From contig NC_035437.2 of NCBI RefSeq assembly GCF_002127325.2, positions 162,787,408 through 162,851,407 of the forward strand: a stretch of DNA of 64,000 bases. Reading direction: 5' to 3'. Shown piece after piece: positions 1 to 64,000 of this stretch; position 1 is the stretch's first letter; the number at the start of each line of letters is the position of its first letter. Source of the DNA: Helianthus annuus. Lineage: Eukaryota; Streptophyta; Magnoliopsida; Asterales; Asteraceae. The position numbers and the translations under genes are program-made. The notes below the pieces were generated by a model that made no database searches, had not been told where the DNA came from, and was given only the letters and a program-made list of their open reading frames with translations.

Positions 1-589
1 AAAAACGTTTACTCACACACGCACGTTGCGTCGTGTTAACTCGCAAAATTTAGAACGAAACGTAAAAACCGAAGCATAAAGCGAAAAATTTGTAGAAAAT
101 GAAAATTATAAAGGACCAAAGTTGAAAGTAAAAAAAGTTGTGAGGATAGATTTGTAAAAAAATCAAAGCCAAGATTACAACACATAAGTAAAAAAAATCA
201 AAGTGGTTAAATCGCAAAAGATGGAAACTTTTGAATTAGAAATGAATAATCAAGTTAATGAAAGGGGTTAAATTGTATAAAATGGAAACTTTTGAATTAG
301 AAGTGAAAAATCAAATTAATTAAAGGGGTTAAATTACCAAATATTAAAACTTTAAACTCAAATTGTCAAAGATTAAAACTTTAGAGTTAAAATGGAAATA
401 AAGATTAAACTTTAAACTTAACTTGCCAAAGCTTGAAACTTTAGGGTTAGAAATAAAAAATCCATTTTTATTTTGAAAAACTCCCAAAGCCACTTTTACA
501 ACTACTATATGCATAAACTTATTGGTTATTTATAAGGTTTTAATATGATGGATGAAGAATTTTATTGACTATATTTTGCATCAAATTGC
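1..589. other. AT-rich intergenic DNA with a degenerate tandem repeat
   Basis: No gene is visible. Between about 200 and 430 a unit of roughly 60 bp recurs about three times (AAAGGGGTTAAATT followed by a run ending in GGAAACTTTTGAATTAGAA) and decays into related AAACTTTA words up to about 470. It looks like a diverged local tandem duplication. Confidence 0.5.
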
Positions 590-958
590 GTTAAATGTGA
601 TTTTAGTCCCTGTGGTTTGGGTCATTTTATCAGTTTAGTACAAAGGTTTTATTTTTCATCTGTGGGTCTAAAAAGGTTTCATCTTTGTCATTTTAGTCCA
701 CTGAGTTAACTTCATCCATTTTTTCTGTTAACGAGAAGAGCAATTTCGTCATTGTATGATCGAATGGTCATTCTAGTTAATAGAGTTACATATAAAATGA
801 ATGAATTGCCCTTCTCATGAACAGAAAAAATGGATAAAGTTAACCCATTAGACTAAAATGGGACGATGAAACCTTTTTAGACACACATGCAAAAAATGAA
901 ACCTTTGGACTAAAATTACAAAATGACCCAAACCACAGGGACTAAAATACCATTTAAC
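590..958. mobile_element. Foldback MITE with long inverted arms
   Basis: The two ends are long inverted copies of each other. The left arm runs from GTTAAATG through TTTTAGTCCCTGTGGTTTGG; the right arm carries the reverse complement and closes with CATTTAAC. Complementarity continues with indels for most of each half, so the whole unit could fold back. No ORF lies inside. A clean target duplication was not found. The AGTCCCTGTGGTTTGG ends are of a type common in plant genomes; the superfamily (possibly MULE-like because of the long arms) is inferred. Confidence 0.7.
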
Positions 959-2081
959 TCATTCAAATTTGTTCTTCTTGTAATGTTTTCTCTTTCTTTT
1001 TCTATTGCTCACATAAACTAATTTATAGTTGTGTAGCGATGTTGATGAATTAGATGGGATTTAGGATAGTAGGAGGTTAGGAGTTCAATCATCATAGTGT
1101 ACTAGTTTAGTTTTCGAAAAAAGAAAACAAAAATTATACGGTTGCCACCTTCAACCGCTAATTAGCAAGAAAACATTTTTATATTGTCCTTTTGTCTTTC
1201 ATCTGTTCATTTAATTTGTATATGTGTGAAATTGACGTCACGAGTTCGAGAAAACACTTTGATACGTACATATACTGATATAAAGAATCAACACGTGTTG
1301 ATGATGACTAACGGGGAGTAGCGAGGTGTTTTTTTAAATAACCACGAAAATAGATCCATAATATACGTGATGCTTTTGTTTGCGTATCAGACGGTAGATG
1401 TGTGCTCTATGCGATCAAACTTGCATATCACTATCATCTAGCGTATAACACTTTCTGCCCATTAATGTAAACGTTAATGCATATGATATTTGGCTAGTAG
1501 TCGTGTATCATCATTCTTGTTGATGACTGTTGTTAGGGTCAATCAAAAACCTAAATAAACTACGTAGATGGCGTAAGTAGGGTATCGTATCCATGGGAAA
1601 TTTGTGGTCAATGTAAAAGAATTTAGTTAAAAACTAAAATTATTTAATTGGGCGTTTGTTTGTTTTAAGGAAAACACAATTTGTCACGAAAAGTGTTATT
1701 AGAATGAGAAGAAGTAACCTCCACTCGGAATCCCAATAACTCGTTTTTAACACAAACACCTGTTTATTGATTCAAAACACCACGTAGACATGGCCTTGGA
1801 ATTAATGACTTTGATTAATTATTAGGGATAGTTTTTAAGACTCGCCATACAACCTAATAACCTGTTTAATTATACCAATTACCCACCAATTTATTAACCC
1901 GCTAACGATGCAAGTATATCGCCAATACACTTAATAAACGACAAATAATTCAAATATAATCAACATTGCACAAAATCAACACAAGTGGGCAAGCTTTACC
2001 AGTTTACAAGAATCAGAAACAAAGTATTCGTGTCAAAACAAAGCAATTGTCCATCCGAGCGGAAGTCACAACGCGTTTAGC
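959..2081. other. Intergenic DNA, no gene seen
   Basis: AT-rich sequence with no long ORF, RNA gene or clear repeat end. The stretch from about 1,540, which continues on the far side of the hAT insertion to about 2,760, has a less AT-rich composition and may be part of an older repeat. I cannot identify it. Confidence 0.4.
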
Positions 2082-2089
2082 CGCTCATG

Positions 2090-2537
2090 CAGGGGCGGAC
2101 CCACATTGAGTGGGTCGGGGTCCACGGACCCCAATCTTTTTTAAAAAATTAGTAGATTCGGTATATTAATTTTTGTAAGGACCCCATAAAAATATTTAGT
2201 TGGACCCCATAGTATCAAAAGCAAAGCTGTTGTGGTGGTTAATCCCTTGTTTGCTAACAAAGAGGTCATGGGTTCAAGCCTAACACTAGCCGATTTTTTG
2301 TTAAAGTACACTTTTAAAATGTTAAAATGAATGAAAATTTACTCAATTTATGCCTTTGTGCTTAGACATGTGTTGTTTTGTTATTTATTTATCTTTTTTT
2401 AAAGGTTCCAAGCTCAATAAATCACCCCGACCCGACCCAAACGACGACCGACCCGAAAATTCTATCGTTTGGGTGTAAAAAATCCAAGTATTGAAAAAAC
2501 TGGACCCCATTGGAAAAAAATCCTGGGTCCGCCACTG
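2090..2537. mobile_element. Non-autonomous hAT transposon with perfect 8-bp TSD
   Basis: Starts CAGGGGCGGACCCA and ends TGGGTCCGCCACTG, giving imperfect terminal inverted repeats of about 14 bp. The 8-bp direct repeat CGCTCATG flanks it exactly at 2082-2089 and 2538-2545, which is diagnostic of hAT insertion. The 448-bp body has no transposase. At about 2,225-2,295 it contains a tRNA-like patch with a B-box-like GGGTTCAAGCC, which may be an older SINE fragment carried along. Confidence 0.9.
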
Positions 2538-2545
2538 CGCTCATG

Positions 2546-4529
2546 GTTGTTATCACAGCTTCAATCTTGATCGGGGATGGATTAGACATGAGAAACAGCT
2601 TAAACGGATGAAGGTTATGGTCAAAAGTGCAAGAAATTGCCTCTGAGTTTGTCTGGGACGGCTGGAAGGAGAATGATTACCTAAAACACGAATTAGGTCA
2701 AATTTATACACTTTCTCGTAATTGACCTCTCCCGCGCGTCGCGGGAGAGTCTTGGTACTTTGCTGAACTTTTTCCGCTACAGCTCCCGTGTTGACCCGTC
2801 AGGCCCGTTTTTCAGCTCGGTTTCTCTTTTTAACCCTTTTTAGCACTTATTAAGCCAAAAACACCAAACACATGATAAATATATAAAACCAATACGAATT
2901 AACGTGTTAACACATTAAAAATCAATTCGAATTACTACAAAATATAATGTGTTTTGACCCAACATCACTTAATCATGTATTATTGTAAAGTTAATTATTA
3001 TTATTAACCTTTCATTTTTTAAGTAAAAAATTCAACCTATTATTTAACACCAGCTATTGAACTTGATATATATTATTAATTATAGATTATTGATTACCTA
3101 TAAGTTGATAAAAAATGATTACCTATAAGTAGATAAAAAAAATTAGATTAAATTACGTATGAATCGTTTGTTTACTTACAATATTTAATATTTGATAAAC
3201 AAAGTTGATAGTAAAATTAAACAAAAGTTTAAAGCTATATGAATACAATATTTACCCAAATCATCATGATTCACCCACCGTCAACGACTTTATTTAACGA
3301 CTAATCTTAATTAGCATTAAAAAAATCCCATCAACTAGTAAATTGTATTTAAAGGACACGTGGAAAGTGTTGACATAAGCCCAAGCAATGGCGAGGAAGG
3401 AAGCATGAATAGATTTTCAAGTGATTACGTGTTTTTAATAATGTAAGATAAGGTGTCGTTTAAGGATTAGATAAGCGTGTTACTATACGCATCATTTGAC
3501 ACTTGGAACTTTGAATATTCACAAATCATCTCAAACATGCAAGTTTGGGAGTTGGGACGTTACTTCCTATATGTATATGTATTCCAATTAGTAATCATAT
3601 CTAGATTCACTTCACTCGTACGGTGGATTCTATAGAAGAAAATTCCTTTCTTTTTGTTTCGAGTAGATTAAACTTTGTAATTTCAACTGAAATAGGTGAG
3701 TAGATTTCAATATCCGCGATGTACTCTTCTAATCCCAGGTCCCAGTTTCTTGCTGGATCGTATCTATATATTTATATAGAAGTTTTTGCCGATAAAAAAA
3801 AAATTAGTAATCATATATTGTTGGAATGAAGTGTTAACTATATTATTTATTGATTATCTTACCCAGGCTAAATTATTAACTAAAGTATTTGAAATAAATT
3901 TATAAAAGTGAAAAAGTTCAACTTCTAGTTTATCTGTGTAAGTTCATTTTTGAACTATACTCTTAACCAAAATAATAAAGTAATTTAAACCATAAATGAA
4001 CGTTAAATATAAAATAAACCTTGTGATTACACACATCTTGTTAAAATATTAAGATTAATAATTGCAAAGTTACGGTAGCTTGTCTTTATGTATATGTTAG
4101 GATAATAAAATAGACTAGTTGACAATGTGAATGTGCATTATAATATAAAACTACAAGTGGTTAAAACAGGTAGTGGGATTGTTATTTTGTAGTTATTATG
4201 CAGCCAAATTTTCAAAAAATGAGATATTCCTCTTCTCTTTTGTTAAACCGTGTGATTGCATTGTCTAGTTAGTTTACAAGACAAATGCCCAAATCAAACC
4301 TAACACAAGTTGTCATATGAATCATTGTAGATTTTATATTTACATTTTCAAAAATTATTTATTTTTATTTCTAAGAAATTTACAAATATTTAATAGTATG
4401 GTCTAAAATAAAAATAAGATTTACCGTCGGACTTCCAATGGACATTCAGACGGTGAATGACCAAATCTAAATTATTTCTCTATCCAAATAAAGACAAATA
4501 TATTTGGGTGGAGGGTGTTAAAAACTCAG
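2546..4529. other. AT-rich intergenic DNA
   Basis: No gene, RNA gene or element with both ends visible. The only distinct structure is the GC-rich hairpin at 2727-2749, listed separately. Confidence 0.4.
2727..2749. repeat. Perfect 10-bp-stem GC-rich hairpin
   Basis: CTCTCCCGCG, loop CGT, then CGCGGGAGAG: ten consecutive pairs with a 3-nt loop, in otherwise AT-rich DNA. It resembles the terminal hairpins of Helitrons, but no CTRR end follows within the expected distance on either strand, so the role is open. Confidence 0.6.
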
Positions 4530-4925
4530 ATTCCATGCTGGATGTTCTTGTTAGATGAGGTATCCATGTTGATTCATCGGCATGTAGTTAATGTGGGTCG
4601 GGTGAGGACTCGGTGGAGCGTTTTCATTTCGTGCTATGTGGTGTCCATTATTTAGCAAAGCATTAGTGCTTGGTGCAAATTCAACCGATTTATGTGTTTT
4701 CGATTCACAATCTATTTAAAGTGCACAACTCAATTGTGGACAACCATTATTATCGTGGCATATTGGTGTCTATGGAAGGTTTGGAACAATTGGATCTTCA
4801 ACAAAGTGCCCATCAATATTGTTCATATTTACGGAGATGTTAAAAGTTATAGTTTTCTTTGAATTAAGAATCGCTCAAAGGTAGGATTTTTGGATTTTGG
4901 ATTGATCTAGATGGAAATCTTTTGA
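4530..4925 (+). pseudogene. Decayed LINE reverse-transcriptase tail (zf-RVT)
   Basis: With stops and frame changes, this stretch reads as the C-terminal zinc-binding region that follows the reverse transcriptase in plant LINEs. CGSGEDSVE is followed by a Cys-containing segment, and further on VAYWCLWKVWNNWIFNKV matches the usual A.LW.IWK.RN...F pattern. The upstream reverse transcriptase is absent. The 3' end is not sharply defined; it is a short old relic. Confidence 0.55.
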
Positions 4926-4968
4926 TGTAAATATTTCAAATTGATTCTCATGGTTTTCTTATTCTTTA

Positions 4969-5646
4969 GGGTTATTAGATTTTATGACCCTCAACTATTG
5001 GCTATTAGCCGCTGTCACCCTCAACTATCACTTTTACGTCCGTCACCCTCAACTTAACACTTAGTGTTTTCTGTTACCACGTCGTTAACTGATCACTAAC
5101 TTTTGATCCTGTTAGTATACTTTTTGGGGTGTCATAGGGATCTTAGGAAGGTTTTAGGGATCTTAGACCATGTGTAGTGGTTAAACAAAATAATGCCCCC
5201 ACCATGGGGCATTATTCGACACGTGGCAGTCCAGTCAGCATGGGGCGTTATTGCAAAAGTGGCGTAGTGGGAATAATGCCTGATAATGCCCTTTCCAATC
5301 ATTAAACAAAAAAAAGCAAACTATTTTCTCATTGATGGGTCAAACCCAGTCAACCATTCCACAAACCATGTTAGGCGTTTTATATATAATGCCCCACCAG
5401 TTTTTTTTCAAAAATAACGCCCTATGTAATGGGCAAGGGGGCGTTTTTTTTGCCCTATAATGTCATATAATGCCCCACTACACATGGTCATAGGACACCC
5501 CAAAAAGTATAGTAACATGATCAAAAGTTAGTGATCTGGTGACAGAACACACTAATTGTTAAGTTGGGGGTAGCGGGTGTCAAAGTGATAGTTGGAGTGG
5601 CAGCGGCCAGTGACCAATAGTTAAGGGTGATAAAATCCAATAACCC
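4969..5646. mobile_element. MITE with a second MITE inserted in it (outer unit)
   Basis: The outer inverted repeats start GGGTTATTAGATTTTATGACC and are matched at the far end by the complement closing AATAACCC. Both lie between TA dinucleotides (4967-4968 and 5647-5648), consistent with a TA target. The arms stay similar for about 180 bp, through CACTAACTTTTGATC and TACTTTTTGGGGTGTC. The middle is interrupted by the inner MITE at 5166-5489. No coding capacity. Confidence 0.7.
5166..5489. mobile_element. Inner MITE nested in the outer MITE
   Basis: Ends are GACCATGTGTAGTGG and its exact reverse complement CCACTACACATGGTC. Internal words such as AATGCCCC and GGGCATTAT are also inverted. Flanking trinucleotides are TTA and ATA, close to the TWA target of PIF/Harbinger elements but not identical. 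It splits the outer MITE, so it inserted later. Confidence 0.75.
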
Positions 5647-5648
5647 TA

Positions 5649-6600
5649 TTTTTTATGATTTTGTATCTGATACATTAGTATAAAGTTTATAAACATATAA
5701 TCCAGATTTTATTATATAAATTTGTTTAATAGTGGAATCTTTGTAATTAAACACTTAAGTTATGATCCCTTACTTGAGAGATATGTTTAAACCAAAACGA
5801 TATCTTCTGTTTAGAGAAGACATCAAACACATTCTTTTCTTCGTCAAACAAGTCAAACTCATTGCAAGGTAAAGGAACCCTTTTGAACATATAAATTTGA
5901 TGCTAAAATTGAAATAAAAGTTATGCGCGAATTTGGTCAAGTCGTAATGAATCTACTTTTGAAAATGGATCTAAACGAAGCACCTTGATGCCCAATCATG
6001 GATCAGTCCTAGGTTCTCCATGGATAACTTTGTTACCGTTGTTTCATTTCTTTAGCATAGTAACTATTCCAACACTTGAACGGTCCGTTCGCACACAATC
6101 TTTTTACTTTCATATGCATTAGTTTGTGTTCTCTAGATAAACATTTTTCACAAGGGTACTAGGGGCGTTCTTTGGGTAGTGCGAGTAGTTTGGCAACAAC
6201 GCCGCAGGGGTATTGAGTTGAGTAATCGGCTACCGTCTTCAGCTTCTAGTACCCGATTCAACTATGGTAAAAAATTTAAGGGGGAAACGCTTTCGGTCAG
6301 ATGGGTAGGCTTGAAACACTACCACATTTAATTTGGGTAGTTTTGGTTTAACAGAAGAAAAAAAAAAAAAAAAAAAAAAAGTGGCATGTCACCCTTTTTT
6401 AAAGATTTATAACTCCAACATTAAAAATGATACACATAACAAAGCTGGTATTAATAAATAATGATTCAATCTTTTAACTATCGGTCCAAGAACATGCACA
6501 TTATGAAGATAAACAATTCAAATGGGTAATGGTAATAAAATCAAAATGGAAGATAAAGCAATACCCGCATTATATCTTCCTCCTACTTCATGCCATACCC
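5649..6600. other. Intergenic DNA downstream of DEG9, with an A-tract
   Basis: No gene is recognisable. A run of about 22 A sits near 6,357-6,380. The part next to 6,735 should contain the 3' untranslated region of the minus-strand DEG9 gene, but no polyadenylation site can be fixed by eye. Confidence 0.4.
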
Positions 6601-6734
6601 GTATATATTCCCGCTCACTACGATTAAATAGAGAGCTAATCCAGTTCCTCAAAACCCAAAATATGGGCTCCAAAGAACTTCCGTTGACCCGACATTAGGT
6701 CAACTATGGTAGATCATACCGTTAAGTTTGTCTC

Positions 6735-9700
6735 TCAGGTCTTGAGATCATCTGACATGGCAGAAGGTATACAATGAGTTGAGAGGATGTCCACTGTTGC
6801 TGCTTTGGCGGTTTTTGTTTGGAGTACCACTATCTGCAAAAAAAATATATATCAAGTTGTTTTAGACTTTTTGTACCATTGTATTTGATATTTTATTGCA
6901 AATAAATTATCATTCTAGTAAATAGAAAGAAGAAAAAGTCAAAAACTACCTGCTGATATTCCAATTCAAACTTTAGATATTCGTCGGTGCAGCTCTCTAC
7001 CATGTTCGCTAAGCTTTTAAGATTCTTCACGGGTTGACCATTGAAAGCAAGAACCTAATAAACCAGTTTAAAATATACTGATTAGTTCTCACAATCTAAG
7101 CAGTTCTCACAAGATCAGTTCTCACAATCTATCGGATATCGGATATCGGTAATGCGGTAGAATAAATCGGATATCGGTCAAGGACTGATATTTGAGATAA
7201 ATCGGATATCGGTCAAGGACTGATATTTGAGATATCGATAATCGCGGTGGAAGATCGATAATTTGGAAGATCGATAAATTTGATATCATGCTGAATTTAT
7301 ATATATAGCAACAATTCAGTATACTCTCCTGTTATTACTTATTAACAAATTAACCGTTTGCAACTTGTAAAACACTAACAATTGTAGCAATTAAGAACTG
7401 ACCAAGACTTAAAACACTAATAGCAGCAATGAGAAGAAAGACGAACGGTAGAACTAAGAAGAAAGATACTCATATCGGGAAAATCGGTGATATATCGGTC
7501 AATATCGCCGATAATATCGATACCGATATTTGACAATATTTTACATGGGGGACCGATCACCGTATTAACTGCATAGCTCACAATATATATTTCATAGCCA
7601 TTAAAACATTTAAAAACGCCGTTAATGTTAGTCTGTTAACTGACATCAACAACCCCAGATCTTCGACGGGAAAAAATATGTCAAAGAATCGCCTAATGCA
7701 TAGAGGTTGTATATAGAATTATTAAGATAACTAGGCGCATCACTAAGCATTTTTACATAAAGCAATCTTTTACGCATCTTTCTTTGTAAAGGTAAAATGA
7801 AACTTTAAACACCAGAACAATCAACATTGCGCAAAACTATTCTTGTAACACAAGTAAAATTGTAATCTATTGCAAGGAAAGGTAGATAACAGAAAACTAC
7901 TAAGATAGTGTCGTAAATGCTAAATAAAATCTTTTTAACCAAAAACGTAGCGCAGTTAATCAGGCAATTAATAAACTGACAGCAATACTAACCTGAGTGT
8001 TGACAATCTCCTCGTATCCTATGTTGATATCAGCCACAAGTACCTTCAATAAATCCGTCCAATATGAGCATGAAACTTTCATTTACACAATGATAGAAAA
8101 AAAAAAATACAAAAAATGCAATTCTACAGAAACAAAAAATCAACCTGTGAAACAACAACAGTCTGTTCATCTCGCGACTTCGGCAATTCATGCAGAAGTT
8201 TGTCTAACAGCTTAACTGGAGCATCGTATCCGTAGTCCTTCCCATACTGAAACATGCACAATCAGTGAATTAAACGTGACAAAAACCTATATTTATATGA
8301 CATGAAGTATACTCATACATTTATAAACGTTTTTAAATACCTCGGAACGAAGATACGGAACAGATACGGTTGTAAAAACCAAACCTGCAATGATGTAATA
8401 AGACGGAGGTCTACCCTTATTGTGTGCAGGAATTAGTTTTCCGTGAGTCTCAAACTTGATATTAAATTTCAGGATTTTTGAGTCGCGCAGGACTTTGATT
8501 TGAGCTGTATCTCCGGTGTATTTATGCGATACGAGATAGCTAAAACCAATCCTCTCTCCGTGCCTAAACGGAACTGATTCACCACAAGTAGTCAATGCAG
8601 AACGTCAAAAAATTAATAATTTACGTACAAAAGAAGCTTTATAAATTATAATACAACGTTACCGGTTCCATCATTGGCAATATCGACCCCATCAAAACTA
8701 AGAATAATATCAGACGGTTTTAGAACTTTATATTCAGGAGCGGTGGGGTCAATTCTTCGAATACGAACACCTTTTTGGTTATCTTTCATCCCTGTAGACT
8801 TACGCAAATCAGGGTTTTCCATCTTCTGCCATTCGACCCCGAGAATAGGAAATCCTGATTTGCATGGAACGACAATTGTATTAACACAGCTTGGTATAAG
8901 ATATTAATACTGAATAATGGAAAAGAAAAAGGATAGAACTTGAACAAGTACTTACCCGTATACGATCCATTTTTCTCATAATCTTGGATGAAATGCATTA
9001 TCACAGGCGTTGGTATGACATATCCGATGTTTTCAGCATCCTCATGTTTAAGAGACTGAAACGCAATACCAACACAATTCCCCTTATCATTAAACGCAGG
9101 CCCGCCAGAATTCCCCGAGTTAATCGCAGCATCTATCTGCATCAATCTCACACACACTTTTATCAGTAAATGCGAAATTATTATGGTAATATGCGATTAA
9201 ATATTTAAAGGCACTTCATTAACCTGCAATCCCAAAAGCTCAGTCGACCCATGAACATAAGACAATATCTCTATACGCGAAACAACCCCACTCGTAACCG
9301 ATATCGTATCTCCCCCAATCGGATATCCCACAACCGTAACCGCGTCTTGAAGCGCAGGCAAATCCCCAAACTCAACAGGCGATACACCCACCCAAAACTC
9401 ATCATCCTCAACAGTAAGCAAAGCTACATAATTATATCAACAATATCATATCCAAAACCTACTAAAAACGTTAACATTAACAACATGATCATTAAACAAA
9501 AGCTCACCGATATCGCATTCAGTCCCAATTGCAAGAACCGTGGCGACAAACTTCGTATCGGACCCGCGTTTCTTAAGCTTAACCTGTGTATAATGCTCAA
9601 CTGAATGTGCATTAGTTAACACTCTCCTTCCACTAATCACAAACCCACTGCTACTAGAACTAAACTGCCTCTTCCTCTGCCATGGTAACGAGAAATTCGG

Positions 9701-10084
9701 TTCGGTGTGGGTGCAAAACACCTTCACAACAGCATCCATTGCGGGCACAACCCTAGCCATCGCCATCACCACACTATCCAGCATCAAACCGTTCAAACTA
9801 CCATTACCGTTCAAACTAACGTTACCGTTAATTTTACCGTTTTCGATGTGGTTAGATGGGGAGGCGGAAATTAGGGTTTTATCGGGGGTTTCGGGTGGGG
9901 GATTACGGCGACGGCGGCGGAGGTGGTGGTGGTGGTGAGTGGAGGTCGGGGTGGTGGTGGTGATGGTGGTGGTGAGATCGTCGATGGAGGTGGATGAAGA
10001 CGGTGGTTTGGTGGATTGGAGATCTAGGGTTTCGGGTACGATGGATTTGGGTTTACGGCCGCGTTTGCGCTTGTTGTCGACCAT
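6735..10084 (-). CDS. DEG9: DEG9-type nuclear serine protease (DegP/HtrA family), nine exons
   Basis: ATP-independent serine endopeptidase of the HtrA family; Arabidopsis DEG9 is nuclear. Coding exons in order: 9508-10084, 9224-9423, 8956-9136, 8663-8854, 8341-8573, 8145-8246, 7993-8043, 6950-7054, 6735-6833. All junctions are GT-AG and phases agree, giving 579 residues; from memory the Arabidopsis protein is of similar size. The N-terminus has a basic nuclear signal (KRKRGRKPK, residues 5-13) and a low-complexity Thr/His/Arg/Pro region. The protease domain has the triad His160 (TNAHS), Asp191 (ECDI) and Ser269 (GNSGG). PDZ-like regions follow, with [12 protein letters not shown] and [12 protein letters not shown]. 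Translation begins at MVDNKRK; the stop is TGA at 6735-6737. The gene looks intact. Confidence 0.94.
7129..7576. mobile_element. TATCGG-rich MITE, copy 1, in a DEG9 intron
   Basis: Lies in the intron between the DEG9 exons 7993-8043 and 6950-7054. It is filled with ATATCGG and GATATCG words and shares an internal segment (TAAAACACTAATAGCAGCAA) with the copy at 19178-19639. The 8-bp repeat CTCACAAT flanks it exactly (7121-7128 and 7577-7584). The 8-bp duplication suggests hAT. The left end is shorter than in copy 2. It has no coding capacity. Confidence 0.75.
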
Positions 10085-10607
10085 TTTGTGAGGTGGTTTG
10101 TGGTGGATTGAGTGGGTTGTGGAGTGGATTGTGGTGGTGGAGTGGTGGAAGGTGGAAACTCCGGCGAGATGACGGTGGTTGTGGTGGCGGTGGCGGTGGC
10201 GGTGGCGATATTATTATTATTATTAATATTATAGTTTTGAAGGCGGGGGGAAGGTTTAGAAGGAGTTGATAGAACGTTGTCGTTTTATATGGAAGGGTTG
10301 TGTAGCTAAAGTACTGGTTACGGCAGAGTTCCGTGAGGAGTTTGTGTAAACTAACTATTATTGTTCCGTTAACATGGTTTCTTTCTTCCAACGTACGATA
10401 AGTTTGTATAACCGTTGTGGTGTTACTTTAGGGTTTCTTGCAACGGAAGATATCATATTGTGCATTTTGAAATAACTTTTTTTTTCTTTTTTGATCGGGT
10501 TAATGTGACTTTCATAAAATCAAAAAGTACAAGGGGGCCAAAATACACAGCAACATCAAAAAAACACCAACAACAGTACAGAAATTATTCTTCATATGTT
10601 TTTTTCA
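10085..10607 (-). promoter_or_regulatory. DEG9 5' flank and leader with GGC and ATT microsatellites
   Basis: Upstream of the DEG9 start on the minus strand. About 10,170-10,206 is a GGTGGC-type repeat, followed directly by an ATT repeat to about 10,229. On the gene's strand these read as CCACCG and AAT runs, most likely in the 5' leader or core promoter. No convincing TATA box was fixed. The long minus-strand ORF here is low-complexity Pro/His/Ile and is not considered a gene. Confidence 0.45.
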
Positions 10608-10618
10608 TTTAAGTATTT

Positions 10619-12986
10619 TTTTAACAACAAAACAGTATTTTCATTCATTCCACCAACAAGTTAACATATCAAGATGCTATGGAGACATGATTAAATCCAA
10701 GATCTCCCCTCACCAAGTAAAATACAAAATATTAAATTACGGGACGGTTGATGCTAAAACAAATCAGGTTTTACATTTGGATATTAAATCTTCTCCAATC
10801 GTTCCAAGACACCCGGACATTCTTTGATCTTTGCCTCATCCATTCGAAAGTTTCCTCCTTTATTTCTTCCACTAGTTTGTTCGTGGATGTTGTTTTCTCG
10901 TAGAAAACTATGTTGTTTCTATTCTTCCATAAGTACCATAAAGTTGCAAGGAAGACTGCATGAATTATCTTCTGTTGTGCCTTCGATCTTCCTAACCCGT
11001 TTACACATAACAATCTGGCCTCGACCTCATCCATAATATTGCCGGCTGGAACATTTAGCCATTGATCTACCTGAGTCCACACCAAGTCCGCATATTGACA
11101 TTTTATCAAGATGTGATCCGTCGTTTCCATTCTCATTCCACACACTTTACACACTTGTGATGTTACATTTATTCCCCTTTTTCTTAATGCTTCAAATGTA
11201 GGTGTTGCAATAGATTCGCCTTTGGTGTTGCAATACGGTTCCAATAAAAATTATTTGCATCGGTGTTAAGATCCAACTGTCCACCTAGGTCTCTTCTAAC
11301 CGACCTTACCGAGAAACCCGTATCCTTTTCTTTTTTCCGTCTCCACACATCATTACCCTCACCCATCTTTTGTTGAACTAATCCATATCCAGTCCCACAA
11401 TCGCACTCCTTGAATCATTCTGTAATGTTTTGCCACCATGTCTCTCTTATTTTTTGGCAAATTATAACAAAGTGGGAAGGCATATTTTAGCGAACCATGA
11501 GTCGTCCATGTGTCTTGCCAAAATAACGTTTTCTCGCCATTGCCCACAACACTATTGAGCCCTCTTTGTATGTCTATCCTTAGCTTTTTGAAATCCTTCC
11601 CGATCCCCGCAATATTTTTCCATATACCAGTATTAGCCATTTTTAATGGGATTTGTGAAACTTTTTTGGTGTTGCTATGAATGAATTCTACTACTTTCAC
11701 CCATAGCTGGTTCGGATCCTCTTTTAATCTCCACCACCATTTTAGTAGTAGTGCTAGGTTTAATTCCTGTATTCCCCCTACACCCAATCCACCCATGTTC
11801 TTTGCCCCGGCAACCTTTTCCCACTTTACCCATCTTATCTTGTTTACGCCCCCACAGCCCCCCCCCCCCCCATAGGAATCTTCGTCTAATTCCTTCCAAC
11901 GTTCTTATTACGGCTTTTGGCGCTTTATATAACGATAGAAAGTAGTTAGGAATGTTTCCCAAAACAAATTTTATAAGGGTTAGGCGACCCGCAAAAAATA
12001 ATATTTTTGCCTTCCAATTAGATAATCTTTTTTTGTAGTTTATCAATCACTTCTTTCCAACTTGCAATTCTATTCATATTCGCTCCCACTTTCAGCCCCA
12101 AATATGTTAAAGGAAACGAACCTGGTTTGCAATTCAATATACTCGCCATGTGTTCGACTTCAGATTCATCTTTTCCCACTCCATATATGTAACTTTTGTT
12201 TTGATTTACCTTCAATCCAGACACTAGATGGAAGCATCGAAGTATCCTTCTAAGTGTTCTTAGATTGTTTTCGTCCCATTCTCCAATAAAATAGCGTCGT
12301 CAGCAAAAAAAACAAGTGTGTGATACATGACCCGTTATTTGGTAATTTTACACCGGTGTATATATTTTCCCGTGAAGCCTTTTGCATTAAGACGTGTAAA
12401 GCTTCCATTACAACCGTAGATAAAAACGGCGATAATGGGTCGCCTTGCCTCAATCCTCTCTTGTATTGAAATTCCCCCGTCGGTGCTCCATTTACCAATA
12501 CTGATGCTTGACCCGAAAATAAAATTCCCATGATCCAAGTTTTCCATTTAGTTGGAAAGCCCATATGTGTTAAGATGGTGATTAGAAACTTCCAACAGAG
12601 TGTGTCATATGCTTTTTCGATGTCCGCTTTAAAAAGAAACAATTGTTTCTTTGACTTTTTCTCCCAGCTCACCAATTCGTTCACCACTAACGGGCCATCC
12701 ACTATATTACGGTTCGCCACAAATGCCGATTGCACGTTCGATATTACCCCATTCAGTACTAGCTTCATCCGATTAGCCAAGACCTTCGATATTATTTTGT
12801 TGATAACATCGATAAGGGATATTGGTCTAAAATCAAATAATGTCACCGGGTCTACAACTTTGGGGATTAAAGATATAAAAGAGGAACTACAAGACTGTTG
12901 TATTGAACCATGAGTATGGAACTGTTTCATCATGTCCAATACAATACTTTTAAAATTTTCCCAGTAATTCTTTATTAGTGCATCTT
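10619..12986 (-). mobile_element. 5'-truncated LINE (non-LTR retrotransposon) with TSD
   Basis: On the minus strand this encodes a plant LINE reverse transcriptase broken by frameshifts. It opens inside the RT domain (LIPKV, FRPISLIDV), continues through AFVANRNI, KADIEKAYD and GLRQGDPLSP, then a catalytic FFADDAI at about 12,300, LTYLGL, and a C-terminal zinc region (CKVCGMRMETTDHILIKC) to a stop at about 10,771. The endonuclease and ORF1 are missing. A C-tract at 11,861-11,874 lies at one frame break. TTTAAGTATTT flanks the unit at 10608-10618 and 12987-12997, and a T-run next to the left copy is the expected poly(A) tail. Dead copy. Confidence 0.85.
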
Positions 12987-12987
12987 T

Positions 12988-13307
12988 TTAAGTATTTGAT
13001 TATTAGTAAGTAACAAAACAAAACTTTTTTAAATTATATGTTAAATTTGTAGATAGAATACAATATTAAGCTTTACGATGTCATGTTTATGAACCCGACT
13101 ATATGCATCTTTTTTTCTTTCAAGGAACAGTGACCACTAACTAACCCTTTAAGTATTTGATTATTAGTAAGTAACAAAACAAAACTTTTTTAAATTATAT
13201 GTTAAATTTGTAGATAGAATACAATTTAAGCTTTACGATGTCATGTTTATGAACCCGACTATATGCACCTTTTTTTTTCTTTCGAGGAACAGTGACCACT
13301 AACTAAC
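12988..13307. repeat. Two-copy tandem duplication of about 160 bp
   Basis: TTAAGTATTTGATTATTAG opens both copies (about 12988 and 13148), and each ends near ACCACTAACTAACCC. They differ by a 3-bp indel and a few substitutions, so the duplication is fairly recent. The upstream LINE inserted at the start of copy 1, at the TTTAAGTATTT also present in copy 2. Confidence 0.8.
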
Positions 13308-13889
13308 CCAATTTGTTCACCATGTTATACCACTCGTAGGGGTGTGCATGGGTCAGTTTGGATCTGTTTTGGTCTAAAACCATAAACATAACCGATCGGT
13401 TATGGTGGTTATGGTTAATCGGTTTTGATGGTTATAGCGGGTCGGTTGTGGGTGGTTAACCGTGTATTTAGCCTAGCTAAAATAGCTTAATTTTTTTAAC
13501 ATGAAATAAATTGTTATTGCCTATAGTCTATATACTATATATAAGCATTTCCCATGTCTAAAATAGTAATTTAACCCCAACTTTTTAAGATGACATACCA
13601 AAAGCTAGAACAAATTCCTATATTTTTACAACTTTCTTCCTTTTCTACCCTTATATACAAGTTTTGAAGCAACATTTACAAGATAGTGGAAGCCAATACA
13701 ATAGAGATTTAATTTTTCATCACCTCTTCCAAATTGCAACCGTCAGCGTAGTTATTAATTGGATTAATACTCCGACCCATCACTTCCATAACTCCCATAA
13801 TTACAGCCATATAACCCTGATTGAATTCAACATTTACTTCACCGACCCCTAATTGCTATTTGAAAACCAAGAATCTTGAAGTGAAAACA

Positions 13890-16435
13890 ATGGCCGATGA
13901 AAACACAGCGACACCGAGGAGAGACCCATCAATAATCCAGGTATCCTTTCTCCTCTTCATAATACCCTTTTACATCTCGATCTCACTTGCTCATTTAAGT
14001 TCTCTTTACAGCTTCATGAGTTCTCTTTCCTAATGGGTGTTTGTCGTAAAGTACGTGTCTTGAATAAATTAAGTAAATTTACAGCTTCATGAGTTCTCTT
14101 TTCTGTAAGATGAACCAATTATATGCTATGTTGTTATTTTGCATTTGAGCCTTTAAATTATCTCGATTGGGGATGCAGATAAGGTGTTTGTTCAAATGCC
14201 TTAACTACTTAGGGAATTAATTAGGAAGTTTGATGGTGTAAAATTAAGCTAAACCTTAGAGGTGATTTTGAATAATGGGTCTCAGTTGTTTCAGCATCAA
14301 TTCGTGATCTGTGTTTGTTAATTATTGGGTTAAGGTTTGCGTTTTATGGCTGCAATTACTGTAAGACAGGGGGTTTTGATGTTTGAATCACTGTTTTCCA
14401 TGTATATAAAAGTAGAATCAAGAATGTAGACGTTGAAATTTGTTTGATATGGGTGATAGATGTAATTGTAGCTGGAAATTGGTATAAAGTATAAACAAAT
14501 GGAACATTGTTTGATTCTTTGGCTGGTATCTTATCTTTTGATCTGGTCCACTAGCAGCTTGTTTGTTGAACAAGATTCTGAAGGACAATGTGGTTCAGAA
14601 TGCAAAACCATTGAACGAGCTTGTCAAGAGGTAACAATTTGTTTACTTTTTTACTTCACTGTTTATTTTTTCTAGACTAGGAAGCGTAGATTGAATCTCA
14701 TAAAGTTAGGGTTGTTTGGGATTATAGCTCATTTATACAACTTATATGCTCATTGCGTTTTTCTAAAACAGACAACCACTTTAAAGTGTTTGGATGAAAA
14801 AGCATGTATATGCTTATCTACTTATTTGAGAGTGAAAATAAGCTGTTTTCAATAAACAGCTTTGAGATCACTTATTTCAAACTGATTATTTATAGTGGAT
14901 TCTAAGGATGTTCATAAAGCTCGTGGCTCGCTTGAAACTCGCTCGATAAAAGCTCGTTTTGTTTTCAAGCTGAGTCGAGCCAGCTCGTTTTGTAATCGAG
15001 TCGAACTCGAGCCAGGGGTGCTCAGCTCGTGGCTCGAGTCGATGGCTCGTATGTATGTGTGTGTGTGTGTGTATATATATGTATTTTAGAAATGTGTGTT
15101 CATTTTTTTATTTTTGTTTTTTATGTTATCTATACTTGTAAACAAAATTAAAAATAAATTAACGATCTGGCTTGAGCTGGCTCGAAGTTTTTATGAGCCG
15201 AGCTCGAGCTCGAGCTCGACTTTTTAGCTCGGAAAAATAATCAAGCTGAGCTGGCTCGTCTAAGTTCGAGCTCAAGCCCAGCCTGGCTTCACATTCTATC
15301 TTTCAAAAACAAAATTACAAGGGATTGATGGAGTATGAAATAATAAATGATGCAAAATTGACTTTTCACTTAAGATCATGAATGGCACAATTGTATGGTC
15401 GGATTATGTAAAGGGTTGAAACATGTGAATTGGTTAAGAATGAGTAGCTTTTAAACGCGTATCAAATTAGTTCGGGTTAGAAAAGGTTGTGTTAGAGCGG
15501 GTTCACCCTCGTTATTTGTTTTAATCCGTCCCAGTGCGGGTCCGACCAGAAACCCAAAAGAAGCCATAATAATGCAGGTCGAACTGGGAAGGTGGGCCCA
15601 ACCGCGTGCTAATTTAGACGCCTAACTTTCAGATCGTTTCATATGTTGAATTATCCAGAAATAATTAAAAAAAAAAAAACTCTCAAAGCTTTTCATGGCC
15701 ATGGGTATATCAAACTTTAGGTTTATGATATTCACGTCTCATTAAAAATAATGGCTTTTTGTTGTATTTCTTTCATTAAAGTCCAAAACTTTGATTATTT
15801 GTGATTAAAGTTTTGCAACGAAATGGGTTTATATGGTTAGCTGAAACTCATATTACATTGATAATTGATCTCAAAATGGAATCTAAATGATTCAAGATTT
15901 CATTCATAATCAACATTATTGTTGATAACAATAAAGGTTGAACCTAAGATTGAACCTGAAGTACTTGAATTGGGATTTGAAATTCAATACTTGAACTTGG
16001 ACCCTTGAAAAAGTGCAACAATGGTTAAAGTTTATATGCAGTTTCCATTTTTTGACTCACTATTGCATAGATTTTTTTAAGATATTTTAGTTATTGACAT
16101 GAAGCATTGTTACAATATCTGTCAGGTGGAGCGTTTGGAGGGAACCAAGGTGCACGACCAGGTGCCTTTTCGTCGTTATATGTACGTAAAAGGACAATGT
16201 TCTATTCCGTGGCATGTGACATATTTTCAATCTTTTACTTCTAACTTTCTGTTGTGTGTAAACGGTTACTTTCCAGGTTTGCGATGTAAGATCAAGGGTG
16301 CTGGCAGGTGTGGCTTTGGGTTAGGATCCGCAATGGCGTTACTTGCTGGAAAACGAATGGCGAAAACCAGGATCTTTCTTGATTCGTATCTTTTATATTA
16401 CAACTTGCGCTTCGTATGTTTAATGTAAACTAAAA
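13890..16435 (+). pseudogene. Fragments of an unidentified split gene
   Basis: Exon-like pieces with plausible splice sites lie within the Helitron candidate. 13890-13940 begins ATG and reads MADENTATPRRDPSIIQ before GTATCC. 14558-14630 follows an AG and reads a Cys-containing 24-residue segment (beginning LFVEQDSEGQCG) up to a GTAACA donor, but its phase does not fit directly after the first piece. 16126-16190 and 16276-16435 look like further pieces split by a GTACGT intron, and one frame meets a stop soon after. The parts may come from more than one gene. I do not recognise the family. Expression cannot be judged. Confidence 0.4.
14902..15292. mobile_element. GAGCTCG-rich MITE-like repeat
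   Basis: Dense in GAGCTCG/CTCGAGC words at both sides (14,915-15,045 and 15,170-15,290) around an AT-rich middle with a short (GT)n/(AT)n run at 15,055-15,080. The flanks ATTCTAA and ATTCTAT suggest an imperfect target duplication. It lies inside an intron-like part of the gene fragments and shares composition with the repeat at 18711-19872. Exact ends are uncertain. Confidence 0.55.
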
Positions 16436-17051
16436 ACCCCTCTAGATTTTTTTTTGGGTGCCAGAATGTATATAGAATGAAACATACATCAATTAACTAT
16501 CCCATGTAGCCGGTAAAACCTTGCATTACCATGAAGTGCGGGGGCTTTTACACGCATACACACCTTATATAGTTTTTTTTTTTTTTTTTTTTTTGGAATC
16601 GTTTGAAGGCTTGACTTATTTTCCCACCCCTTATTGTCGACCTCGCCGCAACGCGCGGGTTTCCCACTAGTATTAAAAAATACATATCATCTATAATATT
16701 AATTATTATCGAATATTCAAATAAAGTGATATAACATTTTCCATAAATTCAAATAAACATTCAACCAAAACCACAAAACGATATGAAAAATCCATAAATA
16801 CTAAAATTCTTCAGTCAAAAACATCAAATATTAAAAATATCGTGAAAAGTCTTAAATCTTACAAAAATTTATTACATGTCAGTTTGGTTCGGTTATGGTG
16901 GGTATGGAAACATTGATAACCATAACCGACCCGCTACTTTCGGTTTTCGAAAAAACCATTAACCGACCCACTGGTTTTTGATTTGGTTTGGTTTTTTCGG
17001 TTAATTCGGTTATAGTTTGATTAATTCGGTTTTTTGCACACAACTAGCCAC

Positions 17052-18032
17052 TCATATGATGTGATAGGTAGGCTTGCATACCCTGATAACAGACACCGTC
17101 GACATATGTACTTTAAAGTTAAAACAAATTAAGTTAAAATAGTTAAAGCTATATATCAGGATTTCCAAGCTTGTGCCATTTTATACTTTTACTTCATATG
17201 TGTATATTTTGCATGATTACTATACTTTCTTGTTAAGTCTTCAGTCAAATTGTAGAGTCCCAGTTTGAAAATATAGATTCATAAGTCATAACCGAGCTCA
17301 AGGTACAAAATAATGGCCTGAGCAAGCTCAAACCAATTTTCAAGCTACGAGTATCACAATCAACTCAAGCTCGATCGACCAGGCTCAACTCAGTCACGCA
17401 CTCCTTTAAAACATGTAAGTTTGGGTTTATCATTCATTTCTTGGAAATTAAAATGATAACAAGCGTGGCTGTTATTGAAGTGCCAACTGCCAAGCTATTT
17501 TTTTTTTTGGACAGCTAGATCACCCGATTATCACCCAGGTAACGAGTAGGAATCCCGTGGTTGGCATATTATTGCCAGTTTGAACCGGAGCCACAGTTCG
17601 CCCCCCGCAAGATTCGACCATGAGACCTCCCGGGCAGAAACCCCAAAAGTGCTCAACATGTTTCATATCATAAGAGGTAAATCAAGCTCACAGCGAACTG
17701 ACAAGAATTTTCTTCAAATATATCAAGGTGATCAAATGATGATCCGGTGAAAGTAGTTGAACATGACAAGGATTTTCTTCATATATATCAAGGTCCTCGT
17801 GCTCCAACCAAGTTATAATACTCACACCTCAATACTATAAGAATGCTTAAAATGTGTGTGTGTTTTTCAACAGGCATAACATTGTACCACACAATTCCAT
17901 GAAAAAAGGACAATAAACTATTGCATAGACCGATAAAAACAAACGGTTCCCATTTCACGACGACATAAATGATTACCAATGCAGTTTATTAATACACGCT
18001 AAAAGTCTAAACAAGAACAAACCTTACAAGCA
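17052..18032. other. Intergenic DNA downstream of the uL29m gene, with a SINE-like unit
   Basis: The first part shows no gene. 17496-17660 holds a SINE-like unit, listed separately. The region just below 18,033 is the 3' untranslated end of the minus-strand ribosomal protein gene. Near-identical words TCAAGGTGATC and TCAAGGTCCTC (about 17,723 and 17,790) mark a small local duplication. Confidence 0.4.
17496..17660 (-). mobile_element. SINE-like unit with poly(A) tail
   Basis: Read on the minus strand it has RNA polymerase III B-box-like words (GGTCGAATC, GGTTCAAAC) and ends CTAGCTGTCC followed by a run of A (the T-run at about 17,498-17,507). That is the organisation of a tRNA-derived SINE. 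No clean target duplication was found and the 5' end is approximate. Confidence 0.45.
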
Positions 18033-21000
18033 TCACAGAGCGTTTATCATTCGCTTCATTTCAGCAGTTCTCCGAGGATCTGGATCTTCAATTGCTCTTT
18101 CAGTCAGTACATGCTTGATTCTACACATTGATTTTCTAACCTGCACATTGACCAGAAGTCTAAACGTTACTAGGATATCTATCTCTCATTAACATAATAT
18201 TTATCTCATGAAAGCCAAACAAAGATTGTGGGCCAAACCTTAGGTAGGCGTTCTGGATTAGGGAACCTTAAGTTTTGAGCATGAAGCATCTGGCGCTGAG
18301 TCATGAGCATGTTCTTTTCCTTAAGCAGGACGTACCATAACTTATGCAGATCATCCCATGACTTGAGACGCAGTTCTGAAGCCTTCCAACTACGTCCTAA
18401 AAGACACAGATCAAGACAATTAGCATATACATAATGCAGTTTTACTTCCAAGGAATATCAAAACTGTTCCTAAAGTGCAGCCTAGGTTGTCACCAACCCT
18501 ATATATATTGTTATGATGTCAGTTTCAATACATTTAGATGTGGTTATCCCTTTTTTGTCGCATAATGCAATGCATTAAGTTACACGTTCTCACCAAACCC
18601 AATCAAGAGCCGCAATAAAAGACTAACCGTCTCCTCTCAAAAACTTGTTTTGGCAATCTGACCCGTCCATTTTACCATCTCTGAAAAGCCGTACAACTTT
18701 CTAGCATCTCAGAGCCGAGCTACTCGCGAGCTACTCGAGCTCGGCTCGAAAAAAAGCTCGAACGAGCCGAGCTTAAACGAGCTCGAGCCCGAGCCTAAAA
18801 AACAAGCTCGTTTAGTAAACGAGCCCGAGCTTCGCTTATCGAGCTCGAGCCGGCTCGCGAGCCTAGACGAGCTTTCTGTTTATATATTTTTTTATTAATA
18901 TATTAAACATATATTTATATAGAGAAAGTATAATGTACTTAAAGGCTTAACCTACATTAACATACATGACAAAAAATATAACGTGCGTTATTATCATAGA
19001 ACGTGCGTGATTATAGTCCCATGCGTGATTATGTGGTCCCATGCGTGATTATGTGGTCCCATGCGTGATTATACCCCTGATCCAACGGTTACCATTATCT
19101 CCTACGTGATGTATGATAAGGCTTTTTGTATGTTAACCTTACTCTATTTATATAATAGCAATTACCATTTATATAAACTAAGTAGTTAATGTGGTAAAAT
19201 ATCGGATATCGGTCAAGGACCGATATTTGAGATATCGGTTATCGCGGTGGGATATCGGTGAGATATCGGTAATTTTAATATCATGCTAATTTTTTATATA
19301 TAGTAATTTAACACTAACAATTGTAACAAGTAAGAACTGACTAAGACTTAAAACACTAGCATTTAACAGTAACAACTAACAATTAAGACTTAAAATACTA
19401 ATAGCAGCAATAAGAAGAAAAAATGAACGGTAGAAATAAGAAGAATGGTACTGATATCGGGAAAATCAGTGATTTATAGATCAAATATCGGTCCTATATC
19501 GGTCAAATATCGGACAATATCGCTGATATTATCGGTACCGATATTCTGACCAATATTCTGTACCGCTATCTCGGCAGGGGACCGATAACCGATATATCAC
19601 TGATATATCGGTTGATATATCGGGATATTAACTACATAGTATATAAATATAAAAAATAACTTAATTATATGTATAATAATAATTATAATTAATATAAATT
19701 AATTAATAAGTACTAAACGAGTCGAGCCCGAGCCGAGCTCGAGCTTGAAAAATTACCTTCGAGCCGAGCTTTAGAAATAAAGCTCGAATCGAGCCGAGCT
19801 CGAGCTTTCATATGTTAAACGAGCTCGAGCCTGGTCGAGCTCGGGCTCGGCTCGGCTCGTTTGCACCCCTAATTGTTATCATATATCATAGTTTTATAAA
19901 TAATATGTTTAGAAGATGAAAATACCAATGAGTGAAAAAAAATATCTTGAATTTTTAATCCCACTTCACCTTTTTGCCCATTACTAAGGTAGCGTTCGTT
20001 TCATGGAATGGAATGGAATGAAATTAGGAAGTTTTTCTTTGTAAAATTGATCTTGGTTGGGGGAGGGAGGAATTTGAAATCCCATGAATTTCTTTAATCA
20101 ATGAAATTTGTGACTATTTCAACATTCCTTAGAAATCCTTCACTCTAATGAAGGAATGGAATGGAATGTTGAAATAGTCACAAATTTCATTGATTAAAGA
20201 AATTCATGGGATTTCAAATTCCTCCCTCCCCCAACCAAGATCAATTTTACAAAGAAAAACTTCCTAATTCCATTCCATTCCATTCCATGAAACGAACGCT
20301 ACCTAAGAGTTTGCTTGAGAATGGGTTTAGGTCGCAGGTCAAGATGCGTATGGGTCAGAATGGGCCAAAAATAAAATAATTTAATTTTTTAAATAAATTA
20401 ATAATTAAAGAACAAAAAAAAAAAAAAGATAAAATAAAAACAAATAGAAAAAATAAACATAACCGATTCGACCCATTTGACCCGAAATTCTTAGTTCATT
20501 TCTTTATTTGACCCATTTAAGATAACATATAACCCAGTCTACCAACTCATTAGAAAATGAATTGAAATTGTCACCTTTGCTCAAAACCATAAATCTTTTA
20601 TACGAGCGAACGTAATGTCAATATCTGCTGATTTGCAGTATCTGTTCGCGTAAGTTAAAGGAGTTTTTATTACATTTAAACTTCAAAACTCGGTCTGCTT
20701 ACACTTTAAGAGTCAAAAGTTCTCTCCTTATACATTTTCACACCATAGATTATATCTGGTATGAAAGTTTTTGAAGAATATTTGGGAGCCTAATCGAAAA
20801 AGTCAGGTAATGTTCTAGGCTAGATCAAAAAACTCAGGTAGACGAAACAGGTCAAATGGATCGAAAGTGTATTTTAATATCTAGTTGACTAACATATACG
20901 ATATACTTATTTTTAATATAAAAGTTTATGTATTCATATATCATCTTTTAGTTCAGCTATATGACATTCAAGATAGATGGTGTAGGTCAACAGATTGGCA

Positions 21001-22043
21001 AGAAAATGACGTATAGCTCACTTGCATCAACAAAAGTAACTGAGGAGCCATTAATAATTTCCTATTTGTATAGCATCAGAGATATAAATTGAAGACAGTT
21101 AACTTCAGAATTGATAGAACACTTTGATATGATAACTAAAAAGTTTCATCCATTTAGATGAATATATGTACAACAGAAGCAAGTAGTTAGGGCATTCAAT
21201 TTCTAACCTAATTGGCAATGCTTTTATTTAGAGTTGAAATGCACAAAATTCTACACTACATAAAAGTTAAACCTTAAGAATTAGTAGAAAAAACTAAAAT
21301 CAAAACCCCTAATGATCCTACTTCTCAACAGAAGTCAAAAGGTAACAGTCGAATGAATTAAACCCTAAATTCTAAGAGCATAAATTGCATGCTTTATTTA
21401 TTTTCAACAAATCAAACAGTATAACATAACCATTACAGTACCAAATATCCAATCAAGCTAAAACTAGCTTGATTTTAAACAAGATTACCTAATAAATGAA
21501 AAGTTCAACAATCATTCCTCAATCAAGAGTCCAAAAACCCCTCAGAATAACTGATCATCAATTGTGTCCAAGGTTGATGGTGGGCATGTTTTTTCCTACA
21601 GAATAAGCCAGGTCTTTTGTGCAAACAATACTTTAATCTATATATCTCAAGACTCAAGTAATATGAATAAATATCGCATCGAATATTGGGTGTCCTACCA
21701 CTTCAAGCCTATATGTGTTCTTAGATATATGCATATTTTAATACAAGATCAACAAAATCAACTTATGGTTCTGCCTCCCAAGATTGTTTTCAAATGTTCA
21801 AAAAAATCAATAAAAAAGTATACATCACATGAAGCAAGTCACGAACATATACTAAAATACAACATGGGTGTCAAAGGCATTACCATAGACAACAGGTTTT
21901 TCCTCCTCTGGATTCCTATCTGCCTCAAAGAACTCCTCAAGCGGGTTATGCGCGGTCCTCACTGTACCAGCAGCCCCAGCTGCAGAAGCCTCTGATCTTG
22001 CTGTTGAAAACAGCCTCCTTCCGAAAACCCTTGTCAAAAACAT
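18033..22043 (-). CDS. MRPL47: Mitochondrial large-subunit ribosomal protein uL29m (MRPL47 type)
   Basis: Structural protein of the mitoribosome large subunit, nuclear-encoded and imported. Coding exons: 21884-22043, 18239-18396 and 18033-18140, all GT-AG. Lengths of 160, 158 and 108 bp give an open frame of 141 residues. The start [10 protein letters not shown] is Arg-rich with hydroxylated and small residues, as in a mitochondrial presequence. The uL29 core follows: [30 protein letters not shown] and [18 protein letters not shown], which agree closely with plant uL29m as I know it. The stop is TGA at 18033-18035. The 3,487-bp first coding intron (18397-21883) is unusually long and packed with MITEs. 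A further intron lies in the 5' leader (22059-22416). Confidence 0.93.
18711..19872. mobile_element. GAGCTCG-rich repeat in the uL29m intron, interrupted by a MITE
   Basis: Both ends (18,711-18,870 and 19,722-19,870) are dense in GAGCTCGAGC and CGAGCCGAGC. The right end closes GGCTCGTTTGCACCCCTA, a sequence typical of hAT-like termini; the matching left terminus is not clear. AT-rich sequence and the TATCGG MITE (19178-19639) fill the middle. A short triplication of ATGCGTGATTATGTGGTCCC lies at about 19,018-19,075. No ORF. Confidence 0.6.
19178..19639. mobile_element. TATCGG-rich MITE, copy 2, with 8-bp TSD
   Basis: Ends are CTAAGTAGTTAAT and, in reverse complement, CTATGTAGTTAAT. The 8-bp repeat TATATAAA flanks it exactly at 19170-19177 and 19640-19647. 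The interior is the same family as 7129-7576, sharing the TATCGGTCAAGGACCGATAT region and the AACACTAACAATTGTA region. The 8-bp duplication points to hAT. It sits inside the GAGCTCG repeat, itself in the uL29m intron. Confidence 0.85.
19988..20303. mobile_element. Tourist-like MITE, near-perfect hairpin
   Basis: The arms, from GGTAGCGTTCGTTTCATGG inward to CAACATTCC, are almost exact reverse complements over about 140 bp around a short loop near 20,127-20,150. TAA flanks both ends (19985-19987 and 20304-20306), the target of PIF/Harbinger elements. The high arm identity implies recent insertion. It lies in the uL29m intron, so it should be transcribed and could fold as RNA. Confidence 0.9.
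20304..21883. other. Remainder of the long uL29m intron
   Basis: AT-rich sequence between the Tourist-like MITE and the first coding exon. Includes an A-tract at about 20,415. No second gene was supported; short plus-strand ORFs here have no recognisable content. Confidence 0.45.
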
Positions 22044-22416
22044 GATTACACCACAAACCTGCATAACACACCAAATAAGATTTTCACTTATCACCTGGTA
22101 ACTTGTAAATAATTCAATTTTCATCAAATGAACAGTCTTCTACAACTTAGAGTAAAACCCCAAATGCAAAACTGTCAGAAACATATCGTCGAACACTTGG
22201 TGTGCATTAACAAAAACAAAAAGAAAACACAAAACTTCAACCGCACACCATAAACAATTAAAAAAACAACAAAACACAATATTTTTTTTTCATCTGCACT
22301 GAAAAGAGATTGATGGAGTGGTCCGATGCGGGTTATGTGGGACGAGGGTATAATGATGATAACTATGGTTGTTGAACTAAAAAATACACGTGATTTAGGG
22401 TTAAAAAAAGACGTAC

Positions 22417-22545
22417 CAGAATCAGATAGATGGATGCCGATGAAGAACTGGATAAAGAGTATGCAAGGGATTGATCAACTCTAAAATGACGACGCAGAGA
22501 TTCACAAGATCGGCGATACTGCAGTGCTCCTGTTGTCGCAAGAAA
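22417..22545 (-). other. 5' leader exon of the uL29m gene
   Basis: On the minus strand this segment ends CTGATTCTG followed by a GTACGT donor at 22416, and the matching acceptor TTATGCAG lies at 22059-22060, 16 bases before the ATG. It therefore looks like a non-coding first exon joined by a 358-bp leader intron. The upstream limit (transcription start) is an estimate. Confidence 0.65.
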
Positions 22546-22561
22546 CCCAAAAGGCTTAATG

Positions 22562-22624
22562 TGTTTGATGGCCCAACATAAATAGGCCTTTGATAATATG
22601 GCCCATGTTTATGGGCCTCATTAA
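22562..22624 (-). promoter_or_regulatory. Site II (TGGGCC) promoter elements of the uL29m gene
   Basis: Three TGGGCC/GGCCCA motifs (22568-22573, 22598-22603, 22610-22615) and an AGGCCTA lie directly upstream of the leader exon. Site II elements bound by TCP factors are known in promoters of plant ribosomal and mitochondrial protein genes, so the position fits the gene's function. Binding is inferred. Confidence 0.6.
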
Positions 22625-22849
22625 GCTTAAGTTTCATTTACAAGACAAAAACAAATAGTCGTGTACAAAGATATTGTATCTGGAACCGGACACGGTAAAA
22701 AAAATTGGAAGCGGTTTTATCTTTTTATGAACGACAAATTTGGATCACTGACGGACCATTAGAGTATCACCGTGCCACCAGCGGAACCACTCGATTATAT
22801 CCATCTCCACTAGTCAATAATGTTTGTACATCAATTCAGAAGTAAACCC

Positions 22850-22950
22850 AATAAATCTGGGAACCCCCCTCCCCCACCCCTCTGTAGGAATCGAACCCAG
22901 GACCTAATGGTCCCTAAGTCTTATCGGTAGGGTATGCGTTTAGATCTAAA
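22850..22950 (-). mobile_element. tRNA-derived SINE fragment
   Basis: On the minus strand it contains a good B box (GGGTTCGATTCC) preceded by an A-box-like ACCGATAAG region about 30 bases upstream. No cloverleaf supports a working tRNA. Taken as a SINE remnant. Confidence 0.4.
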
Positions 22951-23667
22951 TACATAGAGCCGAAACCATACCTGGTTTATATGCTAATGACGTAAAGTAT
23001 CGATTATCGAATAGTGAAGCAATTTAAACAATAAATTAAAAAATAAAGTTTGAAAATAATAATATGTAAGAACTAATTCCAACTATAACTAAATAAATAT
23101 GTTACCTTTCAACATGTATTTAATTATATGGCATTTTAGGGTTTGTGTTTTATTAATGGCAAATTAGAATTTAATTATTCAAACTATGAGTCTTTATTCA
23201 ATGATAATGTGTGTTTTATAATAATGATACTCCTAACATTCATTTTTTTATCCAGGGCAATTACATTTGATGGGGAAGTAACTTCATATATTCCTAACTT
23301 TCATTTTTGTCAATTTTAAAACAATTTACAACACTCTTGTTCATCAGAAGCATGAAGGTTTACATTTCCGTTTGAGTGAGACTGTCTTTGACAATGAAAA
23401 TGAAAATTATTAGTGACAGTGGTCAGGTTACTAATGTGAATTATTATCGACCATTATGTTATATTTCGACTCATTATATTTATGACATGTGAAGATTTTT
23501 ATTTAAATAATTCAGTAGATAGAGTTTTAAAACCAACAACTATTGATAGTACGACCTTTTTTTTACATTGAAGATCTACTATTTAGCTATATTATACATT
23601 ATACATATTAAACGAAAGTCGTCATGAACAGTGCTGGAAGTTTGATTTTAATTAAATTATAATTATA

Positions 23668-23890
23668 AATAGTCAATGACTTCTAACTTAATTGCTAGGA
23701 GTATATGGGTTTTTTTTTAAGACTCAAGTTTAATTTCCACTTTGTGTAAAAAAAGGATGAGGTATTGGTGGGCAGTGATAGGAGACCCTGAGAAAACTGG
23801 GTTCGCTCCTTGAGCCAAACGGGTTTTACCGGTAATTCACCATCGTGCCTACGGGCGTGTGGGTTACCCTTCAAATTTGAGTTTAGTTAA
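23668..23890 (+). mobile_element. SINE-like unit, copy 1 (truncated)
   Basis: Shares with the next unit the order ATAAATAG, AATGACYTCTA, a weak A box, TTCCACTT, an A-run, GGTGGNNAGTGATAG, GGTTCGNTCCTTGA, CCAAACGGGTTTTACCGG and CACCATCGTGCCTACG. It stops soon after the last motif, whereas copy 2 continues. Confidence 0.6.
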
Positions 23891-24209
23891 ATTATAAATA
23901 GCTAATGACCTCTAGCTCAAGTGGTAGGAGTATTTGGGTTCTTCTTTGAAAACTCAAGTTCAATTCCCACTTGGTGCAAAAAAAGAGTGAGGCATTGGTG
24001 GATAGTGATAGAAGACCCAGGGAAACATGGGTTCGATCCTTGAACCAAACGGGTTTTACCGGTAATTCACCATCGTGCCTACGACGGGTGGATTACCGGG
24101 TTTTCCCCGGAATTGGTGGTGGACGACTCGGGTTACTCTCGGAGTACTCCGTTTGTCCAGTGGGTACCCCGAGAGTACTCAGGATTTGATTTGTTGGTTG
24201 TTAAAAAAA
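23891..24209 (+). mobile_element. SINE-like unit, copy 2, with A-rich 3' end
   Basis: Starts with tRNA-like sequence. The A box is TAGCTCAAGTGGTAGGAG and the B-box-like element AGTTCAATTCCC, about 72 bases together. A body follows with a second GGTTCGATCC and ends TTGGTTGTTAAAAAAAA. It lies directly after copy 1, both starting next to AAATTATAAATAG, so two insertions of one family are side by side or one was duplicated. Confidence 0.6.
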
Positions 24210-25715
24210 AATAATTTATGAATAAGTCTTTATGAAACCATTATATTGTAAATAAGTCTTTATGAAATCATTATAGGGTTGGACCGCTTTGGTCAAACAC
24301 TATTTATTTAAAAAATTGAACCTTTCAGACGTAAAAAGATATCTGAGATTTACCATCAATACAATATTTATAAGATAATTAACGTAAAATGGTTTCTAAA
24401 TATTTAGTTCTTCTATTTAAAATAAAAACAAACTCATATTTTTTGGTTTCCGGTTTTGATAATATTTATATAACTTCTTCTGCGAAAAGAAATCTGTTAT
24501 CTACACCGATACCATAATTAACCAAACCAATACCAGGTGTAGATTGTTATACCGAGTGCATGTATCATATGGGTACTGTATCGAGCCGAACCGATATCAG
24601 TCGAATACCAATGGTAACATAACGCTGCAACGCGGCGGGCATATATCCTACTTTATATGTTGAAGTGAAGTGTTTAGGCTGTTCTAAAAAAACACTTCAA
24701 CACAAAAAAAAAAAAAAAAAAAATACTTCAATAAAATTGGTTTGACTTTATTCATGCTAAATTTCATTATTTCGGTGCAGGTTTTTAAAAGAAATGGATC
24801 ACACAAAAAAAAAAGGTTTCTAGTGACGAGAATGAGGAATACAAAACAGCCGATGAAACGCAAATCGGGAATCAAATGAAGTTTGAAGATGTTTGTTTTA
24901 ATTGTTAACACGATGGTTGTAATGGTTTTATTTAGAGTTTGTTTTATGGTTTGAAACTTTTTATTGTTGCTTTGCTACTTTTATTTTGATTGGTTTAAAT
25001 TTAAACTTTGAATGTTGCAACTCTTAGTTAAGGTTTTAAATGGTTTGATTCTTTTTTATTGAATTGTTAATTTTAGAATTTAATTGTCAACCGGTTCCGA
25101 TGAGAACCGTTTACACGAGAACCGTTTAAGCCGGTTTCGAACCGAACCGGAACTGTTATAATACGGTTCGGTTCTGATTCTTAGATTTAGCAATTAACGG
25201 TTCTGGTTCGATTCCGATTCAGTTCGGTTCTGAACCGTTGCACAGCCCTAGTTATGGCATGGATTGTTAATATTCATTTTTTATTTATTTATTACCTTTG
25301 TAAATGTAAATATTTAAGATGCATACGAATATGAATGCAACTACTTTTTATTGTAATTTAAGAGACTTCAAACGAATTAGATATATTATATGTGAAAATG
25401 TTTTGTTCTACCTCGATATGTAGGATATAATCCAAGACTCTTGTTCACTTTGGGCCCCTCTATCCCAACATAATAATGCGTTCTTGTGAAAGTTGTAATC
25501 TGTGTTTTTATATTATATCTACTTTCTAGAAAGTAGAAATACACTTTTTTAAATGTGAAAAACAAACGATAATTGACGGGTCGATCAATTCAACCTCACT
25601 GTCACTTTTTGATAAAAAGAATAAAGCAAGAAAGGAAACTTTTACATATAATTCCAACTAAAAAATGGACAAGTAGAGTCACTTAGTCACCATTCAATTT
25701 CAAGGTCTACCAAAC

Positions 25716-25930
25716 ATGGTCAATCAGAAACATATAAGTTTTGATAGAATTGTGAGGAGGACCTGCTTGCTTACATGTCGAGTCAGGGTCTTACTGGAAG
25801 CAGTCTCTCTATTCATACGGGGTAGGAATAAGGTTGTCTACATTTTACCCTTCTCATACCCTACCTTAGCTTTGTTATTGCTGAGATTTACTGAGTACGA
25901 TGATAATGATGACTTGTATGTTTACGTGAG
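25716..25930 (+). mobile_element. SINE-like sequence with a (GAT)n-type 3' tail
   Basis: The order GGAAGCAGTCTCTCTATT, GGGGTAGGAATAAGG, TTTTACCCTTCTCATACCC, GATTTACTGAGTA and GATGATAATGATGA is that of a well-known class of plant SINE 3' regions ending in short trinucleotide repeats. The 5' end is approximate. Confidence 0.5.
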
Positions 25931-26452
25931 TAGGCAGCCGGGTTTCTAGAAAATGATAAAGGGTGGTTAACGGGACCTGTTTTACGACGATGTGATGTAT
26001 ATGGCGGACTAGAAATCAAAAGGTCTTTAATGGCAAGCTTATTTCGATTGGAAAGATAGTAGAGATATCAAGGAAGAGTCTTTCTTACGGGTAAAGAATA
26101 GATCCCGTTTCTTATTATTATTTGGGAGAGGTGAAACGCCTTTGATTCACAAGATGTCATTTTGTAATTGGTTTTGTAAGTTTGGGACTTCTAGCTTCTT
26201 GTCGGCCTCATTTTTATCTAAATGTAGAGTTTTACCGTTAACAAAAGATAGAATTTAACATTATGATGTTTTAAATAACATCATAGACTTTAACCGATGA
26301 CACTTTCGTAATTAAAAAAAAAAAAAAAAAAAAACTAGCCAATGCATTTATCTATAATCTTAAAGAAGAAAGTCAGTGGGATTTCTCACCGACCCTCTCC
26401 ACTTTAGACATTTACCTTTTGAACCTTCTTTATTTTTATACTACCTTAATTT

Positions 26453-26768
26453 TTGAAAATCACAATTTTAATCCCTAGAATACTACTTTATGTTACAAGT
26501 ATTTTCACCCCTAAACTAGTACTCCATTTTATAATTTTTAAAATGACTTTTGAAATTTGCATTTTTAATCCCTGCATTATTACTCCATTTTGTGCAATTG
26601 GCTCGTTCGTTCCTTTACTAAAAAACTATTTTTATGTGCGTATTTTTTATAGGTGTCAGTATAAATTCGAGTTGATATACGTTTTGAAGTAAACTTTTTT
26701 TAGAAAGTCCATTTTGCGCGTTTGCCCCTTTTGTTCCTTTACTTAAGAAAAGCTATTTTTTACTTGCG
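26453..26768. repeat. Degenerate tandem repeat that is the target site of element C
   Basis: Two units start TCCATTTTG, continue TTCCTTTACT and CTATTTTT, and lead to TGCG. The first (about 26,586-26,695) is complete and goes on to GTATTTTTTATAGG and GAGTTGATATACG. The second (from about 26,708) is cut at TTGCG by element C and resumes at 57116. Confidence 0.7.
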
Positions 26769-29609
26769 TGTAAGACCCTAGTTACTATTTAACGGTTTTA
26801 CATGTAAATACCAACAATTAGATGTGTAGTTAAGACTACACATACTATAAAAATACGGATTTATTAAAACTTTTACAAATCATAAGTTATTCAACATAAC
26901 ATGATCGGATTCGTCGTTTAAAATTTATGACGAGGCAATGTGCGGAAGCATGTATCTTTATCGTGTTCGGTTCTTCGTTGAGCTTGATCGTCTTCTGGCA
27001 TCCAAAATGTACCTACATTTCATAAACATTAAATGATTTAGTCATATGGGGTTTAAAACGTGTTTAAACGAGTCCAGGAAGCAAAACTGATTAAAATACA
27101 TTTTTGTACAGGGTCTACCGTAAATTACGGTGGTTACCGTCATTTACGGTAGCCCCTGAATGTTGATTTTTCCACCGTAAAGCAGTGGGTGTGTGGTGTA
27201 AAGACTTTAAGGCTACCGTAAGTTACGGTGGTTACCGTAACTTACGGTGGCCTCTGCAGGATTTTCCAAGTTTGTCGTTTTCTAAAACGAAAACCTTCAT
27301 AACTTTTAATCCGTTTGTCCGTTTGACCTACCGTTTATTCCTACGTGTTTGTAATTTGATTCTCCATCATATGGAGTTAAAATCCGACATCCGGCTTAAT
27401 AAATTTTGAGACTTTTATGCCTTCGGCTTATTACCTTTTTACAAAATTTTGACTCGTTTACGCATTTATCAAACAAACATATTTGTTTGATCATTATTTC
27501 ACATGAACCACTTCAATTCAATATTTTCTACCATGTTAGGTTCTAATTGCGGGTTTCTTATATATTTTAACCCGTTTTCGCTCGTATGCTTATTTTGACC
27601 CGTTAAGGGTATGCTTCTATTGGATTACATCATATCCCCATTTTTTATACGAATTCCAAAGACTCAATTTAAACAAGACGCTTATTTCAAAACAACTTTT
27701 TAAAAGTTGTTTGCCCTATTTACCCCTCAAGGGCTTTTTGGTCAATTTTAGCCCTTCATTTATGCAACGAAGGACTTCTACTATTATTTGACCAAAATGT
27801 CGCTTTTAGCTATAATTCTAAGCATGTGTACCTGGCTCGGGTCATAAGATTGACCCGTTTGAATACCTTTCGCTATTAATTTCTAGTTAATAGCCATGTG
27901 AACCATGTGTTAATTCCTGTGATCATAAACTCAACAAGCGATCATCAAATATTATTGATAAATGGTGTTAACAACACCATTTGACTCGTTTAGTCGAAGT
28001 GACTAATTATAATTATGAGATGGTATTTAATTACCATTTCATCCCTTTAACCTATTCTGATTTACTCTTTGAATTCATCTTGCTTAAAAGTCGTTTCTTG
28101 CTTAAAAGTCATTTCTTGCTTTGTTTGACCCATTTTGACTTATGTCAAATGATGTCCTTTCAAATACTTTTTATTTATTCGTTAACCCATGTCCGGATTA
28201 CCATTCTATCGTTTTTGCCCTTTTTACCATAACTTATGGTATCTTGACATTCCTACTTATTCCGGCGTGCATTATAAGTATTTGGTAGTAAGAATAAAAA
28301 GGCGTAAGCTTAACTTACCTCGTATCCGAGCTACGCTTTTCTTTTCCTTCTTGATTCGTTTAACCCGTTTCTTCCCAAGCCTCCACCTTGCTCGTTAAGT
28401 GTCAAACTATCGTCATCATTCAAAGGTGGTTAGATTAGTCATTAATAATCACGACTTTTCCACCTTACGTATTTTCTATGTCGAAACTACCGTTCGACCT
28501 TATTATTTATTAATTCAACTTATCAAAAGTTAACTACTTTTGATCACATGATTTACACAATTAAGTCTAGATTAACTTTATGCTTTGAACCCTTATCGGT
28601 TCATACTTCGCACAATTTGTCATATTATTCAATTACACGTTTCTTTCAAAATTTCAACATATCAGTGTTCATTTAGACATTTTAGCAAACACCTTGTGGG
28701 CATGATTTTCATACTTTCATAAATCAAGTTTCTCAACTAGTTATTTGCCAAGTTTCAACATCATTCACAAGTCTCTATGTCTAGCATGTATAACAACACC
28801 TAGACTTATATCACAACAACAAATTTTCACATATTTATCATCACTTTTCTAGTATTCATCATAGTGACATAAAACCCACTTATCACCTACAAGGTCTTTA
28901 GTTGAATCTCTAGTTCTATGGCACTATTTTACCAATTTCTCATCTAGGGTTTGTTCCTAGATTCATACACGTATCAGTTTTGCTATAATATTCGTCAATT
29001 CATACTAAAATTTCATTCATGCATGATTATCAAGATTTCAAAACTTCACCAAAATACAAATTTGGACATACCTCATGATTCCCATGATTAGGTGATCACT
29101 AATATATGTTCAAATCCGAATTCGGGCTTCAATTAGTCTTTCAATTTGAAGGAATTAGTTGAACTAGGGTTAACACCCCTAGTTCTTTGCTCCTGGTCGC
29201 CCCAAACGCACGCACACACACACTTAGTGTGTGTTGTGATTTTATTTCTTTATTTTTATTAAAACTAGTTTGCCCACTTGGCAACATTAGTCCCTTGTGT
29301 TTTATCTTTCTCAAAAGAAGCTATAACTTGCAATTTATTACATAATCACATATTACTAACTAGGTTAATTATTCCTAGTTAACTTAATGGGTTCAGAAAG
29401 TCATAACCCATTTTATTTTAAGTCCCGTTAACTCGGGCCTTCTATATACTTTATTTCCCTCAAAAGGATTTGTTCAACTTTTATTTAATATTAGGTTTAT
29501 TTATTTAAATCCTAATATTTACCGGGTTAATTTTTACAACTAACGGTACTTTACCTGTCTTTTAGTATTAACGGGGTTTTATTACCAAACCCGTTTTCGG
29601 GGTGTTACA
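26769..29609 (-). repeat. Element C 3' LTR (left)
   Basis: 2,841 bp, nearly identical to 54270-57115. It differs by scattered substitutions, lacks a segment of about 25 bp near 27,610 that the right copy has, and carries a short duplication (CTTAAAAGTC twice near 28,085-28,105). It contains the twin 17-bp-arm hairpins at 27115-27152 and 27213-27250. Short ORFs inside are not considered genes. Confidence 0.92.
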
Positions 29610-29640
29610 AGCCTACCCCCCCTTAAAGTGGTTTCGTCCC
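29610..29640 (-). promoter_or_regulatory. Element C polypurine tract
   Basis: On the minus strand CTTTAAGGGGGGGTAGGCT directly precedes the LTR start TGTAAC, as expected for the plus-strand priming site of a retrotransposon. Just upstream in sense is GGTTTCGGGGACGAAACC, like the GGGACGAAAT found at the same place in elements A and B. Confidence 0.8.
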
Positions 29641-31443
29641 CGAAACCTTATTTACGTAGTTCATTGGTTTAATCAAACGAACCTAGTTTCGTTTTTAAGG
29701 TCCCCGTTTATTTCGATTAGAAGTTTTCATTCATACTGACGCGTACGTCCTTCGTGTGTAAGGCCTCGTGGGCCGTTACTTTCAGCTTGTATTTCTTAAT
29801 TTAGTCTCTTATTTGACCGAGTTGTCATCTAATCACTCGGTTGTATTCATTTTCAACATGTTCACTTCAAGCAAATCCTAATTCAACAAGCATTTTGTAT
29901 GAGTCGTAACACTGTTCCGACTTTAAAAGGTTTTACCGGACTGATTAGTCGTCGTCTCTTTATTCCCCGTCATTCGGGTATATCTTATTGCCAACCTGGC
30001 CTTTTGCATGTTTTCAAATTTTCATATCTCGTAACTCATGCTACGACTTGATTGTATTCTATATCATTTTCTATATTTCTTTTCTTGTCCGTGAGCGTGT
30101 CACGTCACGTTTTAAGTCTAATTCAACTTTTCTCTATCATGCTTCTTCTTTTCGAACATATCATCTCGCACCCGTCGGTGTTAAGACCCACATTCTTTGA
30201 TTTATTCATTTCCGAATTCGTCTCATAGTATTCATATGTGTTAAAACGTTGTTTCTTACCAAAAATTGAATTTTTAGTTTAACGTTTTGTTTTTAACTCA
30301 TGTCAATTCCAAGGAATTTACGTCCAAGGATTTATCCCCTTCCGTTGTCATTTCGGTAATGACTTCACCCACTTTTGTGACGTAACACAATTTAAATAAT
30401 TGTGAACTATTTTGTCATCATTTTTTTTACCCGTTTAAATGTTTTAGTGAAATTCTTCACTTTTGTCCACCAGACCTTTCACAATCTCTTTGCTTTTAAC
30501 CCATTTAATTAGCTTAGCGAAACCTATCGCTTTTATACTAACTTTATCTCCCGTTATTATTTTACGCGGGAAGTTACAACTCGTTTCCTCGTTTTATACT
30601 ATTAACCCATAGGTTCTTTCACTTAGCCTCGTAGGCTATTTCTTTATATTTGCACATTTTTACCTTATTAAGGTGAAACCCTCAACGATTCATTTCTTTC
30701 TATTTGCGACCCGAAGGTCTTTTTGGTCCCGCAGACCTTAGCCTCATTATAATCTCGTAGGTTATGATAACCCCGTAGATCATCCTTTATTCAAATCTTT
30801 ATTCAAACGTATATGACGTTAACGCACCCTTTTATGTTCAAAGTCATTTATTTTTGCTTTTGTATTTCCTTTGACCTTGACCGTAGTCTAAGGCTATATT
30901 TGTTTTCTTTCGAACAAATTTTCCAACTTTATGACTTCTCACGTCATTTATGCGTCGGTTCATCTTATGCTCACTAATACCCAGTTCCATATATTCGCAT
31001 TTGATTGTGTCCCATTACAGGGCGCATTATTCTTTTGCTTTTAATGCTACCGTTATCCCGCTTGCGCTTACTCATGTCATCCGGCATTATATTACATTCA
31101 ACTCGTTTGACTTATTCATGTGAAATTTTATCATTTATGGATGTTAAACTTTATTGTTTGTTCGACCCGTTCAACTTTAAATTAGTTGAACATAATTTAT
31201 CAAAATTTCTATTTACATCATCTTGTCGTCTTTTAGTCATGAATCAAAACCCGAGTCTTTTGACTTTCCATCCGACTTCCCGTTTCTTGGCCTACTCACG
31301 TGCTTAACTCCTTACCCATCAACCGGGTGTTTTACCGAAGTCGTTATAATTGCAACTCTTCCGGTATGCATCAAGACTTCATTTTACTTTTATATTTCGA
31401 CTTTGTCCTCAAGTTTGGCGTTTTACAAAAACGGCCCGTTAAG
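29641..31443 (-). other. Element C internal sequence, 3' side, non-coding
   Basis: About 1.8 kb of T/C-rich sequence (plus strand) with many CCCGTTT words. No ORF with recognisable retrotransposon content on either strand. It contains several short covarying hairpins (29762-29774, 30624-30638, 30714-30739, 30749-30784) discussed in the findings. Confidence 0.6.
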
Positions 31444-31448
31444 AGTCA

Positions 31449-33821
31449 TGTAACGCCCTGTGTTTTTGTACTTTCTATTTATAGCTTGTCTTACTCGTGT
31501 TTCTAATTTTGGAAGCTTTGTATCATTGTACTCGTTCCTTCTAGTACTCGTTGTAAACTCGAGATTTTGATCATGAAGGAAAACTTGCATTTCCTTGTTA
31601 CATACTATACATACACCATAATACGATTAATCATGAGATCATTTGATACTTCTTTGTGATACTTACAAACATATGTTGAACTTGTAAATATGTGACATAT
31701 ACTTGTCACTTACAAACATGTTACATTACACTTTTTACCTAGTTAAATCATGTTTTATTTCATATTTCACCTTGTTACAAGTTAGGGGAAACATTGTTGC
31801 ATGTTATTACACAACTTAACTAACAAAATTACTCATTATAATGTTTTAAAAAAATAAAAAAATAAAGAAATATGGCAGCCCCAATTCAGCAAAATTCAGC
31901 ACCATATAGTTGGGTTTTGTGGGCTAGTTTCAAGGTGTAACCCCTTCTAAACACTTCCAAAGCCCAACCCATTGAAACCCTAATCTTCCCCCTATAAATA
32001 CCACTTATAACCAGCCTCTCTACCACTTTTGCAACACTAAAAACTCTCAAAACATCCTCCAAACCATAGCTGAAAGCAAAGGTTCGAGCAGATTGACACC
32101 CCTTCACGAAAATGAGCATAACTCACTCATTTCTTAACGAAATCACTTGATTCTTTTTCCTACTTACTTGGATAATCATGGGGTTCGATTCCTAGACTTC
32201 TCCTTGGAGAAATCAGACCTGGAAATGCCCCGAAATCGTCCATAAACTTTCTGTTTGTTTTTATGTTCATCAAAAACTTGTTTAAACCTATGTAACTTGT
32301 GTTCAACATATCTCATACCTATGTTCTAATGCTTACAACTTATCCCATGGTTGGTTAAGCTTAAAAACAAGGTTGAGACATTTAAAATCAGAGGATTAAA
32401 CCTCATAAACTTGGTGTTTTGTTTAGGGTTTCAACCCACAATCATGTCAAACATAGCCTTTGATACATGAGTGATTATGGAACAACTTGGGTTGTCCCAA
32501 ACCTACAATCCTCACGTGATTTGATGATTTCTACTAGTTAGTTTACTTTACATACTTGTAATGACCTTAGTTCATGACCCTCCTTGGTTGTTTTTACATC
32601 AAGTGTAGTGGTGAACATCAAAGGGGTACCTAAATGGAAGTCTTGTCTTCCTACCCCATCCATGACACATACGACTCAACTTGAGGTACCTAAATGAAGA
32701 TGTAATCTTCTACCTCTTACTTGAATACTTGAACATTTGGACTTAATAATATGTGTATATTATACAACCTAAATACTATCTATGTACACTCGAACCTTTG
32801 ATGTTGAAATCATATTCATTTGTTAAAGTAGTAGGATAATCATCTAAGGACCTAAACCTTGCTATGATTCTTATGAGTGTTCAACTCATGAAATCATTAT
32901 AACCCTCGTGGTTACCAGGTGTCATGCAAGTGTATTATGGGAAGATGAGTATTTTGATATAATATTTTATAACGTTTTCATGTCACTTAAATTCCGAATC
33001 TTCCGAATTCCCCAAACTCATACGCTTTGTTTCCTTGTGTAGAGAAACAAGGTGCTCCAACTAGCTAATTCAACCACCAACTTGCTCTCGGATTCTCAAG
33101 TCACAACTTGTAAACCGTGAGTATACTCGCATTTCCCCCTTTTTACTTTTACCACTTTTGGGGTGTAACATGTTTACTTATCAAAAACTTACACATGAAC
33201 ATTTTGCTTAAACACATGAACATTCCTATAACATGCTTGTATACGTGATGGCTTGATACTTTAAACTTGGGTGATTCTTATGTGTTGAACTTATCATTAA
33301 CTTCGTACGAGCCTAACCGTGACATATGTAGCGCTATAGGATTAACGACCCGCCCTTTATCATCGGTAATGTCATGAGCATATTGCGTTTCCTTGGTTTG
33401 ATATGTTAGACACATGCCATGTTTAAATGTTTATCTTGAATCACATGCTTGCTATGAGGAATTGTTCAAGACTTATCTTTTGCTATGTACGTATCAAACT
33501 TGTATACTCGCCTTTGCATTTGCATTGAATTATTTTAAACATGTTACAGGTTGATGAGGAAGATGCTAAGAAAAGAAGTAGCGTTGATGCCTAGATACAC
33601 ATATAGACGTTAGGGTTTAATATGTTGTATCAATTTTGTTATGTTATCATGTTATTTTTGTTAAACTTGTTGTATTTGAATTTCTTGTATTGTTGACTAT
33701 TTGAAGTTATGAAATGAAATTGGGATTTTCTAAATATTGTCACAAATAGCGTTATGATGTCTCTAGCAATCTTCACACTTCGTCTCATCCCGATGTTTCC
33801 GCCATTGGTTGGGGTGTGACA
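31449..33821 (+). repeat. Element A 5' LTR
   Basis: 2,373 bp, starts TGTAACGCCC and ends GGGGTGTGACA. A TATA box (CTATAAATA, about 31,992-32,000) follows the GC-richer stretch and is the likely Pol II promoter. It holds 27 bp near 33,477-33,503 that the right LTR lacks. Confidence 0.94.
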
Positions 33822-33823
33822 GA

Positions 33824-33838
33824 TTGGTATCAGAGCCA
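33824..33838 (+). promoter_or_regulatory. Element A primer-binding site (tRNA-iMet)
   Basis: TTGGTATCAGAGCC begins three bases after the LTR end and matches the 3' end of initiator tRNA-Met, the usual primer of plant Ty3/gypsy elements. The sequence after it (AACTATAG) pairs with CTATAGTT at 33882-33889. Confidence 0.93.
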
Positions 33839-34046
33839 TAACTATAGGGAATTAGGAAAATTGCCATGCTTTTGCCCTAGTCTATAGTTTTAGGAACTTT
33901 GTTTCTTATTTGTTGTTTAAAACATTTGTACTCTACCTTACGTGCTTCCTAGCTACACTTCTTGTTATTAAAATTATATGCCTTTCCTAAGGCTAACATG
34001 AATGCACTTATGCGATTTTATAATCTTGTTACATCAACGAGATGAA

Positions 34047-34286
34047 TTTACCAAAATAGGCGTGAAACCCACAATTTGGTAAACGACTCTCATTCCACCT
34101 TTTATCTATTTTGCGCGAAATTTCACCATTAAGCTAGGAGTGAGATCCACAACTTAATGGTAATTTTCATTTCAACTCTAGTGGACCCTTGTCAAAGTGT
34201 CAAAATTTTATTTTGGCCGACAAGTACCAACCACATTTAGGGTACGAAATCGTCAAGCTAGGGGTGAAACCCGCATCTTGTCGATT
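34047..34286 (+). ncRNA. Element A leader: three hairpins with a shared 19-nt loop
   Basis: Three units in the untranslated leader. Stem TTTACCAAA/TTTGGTAAA (34047-34055, 34075-34083); stem ACCATTAAG/CTTAATGGT (34125-34133, 34153-34161); stem of ten positions with nine pairs (34248-34257, 34277-34286). Each encloses exactly 19 nt: ATAGGCGTGAAACCCACAA, CTAGGAGTGAGATCCACAA and CTAGGGGTGAAACCCGCAT. Stems differ completely while loops are conserved, which favours selection on RNA structure. Element B has three more. Function unknown; packaging, dimerisation, translation or priming are possible. Confidence 0.75.
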
Positions 34287-34805
34287 AAGTCCCATTCCTT
34301 GATTTTTATTCTCGCCAATGTCCCGAATGTTCCAATCATTTAGAGATGTGTAGTAACCGGAAGGGTAAGATACCGTTAATCGCTTCTCGACGAGAGTATC
34401 TTACTTATAGGCCAAAGCACAATATCTCCAAATCGAAAGGACTTTCGACCCACTTTGGAATTTTCGACGTTTCTCTACCCGAAACATTCCTATGTTTTAT
34501 TGAGCCTCTCTTTTATGTATCTCAATTTATATGTGATTTTATACTTGAACGTTCATTCGTTTCGAAATGTCGTTTTAATCATTTCGCACGTTACCGCAAT
34601 CACAAACAATAATAATCCTCGTGAACAAACTAAATTTATACCCCTTTACGCAACTTATGTGTTATACTTGTCGAATGTATGTTGGAACTTATGCTCTATG
34701 TGAATTTTACTTGGTACATGAACATTTACTTGCTTTTACATACACAAACCTTGTTTTCGATTAATGATCAAAGTCTCATCCTTTCCTTCTCTTTCAATCT
34801 TTTAG

Positions 34806-35687
34806 ATGTCGTCTAGCTCCTCCAAGAGACTCAAGTCTAAGAAGGGTTCGACTTCCTCCGCCATGTCTCAAAAAGATTGCATGAAATTTATGGCCAAACA
34901 ATTTACTAAAGTCCTACCCGACATCGTTAGCAAGATTCAAACCGATTCACCGCATGGCTCTGTTGACTCAAAGGCAGACAAACCCAAATCGACCTTCCAA
35001 TTTAAGCACTTCATGGCTTGTAAACCCTTAGAATTTACTGGCAAGAATGGCGCTACCGCCATGATGAACTGGTTTGATGCCATCGAGCTTACCTTCTTGC
35101 AAAGTGGTTGCCCTGACGAACTAAGAACCTTGAATGCAACTGGGGTGTTTCGTGAAAAGGCACTCGAGTGGTGGACGACTGAACGCAACAAAAGGGGAAA
35201 CGAGGTTGCACATGCTATGCCTTGGGACGATCTCAAACAGCTTATGAAAGACCACTTATGTCCTCCTCATGAACTCCAAAAATTGGAGAACGAATTTTGG
35301 AACCTTACTCAGAAGGGGAGCGACATGGATGGCCTGATTACGCGCTTTAAACAACTCAGTGTTCTCTGTCCTGGACAAGTTGAAACCGTACCCAAAACCG
35401 TAGCCAAATTCGTCCGTTGTGTTGCACCTTCCCTGACAAACCACCTTGCCTCTGCCAATCCCCAAACCATTGAAGATGCTTTTCGTATAGCCACCGAACT
35501 TAACAACAACTACGTTCTTCATGGAACCTTTGACAAGGTTTCCACAAAGAGTGCACGCCAAGCTACAATTGACACTTCTGATGAGCCCAAACCCTCCCAG
35601 CCGTCTAAGAAAAACCAAGGCAAGAAGCGGAAGGCTTCGAGCCAAAATTGTGCGGTAATCACTCCGCCAAACCCACAACCCCTATAA
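34806..35687 (+). CDS. gag: Element A gag, N-terminal part
   Basis: Structural capsid protein of the retrotransposon. 293 codons from MSSSSSKRL. A basic N-terminus is followed by the retrotransposon gag domain (about residues 60-235: FTGKNGATAMMNWF, ALEWWTTERNKRG, LCPPHELQKLENEF). The frame ends at a TAA (35685-35687) directly after PNPQPL. The next codons continue in the same frame into the zinc-knuckle region, so the stop interrupts gag rather than separating two genes. Element B has a Gln codon at the matching position, which suggests a C-to-T change. Confidence 0.9.
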   Translation: MSSSSSKRLKSKKGSTSSAMSQKDCMKFMAKQFTKVLPDIVSKIQTDSPHGSVDSKADKPKSTFQFKHFMACKPLEFTGKNGATAMMNWFDAIELTFLQSGCPDELRTLNATGVFREKALEWWTTERNKRGNEVAHAMPWDDLKQLMKDHLCPPHELQKLENEFWNLTQKGSDMDGLITRFKQLSVLCPGQVETVPKTVAKFVRCVAPSLTNHLASANPQTIEDAFRIATELNNNYVLHGTFDKVSTKSARQATIDTSDEPKPSQPSKKNQGKKRKASSQNCAVITPPNPQPL

Positions 35688-35690
35688 ACC

Positions 35691-38600
35691 GTGCCTGCTT
35701 TTACCAACAATGAAACTCCACGCAAGGTTTACACTGGAACGCATCCGAAGTATGGCAAATGCCAGTATCATCACCCTCTAAACGCTCATTGCCGAAAGTG
35801 CGACAAGTGTGGCCGAAGTGGGCATACTTCTCCATACTGTCGCGTCCCACCACAGGCTTACCAAAACCAAGCCCTTCTAGCTCCCAATCAAGTCGCCCCT
35901 GTGCGAGCATGCTACACGTGTGGTGATACTAACCATATGGTCAACGTGTGCCCTCAACGTTACCAGCCACAACAACCTCGACAGCAGCAACCGCAGCTTC
36001 AACAACAACAGCAACAGGTTCAAGAACCCGCTAGAGGTCGAGCTTTCCTCCTCACCACTGCTCAGGCTCAAAACGCGAACGACGTCATTACTGGTACGTT
36101 TCTCGTTAACCATGTCTATGCTTCATGCTTATTTGATACTGGTGCCGATAAAAGTTTTGTGTCGTTAGAATTCGAGTCTTTGCTCAAGTGTAAACGCTCT
36201 AAGTTGCCAAAATCTTTCGCTGTCGAAGTCGCTAATGGTAAAACCGTCGTTGTCAATTCTGTTCTCTCCAATTGCTCGTTGATTCTAAACGATCATACCT
36301 TCTCAATCAATCTCATACCCATGCAAATGGGTAGTTTCGATGTCATAGTAGGTATGGACTGGCTTAGGCGAGTTCGTGCTGAAGTTGTCTGTTCTGAGAA
36401 ATTTATTCGCTTACCTCTTCCAAATGGTGATTCTCTACATGTGTATGGCGAGAAACCTTCTCAAGGTCTCAAGCTTATGTCGTGTATCCAAGCGAACAAA
36501 TGCTTACGCAATGGTACTTTCGCCTTTCTCGCCCACATCGTGGAAAAGAAGGACAAAGGCCCAAGCATAAGTGACGTTACCGTCGTACGTGACTTTCCGG
36601 ATGTATTTCCTGACGATCTCCCTGGTCCGCCTCCTGCTCGTTCTGTCGATTTTCGCATCGACTTAGTGCCTGGTGCTACGCCTGTCGCTAAGTCCCCCTA
36701 TCGTTTAGCACCCTCTGAGATGCAAGAGCTCTCGAGTCAACTCCAAGAGCTTCTTGACAAAGGCTTTATACGCCCTAGTACTTCTCCTTGGGGCGCTCCC
36801 GTTTTGTTTGTCAAAAAGAAAGATGGATCATTTCGTATGTGTATTGATTATCGTGAGCTCAACAAGCTCACCATCAAAAACCGATACCCTCTTCCTCGCA
36901 TTGATGATCTCTTCGATCAATTGCAAGGCGCAACCTGCTTTTCAAAGATCGATCTTCGTTCTGGGTATCATCAACTTCGAGTACTCGAAGAAGATGTACC
37001 TAAAACCGCCTTTCGTACACGTTATGGTCATTACGAGTTCGAGGTCATGCCCTTTGGTTTGACCAACGCACCCGCTGTTTTCATGGATTTAATGAACCGC
37101 GTGTGCAAAGCATACTTGGACCGTTTTGTGATCGTCTTCATCGACGATATTCTCATCTATTCCAAGACGCAAGAAGAGCATAAGCGACACTTGCACCTTA
37201 TCCTTGAACTCCTTCGTACTGAACGTCTATACGCCAAATTCTCCAAGTGTGAATTTTGGCTAAAAGAGGTTCAATTCCTTGGTCATACCGTCAACAAACT
37301 TGGAATTCACGTTGATCCCGCTAAAATCGAAGCTGTGAAAAATTGGATCGCACCTAAATCTCCGTCTGAAGTTCGCTCGTTTCTTGGTCTCGCTGGTTAC
37401 TATCGTCGTTTCATCTCCAACTTTTCAAAAATCGCTATTCCTTTGACCTCCTTGACTCAAAAAGAGAGACCTTTTGTTTGGGGTCCCGAACAAGAGGAAT
37501 CATTTCAAATGCTCAAGGATATGCTTTGCAATGCTCCTATCCTAACGCTTCCCGATGGTAACGATGATTTCGTCGTGTATTGCGACGCTTCAAACCTTGG
37601 CCTTGGTTGTGTCCTTATGCAACGTGACAAGGTTATCGCTTACGCATCGAGACAACTCAAAATTCATGAGAAAAACTATACTACCCACGACCTTGAACTT
37701 GGTGCAGTTGTTTTTGCATTGAAGATTTGGCGACACTACCTTTATGGTACTAAATGTGTGGTCTTCACCGACCATAAGAGCCTCCAACACATCTTCAACC
37801 AAAAGGAACTGAACATGCGTCAACGCCATTGGGTGGAATTGTTAAACGACTACGACTGCGAAATCAAATACCATCCAGGTAAAGCGAATGTAGTAGCCGA
37901 CGCTCTTAGTCGTAAAACTCATGTCAAAGGTATTCGTTGTTTCCAACTCGTCCACGATCTTCAAAATCGTATACGCAACGCTCAGTATACATCCGTTAAT
38001 GAGGGTAACCTCTACAACGAGATGCAATGTGGTGCTGAAAATAGTCTCGTGTCCAAATCTGATGGTATTTTATACTATCTCGATCGTATCTGGATTCCTA
38101 ACCGTGATGATCTTCGCAAATTCCTGATGAAGGAGGCCCATAACACGAAGTATTCTATTCACCCTGGTGCCGACAAGATGTACCATGATATGCGTACATC
38201 CTATTGGTGGCCTGGAATGAAGAAGGATATAGCCACTTTCGTCTCAAAATGTCTCACATGTTCCAAAGTGAAAGCTGAACATCAACGTCCCTCTGGCTTA
38301 CTCGAACAACCAAAAATTCCTGTTTGGAAGTGGGAGAGCATTGCCATGGATTTTATCACTAAGCTTCCTCGCACTACTGCTGGTCACGACAGCATTTGGG
38401 TAGTCGTTGATCGATTGACCAAGTCAGCTCACTTCCTCCCTATTCGTGAAGATTTCAAAGTCGAGAAATTGGCTAAGGTCTACATGAAGGAGATAATCTG
38501 TCGTCATGGTATTCCCATTGACATCATTTCTGATCGTGATGCTCGTTTTACGTCTCGTCTCTGGCAAACTTTTCAATCTGCTATGGGTACTAAACTCAAC

Positions 38601-39329
38601 CTTAGCACTGCCTTCCATCCTCAGACTGACGGTCAAACCGAGCGTACTATCCAAACCTTAGAGGATATGCTTCGTTCATGCGTAATAGATTTTGGTGGCA
38701 ACTGGGATTCACACTTGCCTTTGGTCGAATTCTCGTACAATAACAGTTATCACGCGAGTATTCAAATGGCACCTTTCGAAGCATTGTATGGTCGCAAGTG
38801 CCGTTCGCCTATTTGTTGGCACGAGATTGGTCAAGCCCAAATCACCGGTCCCGAGCTTATACAAGAGACGACGGACAAGATTTTACAAGTTCGAGACAAC
38901 TTATTGAAAGCCAGGAACCGACAAAAGAGTTACGCTGACAAAGGACGCAAACCTATGGAATTCGAGACAGGTGACTTCGTGCTTCTCAAGGTATCCCCTT
39001 GGAAAGGCGTGGTTCGATTTGGCAAGAAAGGGAAACTCGCACCTCGCTACGTTGGTCCTTTCAAAATTCTCGAGAGGATTGGCAAGGTTGCGTATAGACT
39101 GAACCTGCCTGAAGAACTCAGCAATGTACACCCTGTCTTCCATGTGTCCAACTTAAAGAAATGTTTAGCTGACGAAGGACTCCACGTTCCTCTCGAAGAC
39201 TTGCAAGTCAACGAAACGCTTCACTTTGTAGAAAAAACTGGTCGAAATCATGGACCAAGGAACCAAGCAATTGAGGCGCAGTCGAATTCCTATTGTCAAA
39301 GTTCGATGGGAAGGAAAACGTGGCGCTGA
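35691..39329 (+). CDS. pol: Element A gag C-terminus and pol polyprotein
   Basis: 1,212 codons open in the gag frame; the first codon is GTG, so this is a continuation and not an independent start. Two CCHC zinc knuckles (Cys37/Cys40/His45/Cys50 and Cys74/Cys77/His82/Cys87), protease DTGA at 149-152, reverse transcriptase with FIDD at 483-486, RNase H with Asp632 in YCDAS, then integrase: a zinc-binding region ([14 protein letters not shown]) and the DDE triad Asp887, Asp948 and Glu984 with the usual 35-residue spacing, then the GPF motif (RYVGPFKI). The last codons are out of frame because of an indel in an A-run at about 39,233. The chromodomain-like end (FTWELESEM, to about 39,396) lies in the next frame. 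Confidence 0.95.
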
Positions 39330-39407
39330 ATTTACTTGGGAGCTCGAAAGCGAAATGAAATCGAAATATCCTCATCTTTTCCCTGAGTCTTCCTAAATTT
39401 CGGGACG

Positions 39408-39430
39408 AAATTTCCTAAAGGAGGGGAGAC
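39408..39430 (+). promoter_or_regulatory. Element A polypurine tract
   Basis: CTAAAGGAGGGGAGAC abuts the right LTR start and follows GGGACGAAATTT, the same arrangement as in elements B and C. Confidence 0.85.
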
Positions 39431-41785
39431 TGTAACGCCCTGTGTTTTTGTACTTTCTATTTATAGCTTGTCTTACTCGTGTTTCTAATTTTGGAAGCTT
39501 TGTATCATTGTACTCGTTCCTTCTAGTACTCGTTGTAAACTCGAGATTTTGATCATGAATGAAAACTTGCATTTCCTTGTTACATACTATACATACACCA
39601 TAATACGATTAATCATGAGATCATTTGATACTTCTTTGTGATACTTACAAACATATGTTGAACTTGTAAATATGTGACATATACTTGTCACTTACAAACA
39701 TGTTACATACTAGTACATTACACTTTTTACCTAGTTAAATCATGTTTTATTTCATATTTCACCTTGTTACAAGTTAGGGGAAACATTGTTGCATATTATT
39801 ACACAACTTAACTAACAAAATTACTCATTATAATGTTTTAAAAAAATAAAAAAATAAAGAAATATGGCAGCCCCAATTCAGCAAAATTCAGCCCCATATA
39901 GTTGGGTTTTGTGGGCTAGTTTCAAGGTGTAACCCCTTCTAAACACTTCCAAAGCCCAACCCATTAAAACCCTAATCCTTCCCCCTATAAATACCACTTA
40001 TAACCAGCCTCTCTACCACTTTTGCAACACTAAAAACTCTCAAAACATCCTCCAAACCGTAGCTGAAAGCAAAGGTTCGAGCAGATTGACACCCCTTCAC
40101 GAAAATGAGCATAACTCACTCATTTCTTAACGAAATCACTTGATTCTTTTTCCTATTTACTTGGATAATCATGGGGTTCGATTCCTAGACTTCTCCTTGG
40201 AGAAATCAGACCTGGAAATGCCCCGAAATCGTCCATAAACTTTCTGTTTGTTTTTATGTTCATCAAAAACTTGTTTAAACCTATGTAACTTGTGTTCAAC
40301 ACATCTCATACCTATGTCCTAATGCTTACAACTTATCCCATGGTTGGTTAAGCTTAAAAACAAGGTTGAGACATTTAAAATCAGAGGATTAAACCTCATA
40401 AACTTGGTGTTTTGTTTAGGGTTTCAACCAACAATCATGTCAAACATAGCCTTTGATACATGAGTGATTATGGAACAACTTGGGTTGTCCCAAACCTACA
40501 ATCCTCACGTGATTTGATGATTTCTACTAGTTAGTTTACTTTACATACTTGTAATGACCTTAGTTCATGACCCTCCTTGGTTGTTTTTACATCAAGTGTA
40601 GTGGTGAACATCAAAGGGGTACCTAAATGGAAGTCTTGTCTTCCTACCCCATCCATGACACATACGACTCAACTTGAGGTACCTAAATGAAGATGTAATC
40701 TTCTACCTCTTACTTGAATAATTGAACATTTGGACTTAATAATATGTGTATATTATACAACCTAAATACTATCTATGTACACTCGAACCTTTGATGTTGA
40801 AATCATATTCATTTGTTAAAGTAGTAGGATAATCATCTAAGGACCTAAACCTTGCTATGATTCTTGTGAGTGTTCAACTCATGAAATCATTATAACCCTC
40901 GTGGTTACCAAGTGTCATGCAAGTGTATTATGGGAAGATGAGTATTTTGATATAATATTTTATAACGTTTTCATGTCACTTAAATTCCGAATCTTCCGAA
41001 TTCCCCAAACTCATACGCTTTGTTTCCTTGTGTAGAGAAACAAGGTGCTCCAACTAGCTAATTCAACCACCAACTTGCTCTCGGATTCTCAAGTCACAAC
41101 TTGTAAACCGTGAGTATACTCGCATTTCCCCCTTTTTACTTTTACCACTTTTGGGGTGTAACATGTTTACTTATCAAAAACTTACACATGAACATTTTGC
41201 TTAAACACATGAACATTCCTATAACATGCTTGTATACGTGATGGCTTGATACTTTAAACTTGGGTGATTCTTATGTGTTGAACTTATCATTAACTTCGTG
41301 CGAGCCTAACCGTGACATATGTAGCGCTATAGGATTAACGACCCGCCCTTTATCATCGGTAATGTCATGAGCATATTGCGTTTCCTTGGTTTGATATGTT
41401 AGACACATGCCATGTTTAAATGTTTATCTTGAATCGCATGCTTGCTATGAGGAATTGTTCAAGACTTATACTCGCCTTTGCATTTGCATTGAATTATTTT
41501 AAACATGTTACAGGTTGATGAGGAAGATGCTAAGAAAAGAAGTAGCGTTGATGCCTAGATACACATATAGACGTTAGGGTTTAATATGTTGTATCAATTT
41601 TGTTATGTTATCATGTTATTTTTGTTAAACTTGTTGTATTTGAATTTCTTGTATTGTTGACTATTTGAAGTTATGAAATGAAATTGGGATTTTCTAAATA
41701 TTGTCACAAATAGCGTTATGATGTCTCTAGCAATCTTCACACTTCGTCTCATCCCGATGTTTCCGCCATTGGTTGGGGTGTGACA
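39431..41785 (+). repeat. Element A 3' LTR
   Basis: 2,355 bp, same ends as the 5' LTR. It has an extra 10 bp (TACTAGTACA region, about 39,706-39,715) and lacks the 27 bp found in the left copy near 33,480. Other differences are scattered single substitutions. Confidence 0.94.
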
Positions 41786-41790
41786 AGTCA

Positions 41791-42220
41791 TATTTGCATT
41801 CTCCGGGTTCGAGTGTAGTACACCCCTCCCAATGCATATCTTAATCGTTTTACATATTTGCATTTTCTGGGTTCGAGTGTAAGTACACCCCCTCCCAAAT
41901 GCATATTTTAGTTATTTTATATGTTTGTATTCTCCGGGTTCGAGTGTAAGTACACTCCTCCCAATGCATATCTTAATCGTTTTACATTAATCTTTGTCCC
42001 TTCACTCGGGCTCATTATCCTAATGTAATACGCTTCCGTCACCCGGCTGTGCGTTTACATTTTTATCAAATATTTTACTCATTTGATTCATTTGGGTACT
42101 TTTAATTTGTCCCATTTACCCTGTCCTTACTATATCGGATGTAAATGTGTCCGCTATAAGAAGTTCATGGTATCATATGCCACTACTTACTTGGCCAGAG
42201 TAAGCGATTAACACATGCCA
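41791..42220 (-). repeat. Element C internal piece between A and B, with a 3-unit tandem repeat
   Basis: Remnant of element C lying between the two insertions. A unit of about 70 bp occurs three times (about 41,790-41,985), each with TTTGYATTYTCYGGGTTCGAGTGTA, ACWCC and CCCAAWGCATATYTTA words. No coding content. Confidence 0.7.
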
Positions 42221-42225
42221 CACAT

Positions 42226-43968
42226 TGTAACACCCCGGGTTTTCAAATGTCAAAGTCAAAGTCAAAGTCCAAGTCAACTTTGACTTCTTTGACTATAATT
42301 AGTCTATTTTATGTTTTATTTGTATTATGTGGAGTAAGTATTGTTAATCTGAATAAATCGAAGTAATCGAATGTTTAATCGACGCGAACCGACTTACGAC
42401 TGTGAATAGTAGGAAGTAACAATGCGATAAAGTTAATCAATCAATAATCAAGCTAATCCAATCATCAATCGAACTCGAATCTCGAAATACGCGAACCTTG
42501 GTTGTTATACTACTTGTGTGTGTGCCTTATGTGTTACCTGTGCGTGCTTACTTTATGTTTTGTCAGGTATTCATTCGAATCAATCGAAACTCGAATCAAA
42601 ACTCGAAACTCAAATCGAATGCAATCGAAATCGAATTACGACGAATGGTAGCGTAAGGATAGTGTGAAATATAGATGATTGTATGTTAGATATAGTGGTT
42701 GGGATTAAAAGTAATTTGAATAGGAAACTCTATCGTACTCGTATCGTCTTCAATCGAATCGAAATATCAAAATCGTCGCACCGAACGCTCGAACCAGGCT
42801 GTGGATCGATCAGGCTGTCAGCCGATCGAACAGCACAGCCGATCGGACGGACTGTCCGATCGAGCAGGCTGTCCGATCGGGATGCCTGGCCGATCGGCCA
42901 GCCCTTTCCTCTTTTGGAGCCTATAAATAGGGCTGTCATTGTCATTCTTTCCACTTTTGGAAACTCTCTAACCGACCAGCTCGTGTTCCTCATCTTTTCC
43001 CAGATTTCTTCCGATTCCGGTAAGTTTTCATCCTAAATCTTGTACTTTCCTGATCAATACACACTCCTACACCTTTCTATCTTTCAAATCTTGATTTCTA
43101 ACTGTGAAATCATCAAGATCTAAGCATTCTAGGATGATGTCATCATGGTGTTCTTCAAAAACATCATGTTTTGGCCTCAATCCACCAAGAATAGCTTGGA
43201 TTTAGCCGATTTCCACATAAACAAACTAAGATCTATTACATATTTGAACGCTAACCAATGTGCATATATTACGTGACTAAATGAATGCTTGTTGATTGTG
43301 TTTACACATGGAATGCTGTCTACCTGCCTTAACGACGTAGTACTATAGTTTGGACTCAGCACCCGTTCTCACGGGGGTTGTTAAGGACAATTACTTGCAT
43401 GGATTACGGTGGTAATCATGTATTGCGAACTGTCTCGGACAGTCAACCCGCATTCACTGGTATCGATAGATCCATGTCGATAATTAACATGCTTCGTTTT
43501 CCTCTGTGTACGTGCTGGTTATGCGTAAACTATTTCGAACTCTATATGTTATTATCAAACTTGTATGCTCACCTTTACATTAAATGTATTGACTTTATTT
43601 TAACGTATGTGACAGGTGTTTAAGATGTTTGCTTGCTAGGAAAGCGAGGCTAGAATAAAGCTCTAGAGCCCCCAACAAATAGTTGTCTGTTAGGAACAAG
43701 CAACTAGAGCATAGTTGTCTGTAGATCTTGTCAGGCTGGGTCTTTAGGAGCATTTGAACAATGTTTATTTGTTTTAATTTAAATCTGAGTTGTCGGAACA
43801 GAATACTTGCCTAGTTGTTATCTGTAATAATATATTGTATTATTTGGGATACGGTATGGGACGTATCAATTAACTGAATAGTATTAATAGTTGTTGTGGG
43901 AACATCTGGACAATCTGTTTCGCTCAGTGCCATGCCCCGATGATTCCGCCATCGGTCGGGGTGTGACA
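42226..43968 (+). repeat. Element B 5' LTR (internally deleted)
   Basis: Starts TGTAACACCCCGG and ends GGGGTGTGACA. TATA box CTATAAATAG at 42921-42930, preceded at about 42,795-42,905 by an array of GCTGTCCGATCG-type words. At about 43,238 the sequence jumps from TCTATTACA to TATTTGAACG, whereas the right LTR has some 2 kb between these words, so the left copy has lost internal sequence. Confidence 0.9.
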
Positions 43969-43970
43969 GA

Positions 43971-43984
43971 TTGGTATCAGAGCC
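43971..43984 (+). promoter_or_regulatory. Element B primer-binding site (tRNA-iMet)
   Basis: TTGGTATCAGAGCC two bases after the LTR. AACTATAG (43987-43994) just downstream pairs with CTATAGTT (44046-44053), as in element A. Confidence 0.93.
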
Positions 43985-44130
43985 ATAACTATAGGGAATT
44001 AGGCTAGACACGACCTAGTCCGGGTCGCTGTCTTAGAGACCTAGACTATAGTTAGGAACCAATAGACCAAGCTTATGTGCTATATTCTAATATTTTTCAC
44101 TATTACTGCACTCGAATTTTCAAATAGAAT

Positions 44131-44368
44131 CAAGCGATTCAGTCGGGATTAGGTGTGAAAGCCGCAAACTCTCGACTAAATTGCTTGGTTAATACTAATC
44201 TTATCAATTTATCGACGATTTCCTCATTATTTTCGATAACAAACGAGGAGAATTATACCAAATCAGGAGTGAAATCCATATTTTGATGAATAATCTTCTC
44301 ATTTTTTACTAAAACAAGGAAGAAATTGCTAAGCCAGGGGTGACACCCAAACCTTGGCAACTTATTCC
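44131..44368 (+). ncRNA. Element B leader: three hairpins with the shared 19-nt loop
   Basis: Unit 1: CAAGCGATTCAGTCG (44131-44145) pairs with CGACTAAATTGCTTG (44173-44187), 13 Watson-Crick pairs, one G-U and one mismatch. Unit 2: 44245-44262 with 44282-44300, about 15 pairs with a bulge and an internal loop. Unit 3: GGAAGAAATTGCTAAG (44318-44333) with CTTGGCAACTTATTCC (44353-44368), 14 of 16. The loop segments TTAGGTGTGAAAGCCGCAA, TCAGGAGTGAAATCCATAT and CCAGGGGTGACACCCAAAC align without gaps to those of element A. The stem sequences are unrelated to A. Confidence 0.75.
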
Positions 44369-44756
44369 AACTTTTACTCATCTCACCAAAGCCTCGACGG
44401 ACTCCAACGACCTGAACTCACGAGTATGACCTAGGGAATACGTGTTGAATGCCCAAGAATCGAGGCAGCAACGTGAGCCCGAAAGTTAGAAAGTGACGAC
44501 AAGTCTACTGTGAATAGTCGAATCGCTTTGGGTAGTCGATGTCTAGTAGCCGCAGACAATCTATATCTCGATTTTTAGGTGTTTTCGATTCTGAGCCCGC
44601 AGCCGCCGACTCTGATGACTCGTTGTTTTATGTGTTATATGTGTTTAAAATTTTGAGGTTTATTCGATTTTTGCTATCACTTCGATCGGCATACACGACT
44701 CGTATTGCTATTCTATCTCAAAACGCTAATAAGTCGTTGCAGTTCTAGACGATATT

Positions 44757-45010
44757 ATGCTACGATATACGCTATACGATACTCGACATGCTATACGATT
44801 ATACCATACTACTCGATATGCTATATACGAACGACACGCGAGCTTTGAATGATAGGTTTCTGTATTCTGACTGCTTCTGCGATTAAATGTGTATGTGTCT
44901 CTGTGCTCTACGTGCCTACGTGTTTCTGTGATTATGTGAATCTGTGATTACGTGTTTATGTGTTTCTGTGATTGCGTGAATCGATGGTTATGTGTCTATG
45001 TGTTATGCGA
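44757..45010 (+). repeat. Simple-repeat tract in the element B leader
   Basis: 44,757-44,830 is built of CTATACGA and ACTCGATATG words. 44,889-45,010 is a degenerate TGTGATTACGTGTTTNTGTG repeat. Both lie between the leader hairpins and gag, and no ORF of interest is present. Confidence 0.6.
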
Positions 45011-45111
45011 TGCGTGTTTCGACGTGTTCCTGAGCTTTAGTTAGTAGTAGACGTGTGAGGTGAGATTCAATCATGTTGTGTTGAGTCCTTTGACGATGTC
45101 TGTTGCAAACA

Positions 45112-46869
45112 ATGTCATCTGGATCCCGACACCATCTTACTCGCCAAGAAAAGAGAGTCAGACGTCTCGCTGCTATCATTGCCAATAGTGTGGCAAAAGC
45201 TGTAAGCGATGTATATGAGAACGTCAGCAAGTCGTCCGAGGAGTCGCGAATTGAAGCTCCTAAGGATGCCAACAAGACTGCTTTCAGCTTCAAACAGTTT
45301 AAAGCATGCGGACCCAAAGAATTCACCGGAGAAGATGGCCCTACCGCCATGTTTCAATGGTTTGATTCGGTTGAAGTCACTCTGCGCCAAAGCGGCTGTC
45401 CTGAGAATCTCCGCACCCTCAATGCTACAGGCGTCTTCCAGTCCCGAACTCTAGACTGGTGGACGGCCGAACGAAACAAGCGCGGAAATGATGCAGCTTA
45501 TGAGCTGACTTGGGAGGAGTTGAAGGCCATCATGATGGACGAATTCTGCCCTCCCCATGAACGCCAAAAGCTGGAGGACGAGTTTTGGAACATCAAGTAG
45601 AAGGACGGAGACAACGCTGCGTTAACTGCTCACTTCAAGCAGCTTAGCATCATCTGTCCCGATCAAGTCAAGACGCCGGACATGGCTATCAAGAAGTATA
45701 TTCGAGCTATACCCGATTGTGTTGCCGATTTTGTTCATGCTGCCAAGACATCATCGATTGAAGAGACCTACCTACTTGCCGCTGAGATCAATGACAAGCG
45801 GGTAAAGTCTGGTTTTTGGGATAAGCATACCAAGTCTCTGCACCAAGCCACCACCGCATCGACCGTCGACACCACCACTGCTCAACCCTCCAAGTCATCA
45901 AGAAGAAAGAAGAAGCACAACAACAACAGCTCCAGCAACAAGAACTATGTTGTGACAACAACTGCTGCCCCTCTGCAAGCCGTACAGGCTCAGCAGCAGT
46001 CTTACCACCGACAAGCTCCAGTGATCAATGCGCCGCCAGCCAAGCGCGCTTACACAGGTCCCCACCCACTCTGCCCGACATGCTCATACCATCACCCGGT
46101 GGGAATCGCCTGTCGTTTTTGTGCCCACTGCAACCTCTACGGGCATTTTCACTGCAAATTGTCGATATGGTCCCCGTCAAGCCCCAGTTCAAGCCGTCGC
46201 TCATCAAGCTCTACTTCCAGCCCCTTAAGGCCAACTTGCAGCTCAAGCACCCGCGGTCAATGCTCGATTCTGCTTTGCATGTGGTGACCCTAACCACTTT
46301 GCAAACATGTGCCCGAACCGGGTTGTGAAACAAGAACCCCAACAGCAGCAGCAGCAACAGCAGCAGCCTCAGCAGCAACAGCAAGCAGCCCGTGCCAGAA
46401 CCTTTAACATCAACGCCCGTCAAGCCCAGGCTGACAACAACGTGGTTAATGGTACATTGTTAATGGTATTTATGCATCATGTTTGTTTGATACTGGAGAC
46501 GATAACTGCTTTGTGTCGTTTGAATTCGAGAAGCTCCTTAGTCGTAAGCGTTCTTATCTCCCCTCGTCATTCGAAGTTGAAGTTGCTACTGGAAGAACTA
46601 TCGCCGTTAATTCTGTTCTTCGTGATTGTACCCTCGAGCTCAACAATCACACTTTCCCAATCGACCTTATTCCGATGCAACTCGGAAGTTTTGACATCAT
46701 AGTAGGCATGGACTTTCTTCGCGAAAACCATGTTGAAGTTGTGTGTTTTGATAAGATGATTCGATTCTCGCTCACGAATGGTGATCTTTTATGTGTGTAC
46801 GGTGAAACAGCTTCGAAAGATCTCAAGCTCATGTCGTGTATCCAAGCTAGCAAGTATCTCCGCAAGTAA
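45112..46869 (+). pseudogene. gag: Element B gag and protease, disrupted
   Basis: The best start is ATG at 45112 (MSSGSRHH), parallel to element A. The gag domain (FTGEDGPTAMFQWF, LDWWTAERNKRG, CPPHERQKLEDEF) runs into TAG at 45598-45600 where element A has a Gln codon, then continues in frame. A frameshift follows in the first zinc knuckle at about 46,148. The second knuckle (CFACGDPNHFANMC) and a poly-Gln tract lie in other frames. A further frameshift at about 46,460 precedes the protease (FDTGDDN), which runs to TAA at 46867-46869. It cannot make a complete Gag. Confidence 0.9.
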
Positions 46870-46881
46870 TACAACGCTTTC

Positions 46882-49750
46882 TTGGCCAACATTGTAGTAG
46901 CGGAGAAGGAAAAGAAAAAGAAGGTTGAAGTCAAAGACGTTCCAGTGGTCCATGAATTTCCTCAGGTGTTCCCTGACGATCTTCCTGGACTTCCGCCAAG
47001 TCGTGATATCGACTTTCGTATCGACCTTATTCCTGGAGCTAACCCTGTTGCCAAAGCCCCTTATCGACTCGCGCCATCCGAAATGAGGGAACTCTCAAAC
47101 CAACTCCAGGAGTTACTTGAAAAAGACTTTATTCGCCCGAGCACCTCTCCTTGGGGCGCACCAGTTCTTTTCGTAAAAAAGAATGATGGGTCGTTCAGGA
47201 TGTGCATCGACTATCGGGAGTTGAATAAATTGACCATCAAGAACCGTTATCCTCTACCTCGAATCGATGATTTATTTGATCAGCTGCAAGGTGCCAAGTG
47301 TTTCTCAAAGATCGATCTACGTTCAGGTTATCATCAATTGCGCATTCAAGAGGAAGATATACCCAAAACAGCCTTTCGCACTCGATACGACCACTATGAG
47401 TTCGTTGTTATGCCTTTTGGTCTAACCAACGCGCCCGCGGTTTTTATGGATCTGATGAATCGCGTGTGTAAACCTTATCTTCATCGTTTCGTCATCGTGT
47501 TCATCGACGATGTCTTGATTTATTCCAAGTCGAAAGCCGAACACGCGCAACATCTACGTTTGGTTCTCGAGTTACTCCAGGGGAACCAACTCTACGCCAA
47601 GTTCTCCAAGTGTGAATTCTGGTTAGAGGAGGTTCAGTTTCTGGGTCACATCGTGAATAGTCAGGGCATTCATGTCGATCCCACGAAGATTGAAGCAGTT
47701 AAGGACTGGATTACGCCTAAGAACCCGTCTGAAGTCCGATCATTTCTGGGACTAGCGGGCTATTATCGACGATTTATCGAAGGATTCTCTAAGATCGTTG
47801 TGCCGCTCACCGCTCTTACCCATAAAGACATGTCTTTTGTTTGGGGAAGTGAACAAGAATCTGCTTTTCAAACCCTTAAGCGCAAGCTCTGCAATGCTCC
47901 TGTTCTCACGTTGTCGGACGAAAACAACGATTTCATTGTCTATTGTGATGCTTCCAACCTTTGTCTTGGCTGTGTTCTCATGCAACGAGACAAGGTTATA
48001 GCTTACGCGTCTCGTCAGCTCAAAATCCACGAGAAGAACTATACAACCCACGATCTCGAGCTAGGCGCAGTTGTTTTTGCATTGAAGATTTGGCGACACT
48101 ACCTGTATGGTACCAAGTGTACGATCTTCACCGATCACAGGAGTTTACAACACATCTTTAATCAGAAAGAACTTAACATGCGTCAACGCCGATGGGTAGA
48201 ACTTCTTAGCGTTTACGACTGTAAGATTCGTTATCACCCGGGCAAGGCAAATGTTGTAGCCGATGCACTCAGCAGGCGGGGTTATTTGCTCAGTATTCGT
48301 AATACCCAAGCCCAGCACAACCTCGAAGCTCTCATCCGCGAAGCCCAGCATGCTTGTTTTAATGAACGCACTTTGAAGAAGGAGAGAATCTATCACGATG
48401 GAGCTCAGCTCGTAAGCAAAGCAGATGGGATCTTCTATTATCTGGACCGAATTTGGATCCCAAAGCGGACCGATTTGCGAAAGATTATAATGAACGAAGC
48501 CCACAAATCCCGATACTTTATTCATCCCGGTGCCGATAAAATGTACCAGGATCTTCGTTACAAGTACTGGTGGCCGGGTATGAAACGGGATATCGCCCTC
48601 TATGTTGGAAGTTGCCTGACTTGTGCGAGAGTTAAGGCTGAACATCAACGACCTTCTGGCTTACTCGAACAACCTCCAATCCCCATATGGAAGTGGGAGA
48701 GTATAGCTATGGATTTCATAACCAAACTTCCGCCCACGCCATCAGGTCACGACAGCATTTGGGTTATAGTTGATCGTCTGACCAAATCAGCCCACTTTTT
48801 ACCAATACGAGAAGACTACAAGGTAGAACGACTAGCCCGAATCTACACCGACGAGATCATTTGTAATTATGGTACGCCTCGTGACATTATTTCAGACCGT
48901 GATGCTCGGTTTACTTCGCGATTGTGGGAAACGTTTCAACCGGCCCTTGCTACGTCGCTTAACCTGAGTACCGCATTCCATCCTCAAACTGACGGACAAA
49001 CTGAAGGAACGATCCATACTCTTGAAGACATGCTCTGCGCGTGTGTCATAGACTTCGGTGGTAGTTGGAACAATATACCTACCGTTAGTCAAATTCTCGT
49101 ACAACAACAGTTATCATGCCAGCATACAAATGGCACCATTCGAGGCTTTATATGGAAGAAGATGTCGTTTGCCTATTGTGTGGCACGAGATCGGTCACTC
49201 GCAATTAACCGGTCCCGAGTTATTGCAAGAAACGACTGACAAAATCCTCCAGATTCGAGACAACTTGTCGAAAGCCAGAGATAGACAGAAAAGTTACGCC
49301 GATAGAAGACGCAAGCCCCTTGAATTTGACGTTGGCGACTACGTACTCCTAAAAGTAGCACCTTGGAAGGGTGTGGCCAGATTTGGCAAGAAAGGGAAAC
49401 TAGCGCCTCGATATGTTGGACCTTTTAAGATTCTGGAAAGTATCGGCAAAGTCGCCTACAAACTCGAACTACCGGAGGAACTTAGTAACGTCCACCCGAC
49501 TTTCCATGTGTCAAACCTCCAAAAATGCCTAGCTGATCATGATCTGATTGTATCTTTCGACGATCATCAGGTCAACGAAATGCTACACTTCGTGGAAAAG
49601 CCTGTCGAAATCATGGATCGCCAAACCAAACAACTCAGACGCTCGCACATCCCTATCGTGAAAGTCCGATGGGAAGGCAAATGAGGCGCAGAGTTTACTT
49701 GGGAACTCGAAAGCGACATGAAGGCTAAGTACCCGCAGTTTTTCAAATGA
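46882..49750 (+). pseudogene. pol: Element B pol, frameshifted in integrase
   Basis: An open frame of 785 codons to 49239 holds reverse transcriptase (FIDD at 207-210), RNase H (YCDAS) and integrase with zinc region [14 protein letters not shown] and catalytic Asp611, Asp672 and Glu708. At about 49,069 one base shifts the frame. The rest of integrase with the GPF motif (RYVGPFKI) and the start of the tail is read from about 49,058 to 49,684. TGA at 49682-49684 then stops the chromodomain-like tail, where element A has an Arg codon; the remainder (FTWELESDM) reaches 49750. Confidence 0.92.
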
Positions 49751-49839
49751 AGATCTGAAGTGTGAAATTGGTAATCATGCACGACGATGTGCAGCTTCGA
49801 GCCTAATTTCGAGACGAAATTCCCTAAACAAGGGGAGGC

Positions 49840-52800
49840 TGTAACACCTCGTGTTTTCAAATGTCAAGGTCAAAGTCAAAGTCCAAGTCAACTTTGACTT
49901 CTTTGACTATAATTAGTCTATTTTATGTTTTATTTGTATAATGTGGAGTAAGTGTTGTTAATCTGAATAAATCGAAGTAATCGAATGTTTAACCGACGCG
50001 AACCGACTTACGAGTGTGAATAGTAGGAAGTAACAGTGCGATAAAGTTAATCAATCAATAATCAAGCTAATCCAATCACCAATCGAACTCGAATCTCGAA
50101 ATACGCGAACCTTGGTTGTTATACTACTTGTGTCTGTGCCTTATGTGTTACCTGTGCGTGCTTACTTTATGTTTTGTGTGGTATTCAATCGAATCAATCG
50201 AAACTCGAATCAAAACTCGAAACTTAAATCGAATGCAATCGAAATCGAATTAAGACGAATGGTAACGTTAGGATAGTGTGACATATAGATGATTGTATGT
50301 TAGATATAGTGGTTGGGATTAAAAGTAATTTGAATAGGAAACTCTATCATACTCGTATCGTCTTCAATCGAAATCGAAATATCAAAAATCGTCGCACCGA
50401 ACGCTCGAACCAGGCTGTGGATCGATCAGGCTGTCAGCCGATCGAACAGCCCAGCCGATCGGACGGACTGTCCGATCGAGCAAGCTGTCCGATCGGGATG
50501 CCTGGCCGATCGGCCAGCCCTTTCCTCTTTTGGAGCCTATAAATAGGGCTGTCATTGTCATTCTTTCCACTTTTGGAAACTCTCTGACCGACCAGCTCGT
50601 GCTCCTCATCTTTTCTCAGATTTCTTCCGATTCCGGTAAGTTTTCATCCTAAATCTTGTACTTTCCTGATCAATACACACTCCTACACCTTTCTATCTTT
50701 CAAATCTTGATTTCTAACCATGAAATCATCAAGATCTAAGCATTCTAGGATGATGTCATCATGGTGTTCTTCAAGAACATCATGTTTTGGCCTCAATCCA
50801 CCCAGAATAGCTTCTATCTAGCCGATTTCCACATAAACAAACTAAGATCTATTACAGATCTGAACATTTACATGGTGTGAAGGATTGAAAGAAGGATTTC
50901 CAACTTTCTTTCAACTCTTTTATACTCAATGCCTTCAAACCGATAGAAACAGAGCTTGAGCCAACTCACTAATCAATCCAATGGTTGTGTGGTTCAAGAT
51001 TCGGGTTCTATCTACGAGGTTCACCGACTTCGGGTTAAACGTTAAACCGCCGTTCCGAACCGTTCACCGGGCGGACTTGGGTGATTCTTGTCCGAGCAGG
51101 AGAAACAGGTAAGAACGAAGGTTCCCTGGTTCAGCTCGTTGTCAAACTACCTCAATATAACGTCAAATAACCAGAACAACCAAGTGTTAGACGAACAGGC
51201 CGACCAGGTCAGGATGCTGGCCGAAGGGTCAGGCTGTCCGAACGGACAACCCAACCGATCGAACATGTCTGTCGATCGACCAGGCCAGCCGATCGGCTAG
51301 CATATGGCCCCACACTTTGACAATTTCATGAAGTATAGTATTGAATAAGGTGATGTCCGATCGAACGAGCTGTTTGATAACATTACTCATCGGATCATGA
51401 GATACTATGCTTCAACACTTAATCGATTTACAACTCGTAGTAGTACGGAGTGCCACCCGATCGAACATGTTGTCCGATCGATCAGGTGACATCCAGCTGA
51501 GGACTCACTATCGAAATGTCTAACTGATCGGATAAACCGGCTGATCGAACAGACTGTTCGATCGATCGACCTGAAAGGTAAGAACACTTCAGTGTTCTCA
51601 AATACTACAACGAAAACTTCAAAAGGTCAAACCATCATACACAAACACATCTTACTCAAAGGAAGAAACAATCCACTCGAACAGTCCAGCCGATCGAGCC
51701 TACCGGCCGATCGAATGGACTGTCCGAACGGACTGTCCGAACGGACTGTCTAGCCGAACGAACAACCCGTTCGATCGAACCTACTGTTCGATCGACCAGG
51801 CTGTTCGACCCATCATCACTTGTTAATCTGTAACACGTAGAATGTTACTCATCGTTATGCTATCGAACTATTCAGGCTAACCCTACTCTCAAGCGCTCCC
51901 TTCAATCCATCAATCAATCGCTGTGAGTATACTCGATCCCTTTTTGCTTTTAGCACTTTTGGGTGTTACATACGTTACCAGGGCCGTCTTCGAAAATCCC
52001 AAAAAAAATTTGGGCCCTGTTCGAGATAAAAAATTTGGGCCCTATTCGCAAATCTTCATATAACATAAACTCATCAATTATTCAATTATATAACCAAAAA
52101 TTCATAATACTACGATAATTGTTATGAAATTGATAAAACAAATTCACAAAAATAGTATAGCAAAAATTATCAAAGTATCGAACTTACTTGCTAAGCAAAC
52201 AGTGTGGTTCTCCTAGTCTTTTTTGAAGCAAAGCTCTCGATCAACTCATTCAATCACATTTATCTAAATAAAGTTAAACAATAGTAAACTACTAATTACT
52301 AAATTAGAAATCATTCAATCATTCATTATTCTTATTCATAACACTATTTAGTAAATAGACAAATAATTCAATATTTCAATCATTCATTATTATGAATGCT
52401 TTTCGACAAACAAAAGCGAATGTAACATCAATCAACAAACAAAACTCAAAAGACAACAAACAAAATAACAAATACGAAATACCTCTCGGCCTCTCCTGAA
52501 ATCTGAATCGCGAATCTGATTGCGGATGTCCGGTGGCCACAGGTTCAGTGTTTGACTTTGATGACTGAGGATTTGAACAGAATTCCTGCGGGCTGCGGCG
52601 TTTGAGAATTTGATCAGCAGATCAGAAATCCTGCGGATGTCCGGTTGCTACAAACAAAACTCAAGACAAAAGAAAACAAGCAATAGGGTTTTTGACAAAG
52701 TTTGGGCTGTAAAACAATTTGGGCTAATATATAAAGAAAACATAAAAAATTTTGGGCCCTTTCATTGTTTGGGCCCTGTTCTCAGGCTCACCCTGAACAT

Positions 52801-53589
52801 GCTTATAACCGGGCCTGTACGTTACTGATATCAAAACACAATCGATCACACTACTCAAACTATTTGAACGCTAACCAATGTGCATGTATTACGTGACTAA
52901 ATGAATGCTTGTTGATTGTGTTTACACGTGGAATGATGTCTACCCGCCTTAACGACGTAGTACTATAGTTTGGACTCAGCACCCGTTCTCACGGGGGTTG
53001 TTAAGGACAATTACTTGCATGGATTACGGTGGTAATCATGTATTGCGAACTGTCTCGGACAGTCAACCCGTAGTCACTGGTATCGATAGATCCATGTCGA
53101 TAATTAACATGCTTCGTTTTCCTCTGTGTACGTGCTGGTTATGCGTAAACTATTTCGAACTCTATATGCTATTATCAAACTTGTATGCTCACCTTTACAT
53201 TATATGTATTGACTTTATTTTAACGTATGTGACAGGTGTTTAAGATGTTTGCTTGCTAGGAAAGCGAGGCTAGAATAAAGCTCTAGAGCCCCCCAACAAA
53301 TAGTTGTCTGTCAGGAACAAGCAACTAGAGCATAGTTGTCTGTAGATCTTGTCAGGCTGGGTCTTTAGGAGCATTTGAACAATGTTTATTTGTTTTAATT
53401 TAAATCTGAGTTGTCGGAACAGAATACTTGCCTAGTTGTTATCTGTAATAATATATTGTATTATTTGGGATACGGTATGGGACGTATCATTTAACTGAAT
53501 AGTATTAATAGTTGTTGTGGGAACATCTGGACAATCTGTTTCGCTCAGTGCCATGCCCCGATGATTCCGCCATCGGTTGGGGTGTGACA
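49840..53589 (+). repeat. Element B 3' LTR (longer copy, with a hAT insertion)
   Basis: Starts TGTAACACCTCG after the purine tract AAGGGGAGGC. The first kilobase and the last 0.73 kb match the left LTR closely, with TATA CTATAAATAG at 50537-50546. The middle (about 50,858-52,857) has no counterpart in the left LTR. It contains more CCGATCG-rich sequence (51,179-51,815) and the hAT element at 51979-52817. Confidence 0.9.
51979..52817. mobile_element. Non-autonomous hAT element inside the element B 3' LTR
   Basis: Ends CAGGGCCGTC and, in reverse complement, CAGGCCCGGT. The 8-bp repeat TACGTTAC flanks it exactly at 51971-51978 and 52818-52825. TTTGGGCCCT words occur near both ends. 839 bp, AT-rich interior, no transposase. 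It is the youngest layer of this part of the nest. Confidence 0.9.
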
Positions 53590-53594
53590 CACAA

Positions 53595-54252
53595 GACCTT
53601 TTTATAGTTTTCACATCACGCCCTACGTAAGTAACGCCTCTATTTAGTTTTCTTGGAAATAATATCCTGGATAGGTATTCTATTAAGGTTTTTCCAAGTT
53701 TCTAATTTATATATGCGACAATCATTCTCTACATGTTTGTTGCATATTGCTATTTGTGCGATTATATTTAAAAGCGTGCACCTGGTAATGCTTGCCTCGA
53801 CGGGCGTTCCTTTCTATTAACCTTGTTCGCGGTCGTTACGCGATTTAGTCCTTGGTGAGCATGCTCCTCTTGTCATACTTCGGACCGTTCCTCTATCATA
53901 TCCGTAATTTGTTCAACCCTTGTCATCTTTAAATGCAAGTGTCCTTCAATTTAGACATTCACAAAAGTTAGTAATGTCAACTTTACTAAACCCCCGTATC
54001 ATAATACAAGGATTTCTACTACATGTGTCATCGCGCACGATTTCGTCAACTATATTTATCATTTAATTGAGGTAACGTGTATCACACGATAGCCCTTGTG
54101 TTGTTTACAACACTTTAGCATGCTAAACTATTAACATACATGTACTTACCGGATTTGCGATCAAGCCTCGAACCGAACACCAATCTTTATCAAGAGCATA
54201 AGGTTTAAGTCCAAGCATGGTTTTCCTCACCATACTTGAATCTCTTAAACCA
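53595..54252 (-). other. Element C internal sequence, 5' side, non-coding
   Basis: Lies between element B and the primer site of C; on the sense (minus) strand it is the leader. No ORF with recognisable content. Confidence 0.6.
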
Positions 54253-54268
54253 GGGCTCTGATACCAAC
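54253..54268 (-). promoter_or_regulatory. Element C primer-binding site (tRNA-iMet), minus strand
   Basis: GGGCTCTGATACCAA on plus reads TTGGTATCAGAGCCC on minus, one base from the LTR edge at 54270. This fixes the orientation of element C. Confidence 0.9.
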
Positions 54269-54269
54269 T

Positions 54270-57115
54270 TGTAAGACCCTAGTTACTATTTAACGGTTTT
54301 ACATGTAAATACCAACAATTAGATGTGTAGTTAAGACTACACATACTATAAAAATACGGATTTATTAAAACTTTTACAAATCATAAGTTATTCAACATAA
54401 CGTGATCGGATTCGTCGTTTAAAATTTATGACGAGGCAATGTGCGGAAGCATGTATCTTTATCGTGTTCGGTTCTTCGTTGAGCTTGATCGTCTTCTGGC
54501 ATCCAAAATGTACCTACATTTCATAAACATGAAATGATTTAGTCATATGGGGTTTAAAACGTGTTTAAACGAGTCCATGAAGCAAAACTGATTAAAATAC
54601 ATTTTTGTACAGGGTCTACCGTAAATTACGGTGGTTACCGTCATTTACGGTAGCCCATGAATGTTGATTTTCCACCGTAAAGCAGTGGGTGTGTGGTGTC
54701 AAAACTTTAAGGCTACCGTAAGTTACGGTGGTTACCGTAACTTACGGTGGCCTCTGCAGGATTTTCCAAGTTTGTCGTTTTCTAAAACGAAAACCTTCAT
54801 AACTTTTAATCCGTTTGTCCGTTTGACCTACCGTTTCTTCCTACGTGTTTGTAATTTGATTCTCCATCATATGGAGTTAAAATCCGACATCCGGCTTAAT
54901 AAATTTTGAGACTTTTATGCCTTCGGCTTATTACCTTTTTACAAAATTTTGACTCGTTTACGCATTTATCAAACAAACATATTTGTTTGATCATTATTTC
55001 ACATGAACCACTTCAATTCAATATTTTCTACCATGTTAGGTTCTAATTGCGGGTTTCTTATATATTTTAACCCGTTTTCGCGCGTATGCTTATTTTGACC
55101 CGTTAAGGGTATTTAAGACATTTTTAGACTTAAGTCATGCTTCTATTGGGTTACATCCTATCCCCATTTTTATACGAATTCCAAAGACTCAATTTAAACA
55201 AGACGCTTATTTCAAAACAACTTTTTAAAAGTTGTTTGCCCTATTTACCCCTCAAGGGCTTTTTGGTCAATTTTAGCCCTTCATTTATGCGACGAAGGAC
55301 TTCTACTATTATTTGACCAAAATGTCGCTTTTAGCTATAATTCTAAGCATGTATACCTGGCTCGGGTCATAAGATTGACCCGTTTGAATGCCTTTCGCTA
55401 TTAATTTCTAGTTAATAGCCATGCGAACCATGTGTTAATTCCTGTGATCACAAACTCAACAAGCGATCATCAAATATTATTGATAAATGGTGTTAACAAC
55501 ACTATTTGACCCGTTTAGTCGAAGTGACTAATTATAATTATGAGATGGTATTTAATTACCATTTCATCCCTTAAACCTATTCCGATTTACTCTTTGAATT
55601 CATCTTTCTTAAAAGTCGTTTCTTGCTTTGTTTGACCCATTTTGACTTATGTCAAAAGATGTCCTTTCAAATCCTTTTTATTTATTCGTTAACCCATGTC
55701 CGGATTACCATTCTATCGTTTTTGCCCTTTTTACCATAACTTATGGTATCTTGACATTCCCACTTATTCCGACGTGCATTATAAGTATTTGGTAGTAAGA
55801 ATAAAAAGGCGTAAGCTTAACTTACCTCGTATCCGAGCTATGCTTTTCTTTTCCTTCTTGATTCGTTTGACCCGTTTCTTCCCAAGCCTCCACCTTGCTC
55901 GTTAAGTGTCAAACTATCGTCATCATTCAAAGGTGGTTAGATTAGTCATTAATAATCACGACTTTTCCACCTTACGTATTTTCTATGTCGAAACTACCGT
56001 TCGACCTTATTATTTATTAATTCAACTTATCAAAAGTTAACTACTTTTGATCACATGATTTACACAATTAAGTCTAGATTAACTTTATGCTTTGAACCCT
56101 TATCGGTTCATACTGCGCACAATTTGTCATATTATTCAGTTACACGTTTCTTTCAAAATTTCAACATATCAGTGTTCATTTAGACATTTTAGCAAACACC
56201 TTGTGGGCATGATTTTCATACTTTCATAAATCAAGTTTCTCAACTAGTTATTTGCCAAGTTTCAACATCATTCACAAGTCTCTATGTCTAGCATGCATAA
56301 CAACACCTAGACTTATATCACAACAACAAATTTTCACATATTTATCATCACTTTTCTAGTATTCATCATAGTGCCATAAAACCCACTTATCACCTACAAG
56401 GTCTTTAGTTGAATCTCTAGTTCTATGGCACTATTTTACCAATTTCTCATCTAGGGTTTGTTCCTAGATTCATACACGTATCGGTTTTGCTATAATATTC
56501 GTCATTCATACTAAAATTCCATTCATGCATGATTATCAAGATTTCAAAACTTCACCAAAATACAAATTTGGACATACCTCATGATTCCCATGATTAGGTG
56601 ATCGCTAATATATGTTCAAATCCGAATTCGGGCTTCAATTAGTCTTTCAATTTGAAGGAATTAGTTGAACTAGGGTTAACACCCCTAGTTCTTTGCTCCT
56701 GGTCGCCCCAAACGCACGCGCACACACACTTAGTGTGTGTTGTGATTTTATTTCTTTATTTTTATTAAAATTAGTTTGCCCACTTGGCAACATTAGTCCC
56801 TTGTGTTTTATCTTTCTCAAAAGAAGCTATAACTTGCAATTTATTACATAATCACATATTACTAACTAGGTTAATTATTCCTAGTTAACTTAATGGGTTC
56901 AGAAAGTCATAACCCATTTTATTTTAAGTCCCGTTAACTCGGGCCTTCTATATACTTTATTTTCCTCAAAAGGATTTGTTCAACTTTTATTTAATATTAG
57001 GTTTATTTATTTAAATCCTAATATTTACCGGGTTAATTTTTACAACTAACGGTACTTTACCAGTCTTTTAGTATTAACGGGGTTTGATTACCAAACCCGT
57101 TTTCGGGGTGTTACA
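54270..57115 (-). repeat. Element C 5' LTR (right)
   Basis: 2,846 bp, nearly identical to 26769-29609, including the twin hairpins (54616-54653 and 54713-54750). It ends GGTGTTACA next to the duplication TTGCG. Confidence 0.92.
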
Positions 57116-57171
57116 TTGCGTATTTTTTATATACGTGTTGGAATAAATTTGAGTTGGTATACGTTTCGAAG

Positions 57172-60100
57172 TGTAACACCTCGAAAAATTCCGTCCAATA
57201 ATGTCTTGACACGTGTCATATGGTTCCGGTATGTGAAAAATATACTTTAGAGGGACTAAAAGTGACAAACAGTGAAAACTATGGAACGTAAGGGTTCAAA
57301 GTGTCAACAATGGATAAATAGACTCTATGACAGCCCTACATAATGTTCATGACCTTAAACGGATGGTTCATGGATCATACGACGCGGAAATTGCACAAAA
57401 GTGAGGAATTACAAACTATAGGGGCCAAAAGTGTCAACATGTTGAATTTATACCTCTGAGTGAACTTTTGGCAGACCCGAAGCTTTATAAGGCTAAAGTA
57501 TACTCACTAGAATATGTGGTTAAAATTTCATGAAGTTTCGTCAACGTATGAGAAAGTTATGGCCAAAACCGTACTTGAGGGACTAAAAGCGTCAACGTCG
57601 AATTTCATGGCTTTTCGGTTGAGCGCAAAGTTATCCGAGGACATTACCATGTAGGTAAACGTCCTAAGGTTCTTAAAAACCAGATTCGAGGGTTTACGAG
57701 TCAAGATAAATAACCAAATCGTCGTAACCAAAGTACAGGGACCAAAACTGCAACAAATGGGCGAAGTTTGGAACTGCAGACCCCAGGCGCCCGCCTGAGG
57801 CCTTACGCGGGCCGCGACCCAGCGCCCAGCTCCGGTTCTCGCGAACAGCAGCGATTTGGGTCCGAATTTGAGTGCTAACCAGCTGTTTTTCACCTCCAAT
57901 TGCTCCAATAAAATTGCTTGCATGGCTAGGACAACAGTAACCTCTGAATCCAGCTTTAAATCAGATCAAAAGACCAATTCTTGGGCATTTTCATAGTAAC
58001 CAAGAAGCTCTCAACTTTCAAGAACTTCACAAGCAACTTCTGGAGCAAATCTGAACATCAAGGCCGACTCCTAGTGTTAACTAAGCATCAATAGGACCTT
58101 GGTAAGTTTCTAATTCAGTCCTTAATTCGTTCTTGCATCGATTATTAGTAAAAGTCAAACTGATTGTTCTTATACTTTGACTTTCTGATTAAACGAGTTT
58201 TACTCAGTCAATTCTCAAATTGAAACCAGATATATGTTGGTATTTATGTGGGAAACAAACCCTCTAAAGGGTATTCTCTGATTCCTACTTATTGCATGCT
58301 AATTGTCGAGTCAAAGGCATTCTTAAAAAGTCAACAGAAATGGTTTTTGCAAAAATAAGCTTAGATGGTAATGTAAAGGACATGCAATCTGTTTGATCAT
58401 CATAAATAGCTTATTAATGAATATAAGAATGTGTTTTACCATGATCAACTCGACAATCTTTAGTATAAATACGAATCGGAACCGAAAGTCTTGTAAAACG
58501 ACTATTTCGTAGACTATCGATTCGGATTCGTACATGCATGTTTGAGATCTGTATTGGAGAGTATTTTTGACTATTTTTATTTTGGTAAAACTCTCTGGAA
58601 TTTTTGTTGTTTGAGTCTATACTTAGCCGATTCATTTGCATGTTTCCGATTATGTTTAAAAGTTGACTATTTTGCCCTTTTTGATATAAAACGTGATTTT
58701 TGGAAAAGTGAAAGAGTAGAAATCTTTATTTTTAATATATAAACTTGCACCGAAAATTTCGGATCAGTTGGTGGTCCAGATTTTGAGTTATGGCCATTAG
58801 CGTAAAACTATGTTCTTAAGTTACATAAACGGCCCTTTTCGCATATAACCCATTTCAGGCCACGTTTTGATATAAAACTTTTTACCCACTGATGTTATAT
58901 AATATTTTGGGATTTTAGATGATTTTTATTTAATTTTTGGCTGATCGTATCTTAGATCGCTTAGTTATTTCGGTTTATGTCGGTTTTGACCGTTTAAGCC
59001 ATAAAATGAGTTTTATGCATTCTTTTGACCCGAAACTTTTTCCTACTGATTTTATATGTTAAATAAATTATTTTAAGTATTCTGGAAATATAAAAATCCC
59101 ATATTTATTTTGAAAACCAGGAAACGGCGTTAAATCGCATTTTTAGCATTTTTAGCGCATAGTAAGCGTTATACTCATTTTAAACATATAGGACTTATAC
59201 CTACTGATGTAATTAGCATATTTTCACATAATAACAGTAAGTATAAGTATATGAACTCAGATTTCCAGTTTTGGCAGTTTTAGCCCTTGTGAAATTACTA
59301 AAATACCCCTACGGTGCATAGTTTGATTTTTAAATGTTAAGTTTGGTATATGGGTCATACCCTACTGATATAATATGTTAAATGGAGTATATTTACTGTA
59401 TAAATCAGACCCGAAACTCAGATTTCTTATTTGACTCTTTTAGAATCTTTTAAATGACCAAAATGCCCTTCTAAGGCATAAATTGAGTTTAAAATTATTC
59501 CGGGCAATATGGAACATAACTTACTGATATTATATCATATGTAAAGCATATTATCTCAGGGAACTTGCATTTGACTCTTTTGGCTACCCGTAACGCCCTT
59601 TCTGCGTTTGGTTCGGTTTACGTAACTAGTTTGCGTAAACTGACCGAAACGGGTCAAACGTTATCATTTTTATCTCAAACTGCAGAATGTGTTTAGTATA
59701 CCCATATTATACAAGTATTCAAACTTGTCGGGTCTAAATCACATTTTATCCGGTCTTTCGCTTAATCGTGCGTAAACCGTATCATCCTTAAAACTAACCG
59801 GTCAAAGCTTAAGCTTAAATAAAGGACCCGTTAGGAATCTAATAGGTTAATTATAAACCTTTGTTCCAGATTAGGAGGCCCAGTAAAAGCTACCGACACT
59901 TACCGTTTGTGTTACATACTTGCTCAGGTAAATACATTTTGACTTATTTTCCCTATACAGGCTTGGGGTACGGTGTTTAAAATACCGCTTGATCGGGCGC
60001 ACAAGTCCTGCACCTTATGGGTGTACAGTCTTGAATAGCTTGTGCGACTCGTTTAAACAATCTTGTCTTACTTTAGGCTTTGGGGGGTTATTGACCGTGT

Positions 60101-60699
60101 CCCGGATATCCTTGGCATTATCTTACGAGATGGCCACGACCAGAGCACGGGGTGTAGGCGTACACTCGGCGTGTATAACTCTTTAATGTGGCGTGTCATT
60201 TAATCTTTAGCCCGGACAGTAGATCCCGGGCCACCAAAGATACGAGTGCATGTAAATCGTTCAAAAGTTTATATTGCATAATTATCCCAAGTTAATAAAA
60301 ATATTTATGCCTTGTGCATTTAAATCAATTTACAATCATTTTCAAAATGAGTCAGTCGATTTGTATTTACCAGTGTAAACTGACGTATTTTTTTCCAAAA
60401 GGTTAAGTGCAGGTACTAAACGAAATAGGCTGGCTGTTTCCTAAGAGCGTCCACTATAGTCTCGCAAGCTCGGACGACAAATAACTGTTGAACAATTTAT
60501 CCTATTTTTATTTGATCCGCCTGTGGATCCATTTCAACTACGTGTGATGTTTATTATGTCATTTTAATTAAAGTTGAAATGTATCTATTCTGCTTCCGCT
60601 GTGCATTATTATGTTGTGTTGTTTGTCTATGACGACGCCAACCACGTCACGTACCCCACATCGGGCCCACCGGTGACACGTGGAGATCGGGGTGTGACA
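57172..60699 (+). repeat. Element D 5' LTR with an internal repeat of about 159 bp
   Basis: 3,528 bp. ACTGAT followed by a TTATAT-like word recurs at 58888, 59045, 59203, 59364 and 59523, that is every 157-161 bp. Accompanying words (AAAATGCCC, GCATA, TATGGG.CATA) mark a diverged five-unit tandem repeat. The minus-strand ORF near 57,528-57,923 is judged fortuitous. Confidence 0.85.
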
Positions 60700-60700
60700 G

Positions 60701-60714
60701 GTTGGTATCAGAGC
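60701..60714 (+). promoter_or_regulatory. Element D primer-binding site (tRNA-iMet)
   Basis: TTGGTATCAGAGCC just after the LTR end. A stem formed by CTGAG and ATTAAACAC (60720-60736) with GTGTTTAAT and CTCAG (60746-60759) follows at once. Confidence 0.92.
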
Positions 60715-60907
60715 CAACGCTGAGTGAATTAAACACTAGTCTTTTGTGTTTAATCTCAGTTACACAATTGCACAATCCTCGATTTTCGAGTCTAGACAAA
60801 GAACTTAGGAAATGTTCAACATTTCGTTTATTTTATCATTATTTTTATTTTTAGCTTTGTCTTATATATTTTGTTGTGCAACTTGTTTAAATTTTGACAG
60901 GTTCATC

Positions 60908-62184
60908 ATGCCGCCACGTATGCGAGGACGAGGAGGATTCACCACATCACACGATCATGAGGCAGGACCCTCACACAGGCGAGCCCCATCAGCTTCGCAC
61001 AACACCGCAGCCAACGATCTTTGGAGGTCATTCGCCGAGCCAGCCAGGCACTCGGTATCTGCGAGCACTTCGCCATCACTACCCCAATCATTTGGGCCCC
61101 ACTCGGAAAATGGGCCCCATGGTTCCCATGGATCCTTTATACCTCTTCATCAGTCACCTCACCACTACCCAGCACCAGCTTATCAGGGCCTATACAACCC
61201 TGACGCTTTCTTGGATGAGCCAGTGGGTCATAACCCACTAAGACCTGAAGACCACTTCTCTGGTGGTCACGAGATGGAAGTTGACGAGGACACGGACCCT
61301 TCACTGCCACCGTCAGGTACGCCCAACCATCCCATCGAGATATCGGATGGGTCACCATTTAGGGGATCACCCTACAATGGTGTTGATAGCTTTGAGGAGA
61401 AGTTCAGGCAGCACGATTGGTATTACACCCCCAGCCACCACAACTCTCCGATGCTCCAGTCTCGCCATGGTTCGCCGGTGCACTCGCAGCACCACTCTCA
61501 GCAGCAGCAGCTTCAGCAGCCGCCCTTGCAGCAGGACCTATCTGAGGCCCTCTGGCGCGACGTGATCACTCCGTCGCCACCGCCACCACCAGTTTTGCCA
61601 CCTCCGCCTCAGAGGCCACGGAGGAATGCGCGTATGTCTACGCGAGGAGGGATTCGCATTGGTACCCCTCCGCACATTGGTAGCAGCCGCTACTCACCTC
61701 TTCATGAGGAGTCCGAGATGGGGGAGTCTCCGCATCCCGTTTCGGAGGTCACTTCTGCGCCGATTCCTCCTCTGCCGCCGCAGAACTTCGGAGACCGATT
61801 CCGGCTTACGCCAGCGCAGCGCAGTTCAACCCGTTTGAGCCGACTTTCCCTCCCGGTTATGATTATACGGGAGATCCCTATTGGTTAGCCTCAGGCTACA
61901 ACCCTCTCAACCAGGAGAGTACATTTGGAGGTCCCTGGGCTACGGGACCATCAGCTTTTGGTTTCCCACCGCAGGGCTACCAGCAGCCATCGCAGCCACA
62001 GCAGTACCAGCCACCACCGCCGGCACCTATGATGTCGCCGCCGCAGGTTCAGGAAATCCTGCAAGGAATAAACAGTGTACGACGTGATTTGCAACATGAG
62101 ATGCGAGCTGATCGCCGACGCAACGATGGCATGTTCAAGAAGATGTTTGATTTGCTCAAGGGTAAGAGTAAGAAGGATCGTTAA
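60908..62184 (+). pseudogene. Element D extra proline-rich ORF upstream of gag, one frameshift
   Basis: An ORF not present in A or B. The likely start is MPPRMRGRGGF at 60908; an in-frame ATG at 60812 would add a hydrophobic leader, but TTTTGACAG just before 60901 looks like a splice acceptor. The protein is rich in Pro, Ser, His and Gln with PPPPPP runs and acidic patches. The frame breaks at about 61,793 (one base). Downstream, another frame continues with Tyr/Pro/Gln-rich sequence and ends with a charged, possibly coiled-coil segment (VQEILQGINSVRRDL) and a basic tail to TAA at 62182-62184. No enzymatic motif is seen. I do not know its function; a nucleic-acid or Gag-associated role is speculation. 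Confidence 0.75.
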
Positions 62185-62212
62185 ATCCTTTGCTGTTAGC
62201 TCTTTTACTCAT

Positions 62213-62368
62213 GTCCCTGCGTGGACACCTATTCCTGTATTCTACCCCTGCGTGGGTATATTTCCTTTATTCTACCCCTGCGTGGGTATGTTATTCTGTT
62301 AACCCCTGCGTGGGTTTGTTTTGTTTTAATTATTGTTGTCGTTATTTGTTTAGCCCCTGCGCGGGCAT
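62213..62368 (+). ncRNA. Five small hairpins with loop CTGCGY in element D
   Basis: TGTCC/GGACA (62212-62227), TACCC/GGGTA twice (62243-62258 and 62273-62288), AACCC/GGGTT (62301-62316) and GCCC/GGGC (62353-62367), each around CTGCGT or CTGCGC. The outer pairs change together from copy to copy. They lie between the extra ORF and gag. Confidence 0.65.
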
Positions 62369-63067
62369 GTTATTCATGTTATTTGAATTAAAGTCCCGTT
62401 TAGGGCAAAGATGTACTAGTTACTTTATTTAAAAATTTGAAATGGTTAATTTAAATTTCTCATTTTATCTATGTGCATGAATATAATATTAAAATAAATG
62501 GAAAATATCAATTTTTATTTGATTTGCCATTTTAATAAGAATCTTAGTAAGGTAGAACCTAGCTTGAATGCCTTATTTACAGGCCTAGCCAATATGGTAA
62601 AACCTGGTTGAAAAGATTCAAATCTCTGTTAACATCTGTAAACATGTTAGCATTCCTGGCTAAGCGTGATCTGTAAAATCACACAAGCCACCCTTTTTTT
62701 TAAATTTTCTACAGATTATATCTGTACACAAGTCTGTTTATGATTTGATACCTACGGGTTATGACTATGTCATATAGTGGCAGTTGTGGTTTATGACTCT
62801 CTGTCTAGTAAAGGATTATTTGTTTAACTATACAATTTCTAATCCTATAAAAATCTAAATTTATAATTTAGTAAGTGTCCGAAGTGACTAGGCCTATTGT
62901 GCCAATATACATTTCATTCCATAATATAGTTGCTAATGAAAGCCTGAATGAAATTAAATAAATTAACTATTATGATTCTTAATATCATGGTTAATAAATC
63001 GTCTAGAACGATAATACTGTTAGGTTTCTAAATAAGACCTTGTCCTTTCATGTAGCTTAAAGCTACA
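62369..63067 (+). other. Non-coding gap between the extra ORF and gag in element D
   Basis: About 0.7 kb, AT-rich, without an ORF. It may act as a leader for gag. No other structure was identified. Confidence 0.5.
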
Positions 63068-64000
63068 ATGGCCAAATCAGAGGAAACCAACAGTCATTCT
63101 GGAGAACACCCAGATAATACCAGGATTCACGTCACTGGTGAAGAATTGCAAGCACTAATAGATAACGCTGTTGCCAAAGCTATGGATAGGCAATTCAGGG
63201 AATCTAGCGGTACTCGGAGTAGGACCCGAACAGTAACGCACGTAAAGCCCAAGACTCATTCTGAGGCTCATAGTAAGCCACCTTCTAAAAAGAGTGAGCC
63301 AAAGAAGGATGAGGATGATAATCACTCCTCCAACCACAGCAGTATTCCTAAGCAAGAAGTCAAGCTGAAGCATGATACGCACAGCAAGTCCTGTACGTAC
63401 AAATATTTTGTATCTTGCAAACCCAGAGATTTTACTGGGGAAAAAGGAGCAGTAGATTGCATGACGTGGATTGATGAGATGGATACTGTGGTTGATATCA
63501 GCGGGTGCGCTGATAGGGACGTCGTGAAGTACGTGTCCCAGTCGTTCAAGGGAGATGCGTTAGCATGGTGGAAGTCACTCCTACAAGCTGCCGGTAAGGC
63601 CACACTGTACGGTTTGTCATGGGAACAGTTTGTGGCCCTGATCAAGGAAAACTTCTGCCCGCAGCATGAGGTTGAAAGAATTGAATCGGATTTTGTATCT
63701 CTGGTTATGAAGAACCTCGATTGTCAAGCGTATCTTACTACGTTCAACACTTTATCTCGGTTAGTGCCTTATCTGGTGACCCCGGAGCCGCGAAGGATTG
63801 CTCGATTTATTGGGGGTCTGGCACCGGAGATAAAGGCAAGCGTCAAGGCTTCAAGGCCTACTACATTTAGATCAGTAGCCGATCTATCCCTCTCCCTCAC
63901 TCAAGATGTAGTCAGACAGAGAGCTATGAAGAGCTCAGAAGAAAACAAAAGGAAACGTGAGGATGACACCTCACGAAGATCTGAGAAACGACACAAGGGA
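63068..64000 (+). CDS. gag: Element D gag, N-terminal part (open at window end)
   Basis: The frame is open from ATG at 63068 (MAKSEETNSHSGEHPD) to the window edge, at least 311 codons. A charged N-terminal third with Lys/Ser-rich stretches is followed by a retrotransposon gag domain: FTGEKGAVDCMTWIDEM, GDALAWWKSLL, LIKENFCPQHEVERIE, FNTLSRLVPYL and RRIARFIGGL. It then enters a basic region that normally leads to zinc knuckles. No stop or frameshift is seen. Related to but clearly distinct from gag of A and B. Confidence 0.9.
   Translation, partial: MAKSEETNSHSGEHPDNTRIHVTGEELQALIDNAVAKAMDRQFRESSGTRSRTRTVTHVKPKTHSEAHSKPPSKKSEPKKDEDDNHSSNHSSIPKQEVKLKHDTHSKSCTYKYFVSCKPRDFTGEKGAVDCMTWIDEMDTVVDISGCADRDVVKYVSQSFKGDALAWWKSLLQAAGKATLYGLSWEQFVALIKENFCPQHEVERIESDFVSLVMKNLDCQAYLTTFNTLSRLVPYLVTPEPRRIARFIGGLAPEIKASVKASRPTTFRSVADLSLSLTQDVVRQRAMKSSEENKRKREDDTSRRSEKRHKG

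Follow-up and report, generated by a model that had tools for sequence, protein, structure and literature searches.

What is the role of three hairpins that are found, with one apical motif, in the leaders of two diverged retrotransposons of sunflower? Both elements lie in a stretch of 64 kb, the whole of which is called the window below, and all coordinates refer to its + strand. Element A has a 5' LTR at 31449..33802 (repeat partner 39431-41766; ends approximate), the primer-binding site TTGGTATCAGAGC at 33824..33836, and a gag reading frame at 34806..35687, which matches Ty3_capsid and Retrotrans_gag. Paired LTRs, primer site, gag, and RT plus RNase H upstream of integrase identify it as a Ty3/Gypsy element. 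Element B is interrupted. Its 5' LTR occupies 42226..43968 (repeat partner inside 49840-53589; ends approximate), TTGGTATCAGAGC is found at 43971..43983, and the first piece of the interrupted gag at 45103..45600; the evidence for Ty3/Gypsy consists of the LTR repeats, this gag piece, an RT piece found by alignment, and a C-terminal integrase piece. The gag pieces of A and B are 51% identical over 140 residues, the RT pieces 83%. The lineage is probably Tekay, a name taken from the first-pass annotation and PMC11728184; the Pfam matches at the integrase ends contain no chromodomain family, a Type II chromodomain being expected for Tekay.

The first-pass annotation had placed three hairpin units between primer-binding site and gag of each element, and all six were found there. 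These are A1 (34047..34083; apex ATA-GGC-GUGAAA-CCC-ACAA), A2 (34125..34161; CTA-GGA-GUGAGA-UCC-ACAA), and A3 (34248..34286; CTA-GGG-GUGAAA-CCC-GCAT) in element A, and the long hairpin B1 (44131..44187; TTA-GGU-GUGAAA-GCC-GCAAAC), B2 (44245..44300; TCA-GGA-GUGAAA-UCC-ATAT), and B3 (44318..44368; CCA-GGG-GUGACA-CCC-AAAC) in element B. The apical motif said to be shared is indeed specific for them: with at most one mismatch, AGGNGTGANANCCNCA occurs within the 64-kb window at these six sites only. The core GGNGTGANANCC was found six times on the + strand, always at a named unit, and never on the - strand; in 2000 dinucleotide-shuffled versions of both leaders, it occurred 0.002 times on average and once at most. 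A covariance model of the units retrieved all six from the window at E ≤ 2.1e-8, the next match being the antisense reading of A1 (E = 0.28). Note that the geometry of a unit, stripped of its sequence letters, is fairly common, with 23 matches per strand of the window.

The stems of the six units pair far beyond expectation. In a fixed 3/4 register they total 34 contiguous pairs, whereas shuffled sequences average 4.2 and none of 100000 reaches 34, even though B1 contributes 0 pairs; the 3' closing base of this unit lies two positions further downstream, giving an internal loop of 3x6 instead of 3x4. With the best of 12 registers, the total is 42 versus 14.6 after shuffling, and 0 of 20000 shuffles reach 42. 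Equally good hairpins in shuffled leaders had been named as an observation that would count against the units; neither the stem-pair nor the core-motif shuffles gave any. Over the first nine stem positions, units A1 to B3 form 9, 9, 8, 7, 6, and 7 Watson-Crick pairs with their own partner, and by this count the own 3' arm is the best partner in five of six units. The exception is B2, whose 5' arm pairs better with the 3' arm of A1 than with its own (8 vs 6). If G-U pairs are included and the count is limited to contiguous pairs, the 5' arm of A3 is better matched by three other units than by its own, and that of B2 again by the A1 arm. The stem sequences differ, as had been claimed; to call them unrelated was an overstatement, since a closing AAG/CUU is common to A2, A3, and B3, and CCAAA to A1 and B2. 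Such common letters are what a functionless, neutrally decaying remnant of a duplicated segment might retain, an explanation to which we return with the conservation data.

Within the apex, the proposed pairing of GGN with NCC is possible as letters, and the variable N-N position can pair in five of the six units, in agreement with the earlier description (A1 has C.C). The mini-helix is, however, part of the minimum-energy fold in A2 and A3 only, whereas other apical pairings are favoured in the remaining four units. Folding energies of single units correspond to z-scores of -1.5 to -5.5; A1 and B2 are weak in this respect, as 14 of 200 shuffles each fold equally well.

Exact matches to the 17-nt motif number 14117 in the sunflower genome (3.01 Gb), compared with 10 for the reversed pattern; division by three gives an arithmetic estimate of about 4700 arrays per 3 Gb. 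Absence of the motif from related elements would have spoken against it. Instead, all 40 arrays sampled from the match list of this one genome contain three units, and each position has its own form. Spacing between units varies among the listed stretches, and in the 20 B-type stretches with an identified primer site, the unit 1 core follows that site at a distance of 178-225 nt. Between 119 and 123 of the 124 units retain any given hexaloop letter, a conservation to be read in the light of a listing that required one matching unit per array. A 200-kb sample of the same genome (L087-L106, comprising 18 stretches placed regardless of the motif and two flanking the window) contained 12 primer-site matches and no core. 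About 0.3 arrays are expected in such a sample; the result therefore shows just that the array is missing from most loci at which this primer-site sequence occurs. When nine stretches (L084, L086-L090, L098, L103, L104) were searched with the covariance model, no match was better than E = 0.25.

Alignments of the three units from the sampled arrays allowed us to follow the stems. In the alignment of unit 2, 39 of 42 rows were used: unit 2 of L148 and L149 was missed by the pattern and recovered by the covariance model, and that of L152 is in another register (unit 1 of L152 was placed by hand in a 6-nt register). In L168, L170, and L177, unit 3 has an extra 5' base and only 3-4 pairs in the register used; these rows were retained. 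For each of the three alignments, 0 of 500 shuffles reached the covariation score, and pairing dropped from 78-90% to at most 54% once the partners were slid, although two of five covariation measures showed no clear excess over shuffles for units 2 and 3. Within this genome, stem changes are thus mostly compensated; uncompensated changes had also been named as adverse. In the A-type unit 1 (15 rows, 11 of them distinct, which were tallied only), one pair is U-A in 5, C-G in 5, and U-G in 1. The N-N letters that close the apical mini-helix have a form of their own at each position. In unit 1 (n = 42) they are U-A 13, U-G 9, and A-U 1, plus the unpaired C.C 14, A.C 4, and C.U 1; in unit 2 they are A-U in 32 and other pairs in 4 of 40, in unit 3 G-C in 41 and G-U in 1 of 42. 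In the A-type unit 1, this third pair is impossible in 15 of 15 rows (14 C.C, 1 C.U). As the two G-C pairs of the mini-helix are nearly invariant, covariation is no proof of the GGN:NCC helix.

An element acting at the level of DNA, for example a series of transcription-factor sites flanked by palindromes, would also account for a short motif that recurs after the LTR promoter. The strand test is weak and leaves some room for it, the excess of G-U over A-C cells being modest (89 to 58 in the outer stems, 11 to 4 in the inner helix). For a protein that binds DNA, there is no need of paired arms with covariation over 9-12 positions, and chance copies of the motif come without such arms, so that we consider this explanation very improbable. 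In viral contigs, which served as a negative control, only single motif matches were found and none of 82 reached at least 7 of 9 pairs; the scan found no RT relative in these contigs. A plasmid scan gave 3 records with distant RT matches. The scan of prokaryote genomes gave one contig (L084), which looks like plant contamination and has the primer site and no unit.

Across 20 A-family copies, deviations from the copy in the window affect 3 of 1080 outer-stem sites and 94 of 2580 spacer sites, which makes variation in the stems about thirteen times lower. The contrast is weaker in the B family, where stems of 20 copies vary at 2.8% and the rest at 4.2%. The low variation of the A-family stems, together with stem covariation between arrays, leaves the neutral remnant a negligible probability. 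Because shuffles fail, stems covary, and chance motif copies in viruses lack stems, the leader hairpins are, almost certainly, a selected RNA structure beyond chance. The central claim of the first-pass annotation, a selected structure repeated three times in each of two diverged elements, is upheld by the 40 complete arrays, the compensated stems, and the shuffle controls. No match to the 4227 Rfam families was found in the whole window at gathering score, and the literature search gave no description of such a hairpin array.

Which molecule reads the array? Its location in the leader, after the primer site and before gag, and its RNA secondary structure, conserved within one genome, are both features of packaging signals. 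The best reading, which in our judgement has about an even chance of being correct, is that the array is recognised by the element's own Gag and marks the RNA for packaging. Three hairpins in fixed order each present one apical module, consisting of a 3x4 or 3x6 internal loop, a putative GGN:NCC mini-helix, and the hexaloop GUGANA. The stem below has little constraint on its sequence provided that pairing is kept. With three copies of the module, the leader would offer several docking sites to a single RNA-binding protein, Gag being the best candidate, which would bind the three apices together; the Gag-bound array would then single out full-length genomic RNA for inclusion in virus-like particles. 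Recognition by Gag is favoured by the covariation, the three units per array, the position-specific N-N letters, the conserved hexaloop, the low variation of A-family stems, the place before gag, and the maintenance of the array despite the divergence of A and B in gag and RT pieces. Dimerisation by loop-loop pairing between genomic RNAs, one of the earlier guesses, would suit the leader position, and kissing loops are described for Ty1 in PMC5454406. GUGAAA lacks self-complementarity, and UUUCAC, with which it could pair, is present in just 7 of 40 listed stretches, many of which end short of the primer site; we therefore regard this function as highly unlikely.

A third element in the window, which has a different gag lineage and belongs to another Ty3/Gypsy group, is informative here. 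Its five short hairpins (62213..62366) have the hexaloop CUGCGU or CUGCGC. Like the GUGANA array, this CUGCGY array consists of leader hairpins that show one hexaloop on differing stems; it differs in the loop, in stems of 4-5 bp, in the number of units, and in its location after an extra reading frame. It is invariant in 20 copies, with no change among 800 stem cells or among 600 loop cells, versus 69 changes in 3020 spacer cells. The loop tracks the element lineage, and an element-encoded reader fits this better than a shared host factor. A translation element, helping ribosomes to pass upstream AUGs on the way to the gag start by shunt, internal entry, or binding of translation factors, is made possible by numerous upstream AUGs (21 in one leader, 23 in the other) and by stable hairpins in a long leader. 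Given that the other Ty3/Gypsy group has a different loop, which is unexpected under a shared host factor, and that leader A has no match to any Rfam family at E ≤ 1, we judge this role unlikely. A binding site for a host protein that exports, stabilises, or localises the unspliced RNA would agree with a conserved apex in three copies at variable spacing; the loop is lineage-specific (GUGANA versus CUGCGY) and we know of no host partner for this apex, which makes such a site quite improbable. Weighing against recognition by Gag are the CUGCGY loop, which is not purine-rich, the upstream AUGs, the near-invariant mini-helix with its other minimum-energy folds in four units, the weaker contrast in the B family, the two covariation measures close to shuffles for units 2 and 3, the modest G-U excess, and the origin of the evidence from one genome.

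More tentatively, and with less confidence than we have in Gag recognition as such, the arrays may be lineage-specific barcodes of plant Tekay-type retrotransposons, the GUGANA or CUGCGY hexaloop being recognised by the Gag of its own lineage. Each lineage would in this way package its own RNA although the genome contains thousands of related elements. The means by which plant LTR retrotransposons distinguish their genomic RNA from other transcripts are, to our knowledge, little mapped. The array is a compact, statistically supported RNA module with thousands of copies, natural stem variants, and position-specific forms, and makes Gag recognition in a large plant lineage directly testable, and the CUGCGY array of the same genome is a built-in specificity control.

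Several known systems resemble the array in part. Coronavirus SL5 has several hairpins near the 5' end with a repeated hexaloop; this arrangement is shared with the sunflower array, while sequence and genome type are unrelated. Phage boxB has a GNRA-like loop with a flipped-out base, and GUGANA might fold similarly with position 5 free. According to PMC5454406, Ty1 is likewise an LTR retrotransposon with a structured 5' RNA whose hairpins are important for transposition, and its 5' domain serves translation, packaging, and priming; it has a pseudoknot and mutually complementary loops, whereas the sunflower loops are alike and not self-complementary. The packaging signal of MMTV is located between primer site and gag, and its stem-loops expose looped purines that are bound by Gag, as described in PMC8096270. 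The sunflower array differs in that three repeated hairpins of a plant Ty3/Gypsy element present one apical module, which is the predicted docking site of Gag.

Each of elements A and B, two Ty3/Gypsy LTR retrotransposons of the window, has three leader hairpins (A1-A3 and B1-B3) between primer site and gag, as the first-pass annotation had proposed. Both elements possess paired LTRs, the primer site TTGGTATCAGAGC and gag and pol domains of Ty3/Gypsy type. Identity between the two is 83% for the RT pieces and 51%, over 140 residues, for the gag pieces. The gag of element A has matches among named Helianthus proteins, the majority from H. annuus. All six units follow a common register: a stem arm, three nucleotides ending in A, GGN, GUGANA, NCC, four nucleotides and the second stem arm; only in B1 are there six nucleotides instead of four before the 3' arm. 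Pairing between the two N letters is possible in five of the six units, in agreement with the earlier count; the exception is A1 (C.C). The core matches six times on the plus strand of the whole window and never on the minus strand; shuffled leaders average 0.002 matches. Geometry without the motif letters is common (23 matches per strand in the window); the evidence thus consists of letters and stem together.

Stem pairing exceeded that of shuffled flanks, as the observed value was reached by 0 of 100000 shuffles in the fixed register and 0 of 20000 in a free register. Folding of single units recovered the outer pairing in all six and the GGN:NCC apex in A2 and A3 only; A1 and B2 folded barely better than shuffles, 14 of 200 doing as well in each case. 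The annotation had called the stems unrelated, which holds in part: there is partial likeness among them, although the own partner is the best one in five of six units if Watson-Crick pairs are counted. For A3, B1 and B2, it is not the best if contiguous pairs including G-U are counted in the fixed register. As a chance control, we used viral-contig copies of the 17-nt motif TAGGNGTGAAANCCNCA (83 stretches, 82 usable). These copies lack the stems: none of the 82 had at least 7 of 9 pairs, the maximum being 6, and the N-N pair was possible in 27.

In the 3.01 Gb sunflower genome containing the window, the 17-nt motif has 7018 + 7099 matches and the reversed pattern 6 + 4. With the two window arrays as queries, DNA searches produced 2172 and 3166 first-look candidates, 40 of each being scored and listed. 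From about the first 100 motif places, every one on contig C1 (the window itself is on contig C5), 40 arrays were chosen, the first 20 for diversity of matched letters. All 40 contain three units, 38 by means of the pattern script; in L148 and L149, two of the sampled arrays, unit 2 was recovered only by the covariance model, which was run over the first 20 arrays. Because one matching unit sufficed for an array to be listed, most remaining units are free of search selection. Unit forms are specific to the position in the array. Unit 1 is GGC..CCC in the A-type (n = 15, with one GGC..UCC) and mainly GGU..RCC in the B-type (n = 27, GGA in 5), which has a 6-nt 3' side; unit 2 is mainly GGA..UCC, and unit 3 is GGG..CCC with a single GGG..UCC. 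Core-to-core spacing varies from 74 to 127 nt (units 1-2) and from 65 to 140 nt (units 2-3); the units accordingly behave like independent modules.

The claim of covarying stems was borne out in three unit alignments, where neither covariation score nor percentage of paired cells was reached by any of 500 shuffles. The values were 84.8% paired and a score of 0.212 versus 0.156 shuffled for unit 3 (42 rows, 34 distinct), 78.0% and 0.325 versus 0.207 for unit 2 (39 of 42 rows used, 34 distinct), and 89.8% and 0.223 versus 0.169 for B-type unit 1 (27 rows, 25 distinct). Unit 2 has 61 double-change cells versus 28.9 in shuffles. Kinship is ignored by the shuffle and retained by the slid-partner control, in which pairing was at most 53.8%. 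Two other counts, given here for units 3, 2 and 1, were not clearly set apart from shuffles: that of double-change pairs was reached in 46, 137 and 40 of 500, and that of further pair types in 459, 273 and 17; one unit-3 slide likewise gives five double-change pairs.

Within the A family (20 copies, 15 distinct, from 40 listed), comparison with the window copy shows 3 differences among 1080 outer-stem sites, 1 among 360 in the inner helix and none among 240 in the 3' internal loop, versus 94 among 2580 in the spacers. The hexaloop shows 23 differences; 21 fall on the fifth letter of GUGANA, where window unit A2 has a rare G that accounts for most of them. The 5' internal loop differs 20 times, always at its first base. 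In the B family (20 copies, compared with the commonest letter), the contrast is weaker: 30 of 1080 stem, 14 of 360 inner-helix, 4 of 360 hexaloop and 106 of 2500 other sites differ. Among 55 changed pair cells, a standard pair was kept in 39 and lost in 16.

A third LTR element of the window has its primer site at 60702-60714, an extra proline-rich reading frame at 60812-61888 and a gag starting at 63068. Its leader contains, at 62213-62366, an array of five hairpins with the hexaloop CUGCGU or CUGCGC, whose short stems (GUCC/GGAC, three times ACCC/GGGU, GCCC/GGGC) differ from one another in a compensating manner. In 20 copies (19 distinct), taken from the 40 that were scored among 1893 candidates, 0 of 800 stem and 0 of 600 loop cells vary, versus 69 of 3020 in spacers. 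The element, extra frame included, resembles group 2 of the sunflower Tekay elements, which has such a frame on the 5' side (PMC11728184); the passages of that paper covered here use none of the terms PBS, leader, UTR and hairpin.

Some further features were observed. Elements A and B appear to be nested inside an element with LTR-like repeats at 26769-29297 and 54270-56803, 27.5 kb apart, and a minus-strand primer site at 54255-54267. In element B, the 3' LTR exceeds the 5' LTR by about 2 kb, so that there seems to be an insertion at 50684-52861. By eye, a pyrimidine-rich stretch with a final AG at 34780-34805, adjoining the gag ATG of element A, resembles a 3' splice site; among stretches of this genome chosen regardless of the motif, L089 and L098 have comparable stretches upstream of gag, and the gag of L103 and L104 shows a possible internal GT..AG intron. 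A near-perfect inverted repeat (19984-20307) has 159-nt arms, 96% complementary, and a 6-nt gap. A plant-like Ty3/Gypsy element in a contig of the bacterial record Labilibacter sediminis (L084, 1-3565) is probably contamination.

Since the apex is repeated and strongly kept, the stems are replaceable and the location is that of retroviral packaging signals, the arrangement suggests a docking array for one protein. A role in translation is possible in view of the numerous upstream AUGs in the leaders. For a docking array, we favor Gag as the partner: the hexaloop differs by lineage, and a reader that likewise differs by lineage would be Gag rather than a host factor. No Rfam match was obtained for the window at the gathering score or for leader A at E <= 1, and among the openly licensed PMC papers covered, none describes such an array by title or abstract. 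The nearest systems in function are the purine loop of MMTV (PMC8096270) and the 5' domain of Ty1 (PMC5454406).
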